A program made the position numbers and the translations under genes. From Candidatus Nanopelagicales bacterium (GTDB lineage Bacteria > Actinomycetota > Actinomycetes > S36-B12), in contig JAQTZL010000004.1 of assembly GCA_028687755.1 (NCBI GenBank), positions 62,001-126,000 of the forward strand: DNA of 64,000 nucleotides, read 5' to 3'. Of this stretch, positions 1 to 64,000 are shown in pieces (within the stretch, counting starts at the first letter, position 1; each line of letters begins with the position of its first letter). The notes beneath the pieces are model-generated. The model was not told the DNA's origin and did not search any database. It worked only from the letters and a program-made list of their open reading frames with translations.

Positions 1-1491
1 TTTGTATTGCCTGCTACTGAGTTTCCAAGGTCTACCTTCGTTTTGGCCACTGGTATCGCAGGTGCAAGCATGCTTGGCGCTCGCTTCATGTGGAGAAGTG
101 CGCGTCAGCAGACTGCTCTGCGACGTGAGGGTTCCCGCACACTCATTTATGGAGCAGGCGATGCTGGTTCGCAAATTGCGACCTTAATGCTGTCTGATCG
201 TTCTAGTGGTTTTCAACCGATCGGATTTATCGACGACGATCCCAATAAGCAGCATTTACGAAGAGCTGGACTCCGGACTTTGGGAAATGTGGATCAAATT
301 GAGGACTTGATCGCTGAGTATCAAGTAGATGTTGTGTTGGTTGCGATTGCTCAAGTCACGGCACCACGATTGCAGGAGCTTGACCGTAGGTGTACTGCTT
401 TAGGCGTTAGGGTGCAGGTCATTCCAACCGCATCTGAAATCGTTGGGGGGGCGGTCAAACTTGGAGATATTTCTGATCTCACTGAGGAAGACCTCATGGG
501 ACGCAGACCAATACGAACCGATGAAGCTCAAATAACGGACTTCATAAGAGGTCGCAGGGTTCTAGTAACTGGAGCAGGCGGTTCTATTGGTTCAGAATTA
601 GCCCGACAGTTAGTTAGGTATTCACCGAGTCGCCTGATGCTTCTTGACCGAGATGAGTCAGGGCTTCATGCTCTCCAACTCACTCTTGATGGAAGTGGAA
701 CTCTTACCTCTCCGGATTTGATCCTTGCAGATATACGCGACGGACAGCGACTTTTAGAAATCTTTGAAGAAGTCGAGCCGGAGATTGTGTTTCACGCAGC
801 TGCACTAAAACACTTGCCACTCCTTGAGCGATACCCAGATGAAGCCATCAAAACGAATGTATTTGGAACGCGCAATGTTCTTTCAGCGGCAGAGTCAGTC
901 GGAGTGCATGTATTTGCGAATATTTCGACCGACAAAGCAGCTGACCCAACGAGTATTTTGGGATACAGCAAGCTCATAACTGAGAGACTCACCGCAGGAA
1001 TGCCCGGCGGAAATGAATCCAAATACGTTTCGGTTCGCTTTGGAAATGTTCTTGGTTCCCGAGGTTCTGTTATTGAAACATTTAGGTACCAAATCGCGCA
1101 TGGTGGACCCGTAACGGTCACGGATGAGCGAGTGACTCGTTACTTCATGACAGTTCAAGAGGCTGTTCATTTAGTGCTTCAAGCTTCAGTTCTCGGTACG
1201 CATGGGGAGACACTTATTTTGGATATGGGTACGCCGGTGAATATTGCTGATCTAGCGCGACAGATGATTCATCGTTCAGGTCGCGACGTGGGTATCAAAT
1301 TTACGGGACTTCGCCCTGGAGAAAAACTCGATGAAGTTTTAGTTGCGAATAGTGAAAGCGCAGCACGGCCTCTGCACCCGTTGATTTCACATACGGATGT
1401 TGTGAGTCAAAGTTTCGAAACTCTCCATCCTCTAGTAGCGGCAAGTGATCCTGCTTCCACACTGCGTGCAGTAGCGTTGGGGTCTTTATAA
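1..1491 (+). CDS. UDP-sugar 4,6-dehydratase, PglF/CapD/FlaA1 family (5' partial)
   Basis: The reading frame is open to the window edge, so the start is missing; family members are about 600 residues with several N-terminal membrane helices, of which only the end is seen. A CoA-binding-like Rossmann domain (GAGDAG near visible residue 50) is followed by an SDR domain with TGAGGSIGS (about residue 188) and the STDKA motif (about 307) that carries the Thr-Asp-Lys catalytic triad of this family. The usual SDR Tyr, Met in PglF, is Leu in LGYSK (about 318-322). The likely reaction is UDP-GlcNAc to the UDP-4-keto-6-deoxy sugar, the first step toward bacillosamine; PglE-, PglD- and PglC-like genes lie at 22.5-26.1 kb. 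The family call is firm; the exact substrate is inferred. Confidence 0.85.
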   Translation, partial: FVLPATEFPRSTFVLATGIAGASMLGARFMWRSARQQTALRREGSRTLIYGAGDAGSQIATLMLSDRSSGFQPIGFIDDDPNKQHLRRAGLRTLGNVDQIEDLIAEYQVDVVLVAIAQVTAPRLQELDRRCTALGVRVQVIPTASEIVGGAVKLGDISDLTEEDLMGRRPIRTDEAQITDFIRGRRVLVTGAGGSIGSELARQLVRYSPSRLMLLDRDESGLHALQLTLDGSGTLTSPDLILADIRDGQRLLEIFEEVEPEIVFHAAALKHLPLLERYPDEAIKTNVFGTRNVLSAAESVGVHVFANISTDKAADPTSILGYSKLITERLTAGMPGGNESKYVSVRFGNVLGSRGSVIETFRYQIAHGGPVTVTDERVTRYFMTVQEAVHLVLQASVLGTHGETLILDMGTPVNIADLARQMIHRSGRDVGIKFTGLRPGEKLDEVLVANSESAARPLHPLISHTDVVSQSFETLHPLVAASDPASTLRAVALGSL

Positions 1492-1522
1492 ATCACTTGT
1501 CGATATTCGTAGGATGGACTGA

Positions 1523-1552
1523 CGTAGTGAAATAGACCACTACGGTATTTTC
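1523..1552 (+). terminator. probable intrinsic terminator
   Basis: CGTAGTG (1523-1529) pairs with CACTACG (1538-1544) around an 8-base loop and is followed by GTATTTT. It lies 32 bases after the stop of the dehydratase gene. The T-tract is short, so strength is uncertain. Confidence 0.5.
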
Positions 1553-1939
1553 GTTCAACCTGAAGAATAGAAAATGAGAACACACACATATGCCAAGTAT
1601 GCCTAACTGCTGGAAATTGCGGCGTTTGCTTCGCTATGACCAAGTCGCTCGATTCAGTTGGTGTAAGAACTGAAGCAATTTTGCATGTCACTCGCGCCTC
1701 TTAATTTCCTTTAAAGACTAATGAAAAGGAACTTATCGCACGGCACTAAGTGCCAACAGTGCTGATGTAGGAAAGCAAAGTTAAGACTTGCGTGCGAATA
1801 TGCTGTATAGCCCAGGGAAAAATAGCTTCGATGAGCTAAAGCATTTCGAATTTCCATCGAAACCGTTCGGCAGAATCCAGGTCAGATGTTAAGAGGTTTT
1901 GGCGTGAACAACTCGAATTCAAGTGAATAGAAGCAACGA

Positions 1940-1945
1940 TATAGT
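1940..1945 (+). promoter_or_regulatory. -10 box TATAGT of a leaderless gene
   Basis: TATAGT occupies -12 to -7 relative to the ATG at 1952, so transcription would begin at the start codon. This selects ATG 1952 over the upstream TTG. Confidence 0.55.
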
Positions 1946-1951
1946 TTGTTT

Positions 1952-2569
1952 ATGCACATTCAAACCTGGTTACCGCTGAGTGCACGAGTATCTATTATGC
2001 ATATGGTGAATCAAAGTCGTTGGAAACGAAATGGTTACTCCGTTCCTGCTCCGCAATCTGTGAAACTTGAAGTTCTCAAACGGCATGGAAACACTTTGGG
2101 AACTTGGGTAGAGACTGGGACCTATTTAGGGGATACAACTAAAGTATTGGGTGCAAGTGCGAAACGAGTAATTAGCATTGAACCGAGCAAGGATCTTGTA
2201 ATTCGAGCGCGAAAGAGATTTCAAGGCAAGGCAAACATCGAGATCGTAGAAGGACTCTCTGAGGAAGTTTTTGAGAAAGTTCTCTCCGGAATTTCAGGTT
2301 CCGTTTGCTTCTGGCTTGATGGCCATGCTTCTGGAGGATTGACACACCGTGGACCAGTGGTAACACCGATACGATACGAGTTGCTGGCCATCGGAAAGCT
2401 GAAGAATCAATTTGATTCCATGGTTGTATTCATTGATGACTTTAGAGGTTTTGGATTCAAGGCGGATCAAGACGCAGATTACCCGTCACGTTCGTACTTA
2501 GTAAATTGGGCCGATTCTCTAGAATTGTCATGGACAGTCGAACACGACATTTTTGTAGCTTGGAATTAG
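1952..2569 (+). CDS. class I SAM-dependent methyltransferase-like protein
   Basis: About 205 residues. The SAM-binding motif I appears as VETGTYLGDTT, followed by an acidic residue in SIEPS that would bind the ribose, and a conserved WLDGH and VFIDDF segment typical of small methyltransferases found in polysaccharide clusters. There is no membrane segment or signal peptide. The start at 1952 is chosen because a TATAGT box sits at -12 to -7; internal ATGs at 1997 and 2003 are alternatives. It stands alone, facing a convergent GT-C pseudogene. The likely role is methylation of a sugar, but the acceptor cannot be inferred; an inactive homologue is possible. Confidence 0.65.
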   Translation: MHIQTWLPLSARVSIMHMVNQSRWKRNGYSVPAPQSVKLEVLKRHGNTLGTWVETGTYLGDTTKVLGASAKRVISIEPSKDLVIRARKRFQGKANIEIVEGLSEEVFEKVLSGISGSVCFWLDGHASGGLTHRGPVVTPIRYELLAIGKLKNQFDSMVVFIDDFRGFGFKADQDADYPSRSYLVNWADSLELSWTVEHDIFVAWN

Positions 2570-2747
2570 TACCTGTGCAGCCAGTGTTAAAATTGTCAAC
2601 TAGTTTTGACGTTCACATGTTTGAGGCAAAACCCTCTACGACCTATAGTTGGACAAGCGAAATTAGACTTCAATTTGCTGCAGGAAAACTTCAAGCATTC
2701 CCCGGGTGCTATCTGATGAAGGAATGCAAATTTCGATAGAGGCGAAT

Positions 2748-4487
2748 CTACTTCGTAGGAAACCATTTGGCGTTTGATGCTGCTTGTCGAGTGCCAAGTG
2801 CTATAGGTAGCGAATCGAATCGGCCGTCGACAACAGAAGTGTTTAAATATGTGCGCAATGTCGAAGCGAACTTTGAGTCTGATCGGACCAACACTTGGAG
2901 GTCGTAGCTACCAAAAGCCGCGCCTTCAACAGTCCCCAAGTATTCGTAATCATCCCAACGTGGATCATTGGCCCACGATAAACAGTCCCCAAGTGGCCCG
3001 TGACCCCAAGTAATCCATGAACCCCCAAGGTCCGAGGGATGTAGAACAAGGTCTGGTGCCTGCTCGAAAAAGCAATCGATAAGTTTTGCTTTATCTTTAG
3101 TTTTGGCAATGTATGAGTCATTTAGTCCCACTACGTCAAGCCACTTCGCATGCGAGTAGTAAGGAATTAGGCCGGAATCGGCAAAAGCGATCTTGACCGA
3201 CTTAATACTGGGGTAGTTCGCCAGGGAAAGGCCGACTCGCAACTCGGCATTTGAGGCGATCTGCTTGGACATGATTGAGCCCGCTTGATCAAGAGATCGG
3301 GCAGTCAAGATTCGCGTCAGTGAGCTCGTCGGGATATTTGCGACGAGCACGAATATCAAAGTAATGGGAGCTGTCGCCCACAAGATTTTTCGATGTTTTA
3401 CTTCGAGCACCCAGGCCAAAGTTCTGTCCAGCACTGGAGATGCGATTAATAAGGCAATTGGTACTAGAGGAAACAGAAAACGGCCTTCGAGATCCATAAG
3501 CGGCTTGGTGCGAACAAAAAATAGAAAGTAGGAAACCGCCAAAAATAAACCTAACCAGGCCTGTATCACCTGTACGTCAACCCGTTGTTGGGATTTTGCG
3601 CATGCGAGTGGTCTCGTGCTCACGTGAGAGAAGACTCCAAACGCTGCAAAGCCGAGAAGAAGCGCATAGGTTGAGATAAATGTCGATACGCTGGCGGCGC
3701 CGGCAGAGTCGACACCCCATCCTTCGACCGACTTAACGTAAAACGGATTTGGGAAAATATCTCCAAAATAAGCCAATTTCCAAATGATGTATGGGACAAA
3801 GAATCCAGTCAGTACTCCGGCAACAAGGCACTCCGGCCACCAAGATCGTTTACGCCGCGCTCCTATAACTAACCAAAATAAAGCCACTAAGGGAACAATC
3901 AAGAGCGCTTCAGGGCGCAATAATCCACTGAGGATTACTGAGGTGGCGAAGGCGAGACCCCACCGATAGTTATTTGTTGACAGAAACCGTGAAGCAGCGA
4001 CAAAAGCTACAAGCAGTCCGAGCGCGCCTGGAATGGTCTCCATCCCGATTAAGACCAGTGGAATCGTCGCAGGGAAGATTGGGAGTAAAAGCGCTGTGAC
4101 TGTCGACCCAGGCGAGGAAGAGCCATACGTCCTCTTTGACTCTCTATAGAGGATCAGACATGCGCCAAAAAGGGCCAATCCGGATAGAAATCTAGAAGCG
4201 AGAAGCGGGTCCTGTCCGGCCTTAATGAGTGGAGCCAGAGCCACCACGAGTAATGGATTGGTGTATCCCTCAGTTGGATGTCCGCCTTAATTCCAAACTA
4301 AACCGGCACCGCTAGCTAAGTTTTGTGCATATCTGAAACTAATAAAGGCGTCGTCAAAGACTTCGTTCCACTTACGTACAATGGTATCCACGAGCGTAAG
4401 GATGAGTAGGGCCGTTCCAACCGCCCAGACAATTCCTAAGCCACGTGCAGAAGGTGACAGGCGCTTTTTCATTGTTTTCCCTTTCAC
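2748..4487 (-). pseudogene. GT-C type membrane glycosyltransferase interrupted by an in-frame TAA
   Basis: Two pieces in the same frame: 66 codons (4487-4290), a TAA at 4289-4287, then an open frame to 2748. Reading through the stop gives a continuous conserved block: DDAFISFRYAQNL and GLVWN before it, GGHPTEGYTNPL after it. The acidic pair in the first outer loop plus EGYTN is typical of AftB-like and related GT-C transferases that use polyprenyl-phosphate sugars. Many membrane helices follow, then an outer C-terminal domain of roughly 170 residues. A single substitution explains the defect. It may be a recent pseudogene, an assembly error or a readthrough site. The restart at 4247 (GTG) would lack the catalytic loop, so it is unlikely to be functional alone. 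Confidence 0.75.
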
Positions 4488-5216
4488 GCCCAGAAGCTAC
4501 AGTTAAATCGTAATTCAGCGAGCATAGAATTGACCGCACTTTAACTTCACTTCATCAAACCTAAGTAACACATCACAGTACTTTTGATTAGAAAACAATT
4601 ATGCGTTCGTGCATATTGTTTCAGTTCTCTTGGGCGACCTCCGTATGGTTGTGTACAAAACCAAAGTATCGATTATTCCGATTCAATGCTTGCGGGTGGA
4701 CGATTCTTTTCGCTGCGTGATGGGACAAGAGCTTTTTAATGCCAATAAACCTAATTCGCGCGAATAACGCCAATCTTTGTCTTCGCGCACGTTATTAATT
4801 GATGGTGAGGTTAGGCAACATAGCAAGAATCAATCGGGCTAACATCGAGAACTCGGATCGGAATAGGACTGAGTTAGGCGGTAGGGCAACGGGCCTGAAA
4901 CCAGAATTCACAGAAATTATCACTATCAACGTAAAAAAAGCACTCCCAGTGAATCAAAATAGTGGATCACGGTACGGACTCATTCTGGAAAACATGGTCA
5001 TTAAATACATACCTTGTTGTCTAGTCTAATGATTGTGTTGAGTTTTGTGGACATCGAGGTACTTTCACAACACTTCTCAACCGCCAAGATCACCAGACTA
5101 TAAAAGATGCTCGGTTGTATCGGGTAAGGATCTCGAGTCTTAAAAATGTCGTGCTGATCCGTGACACTTCCGAGCAAGAGTGCCGCTGCATATTTAGTTT
5201 TGACGGGTCCAAGTCC
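4488..5216. other. long AT-rich spacer without a recognised gene
   Basis: About 730 bases between two leftward membrane-protein genes. A 76-codon frame at 4799-5029 (+) has no family resemblance and poor composition; I do not support it as a gene. A perfect 12-base palindrome ATTCGCGCGAAT lies at 4754-4765. The segment may be decayed DNA left from insertion of the neighbouring modules. Confidence 0.5.
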
Positions 5217-7223
5217 TCACGACGCGGTAGCCCTCACCCCGGCATCACAATTTTGGCCAATACCAGTTGACGTGGCCGATGGGCGCCAAAGGACAAGATC
5301 ACCAGAGGCGACGCAGTCGTAGCCAGCTGGGAATGGCCGCTGTGAGATTGCTGCAACCTGGCCCAGCGTGTAGAAGAGTTCGTCCTGCGTCGCGGCATCC
5401 AGCGTCGAAGTCTTAGTCGTCAGGATCCAGCTATCGTGATACGGAAAACCAAGGAACGGTTGGGTCAGGTGGAACCGTGTGATAGCCCGGTAGTTGTCGC
5501 CGAAGCCAACGATGAGAACCGTCAGCATAAGGGAATCAGGTGCCTTAGCCCCGAGAGAGTACCCCAGACCGGGGCTCTGCAAGTAGGACAAGTCGAGCAT
5601 GGGCATACCTGACTTCCAGCCAGCGGCAGTTGATTTCGCACGAAGGTCTGTGACTCTTGCGGCAAGCGCGGGATCCAGATTAAGGACGGCCCCGTGCGCC
5701 CCGATCAAAGTAGGAACTGTTTGCTGGCTCATTGAAGGGGTTCGTAACTCGACTGGAAATTGTCTCAATGGATGACGCCAGCCACTCACGATTGCAGCCG
5801 CTGCAAAGATGGCAGTGGTGACAAGTACAGCAACAGCGAGCAAAGTTCGAGCTCGGCACGCGTTTGGGCGCGCAACGCTGAGTACGGCTGCGATAAATAT
5901 TAGACCCGACGCGACGGCTGCCTGCGGGTACGGCCCAAAACTGGAACCGATTGCAAATGCCATTGGCGCGAGTGCCACGACCGCGACGATAAGCATGCGA
6001 GTTCGACGATCACTTGCTTCCTCGTTTTGTGCGGTCGACGTCAGCCTTAGGCCTACCAGAATGGAGGCTGCTAACACGATAATCGCTGCAGTCGTGAGCG
6101 GTGCATGTGCCCAACTGAATGCAGACCCGGTTAGGTTGAGTAGGGGTATAGGTACCCCTGAGATTGCGATGGCACTCAGGATTGCCATTGCGTAGCCAGC
6201 TAGTCTTAGTAGGAGCCAACTGCGCTTTGCCAGCACTGGCAATAGCAGAACGAGTAGCGCGGCTGTTAACAGTTCTGCTGGCCGGTCTCCTATCTGCGCG
6301 AAGGCATCAAGTAGATCGCGCGGTGCAAGGACTATCGCCTGCAGTGCTGGGCCAGCGGTCTGCACGGCGAATGGGTAGGGCATCTCGTTGGCTAAGCGGA
6401 AAACTCTAATGAAGTCCACCGGCCATAGTCCGGTTATGACTGCAATCAGAATCCAGGCGGGGATAAATCCGACCACGACTATGAGCCATCGCCACATGCA
6501 GCGCAGCCCCGCGCCTGTGGCGATCACGATCGTGGTCACTGTGAGCATGATCGGCAAGGTCGTTGGCTTTGCTGGAAGCGAAGCAACAAGCACCGCAGAC
6601 GTAGCCACAGCTAGCAGATCGATCGTGGAAATTTCAATGCGTCCAATGTTCCATCGCCAGTCACGAGGAGCGGGTGCTACCGCACGCCGGACTGCGACCA
6701 TGACAGCGGCCAGGCTGAGCACGATGGCGCACAGGGTGGCCCAGTTGTAACTCGGTGCCCGCAGCATTGAGGAGTAATAAATAAGCGATGCCGTTCCCGC
6801 AGTTGCAGCGGCAAGCGCGGGCATCAAGCTCGGTGCGGTGGTGGCTCGCCTTAGATCTGTCACGGCCCGCATAGCAGCCCATCCCAGCCAGGCGGATGAG
6901 AGTGCAAGTATCACAGCCCCGAAGGTGCGAAACGCAGCGATGTCGTATCCCACGAGCCAGAACAGCGGACGGATGGTCCAGCCAAAGGGATAGGCCCAGG
7001 CTGCCTCTAGATTTGGCGGGTCGGCTGCCACGAGGTAGAGGCCCTCGTCAGCGAGATCCAGCCCCCGGTCGGAGGCGATCAGGTGCTCCAGAAGGACCCA
7101 TAGACCGACCACCGACAGAGCAGTGACGGTGATGCTGACGAACCAACGGCGCAGAGACCATCGGGAGCTGGGAAGTGCTGACGTGTCCTCTGGGGCATGG
7201 GTGCGCACACTGAAGTATGACAA
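5217..7223 (-). CDS. polytopic GT-C-like membrane protein (paralogue of 12903-14792)
   Basis: 668 residues with about ten or more hydrophobic segments. After the first helix comes GLDLADEGLYL, where the acidic pair in the first outer loop is the hallmark of GT-C lipid-sugar glycosyltransferases; DPPN and PFGW follow. A C-terminal outer region contains PDSLMLT and a FPYHDSWILTT block. The same blocks occur in the rightward gene at 12903, so the two are clear paralogues flanking the 7.2-12.9 kb segment in inverted orientation. It is the last gene of a leftward group (GNAT, acyltransferase, this gene), with 39 bases to the upstream gene. It probably transfers a sugar outside the membrane; donor and acceptor are unknown. 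Confidence 0.7.
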   Translation of the reverse strand: MSYFSVRTHAPEDTSALPSSRWSLRRWFVSITVTALSVVGLWVLLEHLIASDRGLDLADEGLYLVAADPPNLEAAWAYPFGWTIRPLFWLVGYDIAAFRTFGAVILALSSAWLGWAAMRAVTDLRRATTAPSLMPALAAATAGTASLIYYSSMLRAPSYNWATLCAIVLSLAAVMVAVRRAVAPAPRDWRWNIGRIEISTIDLLAVATSAVLVASLPAKPTTLPIMLTVTTIVIATGAGLRCMWRWLIVVVGFIPAWILIAVITGLWPVDFIRVFRLANEMPYPFAVQTAGPALQAIVLAPRDLLDAFAQIGDRPAELLTAALLVLLLPVLAKRSWLLLRLAGYAMAILSAIAISGVPIPLLNLTGSAFSWAHAPLTTAAIIVLAASILVGLRLTSTAQNEEASDRRTRMLIVAVVALAPMAFAIGSSFGPYPQAAVASGLIFIAAVLSVARPNACRARTLLAVAVLVTTAIFAAAAIVSGWRHPLRQFPVELRTPSMSQQTVPTLIGAHGAVLNLDPALAARVTDLRAKSTAAGWKSGMPMLDLSYLQSPGLGYSLGAKAPDSLMLTVLIVGFGDNYRAITRFHLTQPFLGFPYHDSWILTTKTSTLDAATQDELFYTLGQVAAISQRPFPAGYDCVASGDLVLWRPSATSTGIGQNCDAGVRATAS

Positions 7224-7262
7224 ACTCTGGTCACAACCGAGTTGCTGCAGGTCAGTTGCTGT

Positions 7263-9221
7263 CTATGCCTGTGCTGGCAATCCCATCGATTTGCGAAACA
7301 CCTGGTCGTTGATGATGGCCTGGTCAACGTAACGAGAGCCGTCAAGGTTGAGATGGTTGTTGTCCTCATACATCAGGCGTCCGTTTTGCACCATGCTGCA
7401 ATCGTCATTGGTGCAAAACTGGCGAGCAGTGCGCAGCAGGTGCACGCCGGGAATGGCGTCGGTGATCTGCTGAATGAGTGTTGGCACATTTCGGTAGGCG
7501 TTGAGGTAATCAGTGGCGTTGAAGGCGCACTGCGTAGCCCCCACCAGAAATCCTGTTCGGTACTTGCAGGCACTGGCATCAAACGGGAATGCTGGGACAT
7601 CATCCGTAACGAATACTTGCTTGCCACCAGCACTTAAAGTGTTGATGAACGGAACTGCATCCGCAGTTCCAAGTTGGGTCTTCCAATAGCCCGTGACCAA
7701 AGCGGCCTTGACACTGGGCATTTCTGCAACCTGTTTGAAGGTGAGCTTGGCGTTTTCCGTTGCTCGCGTCGGCCAGTAGTGCAGGTAGACCACCATGATG
7801 TTGGACTCGGGCATCGCCTGAGTGAGGCCGGTGTAAAGATGCCACGCATGGCTGTCGCCGAGGATGGCAAGGTCAACTTCCTTACCCGGCTTTGACTGCA
7901 GGCAGGTGATGTCCGTCTGGTGTATATCTGGCAATTGATCGATGGTGCACGGGTACGAGTGGGCGCGTAGATACGCAGACCGGGCCGCGTCGGTCACGTC
8001 GCCGGCAAAGACAGCGGGCACCTGACCATCATCCAACTTCGGTTTCCAATATTTAGAGGCCACTCCCCACACGCCTGCACAGATCACAAGCGCTGGAACC
8101 GTCATGACGAGTCCAAGCAAGAGAATGGTTTTTGGGCTGGTCCACTTCGCTCGGCGGATGGGATTCTCCAGCAGCAGATATGACAGAACCGAAGGGATGA
8201 CGGAGGCCAAAGCTGCGATGGTTGCGACGTATGGCGTCTGCGGCCAGAGCAACACTGCGAAGACAATAAGGGGCCAGTGCCATAGGTACAGCGAGTAAGA
8301 GATGTCTCCTACAGCAGTGAACGGACGCATTGACAGCACTCTTGTCACGGGATTCAAACTCTGCATTCCCGCCCAGATGACCATCAGAGTTGCGGCCACC
8401 GGCAGTACTGTCCAGACTCCCGGCATACGGGCGGTACTCGGAATTACCCACAGAGTTGCCACTAGGCCTATGAGTCCCAACAATCCGGCGACCGCCCCGA
8501 CCCTCGGTAGGATCCTGAGATCCTTAAGTGTCACTAAGGCGAGTATTGCTCCAGCAGCGAACTCCCAGGCCCGAGTCACAGGGCTGTAGAACCCGAGCAG
8601 CGACTGCAAGAAGGTGTTTTGAGTGGGGGACGGGCCGATTATCGCCAGAACGAAAGAGATGCCTGCAAGAGTGCTGACAATGGCGATCGGGGCATTTCGC
8701 CCTATGCGATAGCGGCGTGCCAAGAACCACCCCAGCATGAGCAGTGCCGGAAAAACTAGGTAAAACTGCTCCTCTACGGAAAGAGTCCAGGTATTGAGTA
8801 GTGGGTTGGTTTCTGCAGGTAAAGCAAAATAGTTCCCAGTACTACGGTCGATTACTACGTTCGCGACCAACAAAAGCGCGCCAATTCCTGTGGCTGCAGC
8901 CGTCTGCTGTGCACCAAGAGGAGATAGAACCACTGCCGAAGCGAGAACCGCTACGACGACGGTGAGCACGAGAGCGGGGGTCAGGCGTTTGAATCGACGC
9001 AGATAGAACTGACCAAGTCGCAGCGATCCAGTTTGGAGCTTGTCTCGATGGAGCATCGATGTGATAACAAAGCCCGAGATTACGAAGAACACATCAACAC
9101 CCAGGAATCCGCCGGGAAATGGGAGACCTGCATGGAACAACAGGACCATCACCACCGCGATGGCTCGAAGGCCCTGGATGTCTGGCCGATAACTTCGGCT
9201 GATCGCGGTCGTCGGCATCAT
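7263..9221 (-). CDS. acyltransferase 3 with C-terminal SGNH domain (OafA-like)
   Basis: 652 residues. The N-terminal half has about ten membrane helices starting with DIQGLRAIAV and the catalytic-type His in LLFHAG, then FFVISGFVI, all typical of acyltransferase family 3. The C-terminal third is a soluble SGNH hydrolase-like domain with GDSH and a late DNNHLN block holding the His. Length fits OafA/OatA-type O-acetyltransferases. It would carry an acyl group, usually acetyl, across the membrane to a surface polysaccharide. The start overlaps the stop of the GNAT gene by four bases (ATGA), indicating translational coupling. Confidence 0.88.
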   Translation of the reverse strand: MMPTTAISRSYRPDIQGLRAIAVVMVLLFHAGLPFPGGFLGVDVFFVISGFVITSMLHRDKLQTGSLRLGQFYLRRFKRLTPALVLTVVVAVLASAVVLSPLGAQQTAAATGIGALLLVANVVIDRSTGNYFALPAETNPLLNTWTLSVEEQFYLVFPALLMLGWFLARRYRIGRNAPIAIVSTLAGISFVLAIIGPSPTQNTFLQSLLGFYSPVTRAWEFAAGAILALVTLKDLRILPRVGAVAGLLGLIGLVATLWVIPSTARMPGVWTVLPVAATLMVIWAGMQSLNPVTRVLSMRPFTAVGDISYSLYLWHWPLIVFAVLLWPQTPYVATIAALASVIPSVLSYLLLENPIRRAKWTSPKTILLLGLVMTVPALVICAGVWGVASKYWKPKLDDGQVPAVFAGDVTDAARSAYLRAHSYPCTIDQLPDIHQTDITCLQSKPGKEVDLAILGDSHAWHLYTGLTQAMPESNIMVVYLHYWPTRATENAKLTFKQVAEMPSVKAALVTGYWKTQLGTADAVPFINTLSAGGKQVFVTDDVPAFPFDASACKYRTGFLVGATQCAFNATDYLNAYRNVPTLIQQITDAIPGVHLLRTARQFCTNDDCSMVQNGRLMYEDNNHLNLDGSRYVDQAIINDQVFRKSMGLPAQA

Positions 9222-9877
9222 GCACCGGTATGGGCGAGAAAACGCTCACGGTCAAGAGTCATGACATCACAAGTGAAAGAAACTGAAGCCTGGTCCTGTG
9301 AACAGGGCACAAGTACCGTGCCGTCTACAGCAGATTCACGGCGCAGTGGCAGGCTCTCGGTGGTGACAAATCCGTCGCGCTCGTAGAGACGCTTGGCAAG
9401 TGTGTTGTTTGACAGCACCCGCAAGTACAGCGAAGAGAGATCCAAGGTTACGAAGGCCCACTCTGCTAGTGACCGCTCGCTTGCTGACATTAAACCTCGA
9501 GGACCACTATTGATCCCACGCATGACATTATCGATTTCAGCGGTGTCTGGATGAATATTGGCCAGGCCGATGTGGCCTAGAAATATGCCGTCGCTTTCAA
9601 TCATGAACAGGATTCGCTGCTCCAGACCGATAGAGAATTGCTGGAGGTAGTTCGCCGTTTTAGCGGGAGTCGATTCAAACTGCGCGAGGAACATCTCCAT
9701 CGTACGGGCGCGCCAAGAAGCCATCGCTTCGATCAAAGTTTCGTCAGCCAGAATCCACGACCCAACCGGCACCAGCATGCCCAGAACCTCATTGCCACGG
9801 GTGATTGGGATGGCACGTTCGCGAGCCGATTCAATATTTTCGCGCTTAAGGGATCCCAAAAAGCTCGTGTCAGGCAT
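9218..9877 (-). CDS. GNAT-family N-acetyltransferase
   Basis: About 219 residues. The core GNAT signature is seen in FLGHIGLANI, the SERSLAEWAF helix and LRVLSNNTLAKRLYERDGF, resembling RimJ-like enzymes that acetylate amino sugars. The frame extends to 10219 but that part overlaps the divergent gene and looks non-coding, so the ATG at 9877 is chosen; 9931 is an alternative. Neither has a good ribosome site. It is first in the leftward group with the acyltransferase and GT-C genes. It might acetylate a 4-amino sugar such as the product of the WecE-like enzyme at 19.4 kb, but this is inference. Confidence 0.75.
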   Translation of the reverse strand: MPDTSFLGSLKRENIESARERAIPITRGNEVLGMLVPVGSWILADETLIEAMASWRARTMEMFLAQFESTPAKTANYLQQFSIGLEQRILFMIESDGIFLGHIGLANIHPDTAEIDNVMRGINSGPRGLMSASERSLAEWAFVTLDLSSLYLRVLSNNTLAKRLYERDGFVTTESLPLRRESAVDGTVLVPCSQDQASVSFTCDVMTLDRERFLAHTGA

Positions 9878-10032
9878 TGAAGGCGCCCGACTTATGCATG
9901 GAGAAATCGTATACTGCGAACGCAACAACATCGACTTGCCGAGCAAGTGGTGCGTATCAAAGACCAAGTTCGATGCCGCATTCGAGGTTGGTGATGGGGC
10001 CACCTGAACAATAGGTCGGCAGATGGGAAATC

Positions 10033-10968
10033 GTGAACGCTCGTAAGCTCGGTGTATCTGTCGTAGTCCCTGTCTACAAGAGCAGTGCGACGCTGCCAGA
10101 GTTAATTGCCCGCATAGACCGGGTGTTGAGGCCGCTCGCTGACTACGAGGTGATTTTGGTCGACGACGGAAGCGCGGATAACACATGGGAGACCATTGCC
10201 CAATTAGCTGGGCAGTCACCTAAGGTCCGAGGCTTACGTCTCGGGCGTAACTTCGGTCAGCACAGTGCACTCGTTGCAGGCGTACGCGCTGCCCGATATG
10301 GACGCACAGTCACCCTGGACGATGACCTACAAAATCCACCGGAGGAGATCCCCCGGTTGCTAGACGCGATGCAACTTCAGGGCGCGGATGTTATCTACGG
10401 AGTTCCGCAAAAGACCGAACACGCGTTCTATCGCCGTTTGGCAAGCCGAATCACTCGCACGGCACTAGGTAGCGGATTGGGTGTCGATTCCGCTCCGGAG
10501 CTGAGCTCGTATCGTGCATTTCATACCGACATCCGCGATGCATTTTCTGGTGATCTAGGATCTGGCGTGTCTTTGGACGCATTGCTCACATGGGGTAGCA
10601 GCAGTTTTGGGTCCACCTCTGTGCAGCACGATCCACGCTCAAACGGGGCGTCCAACTACACCTTTCCCAAGTTACTTCGATTTGCGATCGACACCACTAC
10701 CGGTTACAGCACGGTTCCGCTGAGGTTGGCTAGTTTGCTGGGGCTGGCTGCTGGCTTTCTGGGCTTTGTGGTCCTGCTGTGGGCCATCCTGAGGCCAATG
10801 ATCACGGGCGAGAGCGTGCCTGGCTTCCCGTTCTTGGCTTCGATTATTGCCATCTTCTCAGGGGCGCAGATGCTGACTTTGGGAATCATCGGGGAATATC
10901 TCGCACGCATGCATTTCCGCATCATGCGCAAGCCGACATATGTCGTGGCTGAGGAGACCCACAAGTGA
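10033..10968 (+). CDS. GT2 polyprenyl-phosphate sugar synthase (GtrB/DPM-like)
   Basis: 311 residues starting with GTG. A GT-A fold shows VVPVYKS, VDDGS and the LDDDLQNPP metal-binding block, followed by RNFGQHSA and two C-terminal membrane helices (about 230-255 and 265-290). This layout is that of enzymes that load a sugar onto undecaprenyl or decaprenyl phosphate for use by GT-C enzymes outside. A related gene lies at 31110-32108. It opens a rightward gene group that runs to 18.6 kb. Confidence 0.85.
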   Translation: MNARKLGVSVVVPVYKSSATLPELIARIDRVLRPLADYEVILVDDGSADNTWETIAQLAGQSPKVRGLRLGRNFGQHSALVAGVRAARYGRTVTLDDDLQNPPEEIPRLLDAMQLQGADVIYGVPQKTEHAFYRRLASRITRTALGSGLGVDSAPELSSYRAFHTDIRDAFSGDLGSGVSLDALLTWGSSSFGSTSVQHDPRSNGASNYTFPKLLRFAIDTTTGYSTVPLRLASLLGLAAGFLGFVVLLWAILRPMITGESVPGFPFLASIIAIFSGAQMLTLGIIGEYLARMHFRIMRKPTYVVAEETHK

Positions 10969-11104
10969 ATTGCAACTGGGCGCGCCGCACTTCATCTCAG
11001 GGGAGTACTGGGCGGATTGATTAATATGCTCTGTCTATGTGTTCCCATGACCCCTACGATTCCCACTGGCTGAAAAGAGATGGGATCCGCATAAAGGAGT
11101 TGAG

Positions 11105-12892
11105 ATGATCCTTGGCCTTGCCCTCTCGCATGACGCCTCGGCTGCGCTCACCGACAGCAGCGGACGGGTTATTGCAGCTATCGGAGAAGAGAGGCTCTCC
11201 CGCCGCAAGAATCATCGGGGAATCCCAACGCAGTCGCTGACATCGATTCTCGAACTTGTTCCACCAGAATTGGAGGTCACTCGCCTCGTCATTGGCAGCC
11301 ACGAGTCCCTGCCAATTGAAGAGGCCCGTCGGTTTCTCGCTGACCTGGACGATCAGGCATCCAACCCGCGGGGCACCGCACGTCAGGCTAGGCCGGGTTG
11401 GCGAATGCCCAGTTCCACAATTCCGATGGTAGCCGTCGAAGATGCCATCCGCGGCGTCCTGTCGACCACTCTCTCTAACGCGAGCTCGCTGCCTATAGTC
11501 TGGCAGAACCATCACCTTTCTCACCTCGGCACGGCTCTTGGAATAACCCCAAGTGAACCTACTCTGCTGATCAGCCTCGATGGGGAGGGGGACGGCGAGT
11601 CGGGTGCGGTCGCGGTCTCCGATGGTAATCAGATGCGGGTCGTTGGCCGGATTCCGGCAGCAGACAGTTTGGGACTGCTCTACAGCGCCATCACGGAACG
11701 CTACAACTTCACGCCCACAAGACATGAGGGAAAGATCACAGGGCTTGCGGCATACGGCGCCAGCAGCGCGGCAGTTGACATCCTTCGTCACTACGTTGAG
11801 GTACGTAAAGGAATTCCATTCATTCGCTACCCCAAATCCTTTAAGGCGCGGTTACGGCCGCTGGCGCTGCGACGCCTGAAGCCGAACAGAGACGTGATCC
11901 TGACGATGGACGACATTGCTGACCTAGCAGAGCGTGGCACCGCGAACTACGCAGACCTCGCGTTTGCGATCCAACAGGTCCTTGAGGAGTCGGTCTGCGA
12001 GATGGTCGAATATTGGATTTCTCGGACCGGACTACGCGATATAGCCCTAGCCGGCGGAGTTTTCTCGAATGTAAAGCTCAACCAGCGCCTAGCCGAACTA
12101 CCTTCCACGCGAGCAGTTACGGTCTTCCCAAATATGGGTGACGGTGGTCTAGCACTCGGAGGAATCTGGTCTGTCCTGAAAGCGGAGGGCGGTCTCGGAT
12201 CAGGTCCCCTGTATTCCGATATGTTCTTGGCTCCTGAGACGGATCAATTCGACGAGCTGACAATACGAAACTTAGCCGCGCAATTCGGTTTAGACTTCGA
12301 AGCCGTGGAAGCCGATGCTGTGGCGGGTCGGGTTGCACAGATCATCGTCGCTGGCGGCATCGTGGGCTGGCATGAGGGTTCGATGGAGTTTGGCCCAAGG
12401 GCACTTGGTCACCGATCAATTCTTCTCGATCCAAGGCAGCGGGAGTCCGTAGAATCCCTCAATGCACGCCTGCACCGCACGGAATTCATGCCTTTCGCGC
12501 CAGTGGTACTGCGCGAGAGGTTCGATGACTACTTCAAGACCGACAATGCTTCAATGCAACCTTTCGAATACATGACGATGACATGTTTAGTCAGGCCGGA
12601 GTTCCATTCGATATTGCAGGGAGTCACACATGTGGACGGCACGGCTAGGCCGCAGATCATCGACGCAGAAGTCACTCCGAACTACTACAACATTGTCAAG
12701 GAATTTGGTCGCGCGACCGGAATCTATGTGCTCGTCAACACGTCGTTTAACACTCATGAGGAGCCGATAAATGGACGACTTGAGGATTCGATAGCGGCAC
12801 TTTTGGCAGATGCCGTCGATGTTTTGGCTACTCCTGCGGGCTTCCTGTGGGTCAAGGATTCAGCAATTCATCGCAACAGTGACGCTCATTAG
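11105..12892 (+). CDS. O-carbamoyltransferase, NodU/CmcH/TobZ family
   Basis: 595 residues, the usual length. The N-terminal Kae1-like domain shows LGLALSHDASAAL and a HHLSHLGTA block whose His residues bind iron; the C-terminal domain has GWHEGSMEFGPRALGHRSI and LVNTSFNTHEEPI. The family uses carbamoyl phosphate and ATP to carbamoylate a sugar hydroxyl. A strong Shine-Dalgarno AAAGGAG (11093-11099) sits five bases before the ATG, which fixes the start. It lies in the glycan gene group, so the target is probably a sugar of the surface polymer. Confidence 0.92.
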   Translation: MILGLALSHDASAALTDSSGRVIAAIGEERLSRRKNHRGIPTQSLTSILELVPPELEVTRLVIGSHESLPIEEARRFLADLDDQASNPRGTARQARPGWRMPSSTIPMVAVEDAIRGVLSTTLSNASSLPIVWQNHHLSHLGTALGITPSEPTLLISLDGEGDGESGAVAVSDGNQMRVVGRIPAADSLGLLYSAITERYNFTPTRHEGKITGLAAYGASSAAVDILRHYVEVRKGIPFIRYPKSFKARLRPLALRRLKPNRDVILTMDDIADLAERGTANYADLAFAIQQVLEESVCEMVEYWISRTGLRDIALAGGVFSNVKLNQRLAELPSTRAVTVFPNMGDGGLALGGIWSVLKAEGGLGSGPLYSDMFLAPETDQFDELTIRNLAAQFGLDFEAVEADAVAGRVAQIIVAGGIVGWHEGSMEFGPRALGHRSILLDPRQRESVESLNARLHRTEFMPFAPVVLRERFDDYFKTDNASMQPFEYMTMTCLVRPEFHSILQGVTHVDGTARPQIIDAEVTPNYYNIVKEFGRATGIYVLVNTSFNTHEEPINGRLEDSIAALLADAVDVLATPAGFLWVKDSAIHRNSDAH

Positions 12893-12902
12893 CTCTTCAG
12901 CC

Positions 12903-14792
12903 ATGAGGAGCCTGAGGATTGGAAACACCCTGCTGTGGGCCTCCGCCATTATGGCAAGCCTTGTTATGCTGTGGCTGGGTCTCGGGCTAATTCTGGGTAG
13001 TTCCCGCGGCTTGGACTTGACCGACGAAGGTCTCTACTTACTTGGGGCCGACCCGCCGAAGGCAACAGCGGCTTGGGGCTGGCCCTTCGGTTGGCACACT
13101 CACCCACTATTTGCCTTAGTCAACTATGACATTGCGAGTTTCCGCACATTTGGCGCTTTCATTCTCGTCCTGTCGGCTGTATGGCTGGGCTGGATGGTGG
13201 CCCAAGTCGTGCGAACGGATGATGAGGCTTACCTTCGCGCGAACACTTGGCTGCCGGCAATCGGTTCTGCGTGCATAGCTGGGTTCGGTAGCATCTTGTA
13301 CTACGTCTCGATGCTGCGGACTCCAAGTTACAATTGGCTGTGTTTGGTGGGCATCAACTTTGCAACAGTCGGCTTATTGCTCACTTTGCGAAGGGCCGGG
13401 AGAGCAAGCACTGAAGGTCGGTGGCGTCGGTCGGCTCTACCTGGTGTGATCTCATCGGTGGCTTTGTTTCTGACCTTTCCCGCCAAGCCCTCGGTATTGC
13501 CTATGTTTCTACTGATGGGCGTGCTCGTAATCGCTCTTCTGGCCAATTGGGGTTCAGCGTGGCGCTGGCTCGTTTGGGTCGTCGGGCTCCTACCGGTTTG
13601 GGCTGTGTTTGCTGTCATAACCCGGGTGTGGCCTGTGGAATTCGCTTCAGTTCTAGCGCGCGCAGTGCAGATGCCCTTTCCCAACCCCTCCCAGACACCG
13701 CGGGGTGCCATACAGGAAGCTCTGCTGGTCCCTCGTGAGGCAGCAGTGGCGATCGGTGAAATCACCGATGGGCCGGCACTGCTGATGCTCGGCGCTGTAA
13801 TCATTCTTGCCCTGCCATTGTTCTTGCAGCGCCGATGGCTCATCGTGCGTCTCGCCGGATTCGCGACTATGACCGCAGCGGCACTCGGGATCGCCGGAGT
13901 GCCCATCCCTCTGGTGAATGCTGAGGGTCGACCCTTTGGTCTGGCCCAACCGACCTTAACCACAGCACTGGTGGCCGTATTGCTGGCCACAGTTGCGCTT
14001 TCGTGGCATTTGGACGGTTTTCCGCCCTCCCGAGTCGGGCAACGATTCACGCAACTACAAGTCAGTGGCGTCTTGGCCACCTTTCTGACCCTGCTCGCCC
14101 TGGTGTTCGGCTTCGGATCTGACAACGGAATCTACGGCCAAGCTGCAGTCGCTGGGGGCCTGATACTCAGTGCGGCGGCCACAATTGCACTTGGCCTAAA
14201 GGTCGGGCGGGATAGTCTCATCGTGTTGCTGGCTGTGCTGACTGCGACCGCACTGTTCGTCGCCTCCGGACTGGTGGGTGGGTGGCGTTTCCCGCAACGA
14301 CAGGTACCTCTCGCCGAGCAGATCGTCAAAACTGACATAGGGGTGCATGGTGCTCAACTGCTGCTTGACTCGAGGACCGCGCAAACCCTGGCTGGCCTGC
14401 AGTCGCAATCGAAACTACTTGGCTGGAAAGCGGGCACTCCATTGGTGGACGTGTCGTATACCTGGAATCCGGGTGTGGTCTACGCATTGGGTGGCCAAGC
14501 GCCTGACTCACTCATGCTCACTATCTTCGGTTACGCCGCAGCGCACGACATCACTGCATTTCACTTGCAGGGGCCCTATTTAAAGTTTCCATTTCATGAT
14601 GCTTGGCTACTGACAACGCGTCCGAAGCTGCTCGATTCGGGTGCACGAAGTGCCGTTGACTTCACTCTTGATCGGCTTTCATCGGTATCTGGGAAGCCCT
14701 TTCCGTCCTCCTACTCTTGCATTGAGTCAGGCGACTTTATCCTTTGGCGACCGTTGAGCAAGGTGAAGTCCGCGACGGGCTTATGCGGGTAG
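12903..14792 (+). CDS. polytopic GT-C-like membrane protein (paralogue of 5217-7223)
   Basis: 629 residues when started at the ATG at 12903, ten bases after the carbamoyltransferase stop; an upstream frame overlaps that gene and is rejected. After the first helix comes GLDLTDEGLYLLGADPP and PFGWHTHPLF, matching the paralogue almost word for word, and the C-terminus has PDSLMLT and a FPFHDAWLLTT block. About ten to twelve membrane segments lie between. The acidic pair in the first loop suggests GT-C catalysis with a lipid-phosphate sugar donor. Confidence 0.7.
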   Translation: MRSLRIGNTLLWASAIMASLVMLWLGLGLILGSSRGLDLTDEGLYLLGADPPKATAAWGWPFGWHTHPLFALVNYDIASFRTFGAFILVLSAVWLGWMVAQVVRTDDEAYLRANTWLPAIGSACIAGFGSILYYVSMLRTPSYNWLCLVGINFATVGLLLTLRRAGRASTEGRWRRSALPGVISSVALFLTFPAKPSVLPMFLLMGVLVIALLANWGSAWRWLVWVVGLLPVWAVFAVITRVWPVEFASVLARAVQMPFPNPSQTPRGAIQEALLVPREAAVAIGEITDGPALLMLGAVIILALPLFLQRRWLIVRLAGFATMTAAALGIAGVPIPLVNAEGRPFGLAQPTLTTALVAVLLATVALSWHLDGFPPSRVGQRFTQLQVSGVLATFLTLLALVFGFGSDNGIYGQAAVAGGLILSAAATIALGLKVGRDSLIVLLAVLTATALFVASGLVGGWRFPQRQVPLAEQIVKTDIGVHGAQLLLDSRTAQTLAGLQSQSKLLGWKAGTPLVDVSYTWNPGVVYALGGQAPDSLMLTIFGYAAAHDITAFHLQGPYLKFPFHDAWLLTTRPKLLDSGARSAVDFTLDRLSSVSGKPFPSSYSCIESGDFILWRPLSKVKSATGLCG

Positions 14793-14852
14793 TTATTTCG
14801 CGTCGTATTGGCGGACGAGTCATCAATCAGTGGCATACCTAACCGATTCAGC

Positions 14853-14858
14853 TAGGCT
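14853..14858 (+). promoter_or_regulatory. -10 box TAGGCT
   Basis: TAGGCT lies at -12 to -7 relative to the GTG at 14865, the codon after the ATG at 14862. It may start a leaderless transcript within the gene group. Confidence 0.4.
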
Positions 14859-14861
14859 GTC

Positions 14862-15821
14862 ATGGTGGTCAGCGATGCGCCTAAGGTCGCTGTCGTGTTG
14901 CCGATCTTCAACGGCGAAGCACACCTTCGCGCGTCGATTGACTCGATATTGGCGCAGACCTTCGTCGACTTCGAATTGGTGTTAGTCGATGATGCCTCGA
15001 CTGATAACAGCCTGACAATCGCGCGTGGATACGAGGATTCTCGGATTCGGGTGCTTGCTTTGCAGGAGAACCGAGGGCTAGCAGCTGCGCTCAACGATGG
15101 CATCGGGTTCGCGCGTGCGCCCATAATTGCGCGACAGGACCAAGATGACATATCCGCGCCCCAGCGGCTCGAACGGCAACTCGCTGTACTGGAGCAAGAT
15201 GCAGGCGTAGTCCTTGTCGGCACTTGGGCAAAGGTCATAAGACCGGATGGGTCAGGTGGATGGCAGCATTGCGGCGCCCACCACCATCCCGTCAGTGACG
15301 ATGCACTGCGATTGCGACTGTTGTGGAACAACCCTTTCGTGCATAGTTCCGTAGTCTTTCAGCGAAGCGCTTTCGAGGAGGCTGGTCAGTACGGAACTGA
15401 TCCCGAATTAAACTGGCCCGAGGACTACGACCTCTGGGTCAGGATGGCGCCGCTGGGCCGCATGGCTACGGTGCCGGATGAGCTGGTTATTTATCGTCAG
15501 ACGCATGGCGGTATGTCGGATATCAATCGCGAGCGAATCCTTCATGGTGTGGTGCGCATAGCGACTAGGAACCTAGCGAAAGCGTCAGGGTGCGCGCCGA
15601 CCGATACGCGCGTCAAGGCACTAGCGCGCGTTCTCAATAGTGTTCCAACTCCAACCACAACCCCGGTTGAGGCCTTGCAACGAGCACGCATATTCCTGCG
15701 TGCATGCAGAATGTCTGTTCACTCAAGAAGTTTAGCGCTGTCAGCAATGCGTGCCCGTTGGGCGGGAAAGATCGTGGCCAGATCGCTCGATCCACGGTGG
15801 GGTAGCATCGATAATGAGTGA
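14862..15821 (+). CDS. GT2 family glycosyltransferase
   Basis: 319 residues, soluble. GT-A motifs: VVLPIFNGEAHL, LVDDASTDNS, the ARQDQDD metal site and WPEDYDLWVR near the catalytic base. This is the WcaA/RfaG-like class that adds one sugar to a lipid-linked glycan in the cytoplasm. ATG 14862 or GTG 14865 could be used; the upstream TAGGCT favours GTG. The C-terminal 80 residues are variable and basic. It is followed within 60 bases by the ABC transporter. Confidence 0.85.
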   Translation: MVVSDAPKVAVVLPIFNGEAHLRASIDSILAQTFVDFELVLVDDASTDNSLTIARGYEDSRIRVLALQENRGLAAALNDGIGFARAPIIARQDQDDISAPQRLERQLAVLEQDAGVVLVGTWAKVIRPDGSGGWQHCGAHHHPVSDDALRLRLLWNNPFVHSSVVFQRSAFEEAGQYGTDPELNWPEDYDLWVRMAPLGRMATVPDELVIYRQTHGGMSDINRERILHGVVRIATRNLAKASGCAPTDTRVKALARVLNSVPTPTTTPVEALQRARIFLRACRMSVHSRSLALSAMRARWAGKIVARSLDPRWGSIDNE

Positions 15822-15881
15822 TAGGTGCCGAATGCGAGTGTTAATACGTTGGGGCGTGGTTGCGTGAGGCCGTGGTCGCCA

Positions 15882-17720
15882 GTGAGCGACAGCCTTAAAT
15901 TGTTGAACAAGGTTGATCAACGCAAGTTGGGCGTCGTCACTGGCATCCAAATGCTCACAGGATTTCTCGATGCTGCAGGTGTGGCACTCTTCGGGATTGT
16001 GGCCGCTATGGCCACTTCGGCAGTCTCTGGCACTCCACTACCGAGCATGGTGAGTTCCATTGTTGGAACCAGCAATGCAACTTCTGAGGAATTATTAGGA
16101 AGTGCCATCCGGTTGAGTGTGATCGCTGGCCTCCTGCTCATAACCAAGAGCATCGTTAACGTCCTGCTCACCAGGCGTGTGCTTCGATTCTTGGCCTATC
16201 GCCAAGCGATCGTGTCAGGTCAACTTGCGTCGACACTCCTCGCACGCCCGCTGATCCAAGTGCAACGGCGCCAGAGTCAGCAGACAGCATACGCCCTTAC
16301 AACGGGCGCGAACTCAGCGATGCTCGGAGTCCTCGGGCAAGCAGTCACCGTTGGCGCAGAGTTGAGCCTCCTTGGCATCCTCGCCGTAGGCCTACTTCTG
16401 CTCGATCCAGTCGTCGCGATCTTCGCTGTTGCATTTTTCGCTGGGATAGCTTTCATCTTGCAGCGCATCATGTCGAGCCGCGCCCATCGGCTTGGAACGA
16501 CCAACTCGGAAGCGGAGGTTGCAAGCACCGCACTTGTTCAGGAGTCCGTCTCCACCTATCGCGAAGTACTGGTGACCAACCGACGCAACCTCTACGCTCA
16601 GCAGTTTCAGGCTCTGCGCTGGACTGCCGCGCAGGTCCAAGCCGACTTGAGCCTGATGAGCCAAGTACCCAAGTACGTCTTTGAGGTGGCACTCATCATC
16701 GGGGCAGGCCTCTTGGCCTGGTCCCAGTTCCTCTTGAAGGATGCCTCGGCCGCGATGGCCATTATTGCTGTGTTCTTAGCCGCAGGATCCCGTGTGGTGC
16801 CCTCGATGCTTCGACTCCAGGGAGCAACGCTCGGCATCCGCGTCGCCAGTGGCATGGCCAAGCCCACGATCGAATTGGCTCAGGAACTTCGCGTGAGTTC
16901 GGAAGGTGACACCGACGCAGAATCGTACGCAACCGTCAGTCTGGAGGAACTGACACGCCGGGTACGTGATGGTTCCCCGGACTTTGACCCGACTGTGAAT
17001 CTCCAAAACGTGACCTTTTACTACGAATCAGCGGCTGCACCGTCACTCTATGAAGTGAACTTGCATGTGCCACCCGGCTCATCGGTAGCGCTCGTGGGCC
17101 CGACGGGAGCGGGCAAATCCACTCTTGCCGATGCAATCCTGGGTGTTGTCCGTCCTGCTTCAGGTCGGGTCGAGATCGGTGGACTTCCTCCCCTAGAGGC
17201 CATATCGCGGTGGCCAGGAGCGCTCGCATATGTTCCACAGGCGGTGTCCATCGTGACCGGCTCTATTCGACAGAATGTTGCACTCGGTCTCCCCGCCCAT
17301 GCGATTGATGACGACCGGGTGTGGGAAGCATTGAAATCCGCTCGTCTCGATGACTTTCTAAGAGAAGCGCGCGATGGGCTCGACACTGTGGTGGGTGAAG
17401 CTGGAGTTCGCATCAGTGGTGGCCAGCGCCAGCGGTTGGGCATCGCCCGCGCTCTTTATACACGTCCGCTGCTCATGGTCCTAGACGAGGCCACCAGCGC
17501 CTTGGATGCCGAGACCGAGCGCGCGATCGTCGACACGCTCCAAGAACTCGAGGGCAATGTCACCGTTGTGACCATCGCTCACCGGCTGGCAACCGTGCGC
17601 CATTGCGATCTCGTTGTCTACCTTGAGGGCGGCGCCATCGTGGCGCGCGGCACCTTCGACGAGGTGGTCTCTGCTGTGCCGAACTTCGCTCAGCAGGCGC
17701 ACCTGCTCGGCCTGGTGTAG
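15882..17720 (+). CDS. ABC exporter, PglK/MsbA-like glycolipid flippase
   Basis: About 612 residues from the GTG at 15882; a frame open from 15825 would add 19 residues lacking conservation. The N-terminal membrane domain begins LLNKVDQRK and FLDAAGVALFG, close to the pattern of PglK. The ATPase domain has Walker A GPTGAGKST (about residue 405), signature ISGGQRQRLG (about 510), Walker B LLMVLDEATSALD (about 530) and a downstream switch His in IAHRLATV. One polypeptide with both domains works as a homodimer. Together with PglF/E/D/C-like genes in the window it is a good candidate to flip the lipid-linked oligosaccharide. Confidence 0.85.
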   Translation: MSDSLKLLNKVDQRKLGVVTGIQMLTGFLDAAGVALFGIVAAMATSAVSGTPLPSMVSSIVGTSNATSEELLGSAIRLSVIAGLLLITKSIVNVLLTRRVLRFLAYRQAIVSGQLASTLLARPLIQVQRRQSQQTAYALTTGANSAMLGVLGQAVTVGAELSLLGILAVGLLLLDPVVAIFAVAFFAGIAFILQRIMSSRAHRLGTTNSEAEVASTALVQESVSTYREVLVTNRRNLYAQQFQALRWTAAQVQADLSLMSQVPKYVFEVALIIGAGLLAWSQFLLKDASAAMAIIAVFLAAGSRVVPSMLRLQGATLGIRVASGMAKPTIELAQELRVSSEGDTDAESYATVSLEELTRRVRDGSPDFDPTVNLQNVTFYYESAAAPSLYEVNLHVPPGSSVALVGPTGAGKSTLADAILGVVRPASGRVEIGGLPPLEAISRWPGALAYVPQAVSIVTGSIRQNVALGLPAHAIDDDRVWEALKSARLDDFLREARDGLDTVVGEAGVRISGGQRQRLGIARALYTRPLLMVLDEATSALDAETERAIVDTLQELEGNVTVVTIAHRLATVRHCDLVVYLEGGAIVARGTFDEVVSAVPNFAQQAHLLGLV

Positions 17721-17722
17721 TG

Positions 17723-18613
17723 ATGGGTGCGGGTCCCTTGGTCATCGTTGTCTGCACAAAGGGCCGTCCGAATTTGCTTGCACGCCTTCTCTCCTCGCTC
17801 GCGGTGCAAGAGTGGCCGGCTGCAGTTGACTTACTTGTGCTTGACAACGACGCGGCCCAGTCGGCGCAACCTGTGGTCAAGGCAGCGTTGAGCGACTTCC
17901 CTGTGGCGATCCAGTACTCGACCGAAGCAAGGGCTGGCTACGCAACGGTGCGCAATGCGGCGCTTGATGTAATTCCGTCGGGTGCAGCGGTTTGTTTCAT
18001 CGACGATGACGCGGTCGTGCCCCATGGCTGGCTGCGCACCATGTTCGAAGCGCATGGGCGCTCGCCGCAGTCAATAATCCGGTCGAGGTATTTGCATGTT
18101 GCAACGCTGCCACCGACGACCGACGAGCTGGCCGACCTTCTCGTTGGCGTTGACATGGCTGCCCTTGGCCCAGCTGGTACGAGCGGGCTGCTCCTCCCAG
18201 CTGGCGCGCATCAAGAGGTTCGCTTCGACCCCTACTTTGACCGCTCCGGCGCTGAAGACATGGACTTGCTTGCCCGGCTGGATGCACTCGGGCACCCTGA
18301 ACTGCTGGCTGATGCGGTAGTGATTGAGCAAGATCGGGTGCAGTCGCTAACACCTGCTCAACAGCGTGCGATCGCCCGCTGGAATGGCCGACTCTCGACG
18401 ATTGCACGTGCGCACCGGGGTTGCCCGACCCTCGGTTGGCGTATCGGAGCCGCGGCTCGAAGCGTCTGGGCACTCCTGCAGGCCGTTGCTCGCTTCGCAC
18501 TCGGTCGTCGCGATGCGGGCCATTCTTATATGTCGTATTCGGCCAGCCGATGGGCGATGGCTGCAGCTCCCATACGACCCCCGAATGAGCTTGGCGGTCG
18601 TCCATGGACATAG
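17723..18613 (+). CDS. GT2 family glycosyltransferase
   Basis: About 296 residues; the ATG at 17723 follows the ABC stop by two bases. It has VIVVCTKGRPN, LVLDNDA, the CFIDDDAVV metal site and SGAEDMDLLARL with the catalytic acid. It belongs to the GT2 branch with a TKGRP start, often found with polysaccharide ABC transporters. The last 60 residues are basic and Ala-rich. Last gene of the rightward group; the sugar is unknown. Confidence 0.82.
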   Translation: MGAGPLVIVVCTKGRPNLLARLLSSLAVQEWPAAVDLLVLDNDAAQSAQPVVKAALSDFPVAIQYSTEARAGYATVRNAALDVIPSGAAVCFIDDDAVVPHGWLRTMFEAHGRSPQSIIRSRYLHVATLPPTTDELADLLVGVDMAALGPAGTSGLLLPAGAHQEVRFDPYFDRSGAEDMDLLARLDALGHPELLADAVVIEQDRVQSLTPAQQRAIARWNGRLSTIARAHRGCPTLGWRIGAAARSVWALLQAVARFALGRRDAGHSYMSYSASRWAMAAAPIRPPNELGGRPWT

Positions 18614-18652
18614 AAACTTGAAACGCATTCTCACCCGAAGGCTGTGATGCGA

Positions 18653-19441
18653 TCAGTGGCGTCGAATGCTGCGAAGCATCTGCGGCGCCGTCCAAACTAG
18701 TTGCCGTAGTTGAGCCAACAGAACAGAGTTGCCCCGAGCGCGTGCTAGGGCCCGGCGTGACTGAGCCACTAGCACCCGGGTCTCATGTGGGATTGCCTTA
18801 GTTCGTGAAACTTGCTGCGAGTGGATGCGATAGCGCAGTAATGGTTCCGGCAAGTTGTCGAGTTCGCCTAGGGCTGCAAGCCTGAGCCAGAGCTCGTAGT
18901 CCTCGGCATGCGTGGCACGCGAGTCATAGCCACCTGCGTCCAATACCAGCTCCCTGCGCATCATCACGCTCGGATGCACAAGCACGCTCTTCCATTGGAG
19001 TCCCTCGCCAACGTGGAGCCCAGATGGCACAGTGCGTAACCCAACAACCGAGCCACTTTCGTCAATGACCGTCGCCGCACAGCCAACGGCTATTACGGAA
19101 GGGTGCTTGTCTAGAAACACCTGCTGCGTCGCGAGTCTGGTTGGTTCCGGGATGTCGTCGTGGTCCTGTCGCGCAACATATGGCGCGGAACATACTTCTA
19201 GGCCTGCATTGAGCAGGTCTTGAAGTTTGGCTTCGGGGGGCATTGGCACTATCACTGCATTGGGAACCTTGGAAAGAATTAACGGCGTGAGCATGCTTGC
19301 ATCCCCATGGACCACGGCAATCAGTCGCCAGTTGCAGTCCACTTGTGCAACCAGGCCATCGAGAGTCTCAGTCAGCCAAGGTGCCGGGACCCTAGTTGGC
19401 ATTAGCACGTCGACAGAGACAGGTTCGATTTGCGAGCTCAT
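18653..19441 (-). CDS. GT2 family glycosyltransferase
   Basis: 262 residues. GT-A signature is weaker at the N-terminus (VDVLMPTRVPAPWL) but the metal site ARQDHDDIPEP, the VHPSVMMRR loop and HAEDYELWLRL are clear and resemble the 14862 gene. Start overlaps the WecE stop by four bases (ATGA), so the two are translationally coupled. It may transfer the amino sugar that WecE makes, which is inference from position. Confidence 0.83.
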   Translation of the reverse strand: MSSQIEPVSVDVLMPTRVPAPWLTETLDGLVAQVDCNWRLIAVVHGDASMLTPLILSKVPNAVIVPMPPEAKLQDLLNAGLEVCSAPYVARQDHDDIPEPTRLATQQVFLDKHPSVIAVGCAATVIDESGSVVGLRTVPSGLHVGEGLQWKSVLVHPSVMMRRELVLDAGGYDSRATHAEDYELWLRLAALGELDNLPEPLLRYRIHSQQVSRTKAIPHETRVLVAQSRRALARARGNSVLLAQLRQLVWTAPQMLRSIRRH

Positions 19442-20565
19442 GTGTTCGTGAATGATGTTGCAGCCCGAATCACAGTGCGTTGAGCGTCATCTCCGAGGTC
19501 GTAGAACAGTGGAAGACGCACCAGGGTCTGTGAAGCATCCGAGGCAACCGGACAGGAATGCCCTTCTTGCAGGCTTAAGCCAACGGGTGATTCGTGCAAC
19601 GCTTGATAGTGGAAGACAGTAAGTACGTCACGCTCACGCATGTGAGCGATGAAGTCATCGCGCGCATGTCGCGACTTGAAGCGCAAGTAGAACATATGTG
19701 CTGTGTGGTCGGCTAGTTCTGGGACCTGCGGCAAGGTCACACCTACTTGGTCAGCCCACTCTGCAAGTTCCTCTTGGTACTGGAGCCAAAGACGCATTCG
19801 CTCGGCTTGGATCTCGTCAAACCGCTCGAGCTGTCCGACCAGTGTTGCCGCGAGCATGTCGGACATCACCCAGCTTGAGCCAACGTCAGCCCAGGTGTAC
19901 TTATCGACCTGCCCTCGCAGGAAGCGCGCACGATTCGTGCCTTTTTCTCTCAGAATCTCAGCTCGTTCGACCAACGACGGATCATTGAGGATGAGTGCAC
20001 CACCTTCGCCGCAAGTCAGGTTTTTAGTCTCGTGAAAGCTAAGCGTTGACATGGCACCGAAGGTCCCTAAGGTACGCCCGTCGAAGTGACCGCCGAGTCC
20101 GTGCGCATTGTCCTCGATGAGAGTGATTCCATGATCGACTGCGAGCTGCTGAAATGCATCCGGATCCGCACCAACACCCGCGTAGTGCACGACGCAGATC
20201 GCCTTTGTTCGGGCAGTGATGAGTCTTGCGACGTCGCTTGGATCAACATTAAGAGTATCGGCGCGACTGTCGGCAAAGACCGGCTTCGCACCGTTCCACA
20301 TAAATGCACTTGCTGTAGAAACGAAGGTATACGACGGCACGATTACTTCATCGTCAGGTTGAAGGTTCAGTAGGCGAGCACTGAGTTCGAGTGCGTGCGT
20401 GCAGTTAGTTGTTAGTAAAGCGGTTGCGCCTGAGTGCATTTTCGACAGCGCAGATTCCGCCATTTTGGTGAACTCGCCGTTACCGGAGATGGAACCATTC
20501 CCAATGGCCTGCTCGAGGTAGGCCCGTTCGTTTCCGTGAAACGAGGGTCGATTGAAGGGGATCAT
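19438..20565 (-). CDS. WecE/RffA-like dTDP-4-amino-4,6-dideoxygalactose transaminase
   Basis: 375 residues from the ATG at 20565 (MIPFNRPS), the same length and start as E. coli WecE; the frame extends to 20628 without conservation. A GGAG sits five bases upstream. Conserved stretches include VPSYTFVSTA, VVHYAGVG, the PLP-binding Lys in SFHETKN and EKGTNRARFLRGQVDKYTW, all near-identical to WecE. The enzyme converts dTDP-4-keto-6-deoxyglucose to dTDP-Fuc4N with glutamate as amino donor. RmlB at 52007 would supply the substrate. No WecD was recognised; the GNAT at 9218 might serve. Confidence 0.9.
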   Translation of the reverse strand: MIPFNRPSFHGNERAYLEQAIGNGSISGNGEFTKMAESALSKMHSGATALLTTNCTHALELSARLLNLQPDDEVIVPSYTFVSTASAFMWNGAKPVFADSRADTLNVDPSDVARLITARTKAICVVHYAGVGADPDAFQQLAVDHGITLIEDNAHGLGGHFDGRTLGTFGAMSTLSFHETKNLTCGEGGALILNDPSLVERAEILREKGTNRARFLRGQVDKYTWADVGSSWVMSDMLAATLVGQLERFDEIQAERMRLWLQYQEELAEWADQVGVTLPQVPELADHTAHMFYLRFKSRHARDDFIAHMRERDVLTVFHYQALHESPVGLSLQEGHSCPVASDASQTLVRLPLFYDLGDDAQRTVIRAATSFTNT

Positions 20566-20644
20566 GGATGCTCCGATGTACATCGCTCTAAAGAACCAGC
20601 ATAAACAGGTGCAGCTTCGTCTTGGCAAACTCCTGCGGATTCAA

Positions 20645-21562
20645 TCATGACTCCTCGAATCCTGCGTCTATGGAGATCCATGACGATGGGCGCAAATCAC
20701 GTTCGTCAAGTCCAGAATTTCGCAGCCATGGAGTCGGGCAAATAACGACAGTCTCGTCCGGGTCGCCAAGCCAGGCAGCCCACCAACTGAACGAACTATT
20801 TGCGGTAATTACCGCAGTTGCTTTAGACATTAAAGCAATACTCTCGGCGGCATCGGCCTCATTTGCAGGCTCCACTACGAGGGCGTCAACAGCTATTGGG
20901 CCAAGCATTCTGATTGCTTCAGGCGGGTCGTCCGAGAAAATGACAATTCTTCCCGCGACACCGCGATCGTTCAGGGATTGGATCGCACGTTCGTAATAGG
21001 GCCTCATGAGCAATCCGTGAAAGGCGGAGTTTCGTGCCTCCATGTAGTCGCCTCGGCGAACATGCAGCGCTATCCATGGGCCTAGGGCGTCAAGTTTTTC
21101 GCTTGTTTGAGTACGCCATAAGGAATGGGGAATGTGGACCTGTATATCTCGACGAAGTTCACCCGCGATGTTTTCAAAATAGCGAGGAGATTGGAAGTAG
21201 CCCGACAAGACCGCGCCCACTCGAACCTGTGTGATGCGAGAGTCGTACTCGAACCCTCGCTCCTTGAAAGTGTCGCGCGGTAACAGTGCAGGAACTCGCC
21301 GTCCTACAGCGGCACGTATCCGACCAACGCTCGAGTAACCGAGGTCGATCACTTGTGTCGCATCTACAAGCCACGAAAGCTCAAACTCACGTGAAGTATC
21401 TTCGGGGCCAACTCTGGATAGTTCAGAGGTGTCTAGAAACACTGGGCATTTGAGCCTAGCGGCGACCCCGCGCGCAGCAGCGTATTCAAACAACTGGTTA
21501 CCGAGACCGCCGGAGAGTTTGGCAGTGATTCCTGACCTCGTGACATTAGCGAGTTCGCTCAT
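20645..21562 (-). CDS. GT11 alpha-1,2-fucosyltransferase-like glycosyltransferase
   Basis: About 305 residues from ATG 21562; an earlier ATG at 21637 would overlap the upstream gene more. GT11 motifs are clear: GGLGNQLFEYAAARGVA at the N-terminus, SGYFQSPRYF, the HVRRGDY nucleotide-binding loop, and ITANSSFSWWAAWLG at the end. The family transfers L-fucose from GDP-fucose in alpha-1,2 linkage, as in the H antigen. It overlaps the 3' end of the GT6 gene by 17 bases. No GDP-fucose genes (gmd, fcl) are in the window. Activity with other sugars is possible. Confidence 0.88.
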   Translation of the reverse strand: MSELANVTRSGITAKLSGGLGNQLFEYAAARGVAARLKCPVFLDTSELSRVGPEDTSREFELSWLVDATQVIDLGYSSVGRIRAAVGRRVPALLPRDTFKERGFEYDSRITQVRVGAVLSGYFQSPRYFENIAGELRRDIQVHIPHSLWRTQTSEKLDALGPWIALHVRRGDYMEARNSAFHGLLMRPYYERAIQSLNDRGVAGRIVIFSDDPPEAIRMLGPIAVDALVVEPANEADAAESIALMSKATAVITANSSFSWWAAWLGDPDETVVICPTPWLRNSGLDERDLRPSSWISIDAGFEES

Positions 21563-22409
21563 CGCCCTTATCCACAGCGAGGATTTTAGGATCGAGTCCG
21601 GCCAAGTTGGCGAATCCCTGGGCGAAGCAATATTCACTGCTCAATAATGCAGTTGGATGTTGAGAGGAGTACCAATTCATGTGACTTTCATCGTGCCAAA
21701 CCGCAATCGTTCCTTCAATCAAATCGGCTTTGGTGCGCTCGGAAAGTTCATGGACCATGGAGAGAAACGGATCACGTAGCCCCATCCAGGTGCCTCCGCA
21801 TACATACACCCGCCTCTCGTTACGTGGGACGTACGCTCGCGACTCTGGACGTTGCTCCCATGCGCCCCGGGAACCGGATTGCGCCCGCAAGATCGCATCT
21901 TGCGTAGCTAGACGCGGGTTCCGAGCGTAGAGCGAAAGCCTGTGTGGCCAATTCGGACGCCAAAAGCCGGGGTGTCGAACCAGCGCTAAGCCGCCGGGCC
22001 AATCATTTGGGTGCAGGTCATCTCCAATGTCCGCGACAATGCGCATGTCGGCATCAAGATGTATGAGCAAATCCTGATCCATATCAGATCGATGCTCATC
22101 AATGAGTGAATACCTCAGCAAGGTGGCTTCTGGCCATTTAAGCGCTTCGATTGATATTGGGTTGACTGTGACTCGATTGAAATCGCCAGCCATCCCTCGT
22201 ACTTCATCTTCGCGGTCCGTAAAGACGTGGAGGACAACCGTTCGATCTGTGAACAAATGTTCATCAGCACTCATTGCCATGTCACGCCAATATTCGAGAT
22301 AGCGATTCGTGGCTACTGTTACTACTCCGACTGAATTGATATCGACAGTCGGCAAAACAGTTCTTGGTTCGTGGGACACGGTAGTGAGTCTCTCATGGAG
22401 AGGCCACAA
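21546..22409 (-). CDS. GT6 (ABO blood-group-like) glycosyltransferase
   Basis: 287 residues from a TTG with GGAG eight bases upstream. It matches family GT6 along its length: VVTVATNRYLEYW, HVFTDRED, WPEATLLRY, HLDADM (residues 118-122), VRHPGFW, EQRPESRAYVP, CGGTWMG and AVWHDESHMNWY. GT6 enzymes add Gal or GalNAc in alpha-1,3 linkage, often next to an alpha-1,2-fucose. A DAD metal motif is present where most known bacterial members, as I recall, have NxN. There is an extra segment of about 25 residues (155-184). Pairing with the GT11 gene suggests an A/B-antigen-like product. Confidence 0.88.
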   Translation of the reverse strand: MWPLHERLTTVSHEPRTVLPTVDINSVGVVTVATNRYLEYWRDMAMSADEHLFTDRTVVLHVFTDREDEVRGMAGDFNRVTVNPISIEALKWPEATLLRYSLIDEHRSDMDQDLLIHLDADMRIVADIGDDLHPNDWPGGLALVRHPGFWRPNWPHRLSLYARNPRLATQDAILRAQSGSRGAWEQRPESRAYVPRNERRVYVCGGTWMGLRDPFLSMVHELSERTKADLIEGTIAVWHDESHMNWYSSQHPTALLSSEYCFAQGFANLAGLDPKILAVDKGDERTR

Positions 22410-22483
22410 TCAGCATTCTCCGTCGCGGTATTGAGCGCGCCACACCTTACGCGCGAATAGCGACTGTCTATCTTGTGGGACAA

Positions 22484-23137
22484 CTAAACCAAATAATCAT
22501 CGCCGGGCTTTCTAGCAGAATTTTTTGATGCGGGAATTCCAAACGCCACGGTCAGCTCGGGAATGTCTTGATGAACGTAACTCTGAGCTCCGATGACTGT
22601 GTCTTTGCCGATTGAAATGCCATGCTTAACAGTTGCACCAATCGAAATCGCGGTTCTTGCGCCAATGTGCACGTTCCCACCAAGAGTTGCATTTGGCGCG
22701 ATAGAAGCAAAGTTTTCTAACATGCAATCATGTTCAACGACAGCCGCACTATTGATAAGACATCCCTGGCCGATACGAGCATTACTGCCAACCACGGCAT
22801 TTTGTAATACGACCGTTCCTTGGTCAATTGTGGCGAATCGAGAAATTGACGCAGAGGGATGAATAAAGCAGGGAAATTGTTCAATCGGAATAGTGAGTAA
22901 AAGTCTGTTCCAAATGACTTCGCGTTGGTAATTGTCACCAATACCAATGGCAACGAGCCCACCATTTCTTATGTGATCGTTCGGAAAGTTATTGACAACT
23001 GGGTAACCAAGCAGTTCGTGCGTTTCTCCGGATTCATCAATAAAGCCGGTAATTGTGTAACCAGACGCAGTGACAGTTTCAGCCAAGCTCGTCGCGTGAC
23101 CACCAGCGCCAAAAATGACTACCCCGTGGCGTGTAAT
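22484..23137 (-). CDS. PglD/NeuD-like sugar O/N-acetyltransferase, ATT start
   Basis: 217 residues. An N-terminal Rossmann-like domain begins GVVIFGAGGHATSLAE, followed by a left-handed beta-helix of hexapeptide repeats (VVGSNARIGQGC, ATLGGNVHIGA) with the catalytic-type His in VVEHDC. The GAGGHA motif lies upstream of the first ATG/GTG/TTG (TTG at 23086), so the gene must start earlier; the only good candidate is ATT at 23137, six bases after AGAGGAG. PglD acetylates the 4-amino group of the UDP-sugar made by PglE. The PglE-like gene is 1.3 kb away, divergent. Confidence 0.82.
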   Translation of the reverse strand: MTRHGVVIFGAGGHATSLAETVTASGYTITGFIDESGETHELLGYPVVNNFPNDHIRNGGLVAIGIGDNYQREVIWNRLLLTIPIEQFPCFIHPSASISRFATIDQGTVVLQNAVVGSNARIGQGCLINSAAVVEHDCMLENFASIAPNATLGGNVHIGARTAISIGATVKHGISIGKDTVIGAQSYVHQDIPELTVAFGIPASKNSARKPGDDYLV

Positions 23138-23143
23138 GGCTTG

Positions 23144-23150
23144 CTCCTCT
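23144..23150 (-). promoter_or_regulatory. strong Shine-Dalgarno before an ATT start
   Basis: AGAGGAG on the minus strand, six bases before ATT 23137. It decides the start of the PglD-like gene; no ATG, GTG or TTG lies between this site and the conserved GAGGHA motif, and a TAG closes the frame 39 bases upstream of the ATT. Confidence 0.7.
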
Positions 23151-23181
23151 GGCTTGGATGGACGCTATTTTGTCAGTGTAT

Positions 23182-24327
23182 TCAATTTGTAATTCTATTT
23201 AAATAGTCACTAAATCGTTGTTCAACTAATGAGCAATCAAAGTTTTCCTTTACCCATACTGCGCCGTTCGTTCCCAATCTCTCCCGCAGTTCAAGGTCGC
23301 TACTCATCTCAAGAATTGCTTTGGCTAGGGATTCTGGTGACTTTGCTTCGACCAATATTCCAGTGGTGTTGTCGACAATTGAGTCTGAACATCCGGTTAC
23401 CTTCGTGGTGATCACCGGGAGCCCGCATGCTTGAGCTTCAAGGACAGAGATCGGAAAACCTTCTCTGTAACTCGGGAGGCAAAAAATATCCGCTGCCCAC
23501 AGCAGGCTCCTTGGATCATCAACAGGCCCGTAGATGTGAGCCCAAGGCTGAGAGTCGAAAAGTTGAAGGGTCGATTCGAGTGCGAATTTATCTGACTGCT
23601 CTTCGGGTCCAACAATTTCGAGTTTTAGGTTTGTGTTTGAAGCAGATGCACTTTGCATCGCATTAGCCAAGTCTTTGATGCCTTTATCAACGGCGAGACG
23701 TCCGAGGTACATCACGACTATGTCGCGCTGTGTGAATCCAGCGGCAACACGAGCCAACTCTTTTTCTTCACTACTCGGTGGCCGGAAATAGCTTGTATCC
23801 ACGCCACAGGCACTACCTAAACCCAAGACGACTGCTTGCTTAGATTTGAGCAATCCCTCCGTCTCGAGCAATTCAGTGAGCGAATTGCTATCCGAGAGAA
23901 TATTTGTTGACCACTTAATCGCGAGTTTCTCAGATCGAATACTGATGAAGCGCAATGAACCTTTCAGGCCCTCAGCCCTTAATCCCCGGATGTGATAAAC
24001 CCTTGTCGGCACGCGACAAAGTCGAGCAGCGATACTTCCGAGGAGCCCAGCTTTTGGCGTGCTCACGACAGTTACATCTGGCTGCACAAGTTTTAAAAGG
24101 CGAATCCATGAGTACAAGCCGCGTAAGTCGGCGGTGATGCTTGGTTCTCTTCGCATTGGTACGGCGTGAACTGAGACACCCGGTATTTCTTGCAGGGTGT
24201 CGAACCCTGAATCAAGGGAAGTGGCTAGGTGGACTTCCCAGCCTTCATTGACGAGAAGTTGCATTTGACCAGTGAGAAACGCATTGGCTGTCAGAGGAAT
24301 TGTGACCCCGAACAAGACCTTTCGCAT
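23182..24327 (-). CDS. GT4 family glycosyltransferase, PglA-like
   Basis: 381 residues. N-terminal GT-B domain with an early GVTIPLTANAFLTGQM block; C-terminal domain with YLGRLAVDKGI, the FCLPSYREGFPISVLEA donor-site motif with the EX7E acids, and ACGLPVITT. The second half strongly resembles PglA, which adds alpha-1,3-GalNAc to diNAcBac-PP-undecaprenol. A TATCCT box at -12 to -7 indicates a leaderless start at ATG 24327. It is the first gene of the leftward group GT4, PglD, GT6, GT11, WecE, GT2. The sugar is inferred only. Confidence 0.85.
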   Translation of the reverse strand: MRKVLFGVTIPLTANAFLTGQMQLLVNEGWEVHLATSLDSGFDTLQEIPGVSVHAVPMRREPSITADLRGLYSWIRLLKLVQPDVTVVSTPKAGLLGSIAARLCRVPTRVYHIRGLRAEGLKGSLRFISIRSEKLAIKWSTNILSDSNSLTELLETEGLLKSKQAVVLGLGSACGVDTSYFRPPSSEEKELARVAAGFTQRDIVVMYLGRLAVDKGIKDLANAMQSASASNTNLKLEIVGPEEQSDKFALESTLQLFDSQPWAHIYGPVDDPRSLLWAADIFCLPSYREGFPISVLEAQACGLPVITTKVTGCSDSIVDNTTGILVEAKSPESLAKAILEMSSDLELRERLGTNGAVWVKENFDCSLVEQRFSDYLNRITN

Positions 24328-24333
24328 TTCCTA

Positions 24334-24339
24334 AGGATA
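24334..24339 (-). promoter_or_regulatory. -10 box TATCCT of a leaderless gene
   Basis: On the minus strand TATCCT occupies -12 to -7 of ATG 24327. It lies back to back with the rightward box at 24385-24390. Confidence 0.6.
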
Positions 24340-24384
24340 GTGATTCAAGGCTATGACTTAACGACCTCTATCGACAACCTTGAA

Positions 24385-24390
24385 TATGCT
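24385..24390 (+). promoter_or_regulatory. -10 box TATGCT of a leaderless gene
   Basis: TATGCT occupies -12 to -7 of ATG 24397 and selects that start over the longer frame from 24229, which overlaps the divergent GT4 gene. Confidence 0.6.
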
Positions 24391-24396
24391 GTCTAC

Positions 24397-25536
24397 ATGA
24401 GTCCTGCGGATGAGCGCGTCTACTTATCGGCGCCGAGAGCTCTTCCTGAGGACATCGCCAGCGTTACTCGAGCACTTGAATCTGGGTGGCTAGCACCTGT
24501 TGGTCCGGAACTTTCAGGATTCGAGTCGGATATTGCCGAATTTATTGGCGTGAAGCATGCAGTCGGACTCAGTTCTGGAACAGCTGCTTTGCACCTTGGT
24601 TTGAAGTACTTGGGCGTCAAGTCAGGCGACTACGTGATCGTTCCAACAATGACATTCGCGGCTACGGCTTTCGCCGTGACGTACCTAGGTGCCATACCTG
24701 TTTTCGTCGATGTTGACCAAGAATCATGGAATCTTGATCCCATTCTTCTCGACGAAGTTTTGACCGAGCTGGCGAAATCTGGAAAGAAAGTTTCTGCGGT
24801 TATCCCAGTCGATCTCTATGGAACACCATGTAATTACCTGCAAATATTAACGGTTTGCGAACGACACGGCGTCCCCGTCCTTGAAGATGCCGCAGAGGGC
24901 TTGGGTGCTTCGCTGGGTGGTGCGCGCCTTGGTTCTTATGGACGAGCGGGAGTTCTTTCATTTAACGGAAACAAGCTCATCACGACTTCAGGTGGTGGGA
25001 TGCTCGTGACCGATGATGATGAATTTGCTGCGAAGGTTAGATATTGGTCGACACAGGCTCGTTCTGACAATCCTTGGTATGAACACACCGAAATCGGTTA
25101 CAACTATCGCCTAAGCAATATATTGGCGGCTCTTGGCCGTTCTCAACTTCGACGAGTACCAAGAGAAGTGGAAACACGCCGTTCGACGCGAGAAATGTAT
25201 CGGGACTTATTCGCGTGTATGCCCGGCATGGAAATTCAGCAAGATCCGTCTTGGGGCACATCGAATGCATGGCTCACAGTGGTGCGTTTCGATCTCTCGG
25301 TTTTTCCTAATGCGCCCACACGAGTGCGTGAATTCTTAGAGTCCAACAATGTTGAGTCGAGGCCAATATGGAAACCGATGCATCGGCAACCAGTATTTGC
25401 GAGCAACCCAAAATTTTTGACGGGGATCGGCGATGAGTTGTTTGAAAATGGGCTATGTCTTCCATCAGGTACCGGACTTGACAGTCGAGATATTGAGCGA
25501 GTCGCCTCGCTCGTCATTGAATGCCTAGAGTCTTGA
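24397..25536 (+). CDS. PglE-like UDP-4-amino-sugar aminotransferase (DegT/DnrJ/EryC1/StrS)
   Basis: 379 residues. PLP-fold motifs: GLSSGTAALHLGL, VPTMTFAATA, PVDLYG, LEDAAEGLGA, and the PLP-binding Lys in SFNGNKLITTSGGGML, which matches PglE closely. It would aminate UDP-4-keto-6-deoxy-GlcNAc, the product of the PglF-like enzyme at the left edge. The next gene (PglC-like) starts 16 bases before its stop. Divergent from the GT4/PglD group across about 70 bases. Confidence 0.88.
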   Translation: MSPADERVYLSAPRALPEDIASVTRALESGWLAPVGPELSGFESDIAEFIGVKHAVGLSSGTAALHLGLKYLGVKSGDYVIVPTMTFAATAFAVTYLGAIPVFVDVDQESWNLDPILLDEVLTELAKSGKKVSAVIPVDLYGTPCNYLQILTVCERHGVPVLEDAAEGLGASLGGARLGSYGRAGVLSFNGNKLITTSGGGMLVTDDDEFAAKVRYWSTQARSDNPWYEHTEIGYNYRLSNILAALGRSQLRRVPREVETRRSTREMYRDLFACMPGMEIQQDPSWGTSNAWLTVVRFDLSVFPNAPTRVREFLESNNVESRPIWKPMHRQPVFASNPKFLTGIGDELFENGLCLPSGTGLDSRDIERVASLVIECLES

Positions 25537-26135
25537 ATCGTTTTTATCGTGTTTTCATAAAGCGCATATGTGATCTATTTTTTTCAAGCCTACTGATGAT
25601 TCTTTTGTCTCCCGTGTTCTTCCTTGTTCAGTTTCGAGTTGCGAAGAATTTGGGTCGACCAACTATCTTTCGTCAATTGCGCCCAGGGCTTCGTGGGCAA
25701 GTGTTTGAGTTGAGAAAGTTCCGAACAATGGTGCATGCGGACCCTCAGAGCTCGCTCACAGATGCTGAGCGGCTCACCCCGTTTGGAATGAAACTTCGAT
25801 CATCGAGTTTGGATGAGCTACCGGAACTCTGGAATATTTGGAGAGGCGATATGAGTTTCGTCGGCCCTCGCCCGTTGCTTGTCGAATATTTGCCCCTCTA
25901 TTCGTCGTCACAGGCTCACAGACACGATGTTCGGCCTGGTTTGACTGGCTGGGCTCAGATCAACGGGCGCAATTCCTTGAGTTGGGAAAAGAGATTTGAG
26001 CTGGATGTTTGGTACGTGGAAAATTGCGCATTCCTGCTTGATTTGAAGATTTTGTGGCGAACTGTCGTCAAGGTTCTTAAGCGGGAAGGCATCACTGCGG
26101 AAGGCGATGTCACCATGCCGCCATTTTTGGGTTAA
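25521..26135 (+). CDS. PglC-like phosphoglycosyltransferase (bacterial sugar transferase)
   Basis: 204 residues, the small monotopic form. One N-terminal re-entrant membrane segment (about 10-35, with SPVFFL) is followed by TIFRQLRPG, ELRKFRTM, the catalytic Asp-Glu in SLDELPELWN, GDMSFVGPRPL and RPGLTGWAQINGRN. It links a phospho-sugar, probably diNAcBac-1-P, to undecaprenyl phosphate and so starts glycan assembly. Overlap with the PglE-like gene implies coupling. Confidence 0.9.
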   Translation: MPRVLNRFYRVFIKRICDLFFSSLLMILLSPVFFLVQFRVAKNLGRPTIFRQLRPGLRGQVFELRKFRTMVHADPQSSLTDAERLTPFGMKLRSSSLDELPELWNIWRGDMSFVGPRPLLVEYLPLYSSSQAHRHDVRPGLTGWAQINGRNSLSWEKRFELDVWYVENCAFLLDLKILWRTVVKVLKREGITAEGDVTMPPFLG

Positions 26136-26490
26136 TCGGCAGTCACGGGAGCAGGCATTAATCGAAAAGAGCAACACTAGTCAAACTCGTTCAACATATT
26201 GACCCAGTTTCCACACGCACAATTTCATCAACTGCACGCGTTCGAAATTGCGATTAAGATTCGAAATCTATTGTGTGAATGCATGAGTAAGCGGCAGACC
26301 TTGTGCAAGTTGCAGTAAGTAACTGATGACGTCATTCTATAATCGAGTCGCTATAGGGGGAGATGAGTTTTAGTGCTAAATGTTGGGTCTTTAAAGGTTC
26401 ACATAAATCAAGTCTATCTTGAAGTTTTCCGAGTAAAAGTTGCTTGTAGCCAAGTGAGTTTTAAACAAATGCCCATGCGAGGAAATTGAG
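26136..26490. other. AT-rich spacer
   Basis: No coding frame seen. Two copies of TTCGAAAT lie at 26241-26248 and 26260-26267, 19 bases apart, in a possible regulatory arrangement for the next gene. No clear terminator after the PglC-like gene. Confidence 0.45.
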
Positions 26491-27940
26491 ATGGTTGAAG
26501 ATCACGATGCTGCCGCAAACCCAAGCACGAAATTAACTAGCAGTGATTCAGTATCGGTGAACGCTAGTCGAAAAATCACTAGAGCAGGCGTTGCATCATT
26601 GACAGCGATTGCTTACGGAATTGTGTTTTATGGAATCTTAAGTGCGAAATCTTTAAGACCAATTGCGGATGATTACACGATAGCAGCGGCTTCGTTGCAA
26701 GGGCCGTTAAACGCAATCCAACATTATTGGAATTTTTGGTCTGGTGACCTCGTCGCTTGGATGTCAAACGTGATTTTAGTTGGTCTACCGTTGATCGGAT
26801 TACCTTGGGGGATTGCATCGGCCGTCCCTTTTGCAGTCAGTCTTGCTTTAGTGGTAGCAGTAGCTTTAACACTCATAACCTCTCGAGTGTCACTTACCCG
26901 TGGAGCCAGCCAGCGAAGCACGTGGAGAGCGGTTCTCATTTTTGCGGGGCCGATAGCGCTTGCTTGGTGGGCTTATTGGTGGGGCCCGCAAGCTTTTGGC
27001 ACGGGCGGCTCAAGAGAGGTTTCGTTAGCCGCTGGAATTACAATGTGGCAAACCCTAAATGCACAATATGTTGTACCGATAGCAATCGCAGTGGGAGCAT
27101 ACTGCCTAGTGGAGACTCGCATGAATCTCTCACGCGTTGTAATTTTGGGTTACGGCGTTCTTGGTTTATTCATAGGGTTTACCGGTCCGGTTATGGCAGT
27201 TGCAACTCTTGTATTCGTACCGATACTTGGTCTTTTATGTGTCTTAATAGGCCACCCTCTTGGAAAAAGTAAGCGAAATTCTTGGGTTCTGTTGTGGGGG
27301 GGGGGCATTCGTAGGAACATTCATCGCACACAACGCCCCTGGTGTTGAAATGCGATCTTCTCTCCTTCCAAACCCGAACTTCACTTTAGATTTTGTCCTA
27401 GCTGAGTTCAAAATAATTCCAGTCGGTGTGGAACTCTGGATTAGTAGTTTCATAAACCCTGGCGCATTAATCGTTTTAGGTCTGACTGGTTTGTTTTCTC
27501 TATTGTTGAGTTGGCTCGGATACACATTTGCAATTCGGCGACTTTCATTGAGCGCACTTGGTTTTCTGGGTTTCTCTCTGATGCTGGCAATAGTAAATTC
27601 AGTTTCCGAGGCCTTTGCTTATGAGGCATTTTGGCATCAGGTTCAAGTGCGTGAAATATCGTGGTTCGGGCTCTGCTGCGCAGGAGTAGCGCTAGGCGCC
27701 GGGTGTGGTCGGATGCAGCAGAGTGCTGCCCCAGTTATCACGCTACTTATTGCAGGAATTTTGAGTCTAGTTTGTGCAGGATCCACGGTTGTAACAATGA
27801 CAGGCACATGGATCTCCCGGGAGCATGCATGGAATAGCGGGGCAGCACCTGAACCTGGGATTGCTGACATAGAAAGTAAGTGGGTGCGTGACAGTTGGGA
27901 AAAACTCGCAGATTTCCGTGGCACCGACTTGCGGAAATAA
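26491..27940 (+). pseudogene. polytopic membrane protein split by a frameshift at a G10 tract
   Basis: The first frame (26491-27348) gives an acidic N-terminus, a helix, PIADDYTIAAASL (acidic pair of GT-C or DUF6056-like proteins), WSGDLVAWMSN and several helices, then reads nonsense after LLWGGG. The second frame continues at GAFVGTFIAHNAPGVEMRS with four more helices and a C-terminal tail ending at 27940. The junction is the run of ten G at 27296-27305; nine would restore one protein of about 483 residues. The start has GAGGA seven bases upstream. It may be phase-variable, a true pseudogene, or a homopolymer sequencing error. Confidence 0.75.
27296..27305 (+). repeat. G10 homopolymer inside a coding region
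   Basis: Ten consecutive G. It is the exact place where the reading frame shifts by one in the membrane-protein gene at 26491-27940. Confidence 0.9.
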
Positions 27941-28195
27941 AATCCCTAAGCACCGCATTTCTTTAGGCGACTAACTGCACTGCATTTTCCGTAGGCGGCC
28001 TTCGATGTAGCACCGTTAAGCCATGCGAGCAGTGTCGGCAAAGAGACAAACTTCTCTAGCGAGGATGTTTCAAGATAAAGTCTTTCAAAGCCCTACAGCT
28101 CTCGGGAACTGTATCGAGCTCACAGGCAGGGTGCTTAAATGGTCTCTTGAGGGGAGTCGTTCCTCAGAAACGTTTTCCTGAGAGAGGATTTACCC

Positions 28196-30181
28196 GTGGA
28201 GTTCGCATTCCTTGCCGCATATCTGGCATTTGCCGGGTTGACCCTGCTGTGGTGTCGCAGTGTGGCTTGGTGGGTAATTTCAATTGTTACGGGAATAACC
28301 TTCGCCGGCGCTGTCATGAATCTCGGAGTTGCGCTCGGGCATAACTGGAATAAAACAGAACTTCAGGTCCTCCTACTCATTGGTCTAGCGGGACCAGCAG
28401 CCGTTGCGTTCTTACGGCGTAGGGCTAAGAATCCTTGGGAACTGAAATATCAGGCATTAGCCGTTCTTTTGCCATTCGCGCTCTTAGTCGGGTTCTTCTT
28501 TTTAGTTACCGTCTTTTGGACAAAAGAACCCGCATATCTGCATCCCGTGAGTTTCCTTATGGGCCACAACCAAGCCGAAGACAATGCAAAGTGGCTTGAC
28601 TTCACTTCTCAGTTCGCGAGCGGCCAACCAATTTGGCAAGCAGTTCCCATGGGTGGACCGCTTGCGATGGTAATGGTTTTTGTTGCGACCGCTATGGGCG
28701 CGGTCTCACGTGCTGCATTTGGCGGGTACAACCAAGTCGCAGTAGCCGCGAACACCGTGGTGTTTGGCGAGTACTTCATGGTGATTCTCGCACCGCTCGT
28801 ATTGGCACCGCTTACACAAGCCCGGCTGCGCCTTCAAGGAACAGGCGAACGAATCAGGATTCCTGCACCATTCATCTGGCTGGCGGCGCTGGTGGTCGCT
28901 GCCGCGAATCTCGTGGCTACGGGGTATGGACACCTGACATTTCAGTTCGTGGTGCTTGTGGCGACTCTTTGGGCAGCCACTTTCATGAGCCGCGTTTCAG
29001 TTCCTCGAGCGTTGTTGATGACAACGTTGATCATGATTGTTGCGATGACCGTTTGGTTCCCATTGAACGTTCTCGCGGGCATTTTGCTTTTGGGCACATT
29101 GGTGTACCTCGTTCGACAAGCTCGATTCGCAGCAACGCGGGATTACATAGGAATATTTCTGTGGCTGTTTGTAGCAATCTGCACTTGGCAACCGTTATGG
29201 AGTTCAGTTTCATTTGTGGTGCAAGGAAGCGCTCCAACTGCTTCAGGAGAATCAGCCGGAGGAGTGGGGGCTGTTGTTGCTTCGGTATCAGCTGGCCTTG
29301 CCGATTCGACGTTGTTTTCGGCATCTGGCGGAACTGATCAAACCGGTCCGATCCTTGCAATTCTTGCTTGCACAGCCGTTCTGGGAGCATCGATTTTCTT
29401 AAGTCGACAAACGGGTGGTCAATCAACTTCCCTGTATATCCGTTTGCTGCCAATCATCGCCTTGGCAGGTATGGCGCTTCTCATCACGGTTCTTGACGCC
29501 TGGGCTACCGGCGGCGGCCCACACTATGGGGCATTGAAATTTACATTTATGGCCGCGATAGTTGTGACCGCTGTTTGTACTCCATTTGCGTTATTACTGA
29601 TTGACACGTCATCTCTTGTATCCATGACGCCACTTCGGTGGGCAGCAATTGTTACCGTGTTTTTCCTTCTCGTAGTTGACGGTCTGATTCCCAAAGCAAT
29701 TGCTGCAACGCGACCAGAGCAGTGGTCCCCGCCGAATCCTTCAAGTAATGCATTGAGTTATTGGTGGCCAGCGGATGTTCGGAATGCGGAAACGCAATCC
29801 ATTGCGACAAGCCCAGTCGGATGCGTGTACCTGCCCAATGGCGCAAAAGTACCGTCAGCGATTTTGCAATCGCAAGCCTCAACTCCTCAACAGGTATATT
29901 CCTGTACCCGAATTCTTGCTGGGCTTGCGGGGCAGGATACCCATGCGCAACCGCTCGTTGATTGGTTGCGCCGGGAATGGCTGACCAACACACCGGCATG
30001 GTCGGATGTTTACGATGGCTTGTCTGCGATGCCGGCGTCAGCTCTGGATAAGCCAATAATTTTGCTAGATGATTACAGCAACGTTATTGGTCTGGATTCA
30101 ATGCGCAGTCTGTTGCAGCGTTATCCGAAGTTTGCCGGAAAAACTCCTGAAGAACTGGCAGTTATTAACCAGAATCAGTGA
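28196..30181 (+). CDS. large polytopic membrane protein, GT-C-like, function unknown
   Basis: 661 residues from GTG 28196, which has AGAGGA seven bases upstream. About twelve or more hydrophobic segments; an outer loop has HPVSFLMGHNQAEDNAKWLD with several acids and FASGQPIW. The C-terminal 150 residues are soluble-looking with WWPADVRNAETQS and DDYSNVIGLDSM, and two pairs of Cys. No family is recognised by eye. Neighbours suggest a role in glycan assembly. It converges on the epimerase gene with a 14-base gap. Confidence 0.6.
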   Translation: MEFAFLAAYLAFAGLTLLWCRSVAWWVISIVTGITFAGAVMNLGVALGHNWNKTELQVLLLIGLAGPAAVAFLRRRAKNPWELKYQALAVLLPFALLVGFFFLVTVFWTKEPAYLHPVSFLMGHNQAEDNAKWLDFTSQFASGQPIWQAVPMGGPLAMVMVFVATAMGAVSRAAFGGYNQVAVAANTVVFGEYFMVILAPLVLAPLTQARLRLQGTGERIRIPAPFIWLAALVVAAANLVATGYGHLTFQFVVLVATLWAATFMSRVSVPRALLMTTLIMIVAMTVWFPLNVLAGILLLGTLVYLVRQARFAATRDYIGIFLWLFVAICTWQPLWSSVSFVVQGSAPTASGESAGGVGAVVASVSAGLADSTLFSASGGTDQTGPILAILACTAVLGASIFLSRQTGGQSTSLYIRLLPIIALAGMALLITVLDAWATGGGPHYGALKFTFMAAIVVTAVCTPFALLLIDTSSLVSMTPLRWAAIVTVFFLLVVDGLIPKAIAATRPEQWSPPNPSSNALSYWWPADVRNAETQSIATSPVGCVYLPNGAKVPSAILQSQASTPQQVYSCTRILAGLAGQDTHAQPLVDWLRREWLTNTPAWSDVYDGLSAMPASALDKPIILLDDYSNVIGLDSMRSLLQRYPKFAGKTPEELAVINQNQ

Positions 30182-30195
30182 CGCTCGCCAAGTGG

Positions 30196-31113
30196 CTATT
30201 TCACGTATTGGAAGCGCTCAAGCACATCAAGATAAACACTTTTGGTCCCAACTGACAAGGGCGTTTTAATGAGATGCTCCACCTCATGTTGATGGCTTGG
30301 AATGAGTCGTAAGTCCCGAGACTGCGATGCCGCGCTTGCGTGAGAACCATAGGCGACTGGAATTTTTGTTCGTGAAATTTCCTGCATGAGGTGAATCAGA
30401 TATCCGAGTGATACCGGACGTCCAGAAGCAATAACTTCAGTGCGTGCAGTCAAAGTTTCGGCGCAAAGTGCGTTGCCCATCGAATCAAGAATCACGGCAG
30501 CGGCATCATCGACATAGATGTAGTCACGAAGCGTGTCTAGTGAGACAAACATATTGACTACTTGCTTTGTGATTGCAGCTAAGGCCAGTCGAGAGATAAG
30601 GCCTTGAAGTTTGTCGAGATTTTGCCCAGGGCCGTATAGATTTGAAATACGGCCGATGACAAGTGCGCACATGCCTTGAAGTTCTTGAGTTGCACGTTCT
30701 TCTTGAGCGAGCTTGAGCTCACCGTAGGGGCTCAGAGGTTTAGTTACAGAGCGATCTGTGAACGGCGCGCTATCTGAACCGGCGTAAACGCCACCAGCCG
30801 ATGAGCTTAAAAAGAAGACTCCATTTCCCACTGGAAGATTGTTTTTTAGTGAACTGAGGGTTGCCTGGAACGTGCGCAGTTCATTCGCCACCTCAGACTG
30901 AGTCGATGCATTTGCTGCATTTCCAGCGGCCCAAACGACAGCCCAAGGGTTGTTCCCAGCCTGTTCAGAGAAAAGCCGAGCATTACGCTCAATTGCCCGA
31001 AGCGAGCCTTCTGCGTCACGCCAAGGAATGGGCACAGATTGAAAGTGGTGCGTGACTTGGCGGCGAATAGAAGACCCTAAGAGCCCACCAGCACCAATGG
31101 TCCAAGTAATCAA
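30196..31113 (-). CDS. NAD-dependent epimerase/dehydratase (extended SDR)
   Basis: 305 residues. The N-terminal nucleotide-binding loop is shortened to IGAGGLLGSSI; SSSAGGVYAGS carries the catalytic Ser and SPYGELKLAQEE the YxxxK pair (Y in SPYGE). RISNLYGPGQNLDK and DYIYVDDAA are typical of sugar-nucleotide SDRs of the WbiB or UDP-glucose epimerase type. The start overlaps the stop of the upstream GT2 gene by four bases, so the two form an operon. Substrate not determined. Confidence 0.8.
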   Translation of the reverse strand: MITWTIGAGGLLGSSIRRQVTHHFQSVPIPWRDAEGSLRAIERNARLFSEQAGNNPWAVVWAAGNAANASTQSEVANELRTFQATLSSLKNNLPVGNGVFFLSSSAGGVYAGSDSAPFTDRSVTKPLSPYGELKLAQEERATQELQGMCALVIGRISNLYGPGQNLDKLQGLISRLALAAITKQVVNMFVSLDTLRDYIYVDDAAAVILDSMGNALCAETLTARTEVIASGRPVSLGYLIHLMQEISRTKIPVAYGSHASAASQSRDLRLIPSHQHEVEHLIKTPLSVGTKSVYLDVLERFQYVK

Positions 31114-32108
31114 TTGGTTTCAGGTGTTTCAGTTGAGCGGGGGTCAAAAGTCGCGGCAGGGTCTCTCACCACAACGTAGAGCGGTTTACCTAAACTCATA
31201 TTTGTTGCTGCGCCAACGTATTGGGCAACAATTCCAAGACTCAAGAGTATGGCCCCGCCAATAACCATAAGGGCGACAAAGGTACTTGCCCATCCGGCAA
31301 TCGGGACACCACCTGTGATCCGTTGCGCAAGAACCCAAATACTCACTAATCCGCCCAGTGCTACAAACAGAACGCCAAGCCAACTTACGATGGCAAGCGG
31401 TTTTGTGCCACTGGAAATTACGAGCCGGCCAAAGTGCGAAAACAAACTCCGATAATTGTAGTTAGCGGCTTCGCGCCCTTCTTGACGACCGACAACTGGA
31501 CACGTCGTTGCATCCGCGACTACCCAACTCAGGGCAACGTCTAAGTACACGCCGTTACCAGTGTAGGCAGCAACTGATCTTCCAATTTCACCAAGGATTA
31601 AACGGTAACTGTTGAATTCCGCGAACTTGGAATCTGCTAAAACATTGGTAAATAGATGTTTTGCAGTTCTCGACCCGAGATTGCGTAGAGCGCTGTGCGG
31701 CAGTGGATTTGTAGGAGTTCCATAAACCAACTGAGCACCATCGGTGTAAGCCATATCGAGCATGGTGGCGATGTATTCAGGGTTTTGTTGACCGTCTTCA
31801 TCCATCGTGACGATCCAATCGCCACCTGATGATGTCATTCCTGCAAGTGTTGCGGCATGCTGGCCAAAGTTTCTTGATAGCCAAACCGGTTTCACCCAGG
31901 CATATTTGTCAGCTAGCTGTCGAATGGTCTGATCGCTCAGTCCTGGGCCACGATCCCAAACCAAGAGGACTTCCCCGATATGAAACGCCCTACCTTCGGG
32001 AGTTTGTTGCACCTCGGTAAGTTCAGCAAGTTCGGCAATGAGCGAAGGCAGGGTCTTCTCACCTCGATAGACGGGGATGACTACGCTCACGCTCAATGAC
32101 GGCACCAT
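31110..32108 (-). CDS. GT2 polyprenyl-phosphate sugar synthase-like protein with two C-terminal helices
   Basis: 332 residues. GT-A motifs VVIPVYRGEKTL, VLLVWDRGPG (altered from the usual VDDGS), the MDEDGQQNPE metal site and RNFGQHAAT, which is shared with the gene at 10033. Two membrane helices near 235-260 and 275-300. ATG 32108 is followed directly by GTG, and a TAGAAT box lies at -12 to -7 of that GTG. The likely role is to make a lipid-phosphate sugar donor for GT-C enzymes. Confidence 0.82.
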   Translation of the reverse strand: MVPSLSVSVVIPVYRGEKTLPSLIAELAELTEVQQTPEGRAFHIGEVLLVWDRGPGLSDQTIRQLADKYAWVKPVWLSRNFGQHAATLAGMTSSGGDWIVTMDEDGQQNPEYIATMLDMAYTDGAQLVYGTPTNPLPHSALRNLGSRTAKHLFTNVLADSKFAEFNSYRLILGEIGRSVAAYTGNGVYLDVALSWVVADATTCPVVGRQEGREAANYNYRSLFSHFGRLVISSGTKPLAIVSWLGVLFVALGGLVSIWVLAQRITGGVPIAGWASTFVALMVIGGAILLSLGIVAQYVGAATNMSLGKPLYVVVRDPAATFDPRSTETPETN

Positions 32109-32157
32109 TGGATTCTAGAGGGTAAGTGCTATCAGACCGCCGTAGAACCTTCAGTTC

Positions 32158-33015
32158 TTAGGTCTGACGAGTTCCACCATGATGGAAAGATCCACGCATG
32201 CGTAGCAAGGTGTAGGCACTTCGTCGTAATCGAGTTTGTATCCGAACGTTTGTGTTCGCTCGTAATCTGTCGAGTGAGGTGGGCGGTGGCTGGGTGCTTA
32301 AGGCAAATTCCTGCTGCCAAAGTTGAAATTGGCGCAGTTGCACCGTTGCAAGACGGGTCGACCAAGAACTTGCGCTCACCCGAAATGCCCCTATGGATTC
32401 TTTGCGGATCACGAGATGCCTGCCCTGTGCCACTTTGTGGTAACACGAAACGTCTAGCATTAATGGGTTGGTACCTATCCAAGGCATTGCCTTGAGTAGA
32501 TCCTCACGGCGAAACAGGACTGAAACTGGCTCGCCAACGACATTCATGCCTTTGAGGTAAATCGCCTTAAGTACTAGGTCACCAGCGACTAGGCCTGGTT
32601 TTAGTCCAGAGCAGCCGCGATTGCGATAAACGATCTTGCCGTCTGCGTCGACTATGTCGCGTTGCGCGACTGCCATTGCTGCCTCGGGAAAAGCTTCAAG
32701 GTCGGTCACTTGATCTGCAATCGCGGTTTCCCTTAACAGATCATCCTGGCAAACAAGTTTGATGTACTTACCTGTTGCCGCGGTGGTGCATGCTGTCCAG
32801 TTTTCAGCAGCTGAAGTTCCGGCTGGTTGTTGAATTATTCGGATTCGAGAATCCGTAAGTGCATTCAGATAGGCGGCGGACGAATCTGATCCGCCCCCTT
32901 CGCTGAAAATGATTTCAAGGTTGGAGTAGGTCTGGGCGAGGATTGAATCGGTTAAAGCCCGCAAGTGAGGCATTCCATTGAAAACGGGAATGACAACCGA
33001 TACAAGAGGGAACAC
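32158..33015 (-). CDS. GT2 family glycosyltransferase
   Basis: About 285 residues from the GTG at 33015. GT-A motifs: LVSVVIPVFNGMPHL, a modified SEGGGSDSS in place of DDGS, AENWTACTTAATGKYIKLVCQDD with the metal site, and CYHKVAQ. The frame stays open to 33126, but that part overlaps the divergent membrane-protein gene; GTG 33015 has GATACT at -12 to -7 and begins just before the conserved strand. Upstream GTG 33126 or ATG 33102 are alternatives. A nested stem-loop (about 32131-32167) covers its 3' end. Confidence 0.8.
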   Translation of the reverse strand: MFPLVSVVIPVFNGMPHLRALTDSILAQTYSNLEIIFSEGGGSDSSAAYLNALTDSRIRIIQQPAGTSAAENWTACTTAATGKYIKLVCQDDLLRETAIADQVTDLEAFPEAAMAVAQRDIVDADGKIVYRNRGCSGLKPGLVAGDLVLKAIYLKGMNVVGEPVSVLFRREDLLKAMPWIGTNPLMLDVSCYHKVAQGRHLVIRKESIGAFRVSASSWSTRLATVQLRQFQLWQQEFALSTQPPPTSLDRLRANTNVRIQTRLRRSAYTLLRMRGSFHHGGTRQT

Positions 33016-33020
33016 AGGGC

Positions 33021-33027
33021 TAGTATC
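33021..33027. promoter_or_regulatory. overlapping divergent -10 boxes
   Basis: Rightward TAGTAT (33021-33026) is 9-14 bases before ATG 33035; leftward GATACT (33027-33022) is at -12 to -7 of GTG 33015. The same base pairs would serve both strands. Confidence 0.45.
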
Positions 33028-33034
33028 CCGGCTT

Positions 33035-34462
33035 ATGGGCAGATTATCGGTAGCCAGGGTCACCTGGGTGGCATCAATGCTCACTCTTGCGTTAGCAGCC
33101 ATAATTTTTTTATTCGTGCTTTGCACACTAACTGAAACGGATAATCAAGGAAATATCCCTCCCGCGTTTACGGCGGTAGCCGTATTTTTCATGGTTGTGG
33201 CAGCTGCAGGGTTGATCAAGCGGATTGACCTATCGTTTCGAGCATTTTTCCCGTGGCTTATTGGAATCGCATCTTTACTCTTTTCCTTTGTTCCCTGGGC
33301 GGTGTTGACCTGGGGTAATGCTGGCCAGGCGTCCACGCTTTATCGCGGTTTGCGAATCCCCCAAGGTATTGAACGATTCTGGGATCTTGCCCTTGTGTTG
33401 CGAAGTATTGATTGCGACTCGTGGGGGTTCAATGTTTTCGTAAACAACAATGGCTGCATCAAAGATGCAGCCATCTATGGGCCGGGAATGCTCTGGCTGC
33501 AATACGTACCTTTCGATGCCTTCTCATTTACTCACGTTTTGGCTCTTGGGGTCGCCATGATGACAGTGTCGTCATTGGCCTTGGTTTGGCTCGCTCAGCA
33601 GTCCTCGGGACTCGGCCAACTCACATTAATGGCTGCTGCACTCGGCACACCGTGGTTGCTTTTGCTCGAACGAGGCAACATCGATGCGATCCTGATTTGG
33701 GTGGCAATTGCCTCAGTGATCATTGTCCGACGATGGCCATCGATCTGGTCATGGTCGGTCGTTGCATTGTTTATTTGGATTGTTGGCACTTGGAAGTATT
33801 ACCCATTCGCTATGGGGCTGATGCTCCTGCCAGTTTTACGACTTCGCAAAGGGTGGACGGTCGTTGCTGGGTATTTTGTAGCAACACTCCTCTACCTATT
33901 AGTTACCTGGTCTAATTTCAAGTTCAGCATGCAATCCAACTCGAATATGACCGAAATCGGTGATTATGTTGTGCTGGGAAGAACGCCGATTGTCGCCAGA
34001 ATGTTTGGGTCGACATTCCCATCCGCCAACCTACAAGTAGGCGACCTATTGGTTCTGTTACTAGCTCTGTGCGCAGTGGTATGGGGTGTTTTTCTAGCCT
34101 TGGGGCACACCCGACGTTCTGATTCGGCTCCAGGCTATTTGTCGATGCTGGGGGCCGCGGGAAGTGGTCTATTTCTCGCAAGTGTTCTCGTCGGCGGCTT
34201 TGGTTGGGCTTACAAAGCTTCATTTTTGCTACTTGGTGTACCTCTGTTGTCACTTTTGGTGGCGACTGCAAACCGTAAGAAAATTTTCGCTGGCGTTATT
34301 GGGCTTGGCTTGACTGCCGTGTGCTCAATCGTTGTGTGGAACACTCTCCTTGCAAGCCTGGCTGGCATTATTGCCGCATCTATTGTTGCGGGGCTGAGTT
34401 TCACCCTCATGATCACTGCGGTGCTTGCTGCCCGGCGGAGCACCATCGCCATTGGAAGCTAA
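33035..34462 (+). CDS. polytopic membrane protein, GT87/DUF2029-like
   Basis: 475 residues from ATG 33035. About eleven hydrophobic segments. DCDSWGFNV and YGPGMLWLQY occur in an early outer loop, LLERGNIDAILIW and TWKYYPFAMGL later; the RGN-D and KYYP pair is typical of the GT87 mannosyltransferase-like group. Start chosen to avoid overlap with the divergent GT2 gene. It ends one base before the stop of the convergent 34464 gene. Substrate unknown. Confidence 0.68.
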   Translation: MGRLSVARVTWVASMLTLALAAIIFLFVLCTLTETDNQGNIPPAFTAVAVFFMVVAAAGLIKRIDLSFRAFFPWLIGIASLLFSFVPWAVLTWGNAGQASTLYRGLRIPQGIERFWDLALVLRSIDCDSWGFNVFVNNNGCIKDAAIYGPGMLWLQYVPFDAFSFTHVLALGVAMMTVSSLALVWLAQQSSGLGQLTLMAAALGTPWLLLLERGNIDAILIWVAIASVIIVRRWPSIWSWSVVALFIWIVGTWKYYPFAMGLMLLPVLRLRKGWTVVAGYFVATLLYLLVTWSNFKFSMQSNSNMTEIGDYVVLGRTPIVARMFGSTFPSANLQVGDLLVLLLALCAVVWGVFLALGHTRRSDSAPGYLSMLGAAGSGLFLASVLVGGFGWAYKASFLLLGVPLLSLLVATANRKKIFAGVIGLGLTAVCSIVVWNTLLASLAGIIAASIVAGLSFTLMITAVLAARRSTIAIGS

Positions 34463-34463
34463 C

Positions 34464-36680
34464 TCAGCCGCATTTACTGGAATTAATTTTTAGAATTAGT
34501 GCATCCGAATTCTCAAAAGCGACTGAAGCGTATGGTTCCCAATTTCGTGTTTGGGTGCGTTCTGGATCTACCCATATCCAATTGGCATTCATGAGGCAAA
34601 GCGGCGTGAAGGTTGTTGGGCTGGGTTGGTCGATAAAGCCCCATTCTTCTTTCTCCCGCTGCAGAACAACATCTGTAAATTTAGGCGGTCCGTACATTGC
34701 TTGATAAATAACACTTGAGGCATACGTTCGAAGCCCCGTGAGTGCAGGTACGAGCGATCCAGCACTGATATTTGTGGCGATGAGATCCTCAGAGGTGGCA
34801 TGTGATTTCAGCCAATCTGCCGCAATCACGTGTTGATCGCTCCACTGCTCAGGAGTCACTGTGTCTTGGGATTTCACAAATGGAAGTAACGAACCGAAAT
34901 ACTCATAACTTATGAGAGGCAATACGCCGACCTTGTCAGAACCGATTCCCAGAAATCTTCCTTGAGCTGCGATCCCCACCAAAACTAACAAACTGAGAGC
35001 CACCGCAGCTCCACGCCTAGTGAAAGAGTTTCTTCGAAATCTCACGCACAGAGCTGAAAGAGGCACCGCGATCAAGATAGCCGCAAGAGGGCCTAACCAC
35101 CGAAGCGTGCTGACCCACGGATCACCCCCAGATGGGCCGGTGATCCAGAAAGCGGAAACAACAACGGATCCACCAATTGCTAATAGTGCGGCAGACAGCA
35201 ATAACGGCAACTTGTGCCTGTCATTCTGAGTATTTTCGCGAATTGCTTCAGCCACACCTGCTGATGAAATCGCAATAAGGGGAGCTGACGCTGCGAGAGC
35301 GAACCAAGTCTCGTTGAGTCCACTGCTAAGAAAGAACACCGCAGCGAGCCCTGTCAAAGCAAGTGCCATGCCGTACAGCGTCGAGGGCGAAGTTCGAGTT
35401 GTTGCATTGCGTATAAGCCAGAGTAGTCCAGCCCAACGCAAAGAAATTGCAATGAGAAGGATTAGCGTGCCGACTATTACACCGGCTGTACCAGGAAATG
35501 GGTTGAGCCCCTGAACAGTTGAAGCCCTATCAAGAAATGTTCCAAACTTGAGGTCACCAGGGCTTGCAGAACCGGAAACTAATTTGAGGTAAAGGGCGGT
35601 GGAAAACACTATGACACAGAATGCTGATACGGCTGCACGCTTCCACCACCATGGCTTTTTGATTAATGCGTACAGTGCGAGAAGACAAACGCCAGCTACT
35701 CCGACAGCTCCGGCACTGACCTTCGCGCCGATGGTGGACGCAAACAAAACGGTGACGATCCCTATCCAGACACCAAGCCTCGCATGACTGGCCACCCGTT
35801 CAGAGAGCAGGAGTATCAGTGCGTAACTTGCACCGAGTAGCCAAGCTGCCGATAGTGCTTGCGACGGGGAATCAAAATTGAATATGGCACCGTTTGTCGC
35901 TCCAACATATCCACCAAAAATAAACAGCAAGACCGCAAGCGAAGGCGCCCAAACGACAGATGAGAGTCGACGCACCCATGCAATTGCGATCAAGCAGGAT
36001 GCGGCGATAGCAAGAAAAGGAACAACTCTGCTCAAGACAACGAATGGTGAAGCTGAAGTTGTAGAAGACAGCTCACCCGCCCAACCGTAGATGAGCCAGT
36101 GATAACGAATTGTTCCGCCAGGAATGAATATGCTGTCGAAGGGTCCGAATTTCGCCATGGACGTTCCAAGAGATTCAAAGAACAACATGTCAGGGTGGTA
36201 ATTGCCTTCAATCCCCACCCACCGCAATGGATAATTCGCGATATTCGGTATGAGTGAAATAACGCCAGCAACACCAGTTACCGCAAGAGCAGTAATTGAC
36301 GATCGAGTGAGATGAAGCGCTTCAGTTCGTTTTGGACTAACAGGGCTTCGAGTAATAAGAAAAATAATCAGACTAACAACAGCAGGAATGGGCCAACCCC
36401 AAAGACCACCGAAAATTACTTGAACAGCCAGAGTTGATGCGAGGGACAGAATTGGGCCGAGCACTAAGCCCATACCAAGAACTTCGATGCTATCCGCATG
36501 CTGATGCCTTAAGCGGCTCCAAACAAAAGCACCTGTACCTACCTGGATGCATAGAACGAAAATAAGTCGCGTGGCTTCGAGGGGATATACGCCCGTAATC
36601 AGAAGAAACAATGCAAAGGTGGTTGCCAGTGCAACACTTAGCCGCAAAATACTTAATTCCGCGAGACGCTTGACCTTCAT
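34464..36680 (-). CDS. large polytopic membrane protein, putative GT-C
   Basis: 738 residues with about fifteen hydrophobic segments; ATG 36680 has GAAGGA five bases upstream. An outer loop has EGNYHPDMLFFESLG and IPGGTIRYHWLIYGW with acids and His, like uncharacterised actinobacterial GT-C-type proteins. A C-terminal outer region of about 130 residues contains WSDQHVIAADWLKSH and a final NSSKCG. No OST motif (WWDYG) is seen. It may polymerise or transfer sugars outside; this is inference. Confidence 0.6.
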   Translation of the reverse strand: MKVKRLAELSILRLSVALATTFALFLLITGVYPLEATRLIFVLCIQVGTGAFVWSRLRHQHADSIEVLGMGLVLGPILSLASTLAVQVIFGGLWGWPIPAVVSLIIFLITRSPVSPKRTEALHLTRSSITALAVTGVAGVISLIPNIANYPLRWVGIEGNYHPDMLFFESLGTSMAKFGPFDSIFIPGGTIRYHWLIYGWAGELSSTTSASPFVVLSRVVPFLAIAASCLIAIAWVRRLSSVVWAPSLAVLLFIFGGYVGATNGAIFNFDSPSQALSAAWLLGASYALILLLSERVASHARLGVWIGIVTVLFASTIGAKVSAGAVGVAGVCLLALYALIKKPWWWKRAAVSAFCVIVFSTALYLKLVSGSASPGDLKFGTFLDRASTVQGLNPFPGTAGVIVGTLILLIAISLRWAGLLWLIRNATTRTSPSTLYGMALALTGLAAVFFLSSGLNETWFALAASAPLIAISSAGVAEAIRENTQNDRHKLPLLLSAALLAIGGSVVVSAFWITGPSGGDPWVSTLRWLGPLAAILIAVPLSALCVRFRRNSFTRRGAAVALSLLVLVGIAAQGRFLGIGSDKVGVLPLISYEYFGSLLPFVKSQDTVTPEQWSDQHVIAADWLKSHATSEDLIATNISAGSLVPALTGLRTYASSVIYQAMYGPPKFTDVVLQREKEEWGFIDQPSPTTFTPLCLMNANWIWVDPERTQTRNWEPYASVAFENSDALILKINSSKCG

Positions 36681-36833
36681 CTGAATCCTTCGGTGACTAG
36701 GTATGTAGTCTACGAGTCACTTCTTTTGACAGACGAGCACCGCAGGCAGTAATTGACGCGAAAGGTGTCTAAGTTCTCGTCGAGAAACGAAGTGCCCCCG
36801 TTTGATCAGAACATAAATTAACCTCGTGGCTTG

Positions 36834-38615
36834 CTATTTCACATTCACATTCCAGAGGGTCAACGTCTCCAAGTCCGCTTGGGCTTGATAAATCGCTTGC
36901 TTGGCGCGGACGACTCTCTGATCCGTGGGGAAATTCCAATCAGTTACGCAGGACGAGTCCGTTACTACCCATTTCACATTTGCCAGCTTGAGCGTGAGCG
37001 GGTTGTCTGGTTGGCGGCCGTATGGATCACGGAACGTGTCAATGTTTTTCTTGTTGGCAGGCCATGCAAGCCCAAGGTTGTAGTACGGAACAGGCTTCTT
37101 CGCAATCAACTTGAAGATCTGTGGATCCATACATTGGGAACCAAGCACCAAGCCCTGAGTTCCCGTCGTGATGGCCTGGATCGCTTGAGCTTGGGAGTCG
37201 GAGAGGACGTGGATCCCTTGGGCTTTTGCGTAATCCCAAAAGCCTTTGAAATCTTGAAGTCCGAGTCCCCAAGAAGTGATTGCGAGAACTCCAGTTATGG
37301 CGAAAACAACCTTGTGTTCAGTGCTGAACGAGGTGAAACGGGAAATTCCCCACGCCAACGGAATCGAGAGTAGAAGTGCACTCAACGTGGCGAACTGAAT
37401 CCACGAACGATACGGCTCTTGATTGAAACCCCAGATGTCGTTGGCAGGCATGATGATGAAGCCCAGCGCCAAGGCGATCACTAATGAGCTGAGCGCTGCT
37501 TGGCGACCGCGCCATAAGCCAAGACCCGTAACGACGAAAAGCAAGACCCACGTAGTTGTAGCAACGAGCGTTCCAATTTCCAAAATTCCAAGATTGGTAC
37601 TTGAAGCTTCCCGGTAGGTAAGGAACGGATCCTTTGTCACAACACCAATTGCTGTGCGCACAACTTCGGGGCTTGCAGCGAGAGCCGTGATGAGTAATGC
37701 AGGAATAGCAAGGCGTTTGGCCCGAAGTGCCGCAGGGATGAGCACCGGCGCCATGCTCAAAAACAGCGATGCCAGCAAAGGTAATGGCCCAAATATCTGG
37801 GAAATTGATTTACCAAACCAGAGAACTACAAACCCGAGCACGATGGTGAGATACATCCGGGCACGTGAAGGATGCTTCGTGAGATCTCGCGCGGCAACAA
37901 AGATGGCGATGACTAACGTGATGGAAAAGAAGGTATACGTCTGGACGTTTGCCAATAGACCAATGAGCAAAGCACTGACCCAAATTTCAATTTTGGGTGT
38001 GCGATGACTCTCGGTGTTTTCCTGCTTAAACAACGCATCCACAAGTAACGCCATTGCTATAACCGCGATGCTGATTCCGGCGACTTCACCATTGAGCGTG
38101 AACAGCGATGCATACGGTGCCCAAATGACTGCGTGTGAATCTAACGGTGTGTACCAGTTGTTCACGGTGTAGTACGAAGCAGTGCCGGTAAGCAATGCAA
38201 GCGCTGGAAGAACTGCAACCCAAGCTTTTCCGCTGACCCGTGCGGCAACGGTTCCAACAGTAAGCACTGCTGCACTGAGAATTGCGATGCCCAGAACAGT
38301 CCACACAATCCACACAGGAATATGTGTGAGCCAAGAAACGCTACCGATGACGCAATACCAAAGGCTCGGGTAGTGCGAAACGCCAGTTTCCGTCAGAGGT
38401 TCAACCGTCGCAAAATTTCCCTGTGAAACATTGGTGGCAATTGCGGCATAAGAAAGCTGATCGTGGGAGAAATACGCGCGAAAGCCTTTCCACCAAGGTG
38501 CACCAAGAAGGGGGCCAATGCTTATTGCCAGTGTGATGAGCTCAGCAATGATGATGGAAACGATGAATGTGGGGTTGCGGAGCAAAGCCGATGAATTCCG
38601 CCCGTGAATCGTCAT
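36834..38615 (-). CDS. polytopic membrane protein, putative GT-C
   Basis: 593 residues. First outer loop after helix one: AYFSHDQLSYAAIATN and GVSHYPSLWY. Ten or more helices follow, then a C-terminal outer part with DSQAQAIQAI, a CMDP segment and a late Cys in DSSCVTDWN. A TAGACT box lies 10-15 bases before the ATG, giving a nearly leaderless transcript, divergent from the gene at 38657 across 41 bases. Specific function unknown. Confidence 0.6.
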   Translation of the reverse strand: MTIHGRNSSALLRNPTFIVSIIIAELITLAISIGPLLGAPWWKGFRAYFSHDQLSYAAIATNVSQGNFATVEPLTETGVSHYPSLWYCVIGSVSWLTHIPVWIVWTVLGIAILSAAVLTVGTVAARVSGKAWVAVLPALALLTGTASYYTVNNWYTPLDSHAVIWAPYASLFTLNGEVAGISIAVIAMALLVDALFKQENTESHRTPKIEIWVSALLIGLLANVQTYTFFSITLVIAIFVAARDLTKHPSRARMYLTIVLGFVVLWFGKSISQIFGPLPLLASLFLSMAPVLIPAALRAKRLAIPALLITALAASPEVVRTAIGVVTKDPFLTYREASSTNLGILEIGTLVATTTWVLLFVVTGLGLWRGRQAALSSLVIALALGFIIMPANDIWGFNQEPYRSWIQFATLSALLLSIPLAWGISRFTSFSTEHKVVFAITGVLAITSWGLGLQDFKGFWDYAKAQGIHVLSDSQAQAIQAITTGTQGLVLGSQCMDPQIFKLIAKKPVPYYNLGLAWPANKKNIDTFRDPYGRQPDNPLTLKLANVKWVVTDSSCVTDWNFPTDQRVVRAKQAIYQAQADLETLTLWNVNVK

Positions 38616-38644
38616 GGTGCGGGCAGTCTATGAGGTGTTATCGG

Positions 38645-38650
38645 TAGCGT
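38645..38650 (+). promoter_or_regulatory. -10 box TAGCGT of a leaderless gene
   Basis: TAGCGT is at -12 to -7 of ATG 38657. Confidence 0.55.
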
Positions 38651-38656
38651 TGCTCT

Positions 38657-39889
38657 ATGACTTCCGGGCCAGAGCTTTCGCTGCGTGCCCGTCTAGGAGC
38701 CTTAGCTCTTAAGGCTGATCCGGATTTTCATCAGCGTAAATGGCGTAAAGCTCAAGCAACCTTCGCTACTCAGGTATTGGCCGAGCCTTCTTATGCGCCA
38801 CTCATGGGCCGCCCATTGGTTTCGGAGCGAAATTCGCATCTCGGGCGACCAACCCACGTTGTTGTGGTGCCCTATGAGGGTGAAGGGCATAAATCCTTCA
38901 CTGCTGGAACTCGTAACTTCTACTACGAAGCAGCTCAAACGTTGGCCGAGAACATTGGGCAAGCTCACGTGTCATTCTTTTCGGTGATTGAGGGCGAGTC
39001 TTCGGCGCAATGGCATGTGCGCCTTGCCGACTACATCTTCGATGTGGGTGCCACGCATGTCATCACGCATATCGAGGCTGATCCTGGAAGTTCAGAGTCG
39101 GCTTGGACATGGGATATCTGGTGGACAGCAATGTCATCGCGCTGGGACGGCGTGCTTCTTGGAGTGATGTTTGATTCCGCATTTGAATGGATACGCGCGA
39201 AAAGTCGTTTACTTGCTCGAATCTCACCAAATTTCATGGCAGTAGATATCTGCATGCCAATGAATGGTGAACTCGTACGCGGCCGAAATGAAGTTGGCCC
39301 CGTGAACATGCCTGTGTCACGGCAGTCGCTCGCACTTGTTGAAGAACGACTTTTATCTGTTCAAGTCACACACGATGTTTCATTCATTGGAGCGCTCTAC
39401 CCGTATCGCGTCGAAATGCTTGATCAACTGCGTGCAGCTGGAATTCGCGTCGCAGTTAATCCCCATCGGTCTGATGAAACCGCTGACTTTGCGGCCTCAC
39501 GCACAAATCAACCATCGTGGCTTGATTACATGGCAGGCCTTGCCGGAAGCCATATGACAATCAACTTTTCGCGATCATCGGCTGGTCCGTTCGAACAACT
39601 CAAAACCCGTGTACTCGAAGCAACATTGGCAGGAACCGCGCTCCTCACTGATGATCACGACCGCACGCGTCTATTTTTTGAACGCGATCTGGAATTTGCG
39701 GAGTTTGAAACCGTTGATCAGCTTCCAATGTTGGTATCGGAACTCCTTGGCGACTCTGTTCGTTTGGATGCGATGAAGCGCGCCGGTAAAGAGCGGGCAT
39801 ACACGATTGCGCATACGAATTTTTGGGGCGGAATTGAAACCGGACTCATCGAGCGTGGATTGCCGCGCTTAACGAACAACGATCATTAG
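38657..39889 (+). CDS. soluble glycosyltransferase-like protein (GT-B, C-terminal Glyco_trans_1_2/CgeB type)
   Basis: 410 residues, no membrane segment. The C-terminal part has SFIGALYPYRVEML, TINFSRSSAGPFEQLKTRVLEATLAGTALLTDDHD and YTIAHTNFW, the pattern of single-domain CgeB-like glycosyltransferases with the E-ATLAG donor motif. The N-terminus is specific to this group. Its stop overlaps the convergent stop of the next gene by four bases. It is surrounded by GT-C genes, so a surface glycan role is likely. Confidence 0.65.
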   Translation: MTSGPELSLRARLGALALKADPDFHQRKWRKAQATFATQVLAEPSYAPLMGRPLVSERNSHLGRPTHVVVVPYEGEGHKSFTAGTRNFYYEAAQTLAENIGQAHVSFFSVIEGESSAQWHVRLADYIFDVGATHVITHIEADPGSSESAWTWDIWWTAMSSRWDGVLLGVMFDSAFEWIRAKSRLLARISPNFMAVDICMPMNGELVRGRNEVGPVNMPVSRQSLALVEERLLSVQVTHDVSFIGALYPYRVEMLDQLRAAGIRVAVNPHRSDETADFAASRTNQPSWLDYMAGLAGSHMTINFSRSSAGPFEQLKTRVLEATLAGTALLTDDHDRTRLFFERDLEFAEFETVDQLPMLVSELLGDSVRLDAMKRAGKERAYTIAHTNFWGGIETGLIERGLPRLTNNDH

Positions 39890-41013
39890 TTTGGTCGAAT
39901 GACCTGACCGTCAAATGCACGCTGCACCACATCAATATTCCCCCAGCCCGGATGCAAGATCGCTCCCTGCCACACGAGAAACACCGGCACTATTACTGCC
40001 AGCAGCCAGGTGTTTCGCCAGATACGGACTGTAGCCGCTTTGTTGAGGTGCGCATGAGCTATCCAAGTGAAGATCGGCGCGATCACAATGATTCCGGCAA
40101 TTCTCGTTGCATCGATAGCAATCAGTGGAATGAGAAACGAGATCGCAAGGCTTTCGATGATGAGGGCTTTGCCGACAGTTGAGTTTCTTACACTTCGGTT
40201 GGCAAGCACTACCCAACCGATGCCAAGAACTGAAAACACCGTGAGTGGCAGCATCGTGACGTAGCACTGCCAGAGTGCATCGAATGGGATTGACTTAAAG
40301 AGTGAGAAGCGATCGGTGCTGCCACCCCAAGCATGAGTGATTGCATGCATCGCGAAGCTTCCAGCGACCACTGCAACGCCTGCGGTAACGATGCGCATCG
40401 TGGCATCCCATTTCCACATGATCAGCGCGATGGGTGCCCAAGCGATGAATGCAAAGATCGCAATTGGGGCGTGATTTATGGCGAGAGCAAACCAAGCAAT
40501 GAGAGCAATCCATTGTTTGCGCACCATCACGGCAGTGCTCAGAGCAATGATAGAAATGGCGTCATATCCGCCAATCCAGGTCAGAGCGATCGGTGCAAGT
40601 GATCCACCAGCAACAAAGATGAAGGCGAGCTTCGCGCGTTGCGTGTGTTCTTTTCGGTACGCGAATGCAATTGGCAAAATGATTGCAACTGCTGCAAGAA
40701 GCATCGAAAACGCGAGATACCGGTGTGGTGACTGGAGTCCAAACATTCCAGCCATCCACGCTGTCACCACATTTGATCTCAGTGATGCATCACCTTCGGC
40801 AAGCAGTGGTGATTGGGAGATGTCTTGCCAGTGAACGGCACCATCGAGAAAGCGATGCCATTCGGGGTGAATACCGATGCCAGTTTTGAGTACCGTGACG
40901 GTTAGAGCAGCAACTGCCAGGAGCGTTGTGAATGCCAGGGGGTGCGTGACAGCGCTTTTCGCGCGCGCACGTTTCGCGCGGGCACTATGCATCAGCACTG
41001 GTGTCTGGACCAC
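39886..41013 (-). CDS. polytopic membrane protein, function unknown
   Basis: 375 residues from GTG 41013, with a basic N-terminus (RAKRARAK) and about nine helices. The outer loop GIHPEWHRFLDGAVHWQDI and SPLLAEGDASLRSNVV may bind sugar or lipid; WIGGYDAISI recalls GT-C-like polytopic proteins. No family recognised. A 127-base gap separates it from the 41141 gene. Confidence 0.55.
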   Translation of the reverse strand: MVQTPVLMHSARAKRARAKSAVTHPLAFTTLLAVAALTVTVLKTGIGIHPEWHRFLDGAVHWQDISQSPLLAEGDASLRSNVVTAWMAGMFGLQSPHRYLAFSMLLAAVAIILPIAFAYRKEHTQRAKLAFIFVAGGSLAPIALTWIGGYDAISIIALSTAVMVRKQWIALIAWFALAINHAPIAIFAFIAWAPIALIMWKWDATMRIVTAGVAVVAGSFAMHAITHAWGGSTDRFSLFKSIPFDALWQCYVTMLPLTVFSVLGIGWVVLANRSVRNSTVGKALIIESLAISFLIPLIAIDATRIAGIIVIAPIFTWIAHAHLNKAATVRIWRNTWLLAVIVPVFLVWQGAILHPGWGNIDVVQRAFDGQVIRPN

Positions 41014-41140
41014 GAGGAGATCCGCGCCTTCAGTCGAAGGGACCCCCCGGTCCTAGCCGCCGGCATCTGAGCAGCGCTGCGTGGAATCTAGGTGCTTAAC
41101 CGATGTTTTCTTGAGCACCTTCGTTCGTGTCTCAGGATTG

Positions 41141-42919
41141 TTACGCAATCTTGTAAAGCTGCCAGCGGCCATCGAGATCAATGACGACCGGCTTTCCGAA
41201 CAAAGTGGACAATTGGGTCTCGATGGCTTGCGGATCTTCAAAGCCTCGGGTGTCCAGGTGCACGGCACAAAAGCCCTTGTCTTTGAGATCTTGGACCTGG
41301 AAGCCATTGATCCCATTGGTGTAATCGAGCTGCCAGGTGCTGGCGATGGTGTCGCGCATGCCGCCGTATGACCAACTCTTGTTGTCATTGAGTAGTCCAA
41401 CAGTGAAGTGTTCGTAGTCGTTCAAGTTTGGAGCAGCGATGCCGTTTTCTGGGTAAATCATGATGGGCAGTTGCAGCACACCGCAGTTTTCTGGAATCGC
41501 TGCATTAACTGCAGCTTCGTAATGCTGGGCTTGATCGTGAATGGCTCGACCGCCGCGGGCCACGTCGTCATAAAGCGGTTTCCATGGCAGCACACTGTCG
41601 ATCAACGTGATGGCAAGGATGATCACTGCGATTGGAATGGCGACGTATTCGCGCTTGGTCCAATCCTTACCTGCAATTGCACCAGCTGCGCCGAGGATGA
41701 ACAGCAACAGCATGAGCGGAAGCAGGCGATTCCAGTCGCGAATCTGAGTGAGGAACCAATTCACGATTAAGAAGTTCAAACTCCACGGGCCAAACACCAA
41801 CACCATGAGCACGAGTAGGTACGCGATGAAGGTCAGTGGTGGTCGAGGGGTTGCATCAAGTTTGGTTGCTAGCCCCAGATTGCGTTTGCGGGCGTTATTC
41901 ACCAAACCGATAAGGAAGACGATTAAGCATGCGCTTGTAATCCAGGTGCCGTAGTTGGTGATCAGGTTTTGTTCTTCACCCGGAGCTTGGGAGAACATCC
42001 CACCGATCCAGTTGTTATAGCCACTTAAAAGTGAGTTGTAGGGAGCTGGCAGCACGCTGATTGCAAGATCGCCGCCGTACTTAACGCTGTCCATCGGATC
42101 GCGCTGGCCAAGATTGGTCACATCAGGATTTGATGCTCGGTTAATCACTGACGGAAGAAGCCCGATCACCATTGCCACTGCTAAGCCAGCAAGTGGAAGC
42201 GCTCCAGCAACTAATCGTTTGGTGCGGTCGCCCTGCGAAACTCGCCACAGCACGGCAGCAAGCAGCATGAGCGCGGTGAAGAAGGCGTAATAGACCGCGC
42301 TCCACGCTGCAGTGAGCACCAGCACCACGATCAGGGCAATGGATTTGCGGCGTTGCTTCTTGTCTTCGGTTTTCAGCCAACCTTGCAAGCGGCCAGAGCC
42401 AACGAGTAGAGCGAGAATCACGCCGGCAACTGCGCCATAAAGCGTTGCGAGGTAAAGGTGACCAAGGGCGCGACCCCAGTGCCAAGGGATGAAGGTGAAA
42501 CTCACGGCAAGCGCGATGGCGAGGTAACTCTTCAACCCCATCATGCGAATTGCTGCGTACGCCATCACTGCGACTAACGGGAAGCTGACAATCAGCAGCA
42601 CATTTATGCCGATGTAAGGATGGCCGGTGAGAACAGAGATCAGATGCGAGAACGTGTTTTGGGTGATGTCCAGGCCTGGGAAGTAATTCAGGTTCATGCC
42701 ATACGGAAAACCAAAATGCGTCGTGACGCCGTAACTCCACCAATTCCAGGCTTCGGCATTCACATAGGTGGCAGTCATATCGCCACCACCCCACGGCACG
42801 TTGATGTCCTTGAGGTTTGGCCAGAACACGAACATCGACATCACGAAGCTGATGAGTGCGGTGGCCATGACCTCAACGGTGGTTCGGGTGCGTGAGGTCA
42901 TGTTCTTCAGTGCATTCAT
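41141..42919 (-). CDS. polytopic membrane protein, putative GT-C
   Basis: 592 residues from ATG 42919, which overlaps the stop of the upstream gene by four bases (ATGA); the frame open to 42997 is rejected. After helix one: VPWGGGDMTATYVNAEAWNWW, HFGFPYGMNLNYFPG and later FIPWHWGRALGHLYLA, a pattern shared with uncharacterised GT-C-like proteins. About twelve helices; a C-terminal outer domain contains ENCGVLQLPIMIYP and QLDYTNGINGF. Third gene of a leftward operon with a secreted protein first. Confidence 0.62.
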   Translation of the reverse strand: MNALKNMTSRTRTTVEVMATALISFVMSMFVFWPNLKDINVPWGGGDMTATYVNAEAWNWWSYGVTTHFGFPYGMNLNYFPGLDITQNTFSHLISVLTGHPYIGINVLLIVSFPLVAVMAYAAIRMMGLKSYLAIALAVSFTFIPWHWGRALGHLYLATLYGAVAGVILALLVGSGRLQGWLKTEDKKQRRKSIALIVVLVLTAAWSAVYYAFFTALMLLAAVLWRVSQGDRTKRLVAGALPLAGLAVAMVIGLLPSVINRASNPDVTNLGQRDPMDSVKYGGDLAISVLPAPYNSLLSGYNNWIGGMFSQAPGEEQNLITNYGTWITSACLIVFLIGLVNNARKRNLGLATKLDATPRPPLTFIAYLLVLMVLVFGPWSLNFLIVNWFLTQIRDWNRLLPLMLLLFILGAAGAIAGKDWTKREYVAIPIAVIILAITLIDSVLPWKPLYDDVARGGRAIHDQAQHYEAAVNAAIPENCGVLQLPIMIYPENGIAAPNLNDYEHFTVGLLNDNKSWSYGGMRDTIASTWQLDYTNGINGFQVQDLKDKGFCAVHLDTRGFEDPQAIETQLSTLFGKPVVIDLDGRWQLYKIA

Positions 42920-44673
42920 GCATTCGTCCAAGTCAGTCGGGTCAGGCAAGCGTGGCCTACCGGAATTGTTGCGGTTGGCCAGGTGAAGTCGTAACACATT
43001 GGATCAGATGGGTTCGAAGCTTGTGGCAGGCCACCCATGAAGCTCTGGATGCCATCGAGTGACTGCCCATACATTGCGATCACGGTCGGTTTGATCTCGT
43101 TCAAGCGTGCACGATCATCATCATTAAGTTCTGGGAATAAACCAATGCGGTTTTCACCCCACAGCTGCATGCCTGCGACTACATAGAGCTCGCGATCGCC
43201 ACCAACCCAGTCACCTTGCACCCACGTGAGGATGGTGTCGGTGTTTTTGGTGTTCGCCAACAACCACTCTTGGGTGTTCACAGCCGTGTGAAGCTTCTCG
43301 GAAATTGGGTTGTCATTGAAGGCCCAGTTGTATGGGCTTAAGTAATACAACCCGAGTGGGCCGCGTGAATTCTGCAACAACTGGCCACCGGCAACGAGCA
43401 CAGTGATTGCAATGAGGCCCGCGATGGTTGCGAACTTGCGCTTCGTTACAAGCGCGATGATGATCGCAATCACTGTGATTACTGCAGCAATAAGCCAGCC
43501 CTGATGTAAACCAATGATCGCTGTGGAATGGCCAGCGGTTGCGATGATTACGACTGCTACCGCTGCAGTGATGATTGTGGTGAGGTTCCAGCCGGCTGGT
43601 TTGGTATTGATTTCTTGGTCTTGGTTCTGTAGTTGATCTTTTCCTGATTGCATCACGGTGACAACAGCAAGTGCGAGCGCAATGAGTGCAGGTGGCCACA
43701 ACATTGCTTGATACATCGGAGCTTCGAGAGCGATGCCACCCATCAGCGGTGAAAACACCAACATGAAAGCGATGCTGCTTGAACTGATAGCAAAGGCCAG
43801 TTGAGCCGCTTGGCTCTTTTTGTTTTTGAACCAGACTGCAAGAACAAAGATCAGAATGCTTGCTGGCACTAACAGCGAGATGTCTTTGAGCCACACAGGA
43901 TCTTTACTCGCGAAGTTGCTTAAGTTGATGCCTTGGGCATCGAGATATGCGCCGACCCAATTGAGCTCGGGGAAGATGATTTTGCCGATGCCCAGGAATG
44001 CAACGAAGGTGATTGCGGTTGCGATTGCAGCGATGCTGATTGATTTCGCAGTTTCTTTCGCCTGCGCTTTAATCTGAGCGCTTCTGAGGATTTTGACGAC
44101 GAGCCAGATCACACCGGCGAGCAATACGCCTGGTGGGTTGACCATGACAAGCCAACCAAGCAATACACCTGCTGTGATTGCAGATTTCTTGCCCCCAAAC
44201 ATTGCTGTTGCGATGAGTGCGCTCGTGCCAGCAAGCACGGCACCGGTGAGATAAGGATTCGCGAGATAACTCAAGGGCACACTGCTCAAAGCGATGCAGG
44301 CTGTGAGGATTGACGCGGTTTGAGTGTTCGAGAACTTCTTGATGGTGATGTAGGCACCAGCGATGAACATCAACAACAGCAATGCATGCCAGATAGCGAA
44401 GCCGCCCCAAGTGCCAGCGATCGATGTAAGCACATGCGTTGGAGCAATAGTTCCCAGCCGCGTCCAGAAATATGAATTGTCATACGCACGATCGCTGACT
44501 TCGCTGCCGAATACACCAAGGCTTGTGTAAAAGGAAGAATCAGGTGTGTCTAACCCAGCCCAGCGTTGGGTCAGGAGTGTTACACCGATCCAAATGGCTG
44601 CAACTGAAATCAGGTCAGGAAGAAACCGCTTGATGTTTCGAGTTGATGCCTGCTGTGCTGTGGTGATCGACAT
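42916..44673 (-). CDS. polytopic membrane protein, putative GT-C
   Basis: 585 residues. First outer loop GLDTPDSSFYTSLGVFG with acids, then DNSYFWTRLGTIAP; about twelve helices; a C-terminal outer domain with TWVQGDWVGGDRELY and MCYDFTWP. It starts 16 bases after the stop of the small secreted protein and overlaps the next gene, so three genes form one leftward operon. Probably a lipid-phosphate-sugar dependent transferase. Confidence 0.62.
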   Translation of the reverse strand: MSITTAQQASTRNIKRFLPDLISVAAIWIGVTLLTQRWAGLDTPDSSFYTSLGVFGSEVSDRAYDNSYFWTRLGTIAPTHVLTSIAGTWGGFAIWHALLLLMFIAGAYITIKKFSNTQTASILTACIALSSVPLSYLANPYLTGAVLAGTSALIATAMFGGKKSAITAGVLLGWLVMVNPPGVLLAGVIWLVVKILRSAQIKAQAKETAKSISIAAIATAITFVAFLGIGKIIFPELNWVGAYLDAQGINLSNFASKDPVWLKDISLLVPASILIFVLAVWFKNKKSQAAQLAFAISSSSIAFMLVFSPLMGGIALEAPMYQAMLWPPALIALALAVVTVMQSGKDQLQNQDQEINTKPAGWNLTTIITAAVAVVIIATAGHSTAIIGLHQGWLIAAVITVIAIIIALVTKRKFATIAGLIAITVLVAGGQLLQNSRGPLGLYYLSPYNWAFNDNPISEKLHTAVNTQEWLLANTKNTDTILTWVQGDWVGGDRELYVVAGMQLWGENRIGLFPELNDDDRARLNEIKPTVIAMYGQSLDGIQSFMGGLPQASNPSDPMCYDFTWPTATIPVGHACLTRLTWTNA

Positions 44674-44688
44674 TGCGCGTCGAGGTGA

Positions 44689-45276
44689 TTACTTGCCGTA
44701 GGTAACGGTGAGTTCACCAGTTGCAAAGACCACTGATGGGCTGAAGGTATTGGTCTTCAACTTTGTGTTCATCCAGTCAGCTGTTGCCTGATCAATGATG
44801 CGCAGATCAAGGCCGGTGTAACTGTTGGTGGTGGTGTAGACACTGCTCAAGGTTTTCCTCGAACGGATCTTGGCGATTGTGAACATGCGCTTATTGGTCT
44901 TGTCCGCCATCACGCAGTCAACAACCTTCACCGCAACATCGACAGCAGGGTTCAAGCAGTTGATGTAGTCATTGGTCTTGGTGTTCGTGATGCGAATTTG
45001 ACCACCAGTGAAGTTCGCAGTTTTTTCAACAGCGACCACAGGGAATACTGAAGTGATTTGGGTGCCGTTGTTCTTAGCAACCGAGATCGTAGGCAAGCTG
45101 GTGGTCACACGCAGATTGTTATAAGCCCAGGTGCTCAAGATGCCAGGGCCCGTAGTGAAGCTGAAGGCTCCAGTGGCCGGAGTTGGGTCAGCATGGGCGG
45201 CGAGGGGCGCAGCGATACCGCCCGCAATAAGCGCAGCAGTAGCCACGGCGGTGCTGACGATCGTTTTCCCTCGCAT
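44689..45276 (-). CDS. small secreted protein of unknown function
   Basis: 195 residues. A Sec signal peptide is clear: MRGK, a hydrophobic Ala/Ile core and a likely cleavage after AAHA (about residue 28). The mature part is about 165 residues, beta-rich in appearance, with two Cys (CLNP and CVMAD) that could pair. No family recognised. It is the first gene of an operon with two GT-C-like genes, so it may be their substrate or partner. A TATCCT box lies 8-13 bases before the ATG. Confidence 0.75.
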   Translation of the reverse strand: MRGKTIVSTAVATAALIAGGIAAPLAAHADPTPATGAFSFTTGPGILSTWAYNNLRVTTSLPTISVAKNNGTQITSVFPVVAVEKTANFTGGQIRITNTKTNDYINCLNPAVDVAVKVVDCVMADKTNKRMFTIAKIRSRKTLSSVYTTTNSYTGLDLRIIDQATADWMNTKLKTNTFSPSVVFATGELTVTYGK

Positions 45277-45282
45277 GTCGGC

Positions 45283-45289
45283 AAGGATA
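45283..45289. promoter_or_regulatory. overlapping divergent -10 boxes in an 18-base intergenic region
   Basis: Leftward TATCCT (45289-45284) serves ATG 45276; rightward AAGGAT (45283-45288) is at -12 to -7 of GTG 45295. Both genes would be leaderless or nearly so. Confidence 0.5.
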
Positions 45290-45294
45290 ACCCC

Positions 45295-46668
45295 GTGAGC
45301 ACCACTCCAGCGCCTGCCGCTTCGGTCTTACTCGAATCGTTACGAGGGATCGTTGGACCCACCCACGTGTTGGTGGGTGATGACTTGGTTGCCCCCTATG
45401 TAACCGATTGGACCCGCCGCTATTCGGGGCCATGCGTGGCGGTGATTCGGCCCGCGTCGACGCTTGAAGTTTCCGCGGTGTTGGCAGCTTGTTTCGCTGC
45501 CGGCCAGCCAGTGTTGGTGCAGGGCGGCAATACCGGGCTCGTAGGCGGCTCCGTTCCTGCTTCCTCGGGCGTGGCTCCAGTGATTCTTTCTACCCGCAGG
45601 CTTTCTTCGATTGGCCCAGTTGATCAACTCACTGGGCAATTGACTGCAGAGGCGGGCGCATTATTGAGCGCGGTGCAAGATGCAGCCTCAGCAGCTGGTT
45701 GGGTCTATGGCGTTGATCTGGCTGCACGTGATTCAGCAACTATCGGTGGCACAGTGGCCACCAACGCTGGCGGAGTGAACGTCATTGCTTATGGCATGAC
45801 ACGTGCGCAGGTTGTTGGCATTGAAGCGGTGCTGGCAGATGGCACCGTGATTTCGCATCTCAACGGCTTATTGAAAGACAACACAGGTTTTGATTTTGGT
45901 TCATTGCTGTGTGGATCAGAAGGCACGCTTGGTGTGATCACCGCTGTGCGCTTGCGCTTGCATCATCCGCATGCGCGAACATCGTTAGCAATGATCGGAT
46001 GCGCAACGTATGGCGATGCACTCGCGTTGATGTCTGCATCAGCTCGCGGTTCACATTTGATTGCAGCTGAAATGGTTGATGCCATCGGTATTGAACTGAT
46101 GGAATCAGTGTTGGGGATTCCTTCACCACTTGCAGCATCGTGGCCGGTGGTGGCCTTCATTGAAGTTGCTGATGGTGGTGATGCTTCAGGTTTGCCGCTC
46201 AATGATTCACACGATGCAGTGGTGGCATTCGATGCTGGTGAACAAGCGCGTTTATGGCAATTCCGCGAACGTCAGACAGAGGTCTATGGCGCGAAAGGTA
46301 TTTGCCACAAACTCGATGTGTCAGTTCCGCTATCACGCATGGAAGAAGTGTTGGCAGATCTTGGATCCTTGTTGCGTGATGCGCCAACTGTTGAGTTCTA
46401 CGGGCTCTTTGGCCACATCGCCGATGGCAATATCCATGTGGAATTCATCGGCCCTGCAGCAGATGATGTTGAAGTCGATCACCAGGTTCTTGAGGTGATC
46501 TCGCGCTACTCCGGATCAATTTCTGCAGAGCACGGAGTTGGCCGCATGAAGGTTGATTCGCTGCACCTGACGCGATCAGCTGCTGAAATCACTGCCATGA
46601 AGGCAATCAAGGATGCGTTGGATCCAGCAGGGCTGTTGAATCAAGGGATTCTGTTTCGCACAGCGTGA
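45295..46668 (+). CDS. FAD-linked oxidase (GlcD/D-2-hydroxyacid dehydrogenase family)
   Basis: 457 residues from GTG 45295. The FAD_binding_4 domain shows VLVQGGNTGLVGGSVP and ATIGGTVATNAGGVNVIAYG; the C-terminal domain has FGHIADGNIHVEF with the metal-binding His pair and SAEHGVGRMK. This family oxidises D-2-hydroxy acids such as glycolate, D-lactate or D-2-hydroxyglutarate, passing electrons to a carrier. The frame extends upstream to 45058, but that part is antisense to the secreted protein. Confidence 0.9.
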   Translation: MSTTPAPAASVLLESLRGIVGPTHVLVGDDLVAPYVTDWTRRYSGPCVAVIRPASTLEVSAVLAACFAAGQPVLVQGGNTGLVGGSVPASSGVAPVILSTRRLSSIGPVDQLTGQLTAEAGALLSAVQDAASAAGWVYGVDLAARDSATIGGTVATNAGGVNVIAYGMTRAQVVGIEAVLADGTVISHLNGLLKDNTGFDFGSLLCGSEGTLGVITAVRLRLHHPHARTSLAMIGCATYGDALALMSASARGSHLIAAEMVDAIGIELMESVLGIPSPLAASWPVVAFIEVADGGDASGLPLNDSHDAVVAFDAGEQARLWQFRERQTEVYGAKGICHKLDVSVPLSRMEEVLADLGSLLRDAPTVEFYGLFGHIADGNIHVEFIGPAADDVEVDHQVLEVISRYSGSISAEHGVGRMKVDSLHLTRSAAEITAMKAIKDALDPAGLLNQGILFRTA

Positions 46669-46697
46669 AGCACAGGTCTTGCGCTCATTCCTACGTC

Positions 46698-46714
46698 TGA
46701 CTACATTGTAGTCA
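46698..46714 (+). promoter_or_regulatory. perfect inverted repeat overlapping a leaderless promoter
   Basis: TGACTACA-T-TGTAGTCA. The -10 box TACATT (46702-46707) is at -12 to -7 of ATG 46714 and lies inside the repeat, whose last base is the A of the start codon. Binding here would block transcription, so autoregulation by the encoded RHH protein is likely. Confidence 0.65.
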
Positions 46715-47169
46715 TGGCTACTCCACGCTCAGTTCGCCTTGATTCGGTGATCGAGGAACGCTTTGAATCCTTTCTTGCCCGACATCAAGGGCTTAACGGA
46801 TCTGCTGCGCTGAATCGCCTCATTGATGAAGGCATTCGCATGGATTTGGTCCCCGGGGTGCATTTCCGGGATGGCGTTCAGGGTCGAAGGGCTGCACTTG
46901 TCGGCGGGCCAGAGATCTGGGAGGTCGCATCGGTTGTACGAGCAGCGCGAACGCTGACAGATGCGAGCGAAGATCAAGAAGTGCTTTCGCGAGTGTTGGA
47001 AACAACCTCGCTATCGGCCGGGCAGTTAGACACAGCTCTAAATTACTGGGCCCAGTTCGCGGAAGAGATCGATCAACTCGTGGATCTTGCGTGGGCAGAA
47101 GAAGATCGTTTACTGGCAATAGAGGCAAATAAGAAAACGCTGATTCGTGGTGAGAGAGTTACTTCGTGA
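46714..47169 (+). CDS. ribbon-helix-helix DNA-binding-like protein
   Basis: 151 residues. N-terminus PRSVRLDSVIEERFESFLARH and SAALNRLIDEGIRM fits a ribbon-helix-helix (CopG-like) domain; a middle block PGVHFRDGVQGRRAALVGGPEIWEV resembles actinobacterial proteins with a DUF433-like part. The C-terminal half is helical and acidic. It overlaps the next gene by four bases. The palindrome over its own start codon suggests self-repression. It could alternatively be an antitoxin without a toxin. Confidence 0.65.
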   Translation: MATPRSVRLDSVIEERFESFLARHQGLNGSAALNRLIDEGIRMDLVPGVHFRDGVQGRRAALVGGPEIWEVASVVRAARTLTDASEDQEVLSRVLETTSLSAGQLDTALNYWAQFAEEIDQLVDLAWAEEDRLLAIEANKKTLIRGERVTS

Positions 47170-47951
47170 TCACACCGGGCGTCGAATTTAAGGCGCCACT
47201 AGTCGTTGCCCACCGAGGCTCAAACGAATTCGAACCCGAGCATTCACTTGCGGCTTACCTGCGCGCAGTCGATGAAGGTGCTGACGCAATTGAATGTGAT
47301 GTGCGCCTAACAGCCGATGGCACCTTGGTGTGTGTGCACGATCGCGAGATCGGTCGCACGAGTTCTGGTCGCGGCTCCGTTTCAGCAATGCGCCTGCACG
47401 ATCTGATGCACTTTGATTTCTCAGCACCGGAAAGTGAGAAATGGCAGCGAACTTCTTCTTTGGATGAACGTTCATCAGTGTTGACCTTGCGGGTATTGCT
47501 GGCAGCAATGCTTGAGTCGTCTTCCTCAATTTCATTTTCCATTGAAACCAAACATCCAACGCGCTTTGGTAAATACGTGGAAATGAGTTTGGTTGACGAA
47601 TTACGTCACTTTGGATTACTGAATTCTTCGCGCGTTCGAATGATGTCGTTCAGCCGCTTCGCTGTTCAACGCATGGGTGTGATTGCTCCAGATGTTCCCA
47701 CCGTGTTTTTGATGGACAAGATTCCTGCACGTCGATTAACAGGGGAACTTCCCGGTTCTTCATCAATTGCTGGAATCTCAATTGCATCGCTGGCTCTGCA
47801 TCCTGAATTCGTTGAGACCATGCACGCGCGAGGCGGGCAGGTTCATGTCTGGACGGTCAATGAGCCGTCGCAGGCTGAATTGTGTTTGTCGTTGGGCGTC
47901 GACGCGATCATCAGCGATAAGCCGGCGATGGTGCGCTCGCTCGTCGAATAA
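47166..47951 (+). CDS. glycerophosphodiester phosphodiesterase
   Basis: 261 residues from GTG 47166. GDPD motifs: VVAHRGSNEFEPEHS (HRG), GADAIECDVRLTADG and VCVHD; later SIETKH and GGQVHVWTVNE near the end. It would hydrolyse glycerophosphodiesters to glycerol 3-phosphate and an alcohol. No signal peptide, so cytoplasmic. Coupled to the RHH gene by a four-base overlap. Confidence 0.9.
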   Translation: MITPGVEFKAPLVVAHRGSNEFEPEHSLAAYLRAVDEGADAIECDVRLTADGTLVCVHDREIGRTSSGRGSVSAMRLHDLMHFDFSAPESEKWQRTSSLDERSSVLTLRVLLAAMLESSSSISFSIETKHPTRFGKYVEMSLVDELRHFGLLNSSRVRMMSFSRFAVQRMGVIAPDVPTVFLMDKIPARRLTGELPGSSSIAGISIASLALHPEFVETMHARGGQVHVWTVNEPSQAELCLSLGVDAIISDKPAMVRSLVE

Positions 47952-47961
47952 GGTTGTCGGC

Positions 47962-48930
47962 ATGGCTAAGAAAAAAGTGCGTGCAGGTTCAGCGGCAGTT
48001 GCTACCGATGGGGTTGTGCCTGTCGTAGGAATGCGCGAGCCATGCCCATGTGGTTCAGGTCGTCGTTACAAGGCCTGCCACGGCAAGGTCGAGGAAACCA
48101 TCGAAACCACGCGCCCCTTTGAAGGCTTTGCTTCTGAGTGCGACATCGTTGCGCTGCGCGAGCTCGTGCCTTCGGCAACAGCCTCCTTGAAGTTGCGTTC
48201 CGATGCAGTGTCGGCGACAGGAGCTCCAGCAGGTGCTCGCAAGGTCACTTTGGCAACTGTGTTGCCCAACGCCTACCCAGGCTTAGTGCGCATGGATGGT
48301 GAAATCCTGCTGGGCCTGCAGGTCAACACTTCTTCAGGCAATGCCAGCCGCGATTTAGCACTGGTACTTGCTGCCGCCCTTGATGCTGAGCCAGGTACTC
48401 CGATTGAAGCTCCACGCGATGCGACAAGTTCATTGCGTTTACAAGACCTGATTGATGGGTCGGCGCCATTGGATGTTCAGGTGCATGATGGCTTCGACTT
48501 CTGGGTCGATAAAGCAGAAATGACCGATGAGGTTCGCGAATCACTCGAGCGCGCTTCCTCATACGCGCACCCAACGTTGAAACTTTCATCCGTTGATGCT
48601 GCTTACTGGTGCCAGATGGGCGAGAAGGAACATCTTCGTTGGTCGATGCCAATTGCTGAAGAGCAGTTGCTCAATGCACTTGCTCGTCTTGATGCTGCGG
48701 GTGAATCTTCGCTTGGTGAAGACACCAAGCTTGTTGGCATGTTCCGTGCTCACGGCATTGTGGTTCCCGTGTGGGATCTACCGCTTGGATTTGGTGCAGC
48801 AGCCTGTGAAGCACCTGCAGCTGCGTTCCTTACTCGCTTGAATGCAGCACTTGCAATTGATGCGCCACTGACTGATGCAGAACGCCGTGCGCGCTCATTG
48901 CTCACCACGAAGCAAGTAACGCTTCGCTAG
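47962..48930 (+). CDS. DUF5926 family protein with N-terminal SEC-C motif
   Basis: 322 residues from ATG 47962; the frame open from 47767 overlaps the phosphodiesterase. A basic start (MAKKKVR) is followed by REPCPCGSGRRYKACHG, a SEC-C zinc motif (CxC...C-H). The rest is a conserved actinobacterial domain of unknown function. TAAGGT lies at -13 to -8, so an own leaderless promoter is possible inside the upstream stop region. Role unknown. Confidence 0.82.
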   Translation: MAKKKVRAGSAAVATDGVVPVVGMREPCPCGSGRRYKACHGKVEETIETTRPFEGFASECDIVALRELVPSATASLKLRSDAVSATGAPAGARKVTLATVLPNAYPGLVRMDGEILLGLQVNTSSGNASRDLALVLAAALDAEPGTPIEAPRDATSSLRLQDLIDGSAPLDVQVHDGFDFWVDKAEMTDEVRESLERASSYAHPTLKLSSVDAAYWCQMGEKEHLRWSMPIAEEQLLNALARLDAAGESSLGEDTKLVGMFRAHGIVVPVWDLPLGFGAAACEAPAAAFLTRLNAALAIDAPLTDAERRARSLLTTKQVTLR

Positions 48931-48937
48931 CAGCGAT

Positions 48938-50263
48938 CTACTGATTCTCAGTTGTTGGTTGCTGAGGATCAGTGATGGTCGCGCGCACTTCAACAACTGA
49001 CGTTGGGTATTCAACGGGAGTTTTCTTAAAGCGTGGTCCACTCCATGGAGCAGGCACTGCATCGAGCTTATAAGCCAAGCCATATGCGGGATATTCGTAT
49101 TGCTTACGAATTTCACTGAACATTTCCCACGCATCGTCATCGCTACGCGCGATTGACACGTGAGCTTGTTTCAACATTGCAAGCGCATGATCAAATTGTT
49201 CGCGTGTAAGTGTTGAAATTCTCGCTTGATCGAAACCAAGTTGACGCGCTTGAGCGGCAGTCATTCCACGCGCTGCATCTTTAGCCGCAGCATCATGCAC
49301 TGATCGACGATTGTCATTCCATGCCGGAATCTCTAAGGCTGGCCGAGAATGCACGGATTTGGTTGTCAGGTAATTACTCAGGAGCGGAATTCTCTTGGTG
49401 AATTTCTGAGGCCCAGCTGCCAGAAACAACACTTCAAAGGTTTGTGAACCCTGCAAGAGCAAACGATAGGCATACGAATTCTCTTCAGTATTCGAAACAG
49501 AAACGTGCAGTGCTGCTGCATCCATTGCAGCTAGCAATGACGTGACGTAATGCTGATGCGCGCGAGAGCCGCGAATATAAATCAAGGTCGGGTAGGTCAA
49601 GTGTGTAAGTCTCAGTTTTGCTGCCCACTCGGACCACTGATGAAAATACGATGCGATTTCTGACGTCGTCCCGGCCATTGAAGAACGAGCCAAATATTCA
49701 GGACCCCACGATGGTTCACCCGCTGTGGTGCTGAACATCGTGACAAGTACTTCGCGATCGAGGTAGGTCTGGAAAATCGTTGGCAGGTAACCGATCATCA
49801 TGGCGATCAAAATCGGTCCGGTGGTTGCTGCGATGAAATCGATCGCGGTTTGCTCGCTGCCATTACCTCCGGCGAAACCCAGGGTGAGCAAACTGGAACC
49901 TGACTGACGCAGAGCCTGACCAAAAGGCATGCCGCTGATGCCATAAATCAACATTGCGTAGGCGAAGAGGAAACCAACAAGCCAAGCGAGCAAAATGCTC
50001 ATGATCATGACCGGGCCGGTCCATGCCATGACTTTGTCTCGGCCGCGATAGGAGCGACGCATTGCGGCGAGCCCGCGGCTAGCTCCGTAGACCGCCACCA
50101 TGACTAAGCCAGTGAGGGATGATTTCAGCGGCCGAGGCACGATCACGGTGCGCATCATGCTGATGAAGGTGGTCAAAGCCAGGAAAAGGCCGATAGCGAA
50201 AATGCCCGAGCGTGAGGCCAAATCGGCAAAGGCGATGGGTTCGCTGGCTACCACGTTCAGCAT
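48938..50263 (-). CDS. two-pore-helix channel-like membrane protein
   Basis: 441 residues. Three or four helices in the first 175 residues; between the last two is SSLLTLGFAGGNG, placed like a K+ channel selectivity filter (TVGYG) but not matching it. A long cytoplasmic C-terminus of about 260 residues follows with a GTTSEIASYFHQW segment and no recognised RCK domain. ATG 50263 has GAGG four bases upstream. It converges on the DUF5926 gene. Assignment as an ion channel is tentative; an uncharacterised actinobacterial family is equally possible. Confidence 0.5.
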   Translation of the reverse strand: MLNVVASEPIAFADLASRSGIFAIGLFLALTTFISMMRTVIVPRPLKSSLTGLVMVAVYGASRGLAAMRRSYRGRDKVMAWTGPVMIMSILLAWLVGFLFAYAMLIYGISGMPFGQALRQSGSSLLTLGFAGGNGSEQTAIDFIAATTGPILIAMMIGYLPTIFQTYLDREVLVTMFSTTAGEPSWGPEYLARSSMAGTTSEIASYFHQWSEWAAKLRLTHLTYPTLIYIRGSRAHQHYVTSLLAAMDAAALHVSVSNTEENSYAYRLLLQGSQTFEVLFLAAGPQKFTKRIPLLSNYLTTKSVHSRPALEIPAWNDNRRSVHDAAAKDAARGMTAAQARQLGFDQARISTLTREQFDHALAMLKQAHVSIARSDDDAWEMFSEIRKQYEYPAYGLAYKLDAVPAPWSGPRFKKTPVEYPTSVVEVRATITDPQQPTTENQ

Positions 50264-50316
50264 GAGGCCTCGTTTGTCACAGGTGAGACCCTAGTTTGTT
50301 TCGGAATTCGGGTGCC

Positions 50317-50484
50317 TCACCGTTGCTCAACTGCCGGCACATTGAACCTCAGGCGGACCTGATGCTCATTGAGGCTGCGAGATTCAGCGATATCCGACGC
50401 TGCTTCGGCTACCGATTCGAGAATGCCCGGCTGACTTAACCAGAATTCGGTTTCCTCTGAAATTGAGTCCGAGTGCAGGTGCAT
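50317..50484 (-). CDS. small protein, antitoxin-like C-terminal segment
   Basis: 55 residues. It reads TEFWLSQPGILESVAEAASDIAE, SRSLNEHQVRLRF, the pattern of the C-terminal, toxin-neutralising part of actinobacterial Phd/RelB-type antitoxins. No toxin gene is adjacent and no DNA-binding N-terminus is visible in the frame. TATTTT is at -12 to -7 of ATG 50484, matching the leaderless rule of this genome, which supports expression. It may be an orphan antitoxin or a small protein of other function. Confidence 0.55.
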   Translation of the reverse strand: MHLHSDSISEETEFWLSQPGILESVAEAASDIAESRSLNEHQVRLRFNVPAVEQR

Positions 50485-50490
50485 TGGCTC

Positions 50491-50496
50491 AAAATA
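50491..50496 (-). promoter_or_regulatory. -10 box TATTTT of a leaderless small gene
   Basis: On the minus strand TATTTT occupies -12 to -7 of ATG 50484. Confidence 0.5.
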
Positions 50497-50581
50497 CGGT
50501 GAGAACGAAGATATTTCTAGATATGAATGAGGCCATTCACGGTTGGGAGGTCCTCAGGGGCGGATTACTCCTCGCAGGCCT

Positions 50582-50587
50582 TAGGCT
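50582..50587 (+). promoter_or_regulatory. -10 box TAGGCT of a leaderless operon
   Basis: TAGGCT is at -12 to -7 of GTG 50594, the start of the DUF4446-pheA-rmlB-rmlD operon. Confidence 0.6.
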
Positions 50588-50593
50588 TTGGCG

Positions 50594-51088
50594 GTGAATA
50601 TCGACACGAGTGCCATGAGCGTCCTCGTGATCGTTGCCCTCATTTTGGGGGTGCTTGGCTTGGGTGTTGGCGCCTTTGCCCTCGTGCGCCTATCCCATAT
50701 CCACCGCTCTTTGGCCCTGCTCCAAGCAGCTGAAGGCCGCGAGACCTTTGTCGACGTGGTGGCTCGCACGATTTCTGAGTTCCACGATCTGCGCGACGAG
50801 GTCGGTGACCTTGACCGCCTGCTCGTGCAGACGCGCTCGGAGCTTGCTCAAGCATTGCGCCATGTTTCTGTGGTCCGCTATGACGCCTTCGGTGACCTTG
50901 GCGGTCGCTTCTCGTTCTCGGCAGCAATGCTCGATGACTCAGGCGACGGCTTAGTGCTCACCTCGATCCATGGACGCACTGAAACGCGCACCTACATCAA
51001 GGGCATCAACGGCGGCAAGCCAGATATTGAACTGTCTCCAGAAGAAGCTGAAAGCTTGAAGTTGGCAAAGAAAGGCGGTGAAGCATGA
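50594..51088 (+). CDS. DUF4446 family membrane protein
   Basis: 164 residues from GTG 50594 (ATG 50615 is an alternative). One N-terminal helix (about 8-30), a coiled-coil-like segment RDEVGDLDRLLVQTRSELAQ, then the conserved VRYDAFGDLGGRFSFSAAMLD and TRTYIKGI of DUF4446. It overlaps pheA by four bases. Function unknown; the family is common in Actinobacteria and Firmicutes. Confidence 0.88.
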   Translation: MNIDTSAMSVLVIVALILGVLGLGVGAFALVRLSHIHRSLALLQAAEGRETFVDVVARTISEFHDLRDEVGDLDRLLVQTRSELAQALRHVSVVRYDAFGDLGGRFSFSAAMLDDSGDGLVLTSIHGRTETRTYIKGINGGKPDIELSPEEAESLKLAKKGGEA

Positions 51089-52005
51089 CTCGCATAGCGT
51101 TCCTAGGACCTCGCGGCACGTTCGCCGAAGCCGCACTTCGCTCAATGCCATCTGCTGTTGGTGCTGAGCTGATTCCTGCTGCCTCCGTGCAAGCTGCAAT
51201 TGATCTGGTGCGAACGGGTGGCGCTGATCAAGCACTCGTACCGATGGAAAATTCAGTTGAAGGATCAGTTCCGCTGACCCTTGATGAACTTTCAGCAGGC
51301 ACAGAACTCGTGATCATTGACGAAGTTGTGCTGCCCGTAACGTTCGCACTTGTTGCGCCACGTGGCACGTCACTTGCCTCAATTGCTCGCATCGCTACGC
51401 ATCCCCATGCTGCAGCTCAAGTGCGCGGTTGGTTGGCTGCGAATTTGCCAGAAGTTGTTGTGCTGCCAGCACTTTCAACCGCTGGTGCAGCGCAAGGTTT
51501 ACTGGATTCAGCTCGCAATTACGACGCTGCGGTGTGTCAGGAAATTGCTGCTGAAATCTATGAGCTTGATGTGTTGGCAACAGACATTGGTGACACCTCT
51601 GATGCACACACGCGCTTCGTGCTGGTTACCCGCGCTGGAGTTGTTCCACCTTCGACTGGTGCAGACAAGACCACGCTTGCGCTTTACATTCACCACGATC
51701 AGCCAGGCGCATTGCTTGCAATCCTGAATGAATTTGCCGTGCGCGGCGTCAACATGACGCGCATTGAGTCACGCCCCACTCGCAAGGTGCTGGGCGATTA
51801 CTACTTCAGTGTTGACATTGAAGGCCACGTCAACGATGCGCGAGTTGCGGAAGCACTCAAGGGTTTGCATCGCGTGTGTCTTGATGTTCGCTACTTGGGT
51901 TCATACCCACGCCACGATGGCAAAGAGCCAGTGTTGCGTGATGGTGTGACTGATGCTGATTTTGCTGAAGCCGAAGTGTGGTTGCAGAAGTTGAAGGGGA
52001 ACTAA
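51085..52005 (+). CDS. pheA: prephenate dehydratase with ACT domain
   Basis: 306 residues. The catalytic domain shows AFLGPRGTFAEAA, VPMENSVEGSV and the Thr-Arg-Phe in AHTRFVLV; the ACT regulatory domain has PGALLAILNEF and MTRIESRPT, the phenylalanine-binding ESRPT motif. It converts prephenate to phenylpyruvate in phenylalanine synthesis and is probably feedback-inhibited by Phe. It sits between DUF4446 and rmlB, one base before rmlB. Confidence 0.95.
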   Translation: MTRIAFLGPRGTFAEAALRSMPSAVGAELIPAASVQAAIDLVRTGGADQALVPMENSVEGSVPLTLDELSAGTELVIIDEVVLPVTFALVAPRGTSLASIARIATHPHAAAQVRGWLAANLPEVVVLPALSTAGAAQGLLDSARNYDAAVCQEIAAEIYELDVLATDIGDTSDAHTRFVLVTRAGVVPPSTGADKTTLALYIHHDQPGALLAILNEFAVRGVNMTRIESRPTRKVLGDYYFSVDIEGHVNDARVAEALKGLHRVCLDVRYLGSYPRHDGKEPVLRDGVTDADFAEAEVWLQKLKGN

Positions 52006-52006
52006 C

Positions 52007-52987
52007 GTGCGCTATTTCGTAACTGGGGCTGCTGGCTTCATCGGTTCACACTTTGTGCGTGAATTGCTTGCTGGTTCATACGGCGGTGACGTCACTGGTG
52101 TGACGGTGTACGACAAGCTCACCTACGCGGGCAACCTCGAAAACCTCGCTTTTGTTTCTGACGATCCTCGTTACTCATTCGTGCAAGGCGACATCTGTGA
52201 TGGCGCACTGCTCGATCAGGTGTTGCCTGGTCACGATGTTGTTGTGAACTTCGCGGCTGAAACCCATGTGGATCGTTCGATTTCCGGCCCACAGGCCTTC
52301 TTGGTGACCAACGTGGTCGGAGCACAGACGCTGTTTGATGCGTGCTTGCGCCACAACATTCCGCGCACCGTGCACATCGGCACCGATGAGGTCTACGGCT
52401 CAATTGATGAAGGTTCATGGACTGAAGCAGAGCCGCTGATTCCTAACTCACCATATTCAGCAGCCAAAGCTGCAGCAGAAATGTTGGTGCGCGCCTATCA
52501 CGTCACCTATGGCTTGAACATTTCGTCAACTCGTTGCTCGAACAACTACGGACCTTTCCAGTTCCCAGAAAAGGTCATCCCGCTATTCGTCACCAACTTG
52601 ATCGACGGTGGCAAGGTGCCGTTGTATGGCGATGGCTTGAATGTGCGCGACTGGTTGCATGTTGATGATCACTGCCGCGGCATCGCACTCGTTGTTGAAA
52701 AGGGTGCACCGGGCGAGAGCTACAACATTGGTGGCGGCCTTGAACTCAACAACCGAGAACTCACTGAACAAGTGCTTTCATCCATGGGTGCTGACTGGTC
52801 AAGTGTGCAACCTGTTGAAGATCGTAAGGGCCACGATCGTCGCTATTCCGTTGATGATTCAAAGCTTCGTGCGATGGGTTATGAACCACAGCACAAGTTT
52901 GAAGATGGACTTGCAGAAACGGTTGCTTGGTACAAGGCCAATGAAGCTTGGTGGCGCCCGCTGAAGGCAAAGGCTGCGCTGAAGTAA
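52007..52987 (+). CDS. rmlB: dTDP-glucose 4,6-dehydratase
   Basis: 326 residues from GTG 52007 with AAGGGGA six bases upstream. Extended SDR: TGAAGFIGS, VYDKLTYAGNL, AAETHVDRSI, the TDEVYG catalytic Thr-Asp-Glu and YSAAKAAAE with the YxxxK pair; SNNYGPFQFPEKVIP is typical. It makes dTDP-4-keto-6-deoxyglucose for rhamnose and, in this window, potentially for the WecE-like enzyme at 19.4 kb. Confidence 0.96.
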   Translation: MRYFVTGAAGFIGSHFVRELLAGSYGGDVTGVTVYDKLTYAGNLENLAFVSDDPRYSFVQGDICDGALLDQVLPGHDVVVNFAAETHVDRSISGPQAFLVTNVVGAQTLFDACLRHNIPRTVHIGTDEVYGSIDEGSWTEAEPLIPNSPYSAAKAAAEMLVRAYHVTYGLNISSTRCSNNYGPFQFPEKVIPLFVTNLIDGGKVPLYGDGLNVRDWLHVDDHCRGIALVVEKGAPGESYNIGGGLELNNRELTEQVLSSMGADWSSVQPVEDRKGHDRRYSVDDSKLRAMGYEPQHKFEDGLAETVAWYKANEAWWRPLKAKAALK

Positions 52988-53844
52988 TGCGCGTTCTGGT
53001 TACTGGCTCAAAAGGGCAGTTGGGTTCGGAACTCGTTTCCATTCTCGGCGAGCGCGGCACGCCAGTGATGGGTGTTGATCGCCCAGGGATCGACATCACC
53101 CAAAGTGGTTCTATTGCAACGGCTTTTTCACTTTTTGAACCGACGGTAGTGATCAACTGCGCTGCATGGACTGCTGTTGACGATGCCGAAACCAATGAGC
53201 CCGCAGCGCTCCTTGCTAACGGTGTTGGGCCAGAGCTTCTCGCTTCTGCATGTGCCTCGACTGGTGCGTGGCTCGTGCAGATTTCAACTGACTACGTGTT
53301 TGCAGGCGATGCTGCTGTTCCTTACTTGGAAACCGATGTTCCTGCTCCTCTTACTGCGTATGGCCGCACCAAGCTTGCTGGTGAAGTTGCTGTTCAAACT
53401 GCGCTTCCCGATTCGCACTACATCGTGCGTACCGCTTGGCTCTACGGCATTAACGGCAATAACTTTGCTAAGACCATGTTGAAACTCATGGCTGAGCGCG
53501 ACACGGTTTCTGTTGTTACTGATCAAGTTGGTCAACCAACCTACGCGCGCGATCTCGCGCATCAACTCATCGCACTCATTGATGCGCGCCCAACTGCAGG
53601 CACTTTCCATGGCACCAACAGCGGTGTTGCCTCGTGGTTTGAGTTTGCGCAAGCGGTGTTCGCTGGCGCTGGTGCTGATCCGGCACGCGTGCTTGAAACA
53701 GATTCGGGTTCCTTTGTTCGCCCCGCACCGCGCCCTGCGTATTCGGTGCTTGGGCACGACGCCTGGACTGCTGCTGGCTTGAGCCCGATGCGGGATTGGC
53801 GTGAGGCGCTGGATGCGGCCTTTAAAGATGGGCTGAGTGCCTAG
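52987..53844 (+). CDS. rmlD: dTDP-4-dehydrorhamnose reductase
   Basis: 285 residues from the ATG that shares one base with the rmlB stop (TAATG). SDR motifs TGSKGQLGSEL, INCAAWTAVDDAE, STDYVFAGD, YGRTKLAGE and VRTAWLYG are those of RmlD. It reduces the 4-keto group to dTDP-L-rhamnose. rmlA and rmlC are not in this window. Its 3' end overlaps the convergent GT87-like gene by 23 bases. Confidence 0.94.
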   Translation: MRVLVTGSKGQLGSELVSILGERGTPVMGVDRPGIDITQSGSIATAFSLFEPTVVINCAAWTAVDDAETNEPAALLANGVGPELLASACASTGAWLVQISTDYVFAGDAAVPYLETDVPAPLTAYGRTKLAGEVAVQTALPDSHYIVRTAWLYGINGNNFAKTMLKLMAERDTVSVVTDQVGQPTYARDLAHQLIALIDARPTAGTFHGTNSGVASWFEFAQAVFAGAGADPARVLETDSGSFVRPAPRPAYSVLGHDAWTAAGLSPMRDWREALDAAFKDGLSA

Positions 53845-55024
53845 TAGTTTCTAGGTGCACGGCTTCTGTTTTAGTCGCTCGTGCTGCACGCATAGCGTTG
53901 CTGAAGAAAGTAAACACGAGCGTCGCGATTGCGAGAATGAAAACCGCAATTCCTACATTTTGGTCAAGGCCTAATTCTGTTTTCCAGAACCCGTTCATGC
54001 GAATGAAGTAACTGAACTGAAAAATTTCTAATAACGCTACGAACGGCAAGAATGCATAGACAAGGTACTTGCTTCTTCTATCTCCCTGAATAACGAGCGC
54101 AACAAGCACGATGATCCAAGCGAGGTAGTACTGCGCATGTCCAACTTTGTAGGCGATTAGGCAGGCGAATAGACCTGTTGCGCTGGCTTCGAGCCACGTG
54201 AATCGGAATTTGTACGCGACTAAAAACATTGCTACTCCAACCAAAACCACGATCAGAGTGTTGTTGTTTGTGAGAAATTCAACGATGCGCGGGGTAATCA
54301 GCTCAGGATGATTCTTCAATGCGAATATTGGTGAAAGGTACGTGGCTTCTCGCGAAGCCCCAAATGTAAGGGAAAACAGAAAGTCACTGCCCCAAATCAC
54401 CCAAGCAATGAATCCACCCATTGCTGTTGTTATTGCAGCCGAAATTGCTGGGCGCCAGTCGAATCGACGATTATTGAGACAAAAGAAAGGAATCAGCAAT
54501 GCCGGGTAGTACTTCAAGAGCACGGCAATTCCAAGCATGACCCCGGCAAGAATCATCTGATTCCTGAATCTTGCCAGGATCGCGAAAGCAACAAATGCTG
54601 CAACTAATGTGTCGTTGTCACCAAACACTGAGGTGACGCTGATGACGAGAAAATTCAATGGAATCAGAACGAGGTAGAGCAGTGATTGACTCAAATCCGG
54701 ACGAGTGAAATACAACCGTTTAACGAGCAAGAAATTTGCGATGAGGAAAACAACAAGCATCCCAAGTTTCGGCAGGAGTTGATGAATGGGAGCAAGGTAC
54801 GCGAGAGCGTTGTATGCAGGTCCGTAGGTATTCGGAGGGAAGGTGTTGTTATGGGTCCAAGGATTTGTGCCCTCACGAACTAGATCCCAATGCATAAGGT
54901 AGTAGCCGTAGTCGTGCTGAATTCCAACTTTAAAAGCCAATCCCAGCATCGCAATTGACCAGATGAGAATCAAAGCGATCATGAGCGACTTATTTGTTAG
55001 CCACCTCAGCGGATTGTTTGCCAC
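53822..55024 (-). CDS. polytopic membrane protein, GT87/DUF2029-like
   Basis: 400 residues from GTG 55024. About ten helices; the first outer loop has HDYGYYLMHWDLVREGTNPW and PPNTYGPAYNALAY, then GDNDTLVAAFVAF and LLKYYPALLIPF, the pattern of GT87 polyprenol-P-mannose transferases. A TACGCT box at -12 to -7 supports the GTG. Follows the GT61 gene by 21 bases but has its own promoter. Confidence 0.72.
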   Translation of the reverse strand: MANNPLRWLTNKSLMIALILIWSIAMLGLAFKVGIQHDYGYYLMHWDLVREGTNPWTHNNTFPPNTYGPAYNALAYLAPIHQLLPKLGMLVVFLIANFLLVKRLYFTRPDLSQSLLYLVLIPLNFLVISVTSVFGDNDTLVAAFVAFAILARFRNQMILAGVMLGIAVLLKYYPALLIPFFCLNNRRFDWRPAISAAITTAMGGFIAWVIWGSDFLFSLTFGASREATYLSPIFALKNHPELITPRIVEFLTNNNTLIVVLVGVAMFLVAYKFRFTWLEASATGLFACLIAYKVGHAQYYLAWIIVLVALVIQGDRRSKYLVYAFLPFVALLEIFQFSYFIRMNGFWKTELGLDQNVGIAVFILAIATLVFTFFSNAMRAARATKTEAVHLETTRHSAHL

Positions 55025-55030
55025 GACTTA

Positions 55031-55036
55031 AGCGTA
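55031..55036 (-). promoter_or_regulatory. -10 box TACGCT of a leaderless gene
   Basis: On the minus strand TACGCT occupies -12 to -7 of GTG 55024. Confidence 0.5.
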
Positions 55037-55045
55037 TTTCTGGCT

Positions 55046-55933
55046 CTAGAGTCGGCGAGGTAGTTGACGCAGGATTCGAATAGGAAGTCTTCCGGACATC
55101 GTTGGGACATGCGTTCCGGGCGATTCGAGGAGGGATTCAACCGCAATCCTTACGTCGTTCGGGTCCACCTCTGCATGCTCGTCAGCTTGGTCAATCGAGC
55201 CATGATCAATCCCGCACGCGGAAGCGAGGTTCGCAAAGATTTCATTAATCACAGGAGCAAGTGGTGGCTTAATTTCAAGCACGGCTGCACCCTTTGGGAG
55301 CCAGACGATATTGGAAAGCCCTGCACCATGCTGGGCCACGAGCACATCAGTCTCACCAAAAAGTCGGACCTGATCACAAGGCGACATCGCTGCTGAATCC
55401 ACAAGAGTCACTTTGCCCAGATGGCTTAGCGATTCCGCGATGCGCTCAGTGTTTGGCATCGAGCGCCAGTTAGAGCCCGAAGCGTGGACTTCGGACTTGT
55501 CCGCGAGAAAGAAGTCAGGGCTGGGTCTCCGGTCGAGCACCGTAATGCGTTTTTCACCCAGATTCTGTGCTCGCGAATTGATACCTACGCGATTGAGAAT
55601 CGTTGTAGAGAAAAGCTCGAGAGACTTTTTATGAAATCGCAGAGGGTCATCCCAACCGTGCAAGATTTGCATGTCTTGACGATGCGTAAGAGCGCGCTGC
55701 AGCATTACTCCTGGTGGCATGAATTCAAGATCAGTTTCTTCGCGCAGAAGGTCGAACCAAGGATTCATCGGTCCGCAGTCGCGAACTGTGAATTCCTGGG
55801 AACCAGTCTTTTCCTGCCACAGCACGAGTGGCATGAAGTAGCCGAAAAAGAAGTGGTAGTAATGCTCAACTGATCCGTTCCATTGAGCTGGAACAACCAT
55901 CGTTCGCTTAATGCGCCAGCGCTTGCGAACCAT
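55046..55933 (-). CDS. GT61 family (DUF563) glycosyltransferase-like protein
   Basis: 295 residues. The first half has EHYYHFFFGYFMPLVLW, the second ITVLDRRPSPDF and the hallmark VLVAQHGAGLSNIVWLPKGAAVLEI. This is the DUF563/GT61 core found in capsular polysaccharide and xylosyltransferase-like enzymes. AGGGGGA precedes the ATG by a few bases. No signal peptide. Sugar specificity cannot be told. Confidence 0.82.
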   Translation of the reverse strand: MVRKRWRIKRTMVVPAQWNGSVEHYYHFFFGYFMPLVLWQEKTGSQEFTVRDCGPMNPWFDLLREETDLEFMPPGVMLQRALTHRQDMQILHGWDDPLRFHKKSLELFSTTILNRVGINSRAQNLGEKRITVLDRRPSPDFFLADKSEVHASGSNWRSMPNTERIAESLSHLGKVTLVDSAAMSPCDQVRLFGETDVLVAQHGAGLSNIVWLPKGAAVLEIKPPLAPVINEIFANLASACGIDHGSIDQADEHAEVDPNDVRIAVESLLESPGTHVPTMSGRLPIRILRQLPRRL

Positions 55934-56081
55934 ATTTCCCCCTGCTGGAGCCTTAATCCGTGAAGGATTGAACTATATCTATTTGCGCGTTCCTTTCGCG
56001 CGCACCAAGAAGGCGTTGGCCCATGGATTAGTTCGGCTCTTAATGATTTTCACGGTCTGGACTTTTTCAATAGTCACTAAG

Positions 56082-56087
56082 TACCTT
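56082..56087 (+). promoter_or_regulatory. -10 box TACCTT of a leaderless short frame
   Basis: TACCTT is at -12 to -7 of ATG 56094. Confidence 0.45.
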
Positions 56088-56093
56088 TGAATC

Positions 56094-56153
56094 ATGATTG
56101 ACCCTATAAACCAACCCCGATCAACTGATTTCCATGAAAGTCCGACCACATGA
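56094..56153 (+). CDS. 19-codon leader frame coupled to the HicB-like gene
   Basis: A very short frame whose ATG has a perfect leaderless -10 box and whose TGA overlaps the ATG of the next gene (ATGA at 56150-56153). It may serve to couple translation of the leaderless transcript to the next gene. No similarity is recognised in the 19-residue product. Confidence 0.4.
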   Translation: MIDPINQPRSTDFHESPTT

Positions 56154-56407
56154 CTCAACTATTTGATGTTCGTGTTTATCCGGAGGCCGAGATGTTCCTG
56201 ATAGATGTGGATGGAGTCGGAATTTCTCAGACAGATTCGCTACAAGACGTCGAAACAACGGCGCTAGACCTCATTGAAATCATGTTAGAAATAAAACCAG
56301 ATGATGTGGCACTGAATGTAATGCATGTTGCTCAATCTGAAAATTTCGTCAAGGCTGAAGAGACGATTGCCTTACTCGAAGCGCTGCCTGGCATCAATGT
56401 AATTTAA
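56150..56407 (+). CDS. HicB-like antitoxin-family protein, orphan
   Basis: 85 residues. VRVYPEAEMFLIDVDGVGISQTDSL, VETTALDLIEIML fits the small alpha-beta HicB/UPF0150 fold. No HicA-like toxin is next to it and no C-terminal DNA-binding domain is visible. A short frame with its own leaderless box overlaps the start. Similar orphan proteins are frequent in Actinobacteria. Confidence 0.6.
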   Translation: MTQLFDVRVYPEAEMFLIDVDGVGISQTDSLQDVETTALDLIEIMLEIKPDDVALNVMHVAQSENFVKAEETIALLEALPGINVI

Positions 56408-56636
56408 CCGCGTGTTCAGCGAGATGCGAGGTTATTTGCAGTAGCTGCCATTCACCAAAAAGTGAATCTAATTGATCAACCGTGCTCTTGGACAGCTTGA
56501 ACAGCTCCCAGAGATAAGTCGGTGCGTTCTCGGTACGGAGATGATTGCAGGAGGCGCCTGTGGAGTGGGGAATAAACGCGCCTGAGCGACTTAGACTGGG
56601 AATAGTCGCACGTTAATTTTGGTAGGGGTTTTCCGA

Positions 56637-59600
56637 ATGCGTTTCTTCCGTATGGGTTCATTTGCTGTGGTCGGTTCACTTGCTGCAGCTCTGATCGGGT
56701 TCGCGCCATTGAGCCCTGCATCCGCAACTACCCAAACCTTTTCTTACCTAGGTGCTCCCCAGATTTATGTCGTTCCCGCTGGCGTTACCTCGATCACAGC
56801 CACCCTGCAAGGTGCCGCTGGTGGCACCGGAACAGCAGCGGGCGGACTTGGCGCGACCGTAACGGTCGATCTCAGCGTGAATCCTGGTGAAGTGTTGCAA
56901 CTCAATGTTGGTGGACAAGGTAAGTCCTTCAATGGTGCTGGTGGTGGTGTTCTTGGCGGCGGTGCAACTGATATTCGTCGCCCAGCGTTCAACCCGCCAA
57001 GTCAAAACGCCTGCGCTTATGAATTGTCGTGCGCGGCAAACCTGCGAGTTGTTGTTGCAGGTGCCGGCGGCGGCGGAGGTAGTTCAGGTGTGGCGGGAGC
57101 ATCTGGAGCTATCGGTGGCAACGGTGGTCAAACACCAACTGCTGGCATTGCAATCAACTTAGGGTCAATCAGTGGTTTCCCTGCAGGAAATGCAACCGGC
57201 GGCGGAGCCGCGACAGGCAGCAGTGGCGGCGCAGCAGGCACGGGAACTAACGCAACTTCAAGTGGCGCGGCAGGCGCTGGTGGCAGTGCTGTTGGCGGTG
57301 TAGGCGGATGGGTTGCAAACGCAACAGGTGGCGGCGGTGGCGGCGGCTACTTCGGTGGCGGTGGCGGTGGCACTAGTGAAAATGACAATGCACCTAAAGG
57401 TGTTGCCGGCGGTGGTGGCGGCGTTTCATGGGCCGGTGGAACAGGCGCGTCAAATGCATCATTCACCGATGGAAACGTCGCAGGTGATGGATCAATCGTG
57501 ATTGACCCACCAAGTGCAATTACAAACGCAACGATTGCTTACACCGGTGCGCCGCAGTTCTACACAACACCTGCAGGTGTGACTGAAGTCGCCGTCCGCC
57601 TGTACGCCGGCGCTAGCGGCGCTGCGGGCGATGTTGTGTATGGCCGTTTGCCCGTCACGGCAAGTCAAACGTTGCAGTTCAATATTGGTGGCCAAGGCAC
57701 TTCGTACAGTCCGTTCGCTCCAACGGCCCCGCTTACTGGTGGGTGGAATGGCGGAGGCGACGGCACTCTTGGTGATTACGGAAAGCAGGGCAGTGGTGGC
57801 GGCGGAGCATCAGACATCCGCACGTGCGCAAATCCATCACTGGGCTCACCTTGTGCGTTGACTGATCGAGTTGTTGTTTCTGGCGGTGGCGGCGGCAGCA
57901 GTGAAATCGGCTGGGGTCTGGGTGGCGGAACGGGCGGAGCTGCGGTAAACGGTGATGGTGGCAACGGCACGACGAGCCCAAATGGTGGCGGCGGAGGAAC
58001 CTCGATTGCTGGTGGAGCCGGTGGCGGACTCGGTACAAGTGGAGTGCTTGGCGTTGGTGGAAGTGCAGGCTCCGCTCACTGGGCTGGCAGTGGAGCCGGT
58101 GGTGGAGGCTTCTACGGTGGCGGCGGTGGAAATGATGCCGGTGGTGGTGGCGGTTCGTCATTTGCGTCCGTCACTGGTTCTTCCGGTGCGAACGTGCTGG
58201 GTGTTTCGGGCGCAGCCTTCGCACATAGCCGGGGTGGTTCACTTGGAACTGGTATGGCAGTGGTTACTGCGATGCCGATCGGCGTGACAACTGGATCCTC
58301 GAGCGTCACAACTTCTTCCGTGAGCATTGCGGGAAGCGTGAATCCGCAGTTCCTTGCGTCGGTGCCAACTGTTTTCTATAGCGCAACGCAAAGCACCGTT
58401 ACCAACGGCGGCGGATCAACTGCAGCACTGACGTCATCGAGTGGTGCGAGCACGCTCGCGGGAAATTCGACATCAACGGTGTCAGGATCAATCACTGGAT
58501 TGAGTGCTGGAACGACGTATTACTACCGCGTATGCGCAAAGAGTGTTGCTGGAAACGGTTGTGGAACAACTGAATCGTTCACAACATTGCCAAACGGAAC
58601 TGTGTTGCCTGTTGTGACAACGCCTACGGGAACGGCTACGTCTTCAACAATTATTGCAACCGCAACAGTGACGCCTGGTTCAAGTTCCACGCCAGTGCTA
58701 TTCGAATGCGCGACCGATGCTGCATTTACTAACGTGGTTTCGACGGTGACAGGATCACCATCGCCAATCACTGGTTCTGCTCAAAGTATTTCTGGAATGT
58801 GTACTGGATTATCAGTGTCGACAACCTATTACGTGCGAGTTGTTGCCTCGATGGTTATTTCAAGCACTACCTACACCTACCCATCATCCGCACTTACGCT
58901 TGCAACTACGGCATATGTGCCACCAAGTAATGGTGGCGGTGGTTCAAGTACTTCAACGACATCTCCAACAATTGCTCCGTCGGCACCAGCATTGCCACCA
59001 ATTGTTCCTCTGGTGCTTCCACAGGCACCTGCCACAGGTGGATCTACGTTGTTGGTCAATGGAGTTCTACAAACGGTTCGAGTGCAACCGATTGTGAGTA
59101 ATACGGCGCTTGAGGTTTCTGGCCCCGGTTTCACGATGGTGCTTGAAGGAGCAGGTAGCAATGGTCAGCCGCTTGGTCTCACGCCAGATGGAGCACTGAT
59201 TCTGGAATCAGATCGCTACGCCAAGACCACAGGCACAGGATTCATGGCACAAACTCCGGTGAAGCTGTTCCTGTTCTCGAACTCGGTGTATCTGGGCGAT
59301 GTACTTACCAATTCATCTGGTGCGTTCAATGGCGCCGTGCAAATTCCATTAGGAATTCCAGCAGGTCGTCACACGCTCCAAGCTAATGGCTACACCACAG
59401 ACGGGCAGATTCGTTCACTTTCATTAGGTGTAGTTGTTCAAGAGGCCGTTGCGCCAACTCAGCCGCTGCGATCGAAGAAACTCGTCGTGAGTTTCGCGCC
59501 GTTTTCGTCGGTGCTTTCCACTCAAGCGAAAACGCAAATTCGGCTAGCGTTGCCAAAGAGTGCGAAAACGGTGGTTGCGGGAACTGCAATTGGTTATGTG

Positions 59601-59777
59601 CAGTCATCAAAGAGCAACGGTAATGACTTGGCTTTATCGACCGCGCGTGCGAAATCAGTGAGTGCATACCTTGCCAAGTTGGGTGTGGCTGGAGTGGTGA
59701 CCTATAAGGGAACGACTCAACCGGCGGGCGCCTCTGCTGCTGCTCGAAAAGTAACGGTCACCCTGCGCCATCGCTAG
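56637..59777 (+). CDS. large secreted glycine-rich surface protein with OmpA-like C-terminus
   Basis: 1046 residues from ATG 56637, with TAGGGG upstream; signal peptide ending near ASA-TT (about residue 35). Two homologous glycine-rich domains, each starting with a YLGAPQIY/YTGAPQFY strand and VPAGVT/TPAGVT and containing LQLNVGGQG/LQFNIGGQG and GGGATDIR/GGGASDIR (about 35-310 and 315-550). Two Fn3-like domains follow (GLSAGTTYYYRVCAKS, GLSVSTTYYVRVV), then a Pro/Ser linker, an Ig-like region, and a C-terminal OmpA-like domain (VSFAPFSSVLS, LALSTARAKSVSAYLAKLGV). No LPXTG or final membrane helix is seen. Probable role: cell-surface adhesion, possibly peptidoglycan-bound through the OmpA-like part. 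Confidence 0.8.
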   Translation: MRFFRMGSFAVVGSLAAALIGFAPLSPASATTQTFSYLGAPQIYVVPAGVTSITATLQGAAGGTGTAAGGLGATVTVDLSVNPGEVLQLNVGGQGKSFNGAGGGVLGGGATDIRRPAFNPPSQNACAYELSCAANLRVVVAGAGGGGGSSGVAGASGAIGGNGGQTPTAGIAINLGSISGFPAGNATGGGAATGSSGGAAGTGTNATSSGAAGAGGSAVGGVGGWVANATGGGGGGGYFGGGGGGTSENDNAPKGVAGGGGGVSWAGGTGASNASFTDGNVAGDGSIVIDPPSAITNATIAYTGAPQFYTTPAGVTEVAVRLYAGASGAAGDVVYGRLPVTASQTLQFNIGGQGTSYSPFAPTAPLTGGWNGGGDGTLGDYGKQGSGGGGASDIRTCANPSLGSPCALTDRVVVSGGGGGSSEIGWGLGGGTGGAAVNGDGGNGTTSPNGGGGGTSIAGGAGGGLGTSGVLGVGGSAGSAHWAGSGAGGGGFYGGGGGNDAGGGGGSSFASVTGSSGANVLGVSGAAFAHSRGGSLGTGMAVVTAMPIGVTTGSSSVTTSSVSIAGSVNPQFLASVPTVFYSATQSTVTNGGGSTAALTSSSGASTLAGNSTSTVSGSITGLSAGTTYYYRVCAKSVAGNGCGTTESFTTLPNGTVLPVVTTPTGTATSSTIIATATVTPGSSSTPVLFECATDAAFTNVVSTVTGSPSPITGSAQSISGMCTGLSVSTTYYVRVVASMVISSTTYTYPSSALTLATTAYVPPSNGGGGSSTSTTSPTIAPSAPALPPIVPLVLPQAPATGGSTLLVNGVLQTVRVQPIVSNTALEVSGPGFTMVLEGAGSNGQPLGLTPDGALILESDRYAKTTGTGFMAQTPVKLFLFSNSVYLGDVLTNSSGAFNGAVQIPLGIPAGRHTLQANGYTTDGQIRSLSLGVVVQEAVAPTQPLRSKKLVVSFAPFSSVLSTQAKTQIRLALPKSAKTVVAGTAIGYVQSSKSNGNDLALSTARAKSVSAYLAKLGVAGVVTYKGTTQPAGASAAARKVTVTLRHR

Positions 59778-59873
59778 ATGGTTGGCACGTCTTGCCTAGC
59801 TGACGCGCTTGATGTGGCTAGTGAAGATGAGTTGAGGGATTCATTGCACAAAATGCGACTGGATCTTTCATGA
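59778..59873 (+). CDS. possible 31-residue small protein
   Basis: The ATG follows the stop of the surface protein with no gap. The frame is soluble and acidic, with SEDELRDSLHKMRLDLS looking like a helix. There is no ribosome site of its own and no known similarity, so it is a weak candidate. Confidence 0.2.
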   Translation: MVGTSCLADALDVASEDELRDSLHKMRLDLS

Positions 59874-59905
59874 AAATAGGATATCCACAGGCTTCTGGGA
59901 TCATT

Positions 59906-59921
59906 ACCCATAAATATGGGT
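59906..59921 (+). promoter_or_regulatory. inverted repeat in the vapBC promoter
   Basis: ACCCATA-AA-TATGGGT, between the expected -35 region and the -10 box. A likely binding site for the VapB/VapBC repressor. Confidence 0.6.
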
Positions 59922-59927
59922 GCGGGT

Positions 59928-59933
59928 TATCCT
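59928..59933 (+). promoter_or_regulatory. -10 box TATCCT of leaderless vapBC
   Basis: TATCCT is at -12 to -7 of ATG 59940. Confidence 0.6.
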
Positions 59934-59939
59934 TAGGCT

Positions 59940-60185
59940 ATGAAGACGACCATTGAGTTGCCAGATGCGCTTCTGATGGAAGCAAAAAAGCTTGCAGTTG
60001 AGCAGGGTTGCACGCTCAAATCCGTGCTGGAGGTAGCCCTCCAACGCGAAATTGCCCGCCATGCGCAAGCCCAGGTTTGGGAACCCGATTACAGCCTGTG
60101 TTTTTCTGGGTCAGGTATGTCCAAGGTCGCTCAGGGCATGAGTTGGACTGAAATTCGCGAAGAGGCAATGGACCGGTCCACATGA
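59940..60185 (+). CDS. vapB: VapB-type antitoxin
   Basis: 81 residues. The ribbon-helix-helix N-terminus MKTTIELPDALLMEAKKLA, LKSVLEVALQREI binds DNA; the C-terminal region with EPDYSLCFSGSG and SWTEIREEAMDRS would wrap the toxin. It overlaps vapC by four bases (ATGA). Autorepression through the 59906-59921 inverted repeat is expected. Confidence 0.85.
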   Translation: MKTTIELPDALLMEAKKLAVEQGCTLKSVLEVALQREIARHAQAQVWEPDYSLCFSGSGMSKVAQGMSWTEIREEAMDRST

Positions 60186-60613
60186 TTGCGATTGACACGA
60201 ATCTTTGGGTTTATGCGCACCGTGCGGATATGGATCAGCATCTTGCAGCCAGGGATGCCATTTCGCGTGCGCTTACTGGTGTTGAGCAGGTCGCAATGTG
60301 TTGGCCAGTTGTCCATGAATTTTTGTCGGTCGTCACAAACAAGAAATTCTTCCCTGAACCCACGCCAATGGAACTCGCGTTGCGACAGGTCCACGGCTGG
60401 CTTTCTAGTCCGATTGCGACAACACTGCATGAAACTTCTCAGCACTTGTTAGTGCTTGAGGACATGTCATCCCAAACTGATATTTCAGGTGGGAAAATTC
60501 ACGATGCACGCATTGCTGCAATCTGTATTGAAAATGAAGTCCGGGAAATTTGGACTGCAGATCGTGGTTTCGAAAAATTTGATGGAATCAGAGTTCGAAA
60601 TCCACTGCTGTAA
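60182..60613 (+). CDS. vapC: VapC-type PIN-domain ribonuclease toxin
   Basis: 143 residues. PIN acids: Asp in MIAIDTNLWVYA, Glu in VVHEFLSVV, Asp in KIHDARIAAI and Asp in IWTADRGFEKF. VapC toxins cut RNA, often tRNA or the sarcin-ricin loop. All four acids are present, so it looks active. Its stop lies three bases from the convergent HAD stop. Confidence 0.88.
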   Translation: MIAIDTNLWVYAHRADMDQHLAARDAISRALTGVEQVAMCWPVVHEFLSVVTNKKFFPEPTPMELALRQVHGWLSSPIATTLHETSQHLLVLEDMSSQTDISGGKIHDARIAAICIENEVREIWTADRGFEKFDGIRVRNPLL

Positions 60614-60616
60614 GCG

Positions 60617-61438
60617 CTATTTCGCGTGGTTGGCAACCGCTTCAAGTACTTCAGCTACACCAACGCCAGGCTCTTCATGCGTGATCGCATTGGCGTACCT
60701 GCGCACTTCGTCGCTGGCCGTGCCCATTGCAACGCCAAGGCCGGCCCATTCGAGCATGCGAATGTCGTTGTCACCATCGCCAATCGCAATCGTGCGGGTT
60801 GGGTTGAGATCAAGACGCGTGCATAGTTGTTTGAGCATGTAGGCCTTATTGAGATCTTTCGGACCAATATCAAGCCAAGCCACCTTGGCAACACCGAACT
60901 GCACTTCATGCAGGCCAAGGGCTTCGACGATATGGCCAAGGCCTTCTTCCAGATGTTCTTCGCTACGCACCACTAAGCGCGCTGCATCAAGTTCACGAAT
61001 CAGTTCAAGAGGCATTTCACGGACAGCCATGCCAAGCGGGCCACCGCGGAATGCCACGTTGGTGTTGAGCACACCCCAGGCATCTTCAACGGAATAGATC
61101 GCACCGGGAAGCAGCGGAAGCATTTGATCGATGAAGTCTTTTGGTTTGAACGTGACGGCTTCGATCACGGTTTCTGGTTCAACGGTTGCCAAGATTGCAC
61201 CGTTGGAACAGACCAACCAACCATCAAGCCGAGCAGCTCGCGCGATCGGGCTCGTGGTGCTTAATGAACGCCCCGTTGCCAGCACCACTTCAACACCGCG
61301 CTCTTGAACAGCCTTGATTGCTTCAATCACTCGATGACGAATCACGCCATCTTGAGGAACCAAGGTGCCATCGATGTCCAGCGCAATGAGTTGCGGATAC
61401 TCAATGGTGTCGAGCGCAGCCGGATCAAAGTGGGTCAT
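60617..61438 (-). CDS. Cof-type HAD-superfamily phosphatase
   Basis: 273 residues. HAD motifs: IALDIDGTLVP with the nucleophile Asp, ATGRSLS, a Lys in ITHEE-type region preceded by AIGDGDNDIRMLEWAGLGVAMG. The large C2 cap between is typical of Cof/YidA hydrolases acting on sugar phosphates or flavin precursors. It follows serS by 33 bases with GGAGAG as ribosome site, so the two are an operon. Confidence 0.9.
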   Translation of the reverse strand: MTHFDPAALDTIEYPQLIALDIDGTLVPQDGVIRHRVIEAIKAVQERGVEVVLATGRSLSTTSPIARAARLDGWLVCSNGAILATVEPETVIEAVTFKPKDFIDQMLPLLPGAIYSVEDAWGVLNTNVAFRGGPLGMAVREMPLELIRELDAARLVVRSEEHLEEGLGHIVEALGLHEVQFGVAKVAWLDIGPKDLNKAYMLKQLCTRLDLNPTRTIAIGDGDNDIRMLEWAGLGVAMGTASDEVRRYANAITHEEPGVGVAEVLEAVANHAK

Positions 61439-61471
61439 GATGCTGAACTCTCCATCGGGTAGTTGAACGAG

Positions 61472-62791
61472 TTATGCAGGAGCGGTGAACACAGTCTTTC
61501 CACCAAGGAACGGTTGCAAGGCCTTAGGGATACGCACGGACCCGTCAGCCTGCTGATGATTTTCAAGAATCGCAACGATGATGCGCGGCATTGCGCACAA
61601 GGTGCCATTCAAGGTGGCTAAAGGCTGAGTCTTGTCACCATCGCGCATACGAATCTTCAAGCGACGAGCTTGGAACTCGGTGGTGTTCGAGGTGCTGGTG
61701 ATTTCGCGGTAGGTGCCCTGCGTAGGGATCCAGGCCTCGATATCGAACTTGCGTGCAGCACTTGATCCAAGATCGCCAGTGGCAACATCGACCACGCGGT
61801 AAGGAAGTTCAAGAGCATCAACGAAATCGCGTTCCCATTGCAGCAAACGCGCATGTTCTGCTTCAGCTTCATCAGGTGTGGTGAACACAAACATTTCGAC
61901 CTTGTCGAACTGGTGAACGCGGATGATGCCCTTGGTGTCTTTGCCGTAGCTTCCAGCTTCACGGCGGAAGCAGCTGCTCCAGCCTGCGTAGCGAATTGGC
62001 AACTGGTTCACGTCAAGAATTTCATCAGAGTGATAGGCGGCGAGTGGAACTTCACTGGTGCCCACGAGATACATGTCATCTTCTTCAAGGCGATAGACAT
62101 TTTCGGCAGCCTGACCAAGGAAGCCGGTGCCTTTCATTGCGGACGGCAACACGATTGCTGGCGTAATCATCGGAATAAAGCCGTTGGCGCTTGCTTGCTG
62201 CATTGCAAGGTTCAGCAGCGCGATCTCGAGCTGCGCACCGATGCCCTTGAGATAGAAAAAGCGTGAGCCTGAAACCTTTGCGCCGCGCACTGTGTCAATC
62301 GCGTCGAGGATTTCACCGATCTCAATGTGATCGCGTGCTTCAAAACCTTCGGCGGAAAAATCGCGAGGCGTGCCAACTTCTTCAACGAGTTTGAAATCTT
62401 CTTCGCCACCCACTGGTGAATCAAGATTCACCAGGTTGCTGATTTGCAGCCACAACTGATCAGCCTTTTCGCTGATTTCATTTGCTCGTGCGTCTGCTGC
62501 CTTCACATCATCAGCAAGCTTGCTGGCCTGAGCCATGAGCGCATCGACTTCGCCTTGAGCCTTGGCCTTCTCGGCCTCATCAGTGGCCTTCTTCAACGCA
62601 CCTTGCAACGGGCCAATCTGCTTGCCAAGCACCTTTTGCTGGTTACGCAGTTCATCAAATTCCTGCATCGCTGCGCGCTTGGCAACATCGGCCTCAATGA
62701 GTTGATCAACCACTTCAACACTCTCGCCACGACGACGCTGGGATTCGCGAATGCGGTCAGGGTCAGTGCGCAAAATATTGGGATCAATCAC
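61472..62791 (-). CDS. serS: seryl-tRNA synthetase
   Basis: 439 residues from GTG 62791. Starts [22 protein letters not shown]; the N-terminal coiled-coil arm for tRNA(Ser) is at about 30-100; class II motifs are seen in [28 protein letters not shown] (motif 2) and [19 protein letters not shown] (motif 3). It charges tRNA(Ser). A TAAGGT box at -12 to -7 marks a leaderless transcript. Confidence 0.98.
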
Positions 62792-62797
62792 AGCAAA

Positions 62798-62803
62798 ACC
62801 TTA
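62798..62803 (-). promoter_or_regulatory. -10 box TAAGGT of leaderless serS
   Basis: On the minus strand TAAGGT occupies -12 to -7 of GTG 62791. Confidence 0.6.
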
Positions 62804-62821
62804 GTGCGCCGGGCTCCTTGC

Positions 62822-63529
62822 TTAAGGAGTCACTCCCTGAGCCAAGAATTCCTCAGCCAAGGCTCGGTCTCCCTCGATTTCCAACTCCGCCAGCGGCTTG
62901 CGACCCCACAAGAGCAGCAGGAGATCGGCAGCTTGGCCACGAATGACGATTCTTGGTCCGTCATTTTGAATGTTGGTGGTGAGTTCAAAGGTCGTGGTTT
63001 GGCCGTTGGGAGCCAACACGAGTGTCTGCGGCAACGGCGTGACATTGCCACGCTTGACCCGCATGGGAAAGAAGACCTCAACAATTTCGGCAAGTCCGTC
63101 GAGCGCGAGATCTTCTGGGATCCCATATTCCTGACCTTGGGATGAGTACGCGTCCCAAAGATGAATGGTCACCTCATGGGCCTGGCGTCGCGTCCAAAAT
63201 TGCGCGATGCGCGGCTCTGGGCCAAATGACCAGGTTGGCCGCTGCGGATCAATCGTGCGCGATGCTTCGAGCAATTCATCTGCACCTTCAGTGAAGTAGG
63301 CAAGCAATTCATCGCGTTGCGTTGGTGCTTGTTGAAATTCCCCGCGCTCACCAGTGATCAGTGCGTGAGTGGACCAGCGTTGCGTGCCACACATGTGCCC
63401 AGCAAGTTCGGTCAATGACCAGCCAGGGCAGGAAGGAACAGCAGCATCAAGATCACCTGTTGCGATGAGTTGTGCGAATAGATCGGAATTTGTGCGTAAC
63501 GCAGATTGAAAGGCTTCGAACGTCAGCAT
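62822..63529 (-). CDS. maleylpyruvate isomerase family (MDMPI/DinB-like) protein
   Basis: 235 residues from ATG 63529 (CACGAT at -12 to -7). The N-terminal helical-bundle domain has SCPGWSLTELAGHMCGTQRW with a metal-binding-type His and QAHEVTIHLWDAY with two more; a C-terminal SCP2-like domain follows (IVIRGQAADLLLLLWGR). Members use mycothiol, which points to Actinobacteria. Substrate unknown. Confidence 0.85.
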   Translation of the reverse strand: MLTFEAFQSALRTNSDLFAQLIATGDLDAAVPSCPGWSLTELAGHMCGTQRWSTHALITGERGEFQQAPTQRDELLAYFTEGADELLEASRTIDPQRPTWSFGPEPRIAQFWTRRQAHEVTIHLWDAYSSQGQEYGIPEDLALDGLAEIVEVFFPMRVKRGNVTPLPQTLVLAPNGQTTTFELTTNIQNDGPRIVIRGQAADLLLLLWGRKPLAELEIEGDRALAEEFLAQGVTP

Positions 63530-63617
63530 GCTTTTATCGTGGCACAGATAAGTCACAGATATGTCACAAACGGGCCACGATCCGGTAACGCATCTAGGTG
63601 AACGAGCGTTTCACTCC

Positions 63618-63623
63618 TACCTT
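63618..63623 (+). promoter_or_regulatory. -10 box TACCTT
   Basis: TACCTT is at -13 to -8 of ATG 63631, nearly leaderless. Confidence 0.4.
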
Positions 63624-63630
63624 GATAACC

Positions 63631-64000
63631 ATGAAAAGGTATGACGTATCTTCCCCCGTAGTTTTCACAAGCGCGAGCGCATCAAGCAGCACGCCCCACA
63701 TCCGCTTCACGTTGAAGCGCAGTGTGCTCGTACTCCTTGCGTTAGTCATTGGTGTGGCAACAAGTCTGGTCTCAATTCCCCGGGCACATGCCGCAACCAC
63801 AATTTCCTTCACGGCCCTAAACGGAACAGTCGGCACCGCACAAGCACTCAGGGCAACTGTCACTGAATCAAACAACGCGTTACTTGCCGGATCAATTTCT
63901 TACTACACAACTCCGGGCACCTTGATTGGCGCAGCACCGATCTCAGCTGCTGGTGTTACTGAAGCAGTGAATTGGACCCCACTCAGTGCAGGCACTGTCG
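63631..64000 (+). CDS. secreted protein with Ig-like repeat start (3' partial)
   Basis: The frame is open from ATG 63631 to the window end (123 codons visible). A long N-region is followed by a hydrophobic core (SVLVLLALVIGVATSLV) and a probable cleavage after AHA (about residue 54). The mature part, TISFTALNGTVG, SISYYTTPG, looks like a bacterial Ig-like repeat of surface proteins. The full domain plan is outside the window. Confidence 0.7.
   Translation, partial: MKRYDVSSPVVFTSASASSSTPHIRFTLKRSVLVLLALVIGVATSLVSIPRAHAATTISFTALNGTVGTAQALRATVTESNNALLAGSISYYTTPGTLIGAAPISAAGVTEAVNWTPLSAGTV

Follow-up and report, generated by a model that had tools for sequence, protein, structure and literature searches.

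The gene at positions 21546-22376, with an open reading frame extending to 22409, encodes a bona fide family 6 glycosyltransferase (GT6) and overlaps a gene for a family 11 fucosyltransferase (GT11). With moderate confidence we read the pair as a two-step module that gives an ABO-type branch in a lipid-linked glycan. Judged from sequence, the host, a freshwater-type actinobacterium with relatives among Candidatus Nanopelagicales, probably makes an ABO-type, i.e., blood-group-like, glycan; this is a prediction. The novelty lies in the GT6 itself, a member of a separate clade with the metal motif DXD and a two-helix insert that is centred on Actinomycetota. All positions refer to the window, the 64,000-nt stretch of DNA analysed, which covers 62001-126000 of contig C4 in a genome of 2.5 Mb and 97% completeness. 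The features considered are, in order of position:

7..1491, plus strand, PglF-like NDP-sugar 4,6-dehydratase (PF02719, 7.2e-98)
12903..14792, plus strand, large membrane protein belonging to the conserved locus, candidate GT-C protein or transferase, conserved in the genus
14862..15821, plus strand, GT2 of the conserved locus (PF00535, 3.3e-31)
15825..17720, plus strand, ABC transporter with fused membrane part, conserved in the locus, possibly a lipid-linked glycan flippase (PF00005, 2.6e-27)
17720..18613, plus strand, GT2 of the conserved locus (PF00535, 6e-10)
18653..19441, minus strand, GT2 glycosyltransferase, last of the minus-strand run, conserved in position (PF00535)
19438..20565, minus strand, WecE-like dTDP-4-amino-4,6-dideoxygalactose transaminase, start approximate (NF008687, 496 bits, cut-off 375)
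20645..21562, minus strand, GT11 fucosyltransferase, 305 aa (PF01531, 3.8e-18)
21546..22376, minus strand, GT6 glycosyltransferase, 276 aa from GTG 22376, reading frame open to TTG 22409 with 287 aa (PF03414)
21873..21950, minus strand, coding for the 26-residue insert of two predicted helices (residues 154-179), no BoGT6a equivalent
22047..22055, minus strand, coding for the DAD metal motif at residues 119-121 (287-aa frame), placed by alignments
22484..23086, minus strand, PglD/NeuD-type sugar acetyltransferase upstream of GT6 (TIGR03570, 167 bits, cut-off 160.8)
23182..24327, minus strand, GT4 glycosyltransferase (PF00534, 5.7e-36)
24397..25536, plus strand, PglE/LegC-like aminotransferase, start approximate (PF01041, 9e-95; TIGR04181, 354 bits, below the cut-off of 420)
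25521..26135, plus strand, PglC-like initiating sugar-phosphate transferase (PF02397, 1.8e-58)

Six minus-strand genes form a run of GT4, PglD/NeuD-type acetyltransferase, GT6, GT11, WecE-like transaminase and GT2, in which GT11 starts inside the end of GT6 (overlap 17 nt) and the transaminase and GT2 genes overlap by 4 nt. The PglE/LegC-like aminotransferase and the PglC-like transferase diverge from this run, two GT2 genes and the ABC transporter converge toward it, and the PglF-like dehydratase is the first gene of the window. The large membrane protein at 12903-14792 is 49-72% identical across three genus members; a Pfam search returned no match for it and its AlphaFold model is unreliable (pLDDT 45.7). 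It is one of seven large reading frames (585-738 aa) with no significant Pfam match (5217-7223, 12903-14792, 28196-30181, 34464-36680, 36834-38615, 41141-42997 and 42916-44673); those that were read resemble multi-pass membrane proteins, possibly GT-C-like or polymerases. The same surface glycan region holds an AT3-SGNH acyltransferase (7263-9221) and a carbamoyltransferase (11105-12892), and these two genes suggest acylated and carbamoylated sugars. The 1052-aa protein encoded at 56619-59777 combines phosphatase-type domains at its N-terminus with a glycine-rich domain of the ALK/LTK type and is probably secreted to the surface. The Rfam search of the whole window gave no matches.

Pfam assigned both overlapping genes far above the cut-offs and returned no rival family: the GT6 frame matched PF03414 with 77.6 bits (E 9.6e-22, curated cut-off 25) and GT11 matched PF01531 with 66.2 bits (E 3.8e-18, cut-off 23.9). 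A better score to another family, named in the initial annotation as the result that would overturn GT6, is ruled out by Pfam, which gave GT6 alone; the sole NCBIfam match was Gltr_6 'family 6 glucosyltransferase', at 127 bits below its cut-off of 250. Sequence matches in the PDB were BoGT6a, the GT6 of Bacteroides ovatus, and ABO transferases. The likelier start is GTG 22376, preceded by GAGAG, and yields 276 aa; residue numbers follow the 287-aa frame. The motifs WPEATLLRY, HPGFW (146-150) and HDESHMN, on which the GT6 call had initially been based, were located again, together with DAD (119-121) and the donor segment Y202-V-C-G-G206. The conserved residues H146 of HPG, the catalytic E241 of HDES and the C-terminal K281 are intact. 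Structure prediction from a 36-sequence alignment, with six phage/plasmid rows left out, gave a model with pLDDT 94.5 and pTM 0.91. Its top structural matches were all BoGT6a, ABO transferases and alpha3GT, proteins of the GT-A fold, with BoGT6a as the best (Z 30.2, 230 residues superposed at rmsd 1.9) and the ABO transferases at Z about 27.8. The enzyme presumably catalyses a retaining alpha-1,3-transfer of Gal or GalNAc.

Two features of the protein bear on metal chemistry. BoGT6a has an NXN motif and is metal-independent, and the GT6 of Parachlamydia acanthamoebae has DXD and requires Mg or Mn (PMC3961637). The window GT6 carries DAD together with a C-terminal Lys-x5-Arg (K281, R287), as in metal-dependent vertebrate GT6. 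R287 is the last residue of the structural alignments, where it is paired with ABO 352 and alpha3GT 365. In 174 GT6 sequences, Arg at Lys+6 was present in 96 of 110 other DXD enzymes and in 8 of the 11 members of the window clade, and in none of the 53 NXN-type enzymes; metal-dependent GT6 may be recognized in sequence simply by this residue. Since DAD and Arg at Lys+6 occur together, the sequence argues strongly for a metal-dependent enzyme. Membership in the metal-independent NXN subgroup fails on motif as well as on tree position. The acidic DAD reported initially is present, but the rarity implied for it did not hold: DXD occurred in 82 of 82 viral and 27 of 78 bacterial GT6 sampled here, the latter fraction leaning high because the sampling ranked relatives by their resemblance to a DXD query and demanded a WHDES-type motif. 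DXD as an oddity of the window protein is ruled out; it is common in viral and bacterial GT6 outside the gut-bacterial clade.

The suspected extra loop of about 25 residues proved real. Residues 154-179 (26 aa), directly past HPGFW, have no counterpart in BoGT6a, and the spacing is equally long in the alignment of all genus homologues. The structure prediction proposed for this region yielded two confident helices (model residues 145-152 and 154-167) in a block of pLDDT 95-97. Similar insert spacing is shared by the members of one clade: the genus, two MAGs each from Microbacteriaceae and Bacteroidota, and one Opitutae MAG. A second long-insert group of four other bacteria (L032, L033, L035, L040) was placed elsewhere in the tree; a single clade of all long-insert GT6 was not rejected by the AU test (p 0.227). 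The HPGF(W) segment is located at the acceptor side in ABO enzymes. In the model the insert would lie beside this acceptor-binding segment, and it may have a role in acceptor choice.

GT6 had been called rare in bacteria, and rare it is, though not very rare: one strict motif gave 225 places in 84,980 species genomes and 544 in viral contigs. A careful tree of 67 GT6, unrooted, included vertebrate, phage and bacterial members as had been proposed. The window protein fell into an 11-row clade of its own (100/97) with MAGs of the genus, Microbacteriaceae, Bacteroidota and Opitutae, apart from phage GT6 and outside the different clade that holds the NXN enzymes (98/98). The vertebrate ABO enzymes formed a long branch among DXD rows; joining them with NXN was not rejected (AU test, p 0.17). 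Within the family of the host, GT6 was detected in 5 of 85 genomes, all five in the window genus (Candidatus Nanopelagicales or Actinomycetota MAGs), and was not found in the other 13 genera. This narrow occurrence and the plentiful related GT6 in viral contigs would fit recent horizontal passengers, e.g., from phage, with a settled role for neither GT6 nor GT11. We consider such an origin very improbable, as phage GT6 fall outside the window clade, the GT6 proteins are divergent within the genus (48-65% identity), the locus is syntenic and the active-site residues are intact.

In the genus, the pair is a stable unit. GT11 was present in all five GT6-bearing genomes, compared with 5 of the 19 family members without GT6 (a hand calculation of Fisher's test, kinship ignored, gave p about 0.006). 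Three genus members (L013, L014, L015) kept the order GT6-GT11-WecE-GT2 as well as the convergent GT2-ABC-GT2 block, and a fourth (L016) kept the GT6-GT11 pair; the pairs of the genus lie mostly within a conserved Pgl-like glycan locus. In L014 a second GT6 with the donor triad YGA instead of CGG is located next to the pair in divergent orientation (8555-9364, minus strand, and 9429-10292, plus strand). In a Microbacteriaceae MAG outside the genus (L028), GT11 overlaps GT6 from the upstream side.

Beyond these relatives, GT11 was located at most 4 kb from GT6 in 48 of the 80 best bacterial loci, and it was immediately adjacent in 30 of 46 bacterial loci, where 16 would be expected if its place within the locus were random (p<0.0005). 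One lineage carries both domains in single reading frames, L055 4046-5677 (Planctomycetota KLAP7) and L069 3413-5587 (Hoeflea sp. M_23); these proteins are sisters (99/81), which rules out two independent fusions and probably reflects one event. GT6 and GT11 distances showed a significant Mantel correlation, but it was stronger for non-adjacent pairs and is thus not discriminating. The Gly of HPGFW is shared with the HPGF of ABO enzymes and BoGT6a and occupies the ABO-235 position, at which alpha3GT has Trp. From the GT6-GT11 linkage, the fusion and this Gly, an H-type fucosylated acceptor is predicted. BoGT6a, structurally the nearest characterised GT6, uses 2'-fucosyllactose (PMC3961637).

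In loci with full flanks, GT11 accompanied 29 of 37 NXN but just 6 of 18 DXD enzymes, the DXD set including Chlamydiota and Dependentiae; the weaker linkage in DXD loci means that acting next to fucose is not universal for GT6. Vertebrate GT6 include alpha3GT and Forssman synthase, whose acceptors are not fucosylated. With these precedents, and with an insert placed past the acceptor-side HPGFW, the window GT6 could act on a non-fucosylated acceptor in the manner of alpha3GT or Forssman synthase, or on another sugar, while GT11 fucosylates a different residue and the two genes are neighbours only through a shared glycan locus. We regard this as rather unlikely in view of the GT6/GT11 overlap that holds across the genus, the enriched adjacency in bacteria with one fused lineage, and the Gly at the ABO-235 position. 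The two-step module acting on one branch remains the preferred reading.

Viral loci contained GT11 more often around GT6 (44 of 68) than around a different viral sugar-transferase gene (11 of 39, p 0.0003), yet no excess of direct GT11-GT6 adjacency was observed in them (13 versus 13.3 expected). Tight adjacency in phages is thus rejected: the genes are often near, but adjacent no more than at random. In the cyanophages B23 (L018 3216-4726), S-8S55 (L019 3183-4714) and Bellamy (L021 3195-4714), a DXD GT6 directly follows GT11, and phage ACG-2014f (L024) encodes a GDP-mannose dehydratase in addition to a GT11 located near GT6; these arrangements suggest phage-encoded ABO-like glycan steps. In a 642-kb uncultured phage (LR756502.1, L017 3233-4834) a GT2-like stretch is fused to the GT6 domain. 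Two Akkermansia-group loci (L068 1768-4140, L087 2384-4753) have GT6 with NGT for NXN at the end of reading frames of about 790 aa, with a long GT11-containing frame directly upstream.

GT11 starts with ATG at 21562 and contains the motifs HVRRGDY, FSDDP and ANSSFSWW, of which the HVRRGDY region was aligned; the overlap of a fucosyltransferase-like HVRRGDY protein with GT6, as first described, was reproduced by the profile match, the 17-nt overlap and the coordinates. Searching the genome gave a single GT11 and a single GT6. Gmd (475 bits, cut-off 415) is encoded on the same contig as the window, an Fcl homologue on contig C15 (52% identity to phage Fcl; 451 bits, just under the NCBIfam cut-off of 500), and GalE was detected on contig C12 with 364 bits (cut-off 262). 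The supply of GDP-fucose by Gmd and the Fcl-like protein, and of UDP-Gal by GalE, thus appears to be encoded. The GT11 family includes an alpha-1,3-fucosyltransferase (PMC4202792). For the window GT11, an alpha-1,2-fucosyl transfer from GDP-fucose is assumed.

A Gly at ABO position 266 or 268 has been proposed as a requirement for GalNAc-transferring GT6 (Wagner et al., PMC4692239). In the window GT6 these positions are occupied by C204 (266) and G206 (268). GTA with L and G and BoGT6a with A and G are comparable, GTB with M and A is not; by these residues, GalNAc is slightly favoured as donor. The whole triad CGG differs from LGG of GTA, MGA of GTB and AGG of BoGT6a. Together with the rare-sugar genes of the locus (WecE-like, PglF/D/E-like) and the name 'glucosyltransferase' of the NCBIfam match, even though that scored below its cut-off, this would agree with a UDP-sugar other than UDP-Gal or UDP-GalNAc for GT6, another 6-deoxysugar nucleotide for GT11, or both, and a branch ABO-like in topology only. 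Such donors seem improbable to us: the genome encodes Gmd and an Fcl-like protein and has a single GT11, and CGG retains the Gly at 268 as in GTA (PMC4692239).

In the two-step pathway that we prefer, PglF/E/D-type enzymes would synthesize a diacetamido sugar, which the PglC-like enzyme would transfer to a lipid carrier, and GT4 and GT2 enzymes would extend the lipid-linked glycan. GT11, with GDP-fucose as donor, would attach L-fucose in alpha-1,2 linkage to a terminal galactose. GT6, as a retaining, metal-dependent GT-A enzyme, would then add Gal or GalNAc (alpha-1,3) to the same fucosylated galactose, completing the ABO-type branch, and the ABC transporter would export the glycan. Acceptor, order of steps, donor, linkage, the roles of the neighbours and the final location of the glycan are all inferred.

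Bacterial synthesis of ABO-like structures is already known from E. coli O86, H. mustelae and B. ovatus (PMC4202792, PMC3961637); the system described here differs in host group, DXD/Arg chemistry, insert and Pgl-like locus. BoGT6a, an A-antigen-like synthase (PDB 4ayj, 4cj8), shares with the window GT6 the fold (Z 30.2), the catalytic Glu, HPGF and the C-terminal Lys, and its NXN-clade relatives are likewise often linked to GT11, but it has NAN, lacks Arg at Lys+6 and the two-helix insert, and belongs to the separate NXN clade. Human and vertebrate GTA/GTB share DXD, the Lys-x5-Arg tail, the catalytic Glu and HPGF, GTA also Gly 268; the window GT6 deviates from them by an identity of about 25%, Cys at 266, the two-helix insert and its nature as a cytoplasmic bacterial protein of a glycan locus. 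E. coli O86, with the GT6 WbnI and a GT11, and Helicobacter mustelae, with an A-type GT6, also combine GT11 and GT6 to ABO-type structures (PMC4202792), though in a Gram-negative, lipopolysaccharide setting instead of an actinobacterial Pgl-like locus. Parachlamydia acanthamoebae has a bacterial DXD GT6 like that of the window (PMC3961637), but the sampled Chlamydiota GT6 are outside the window clade and have no long insert. The cyanophage enzymes (P-SSM2, B23, S-8S55, Bellamy) also have DXD, three of them with GT11 immediately upstream; they differ in clade, in the missing long insert and in the order GT11-GT6 instead of GT6-GT11.

Bacterial GT6 enzymes were described as NxN in a review (PMC4202792), two DXD bacteria were known among 36 species with GT6 in 2014 (PMC3961637), and a survey of 2020 in eLife stated that prokaryotic GT6 lost DxD (PMC7185993). 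A DXD clade paired with GT11 in free-living actinobacteria widens this almost entirely NXN and Gram-negative picture. It may, as a tentative proposal, represent a deep-branching environmental subfamily centred on Actinomycetota that uses a vertebrate-like metal chemistry to form ABO-type branches and has a two-helix insert on the acceptor side. If so, and with the numerous DXD members of viral and environmental origin taken into account, DXD would be old in prokaryotes and viruses and the gut-bacterial NXN derived, which would speak against the view of a vertebrate origin of bacterial GT6. Metal-dependent and metal-independent enzymes become available for a natural comparison, and an acceptor choice altered by the insert, if real, may be useful for glycan synthesis. 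The origin of ABO-type glycans in microbes without vertebrate contact becomes testable.
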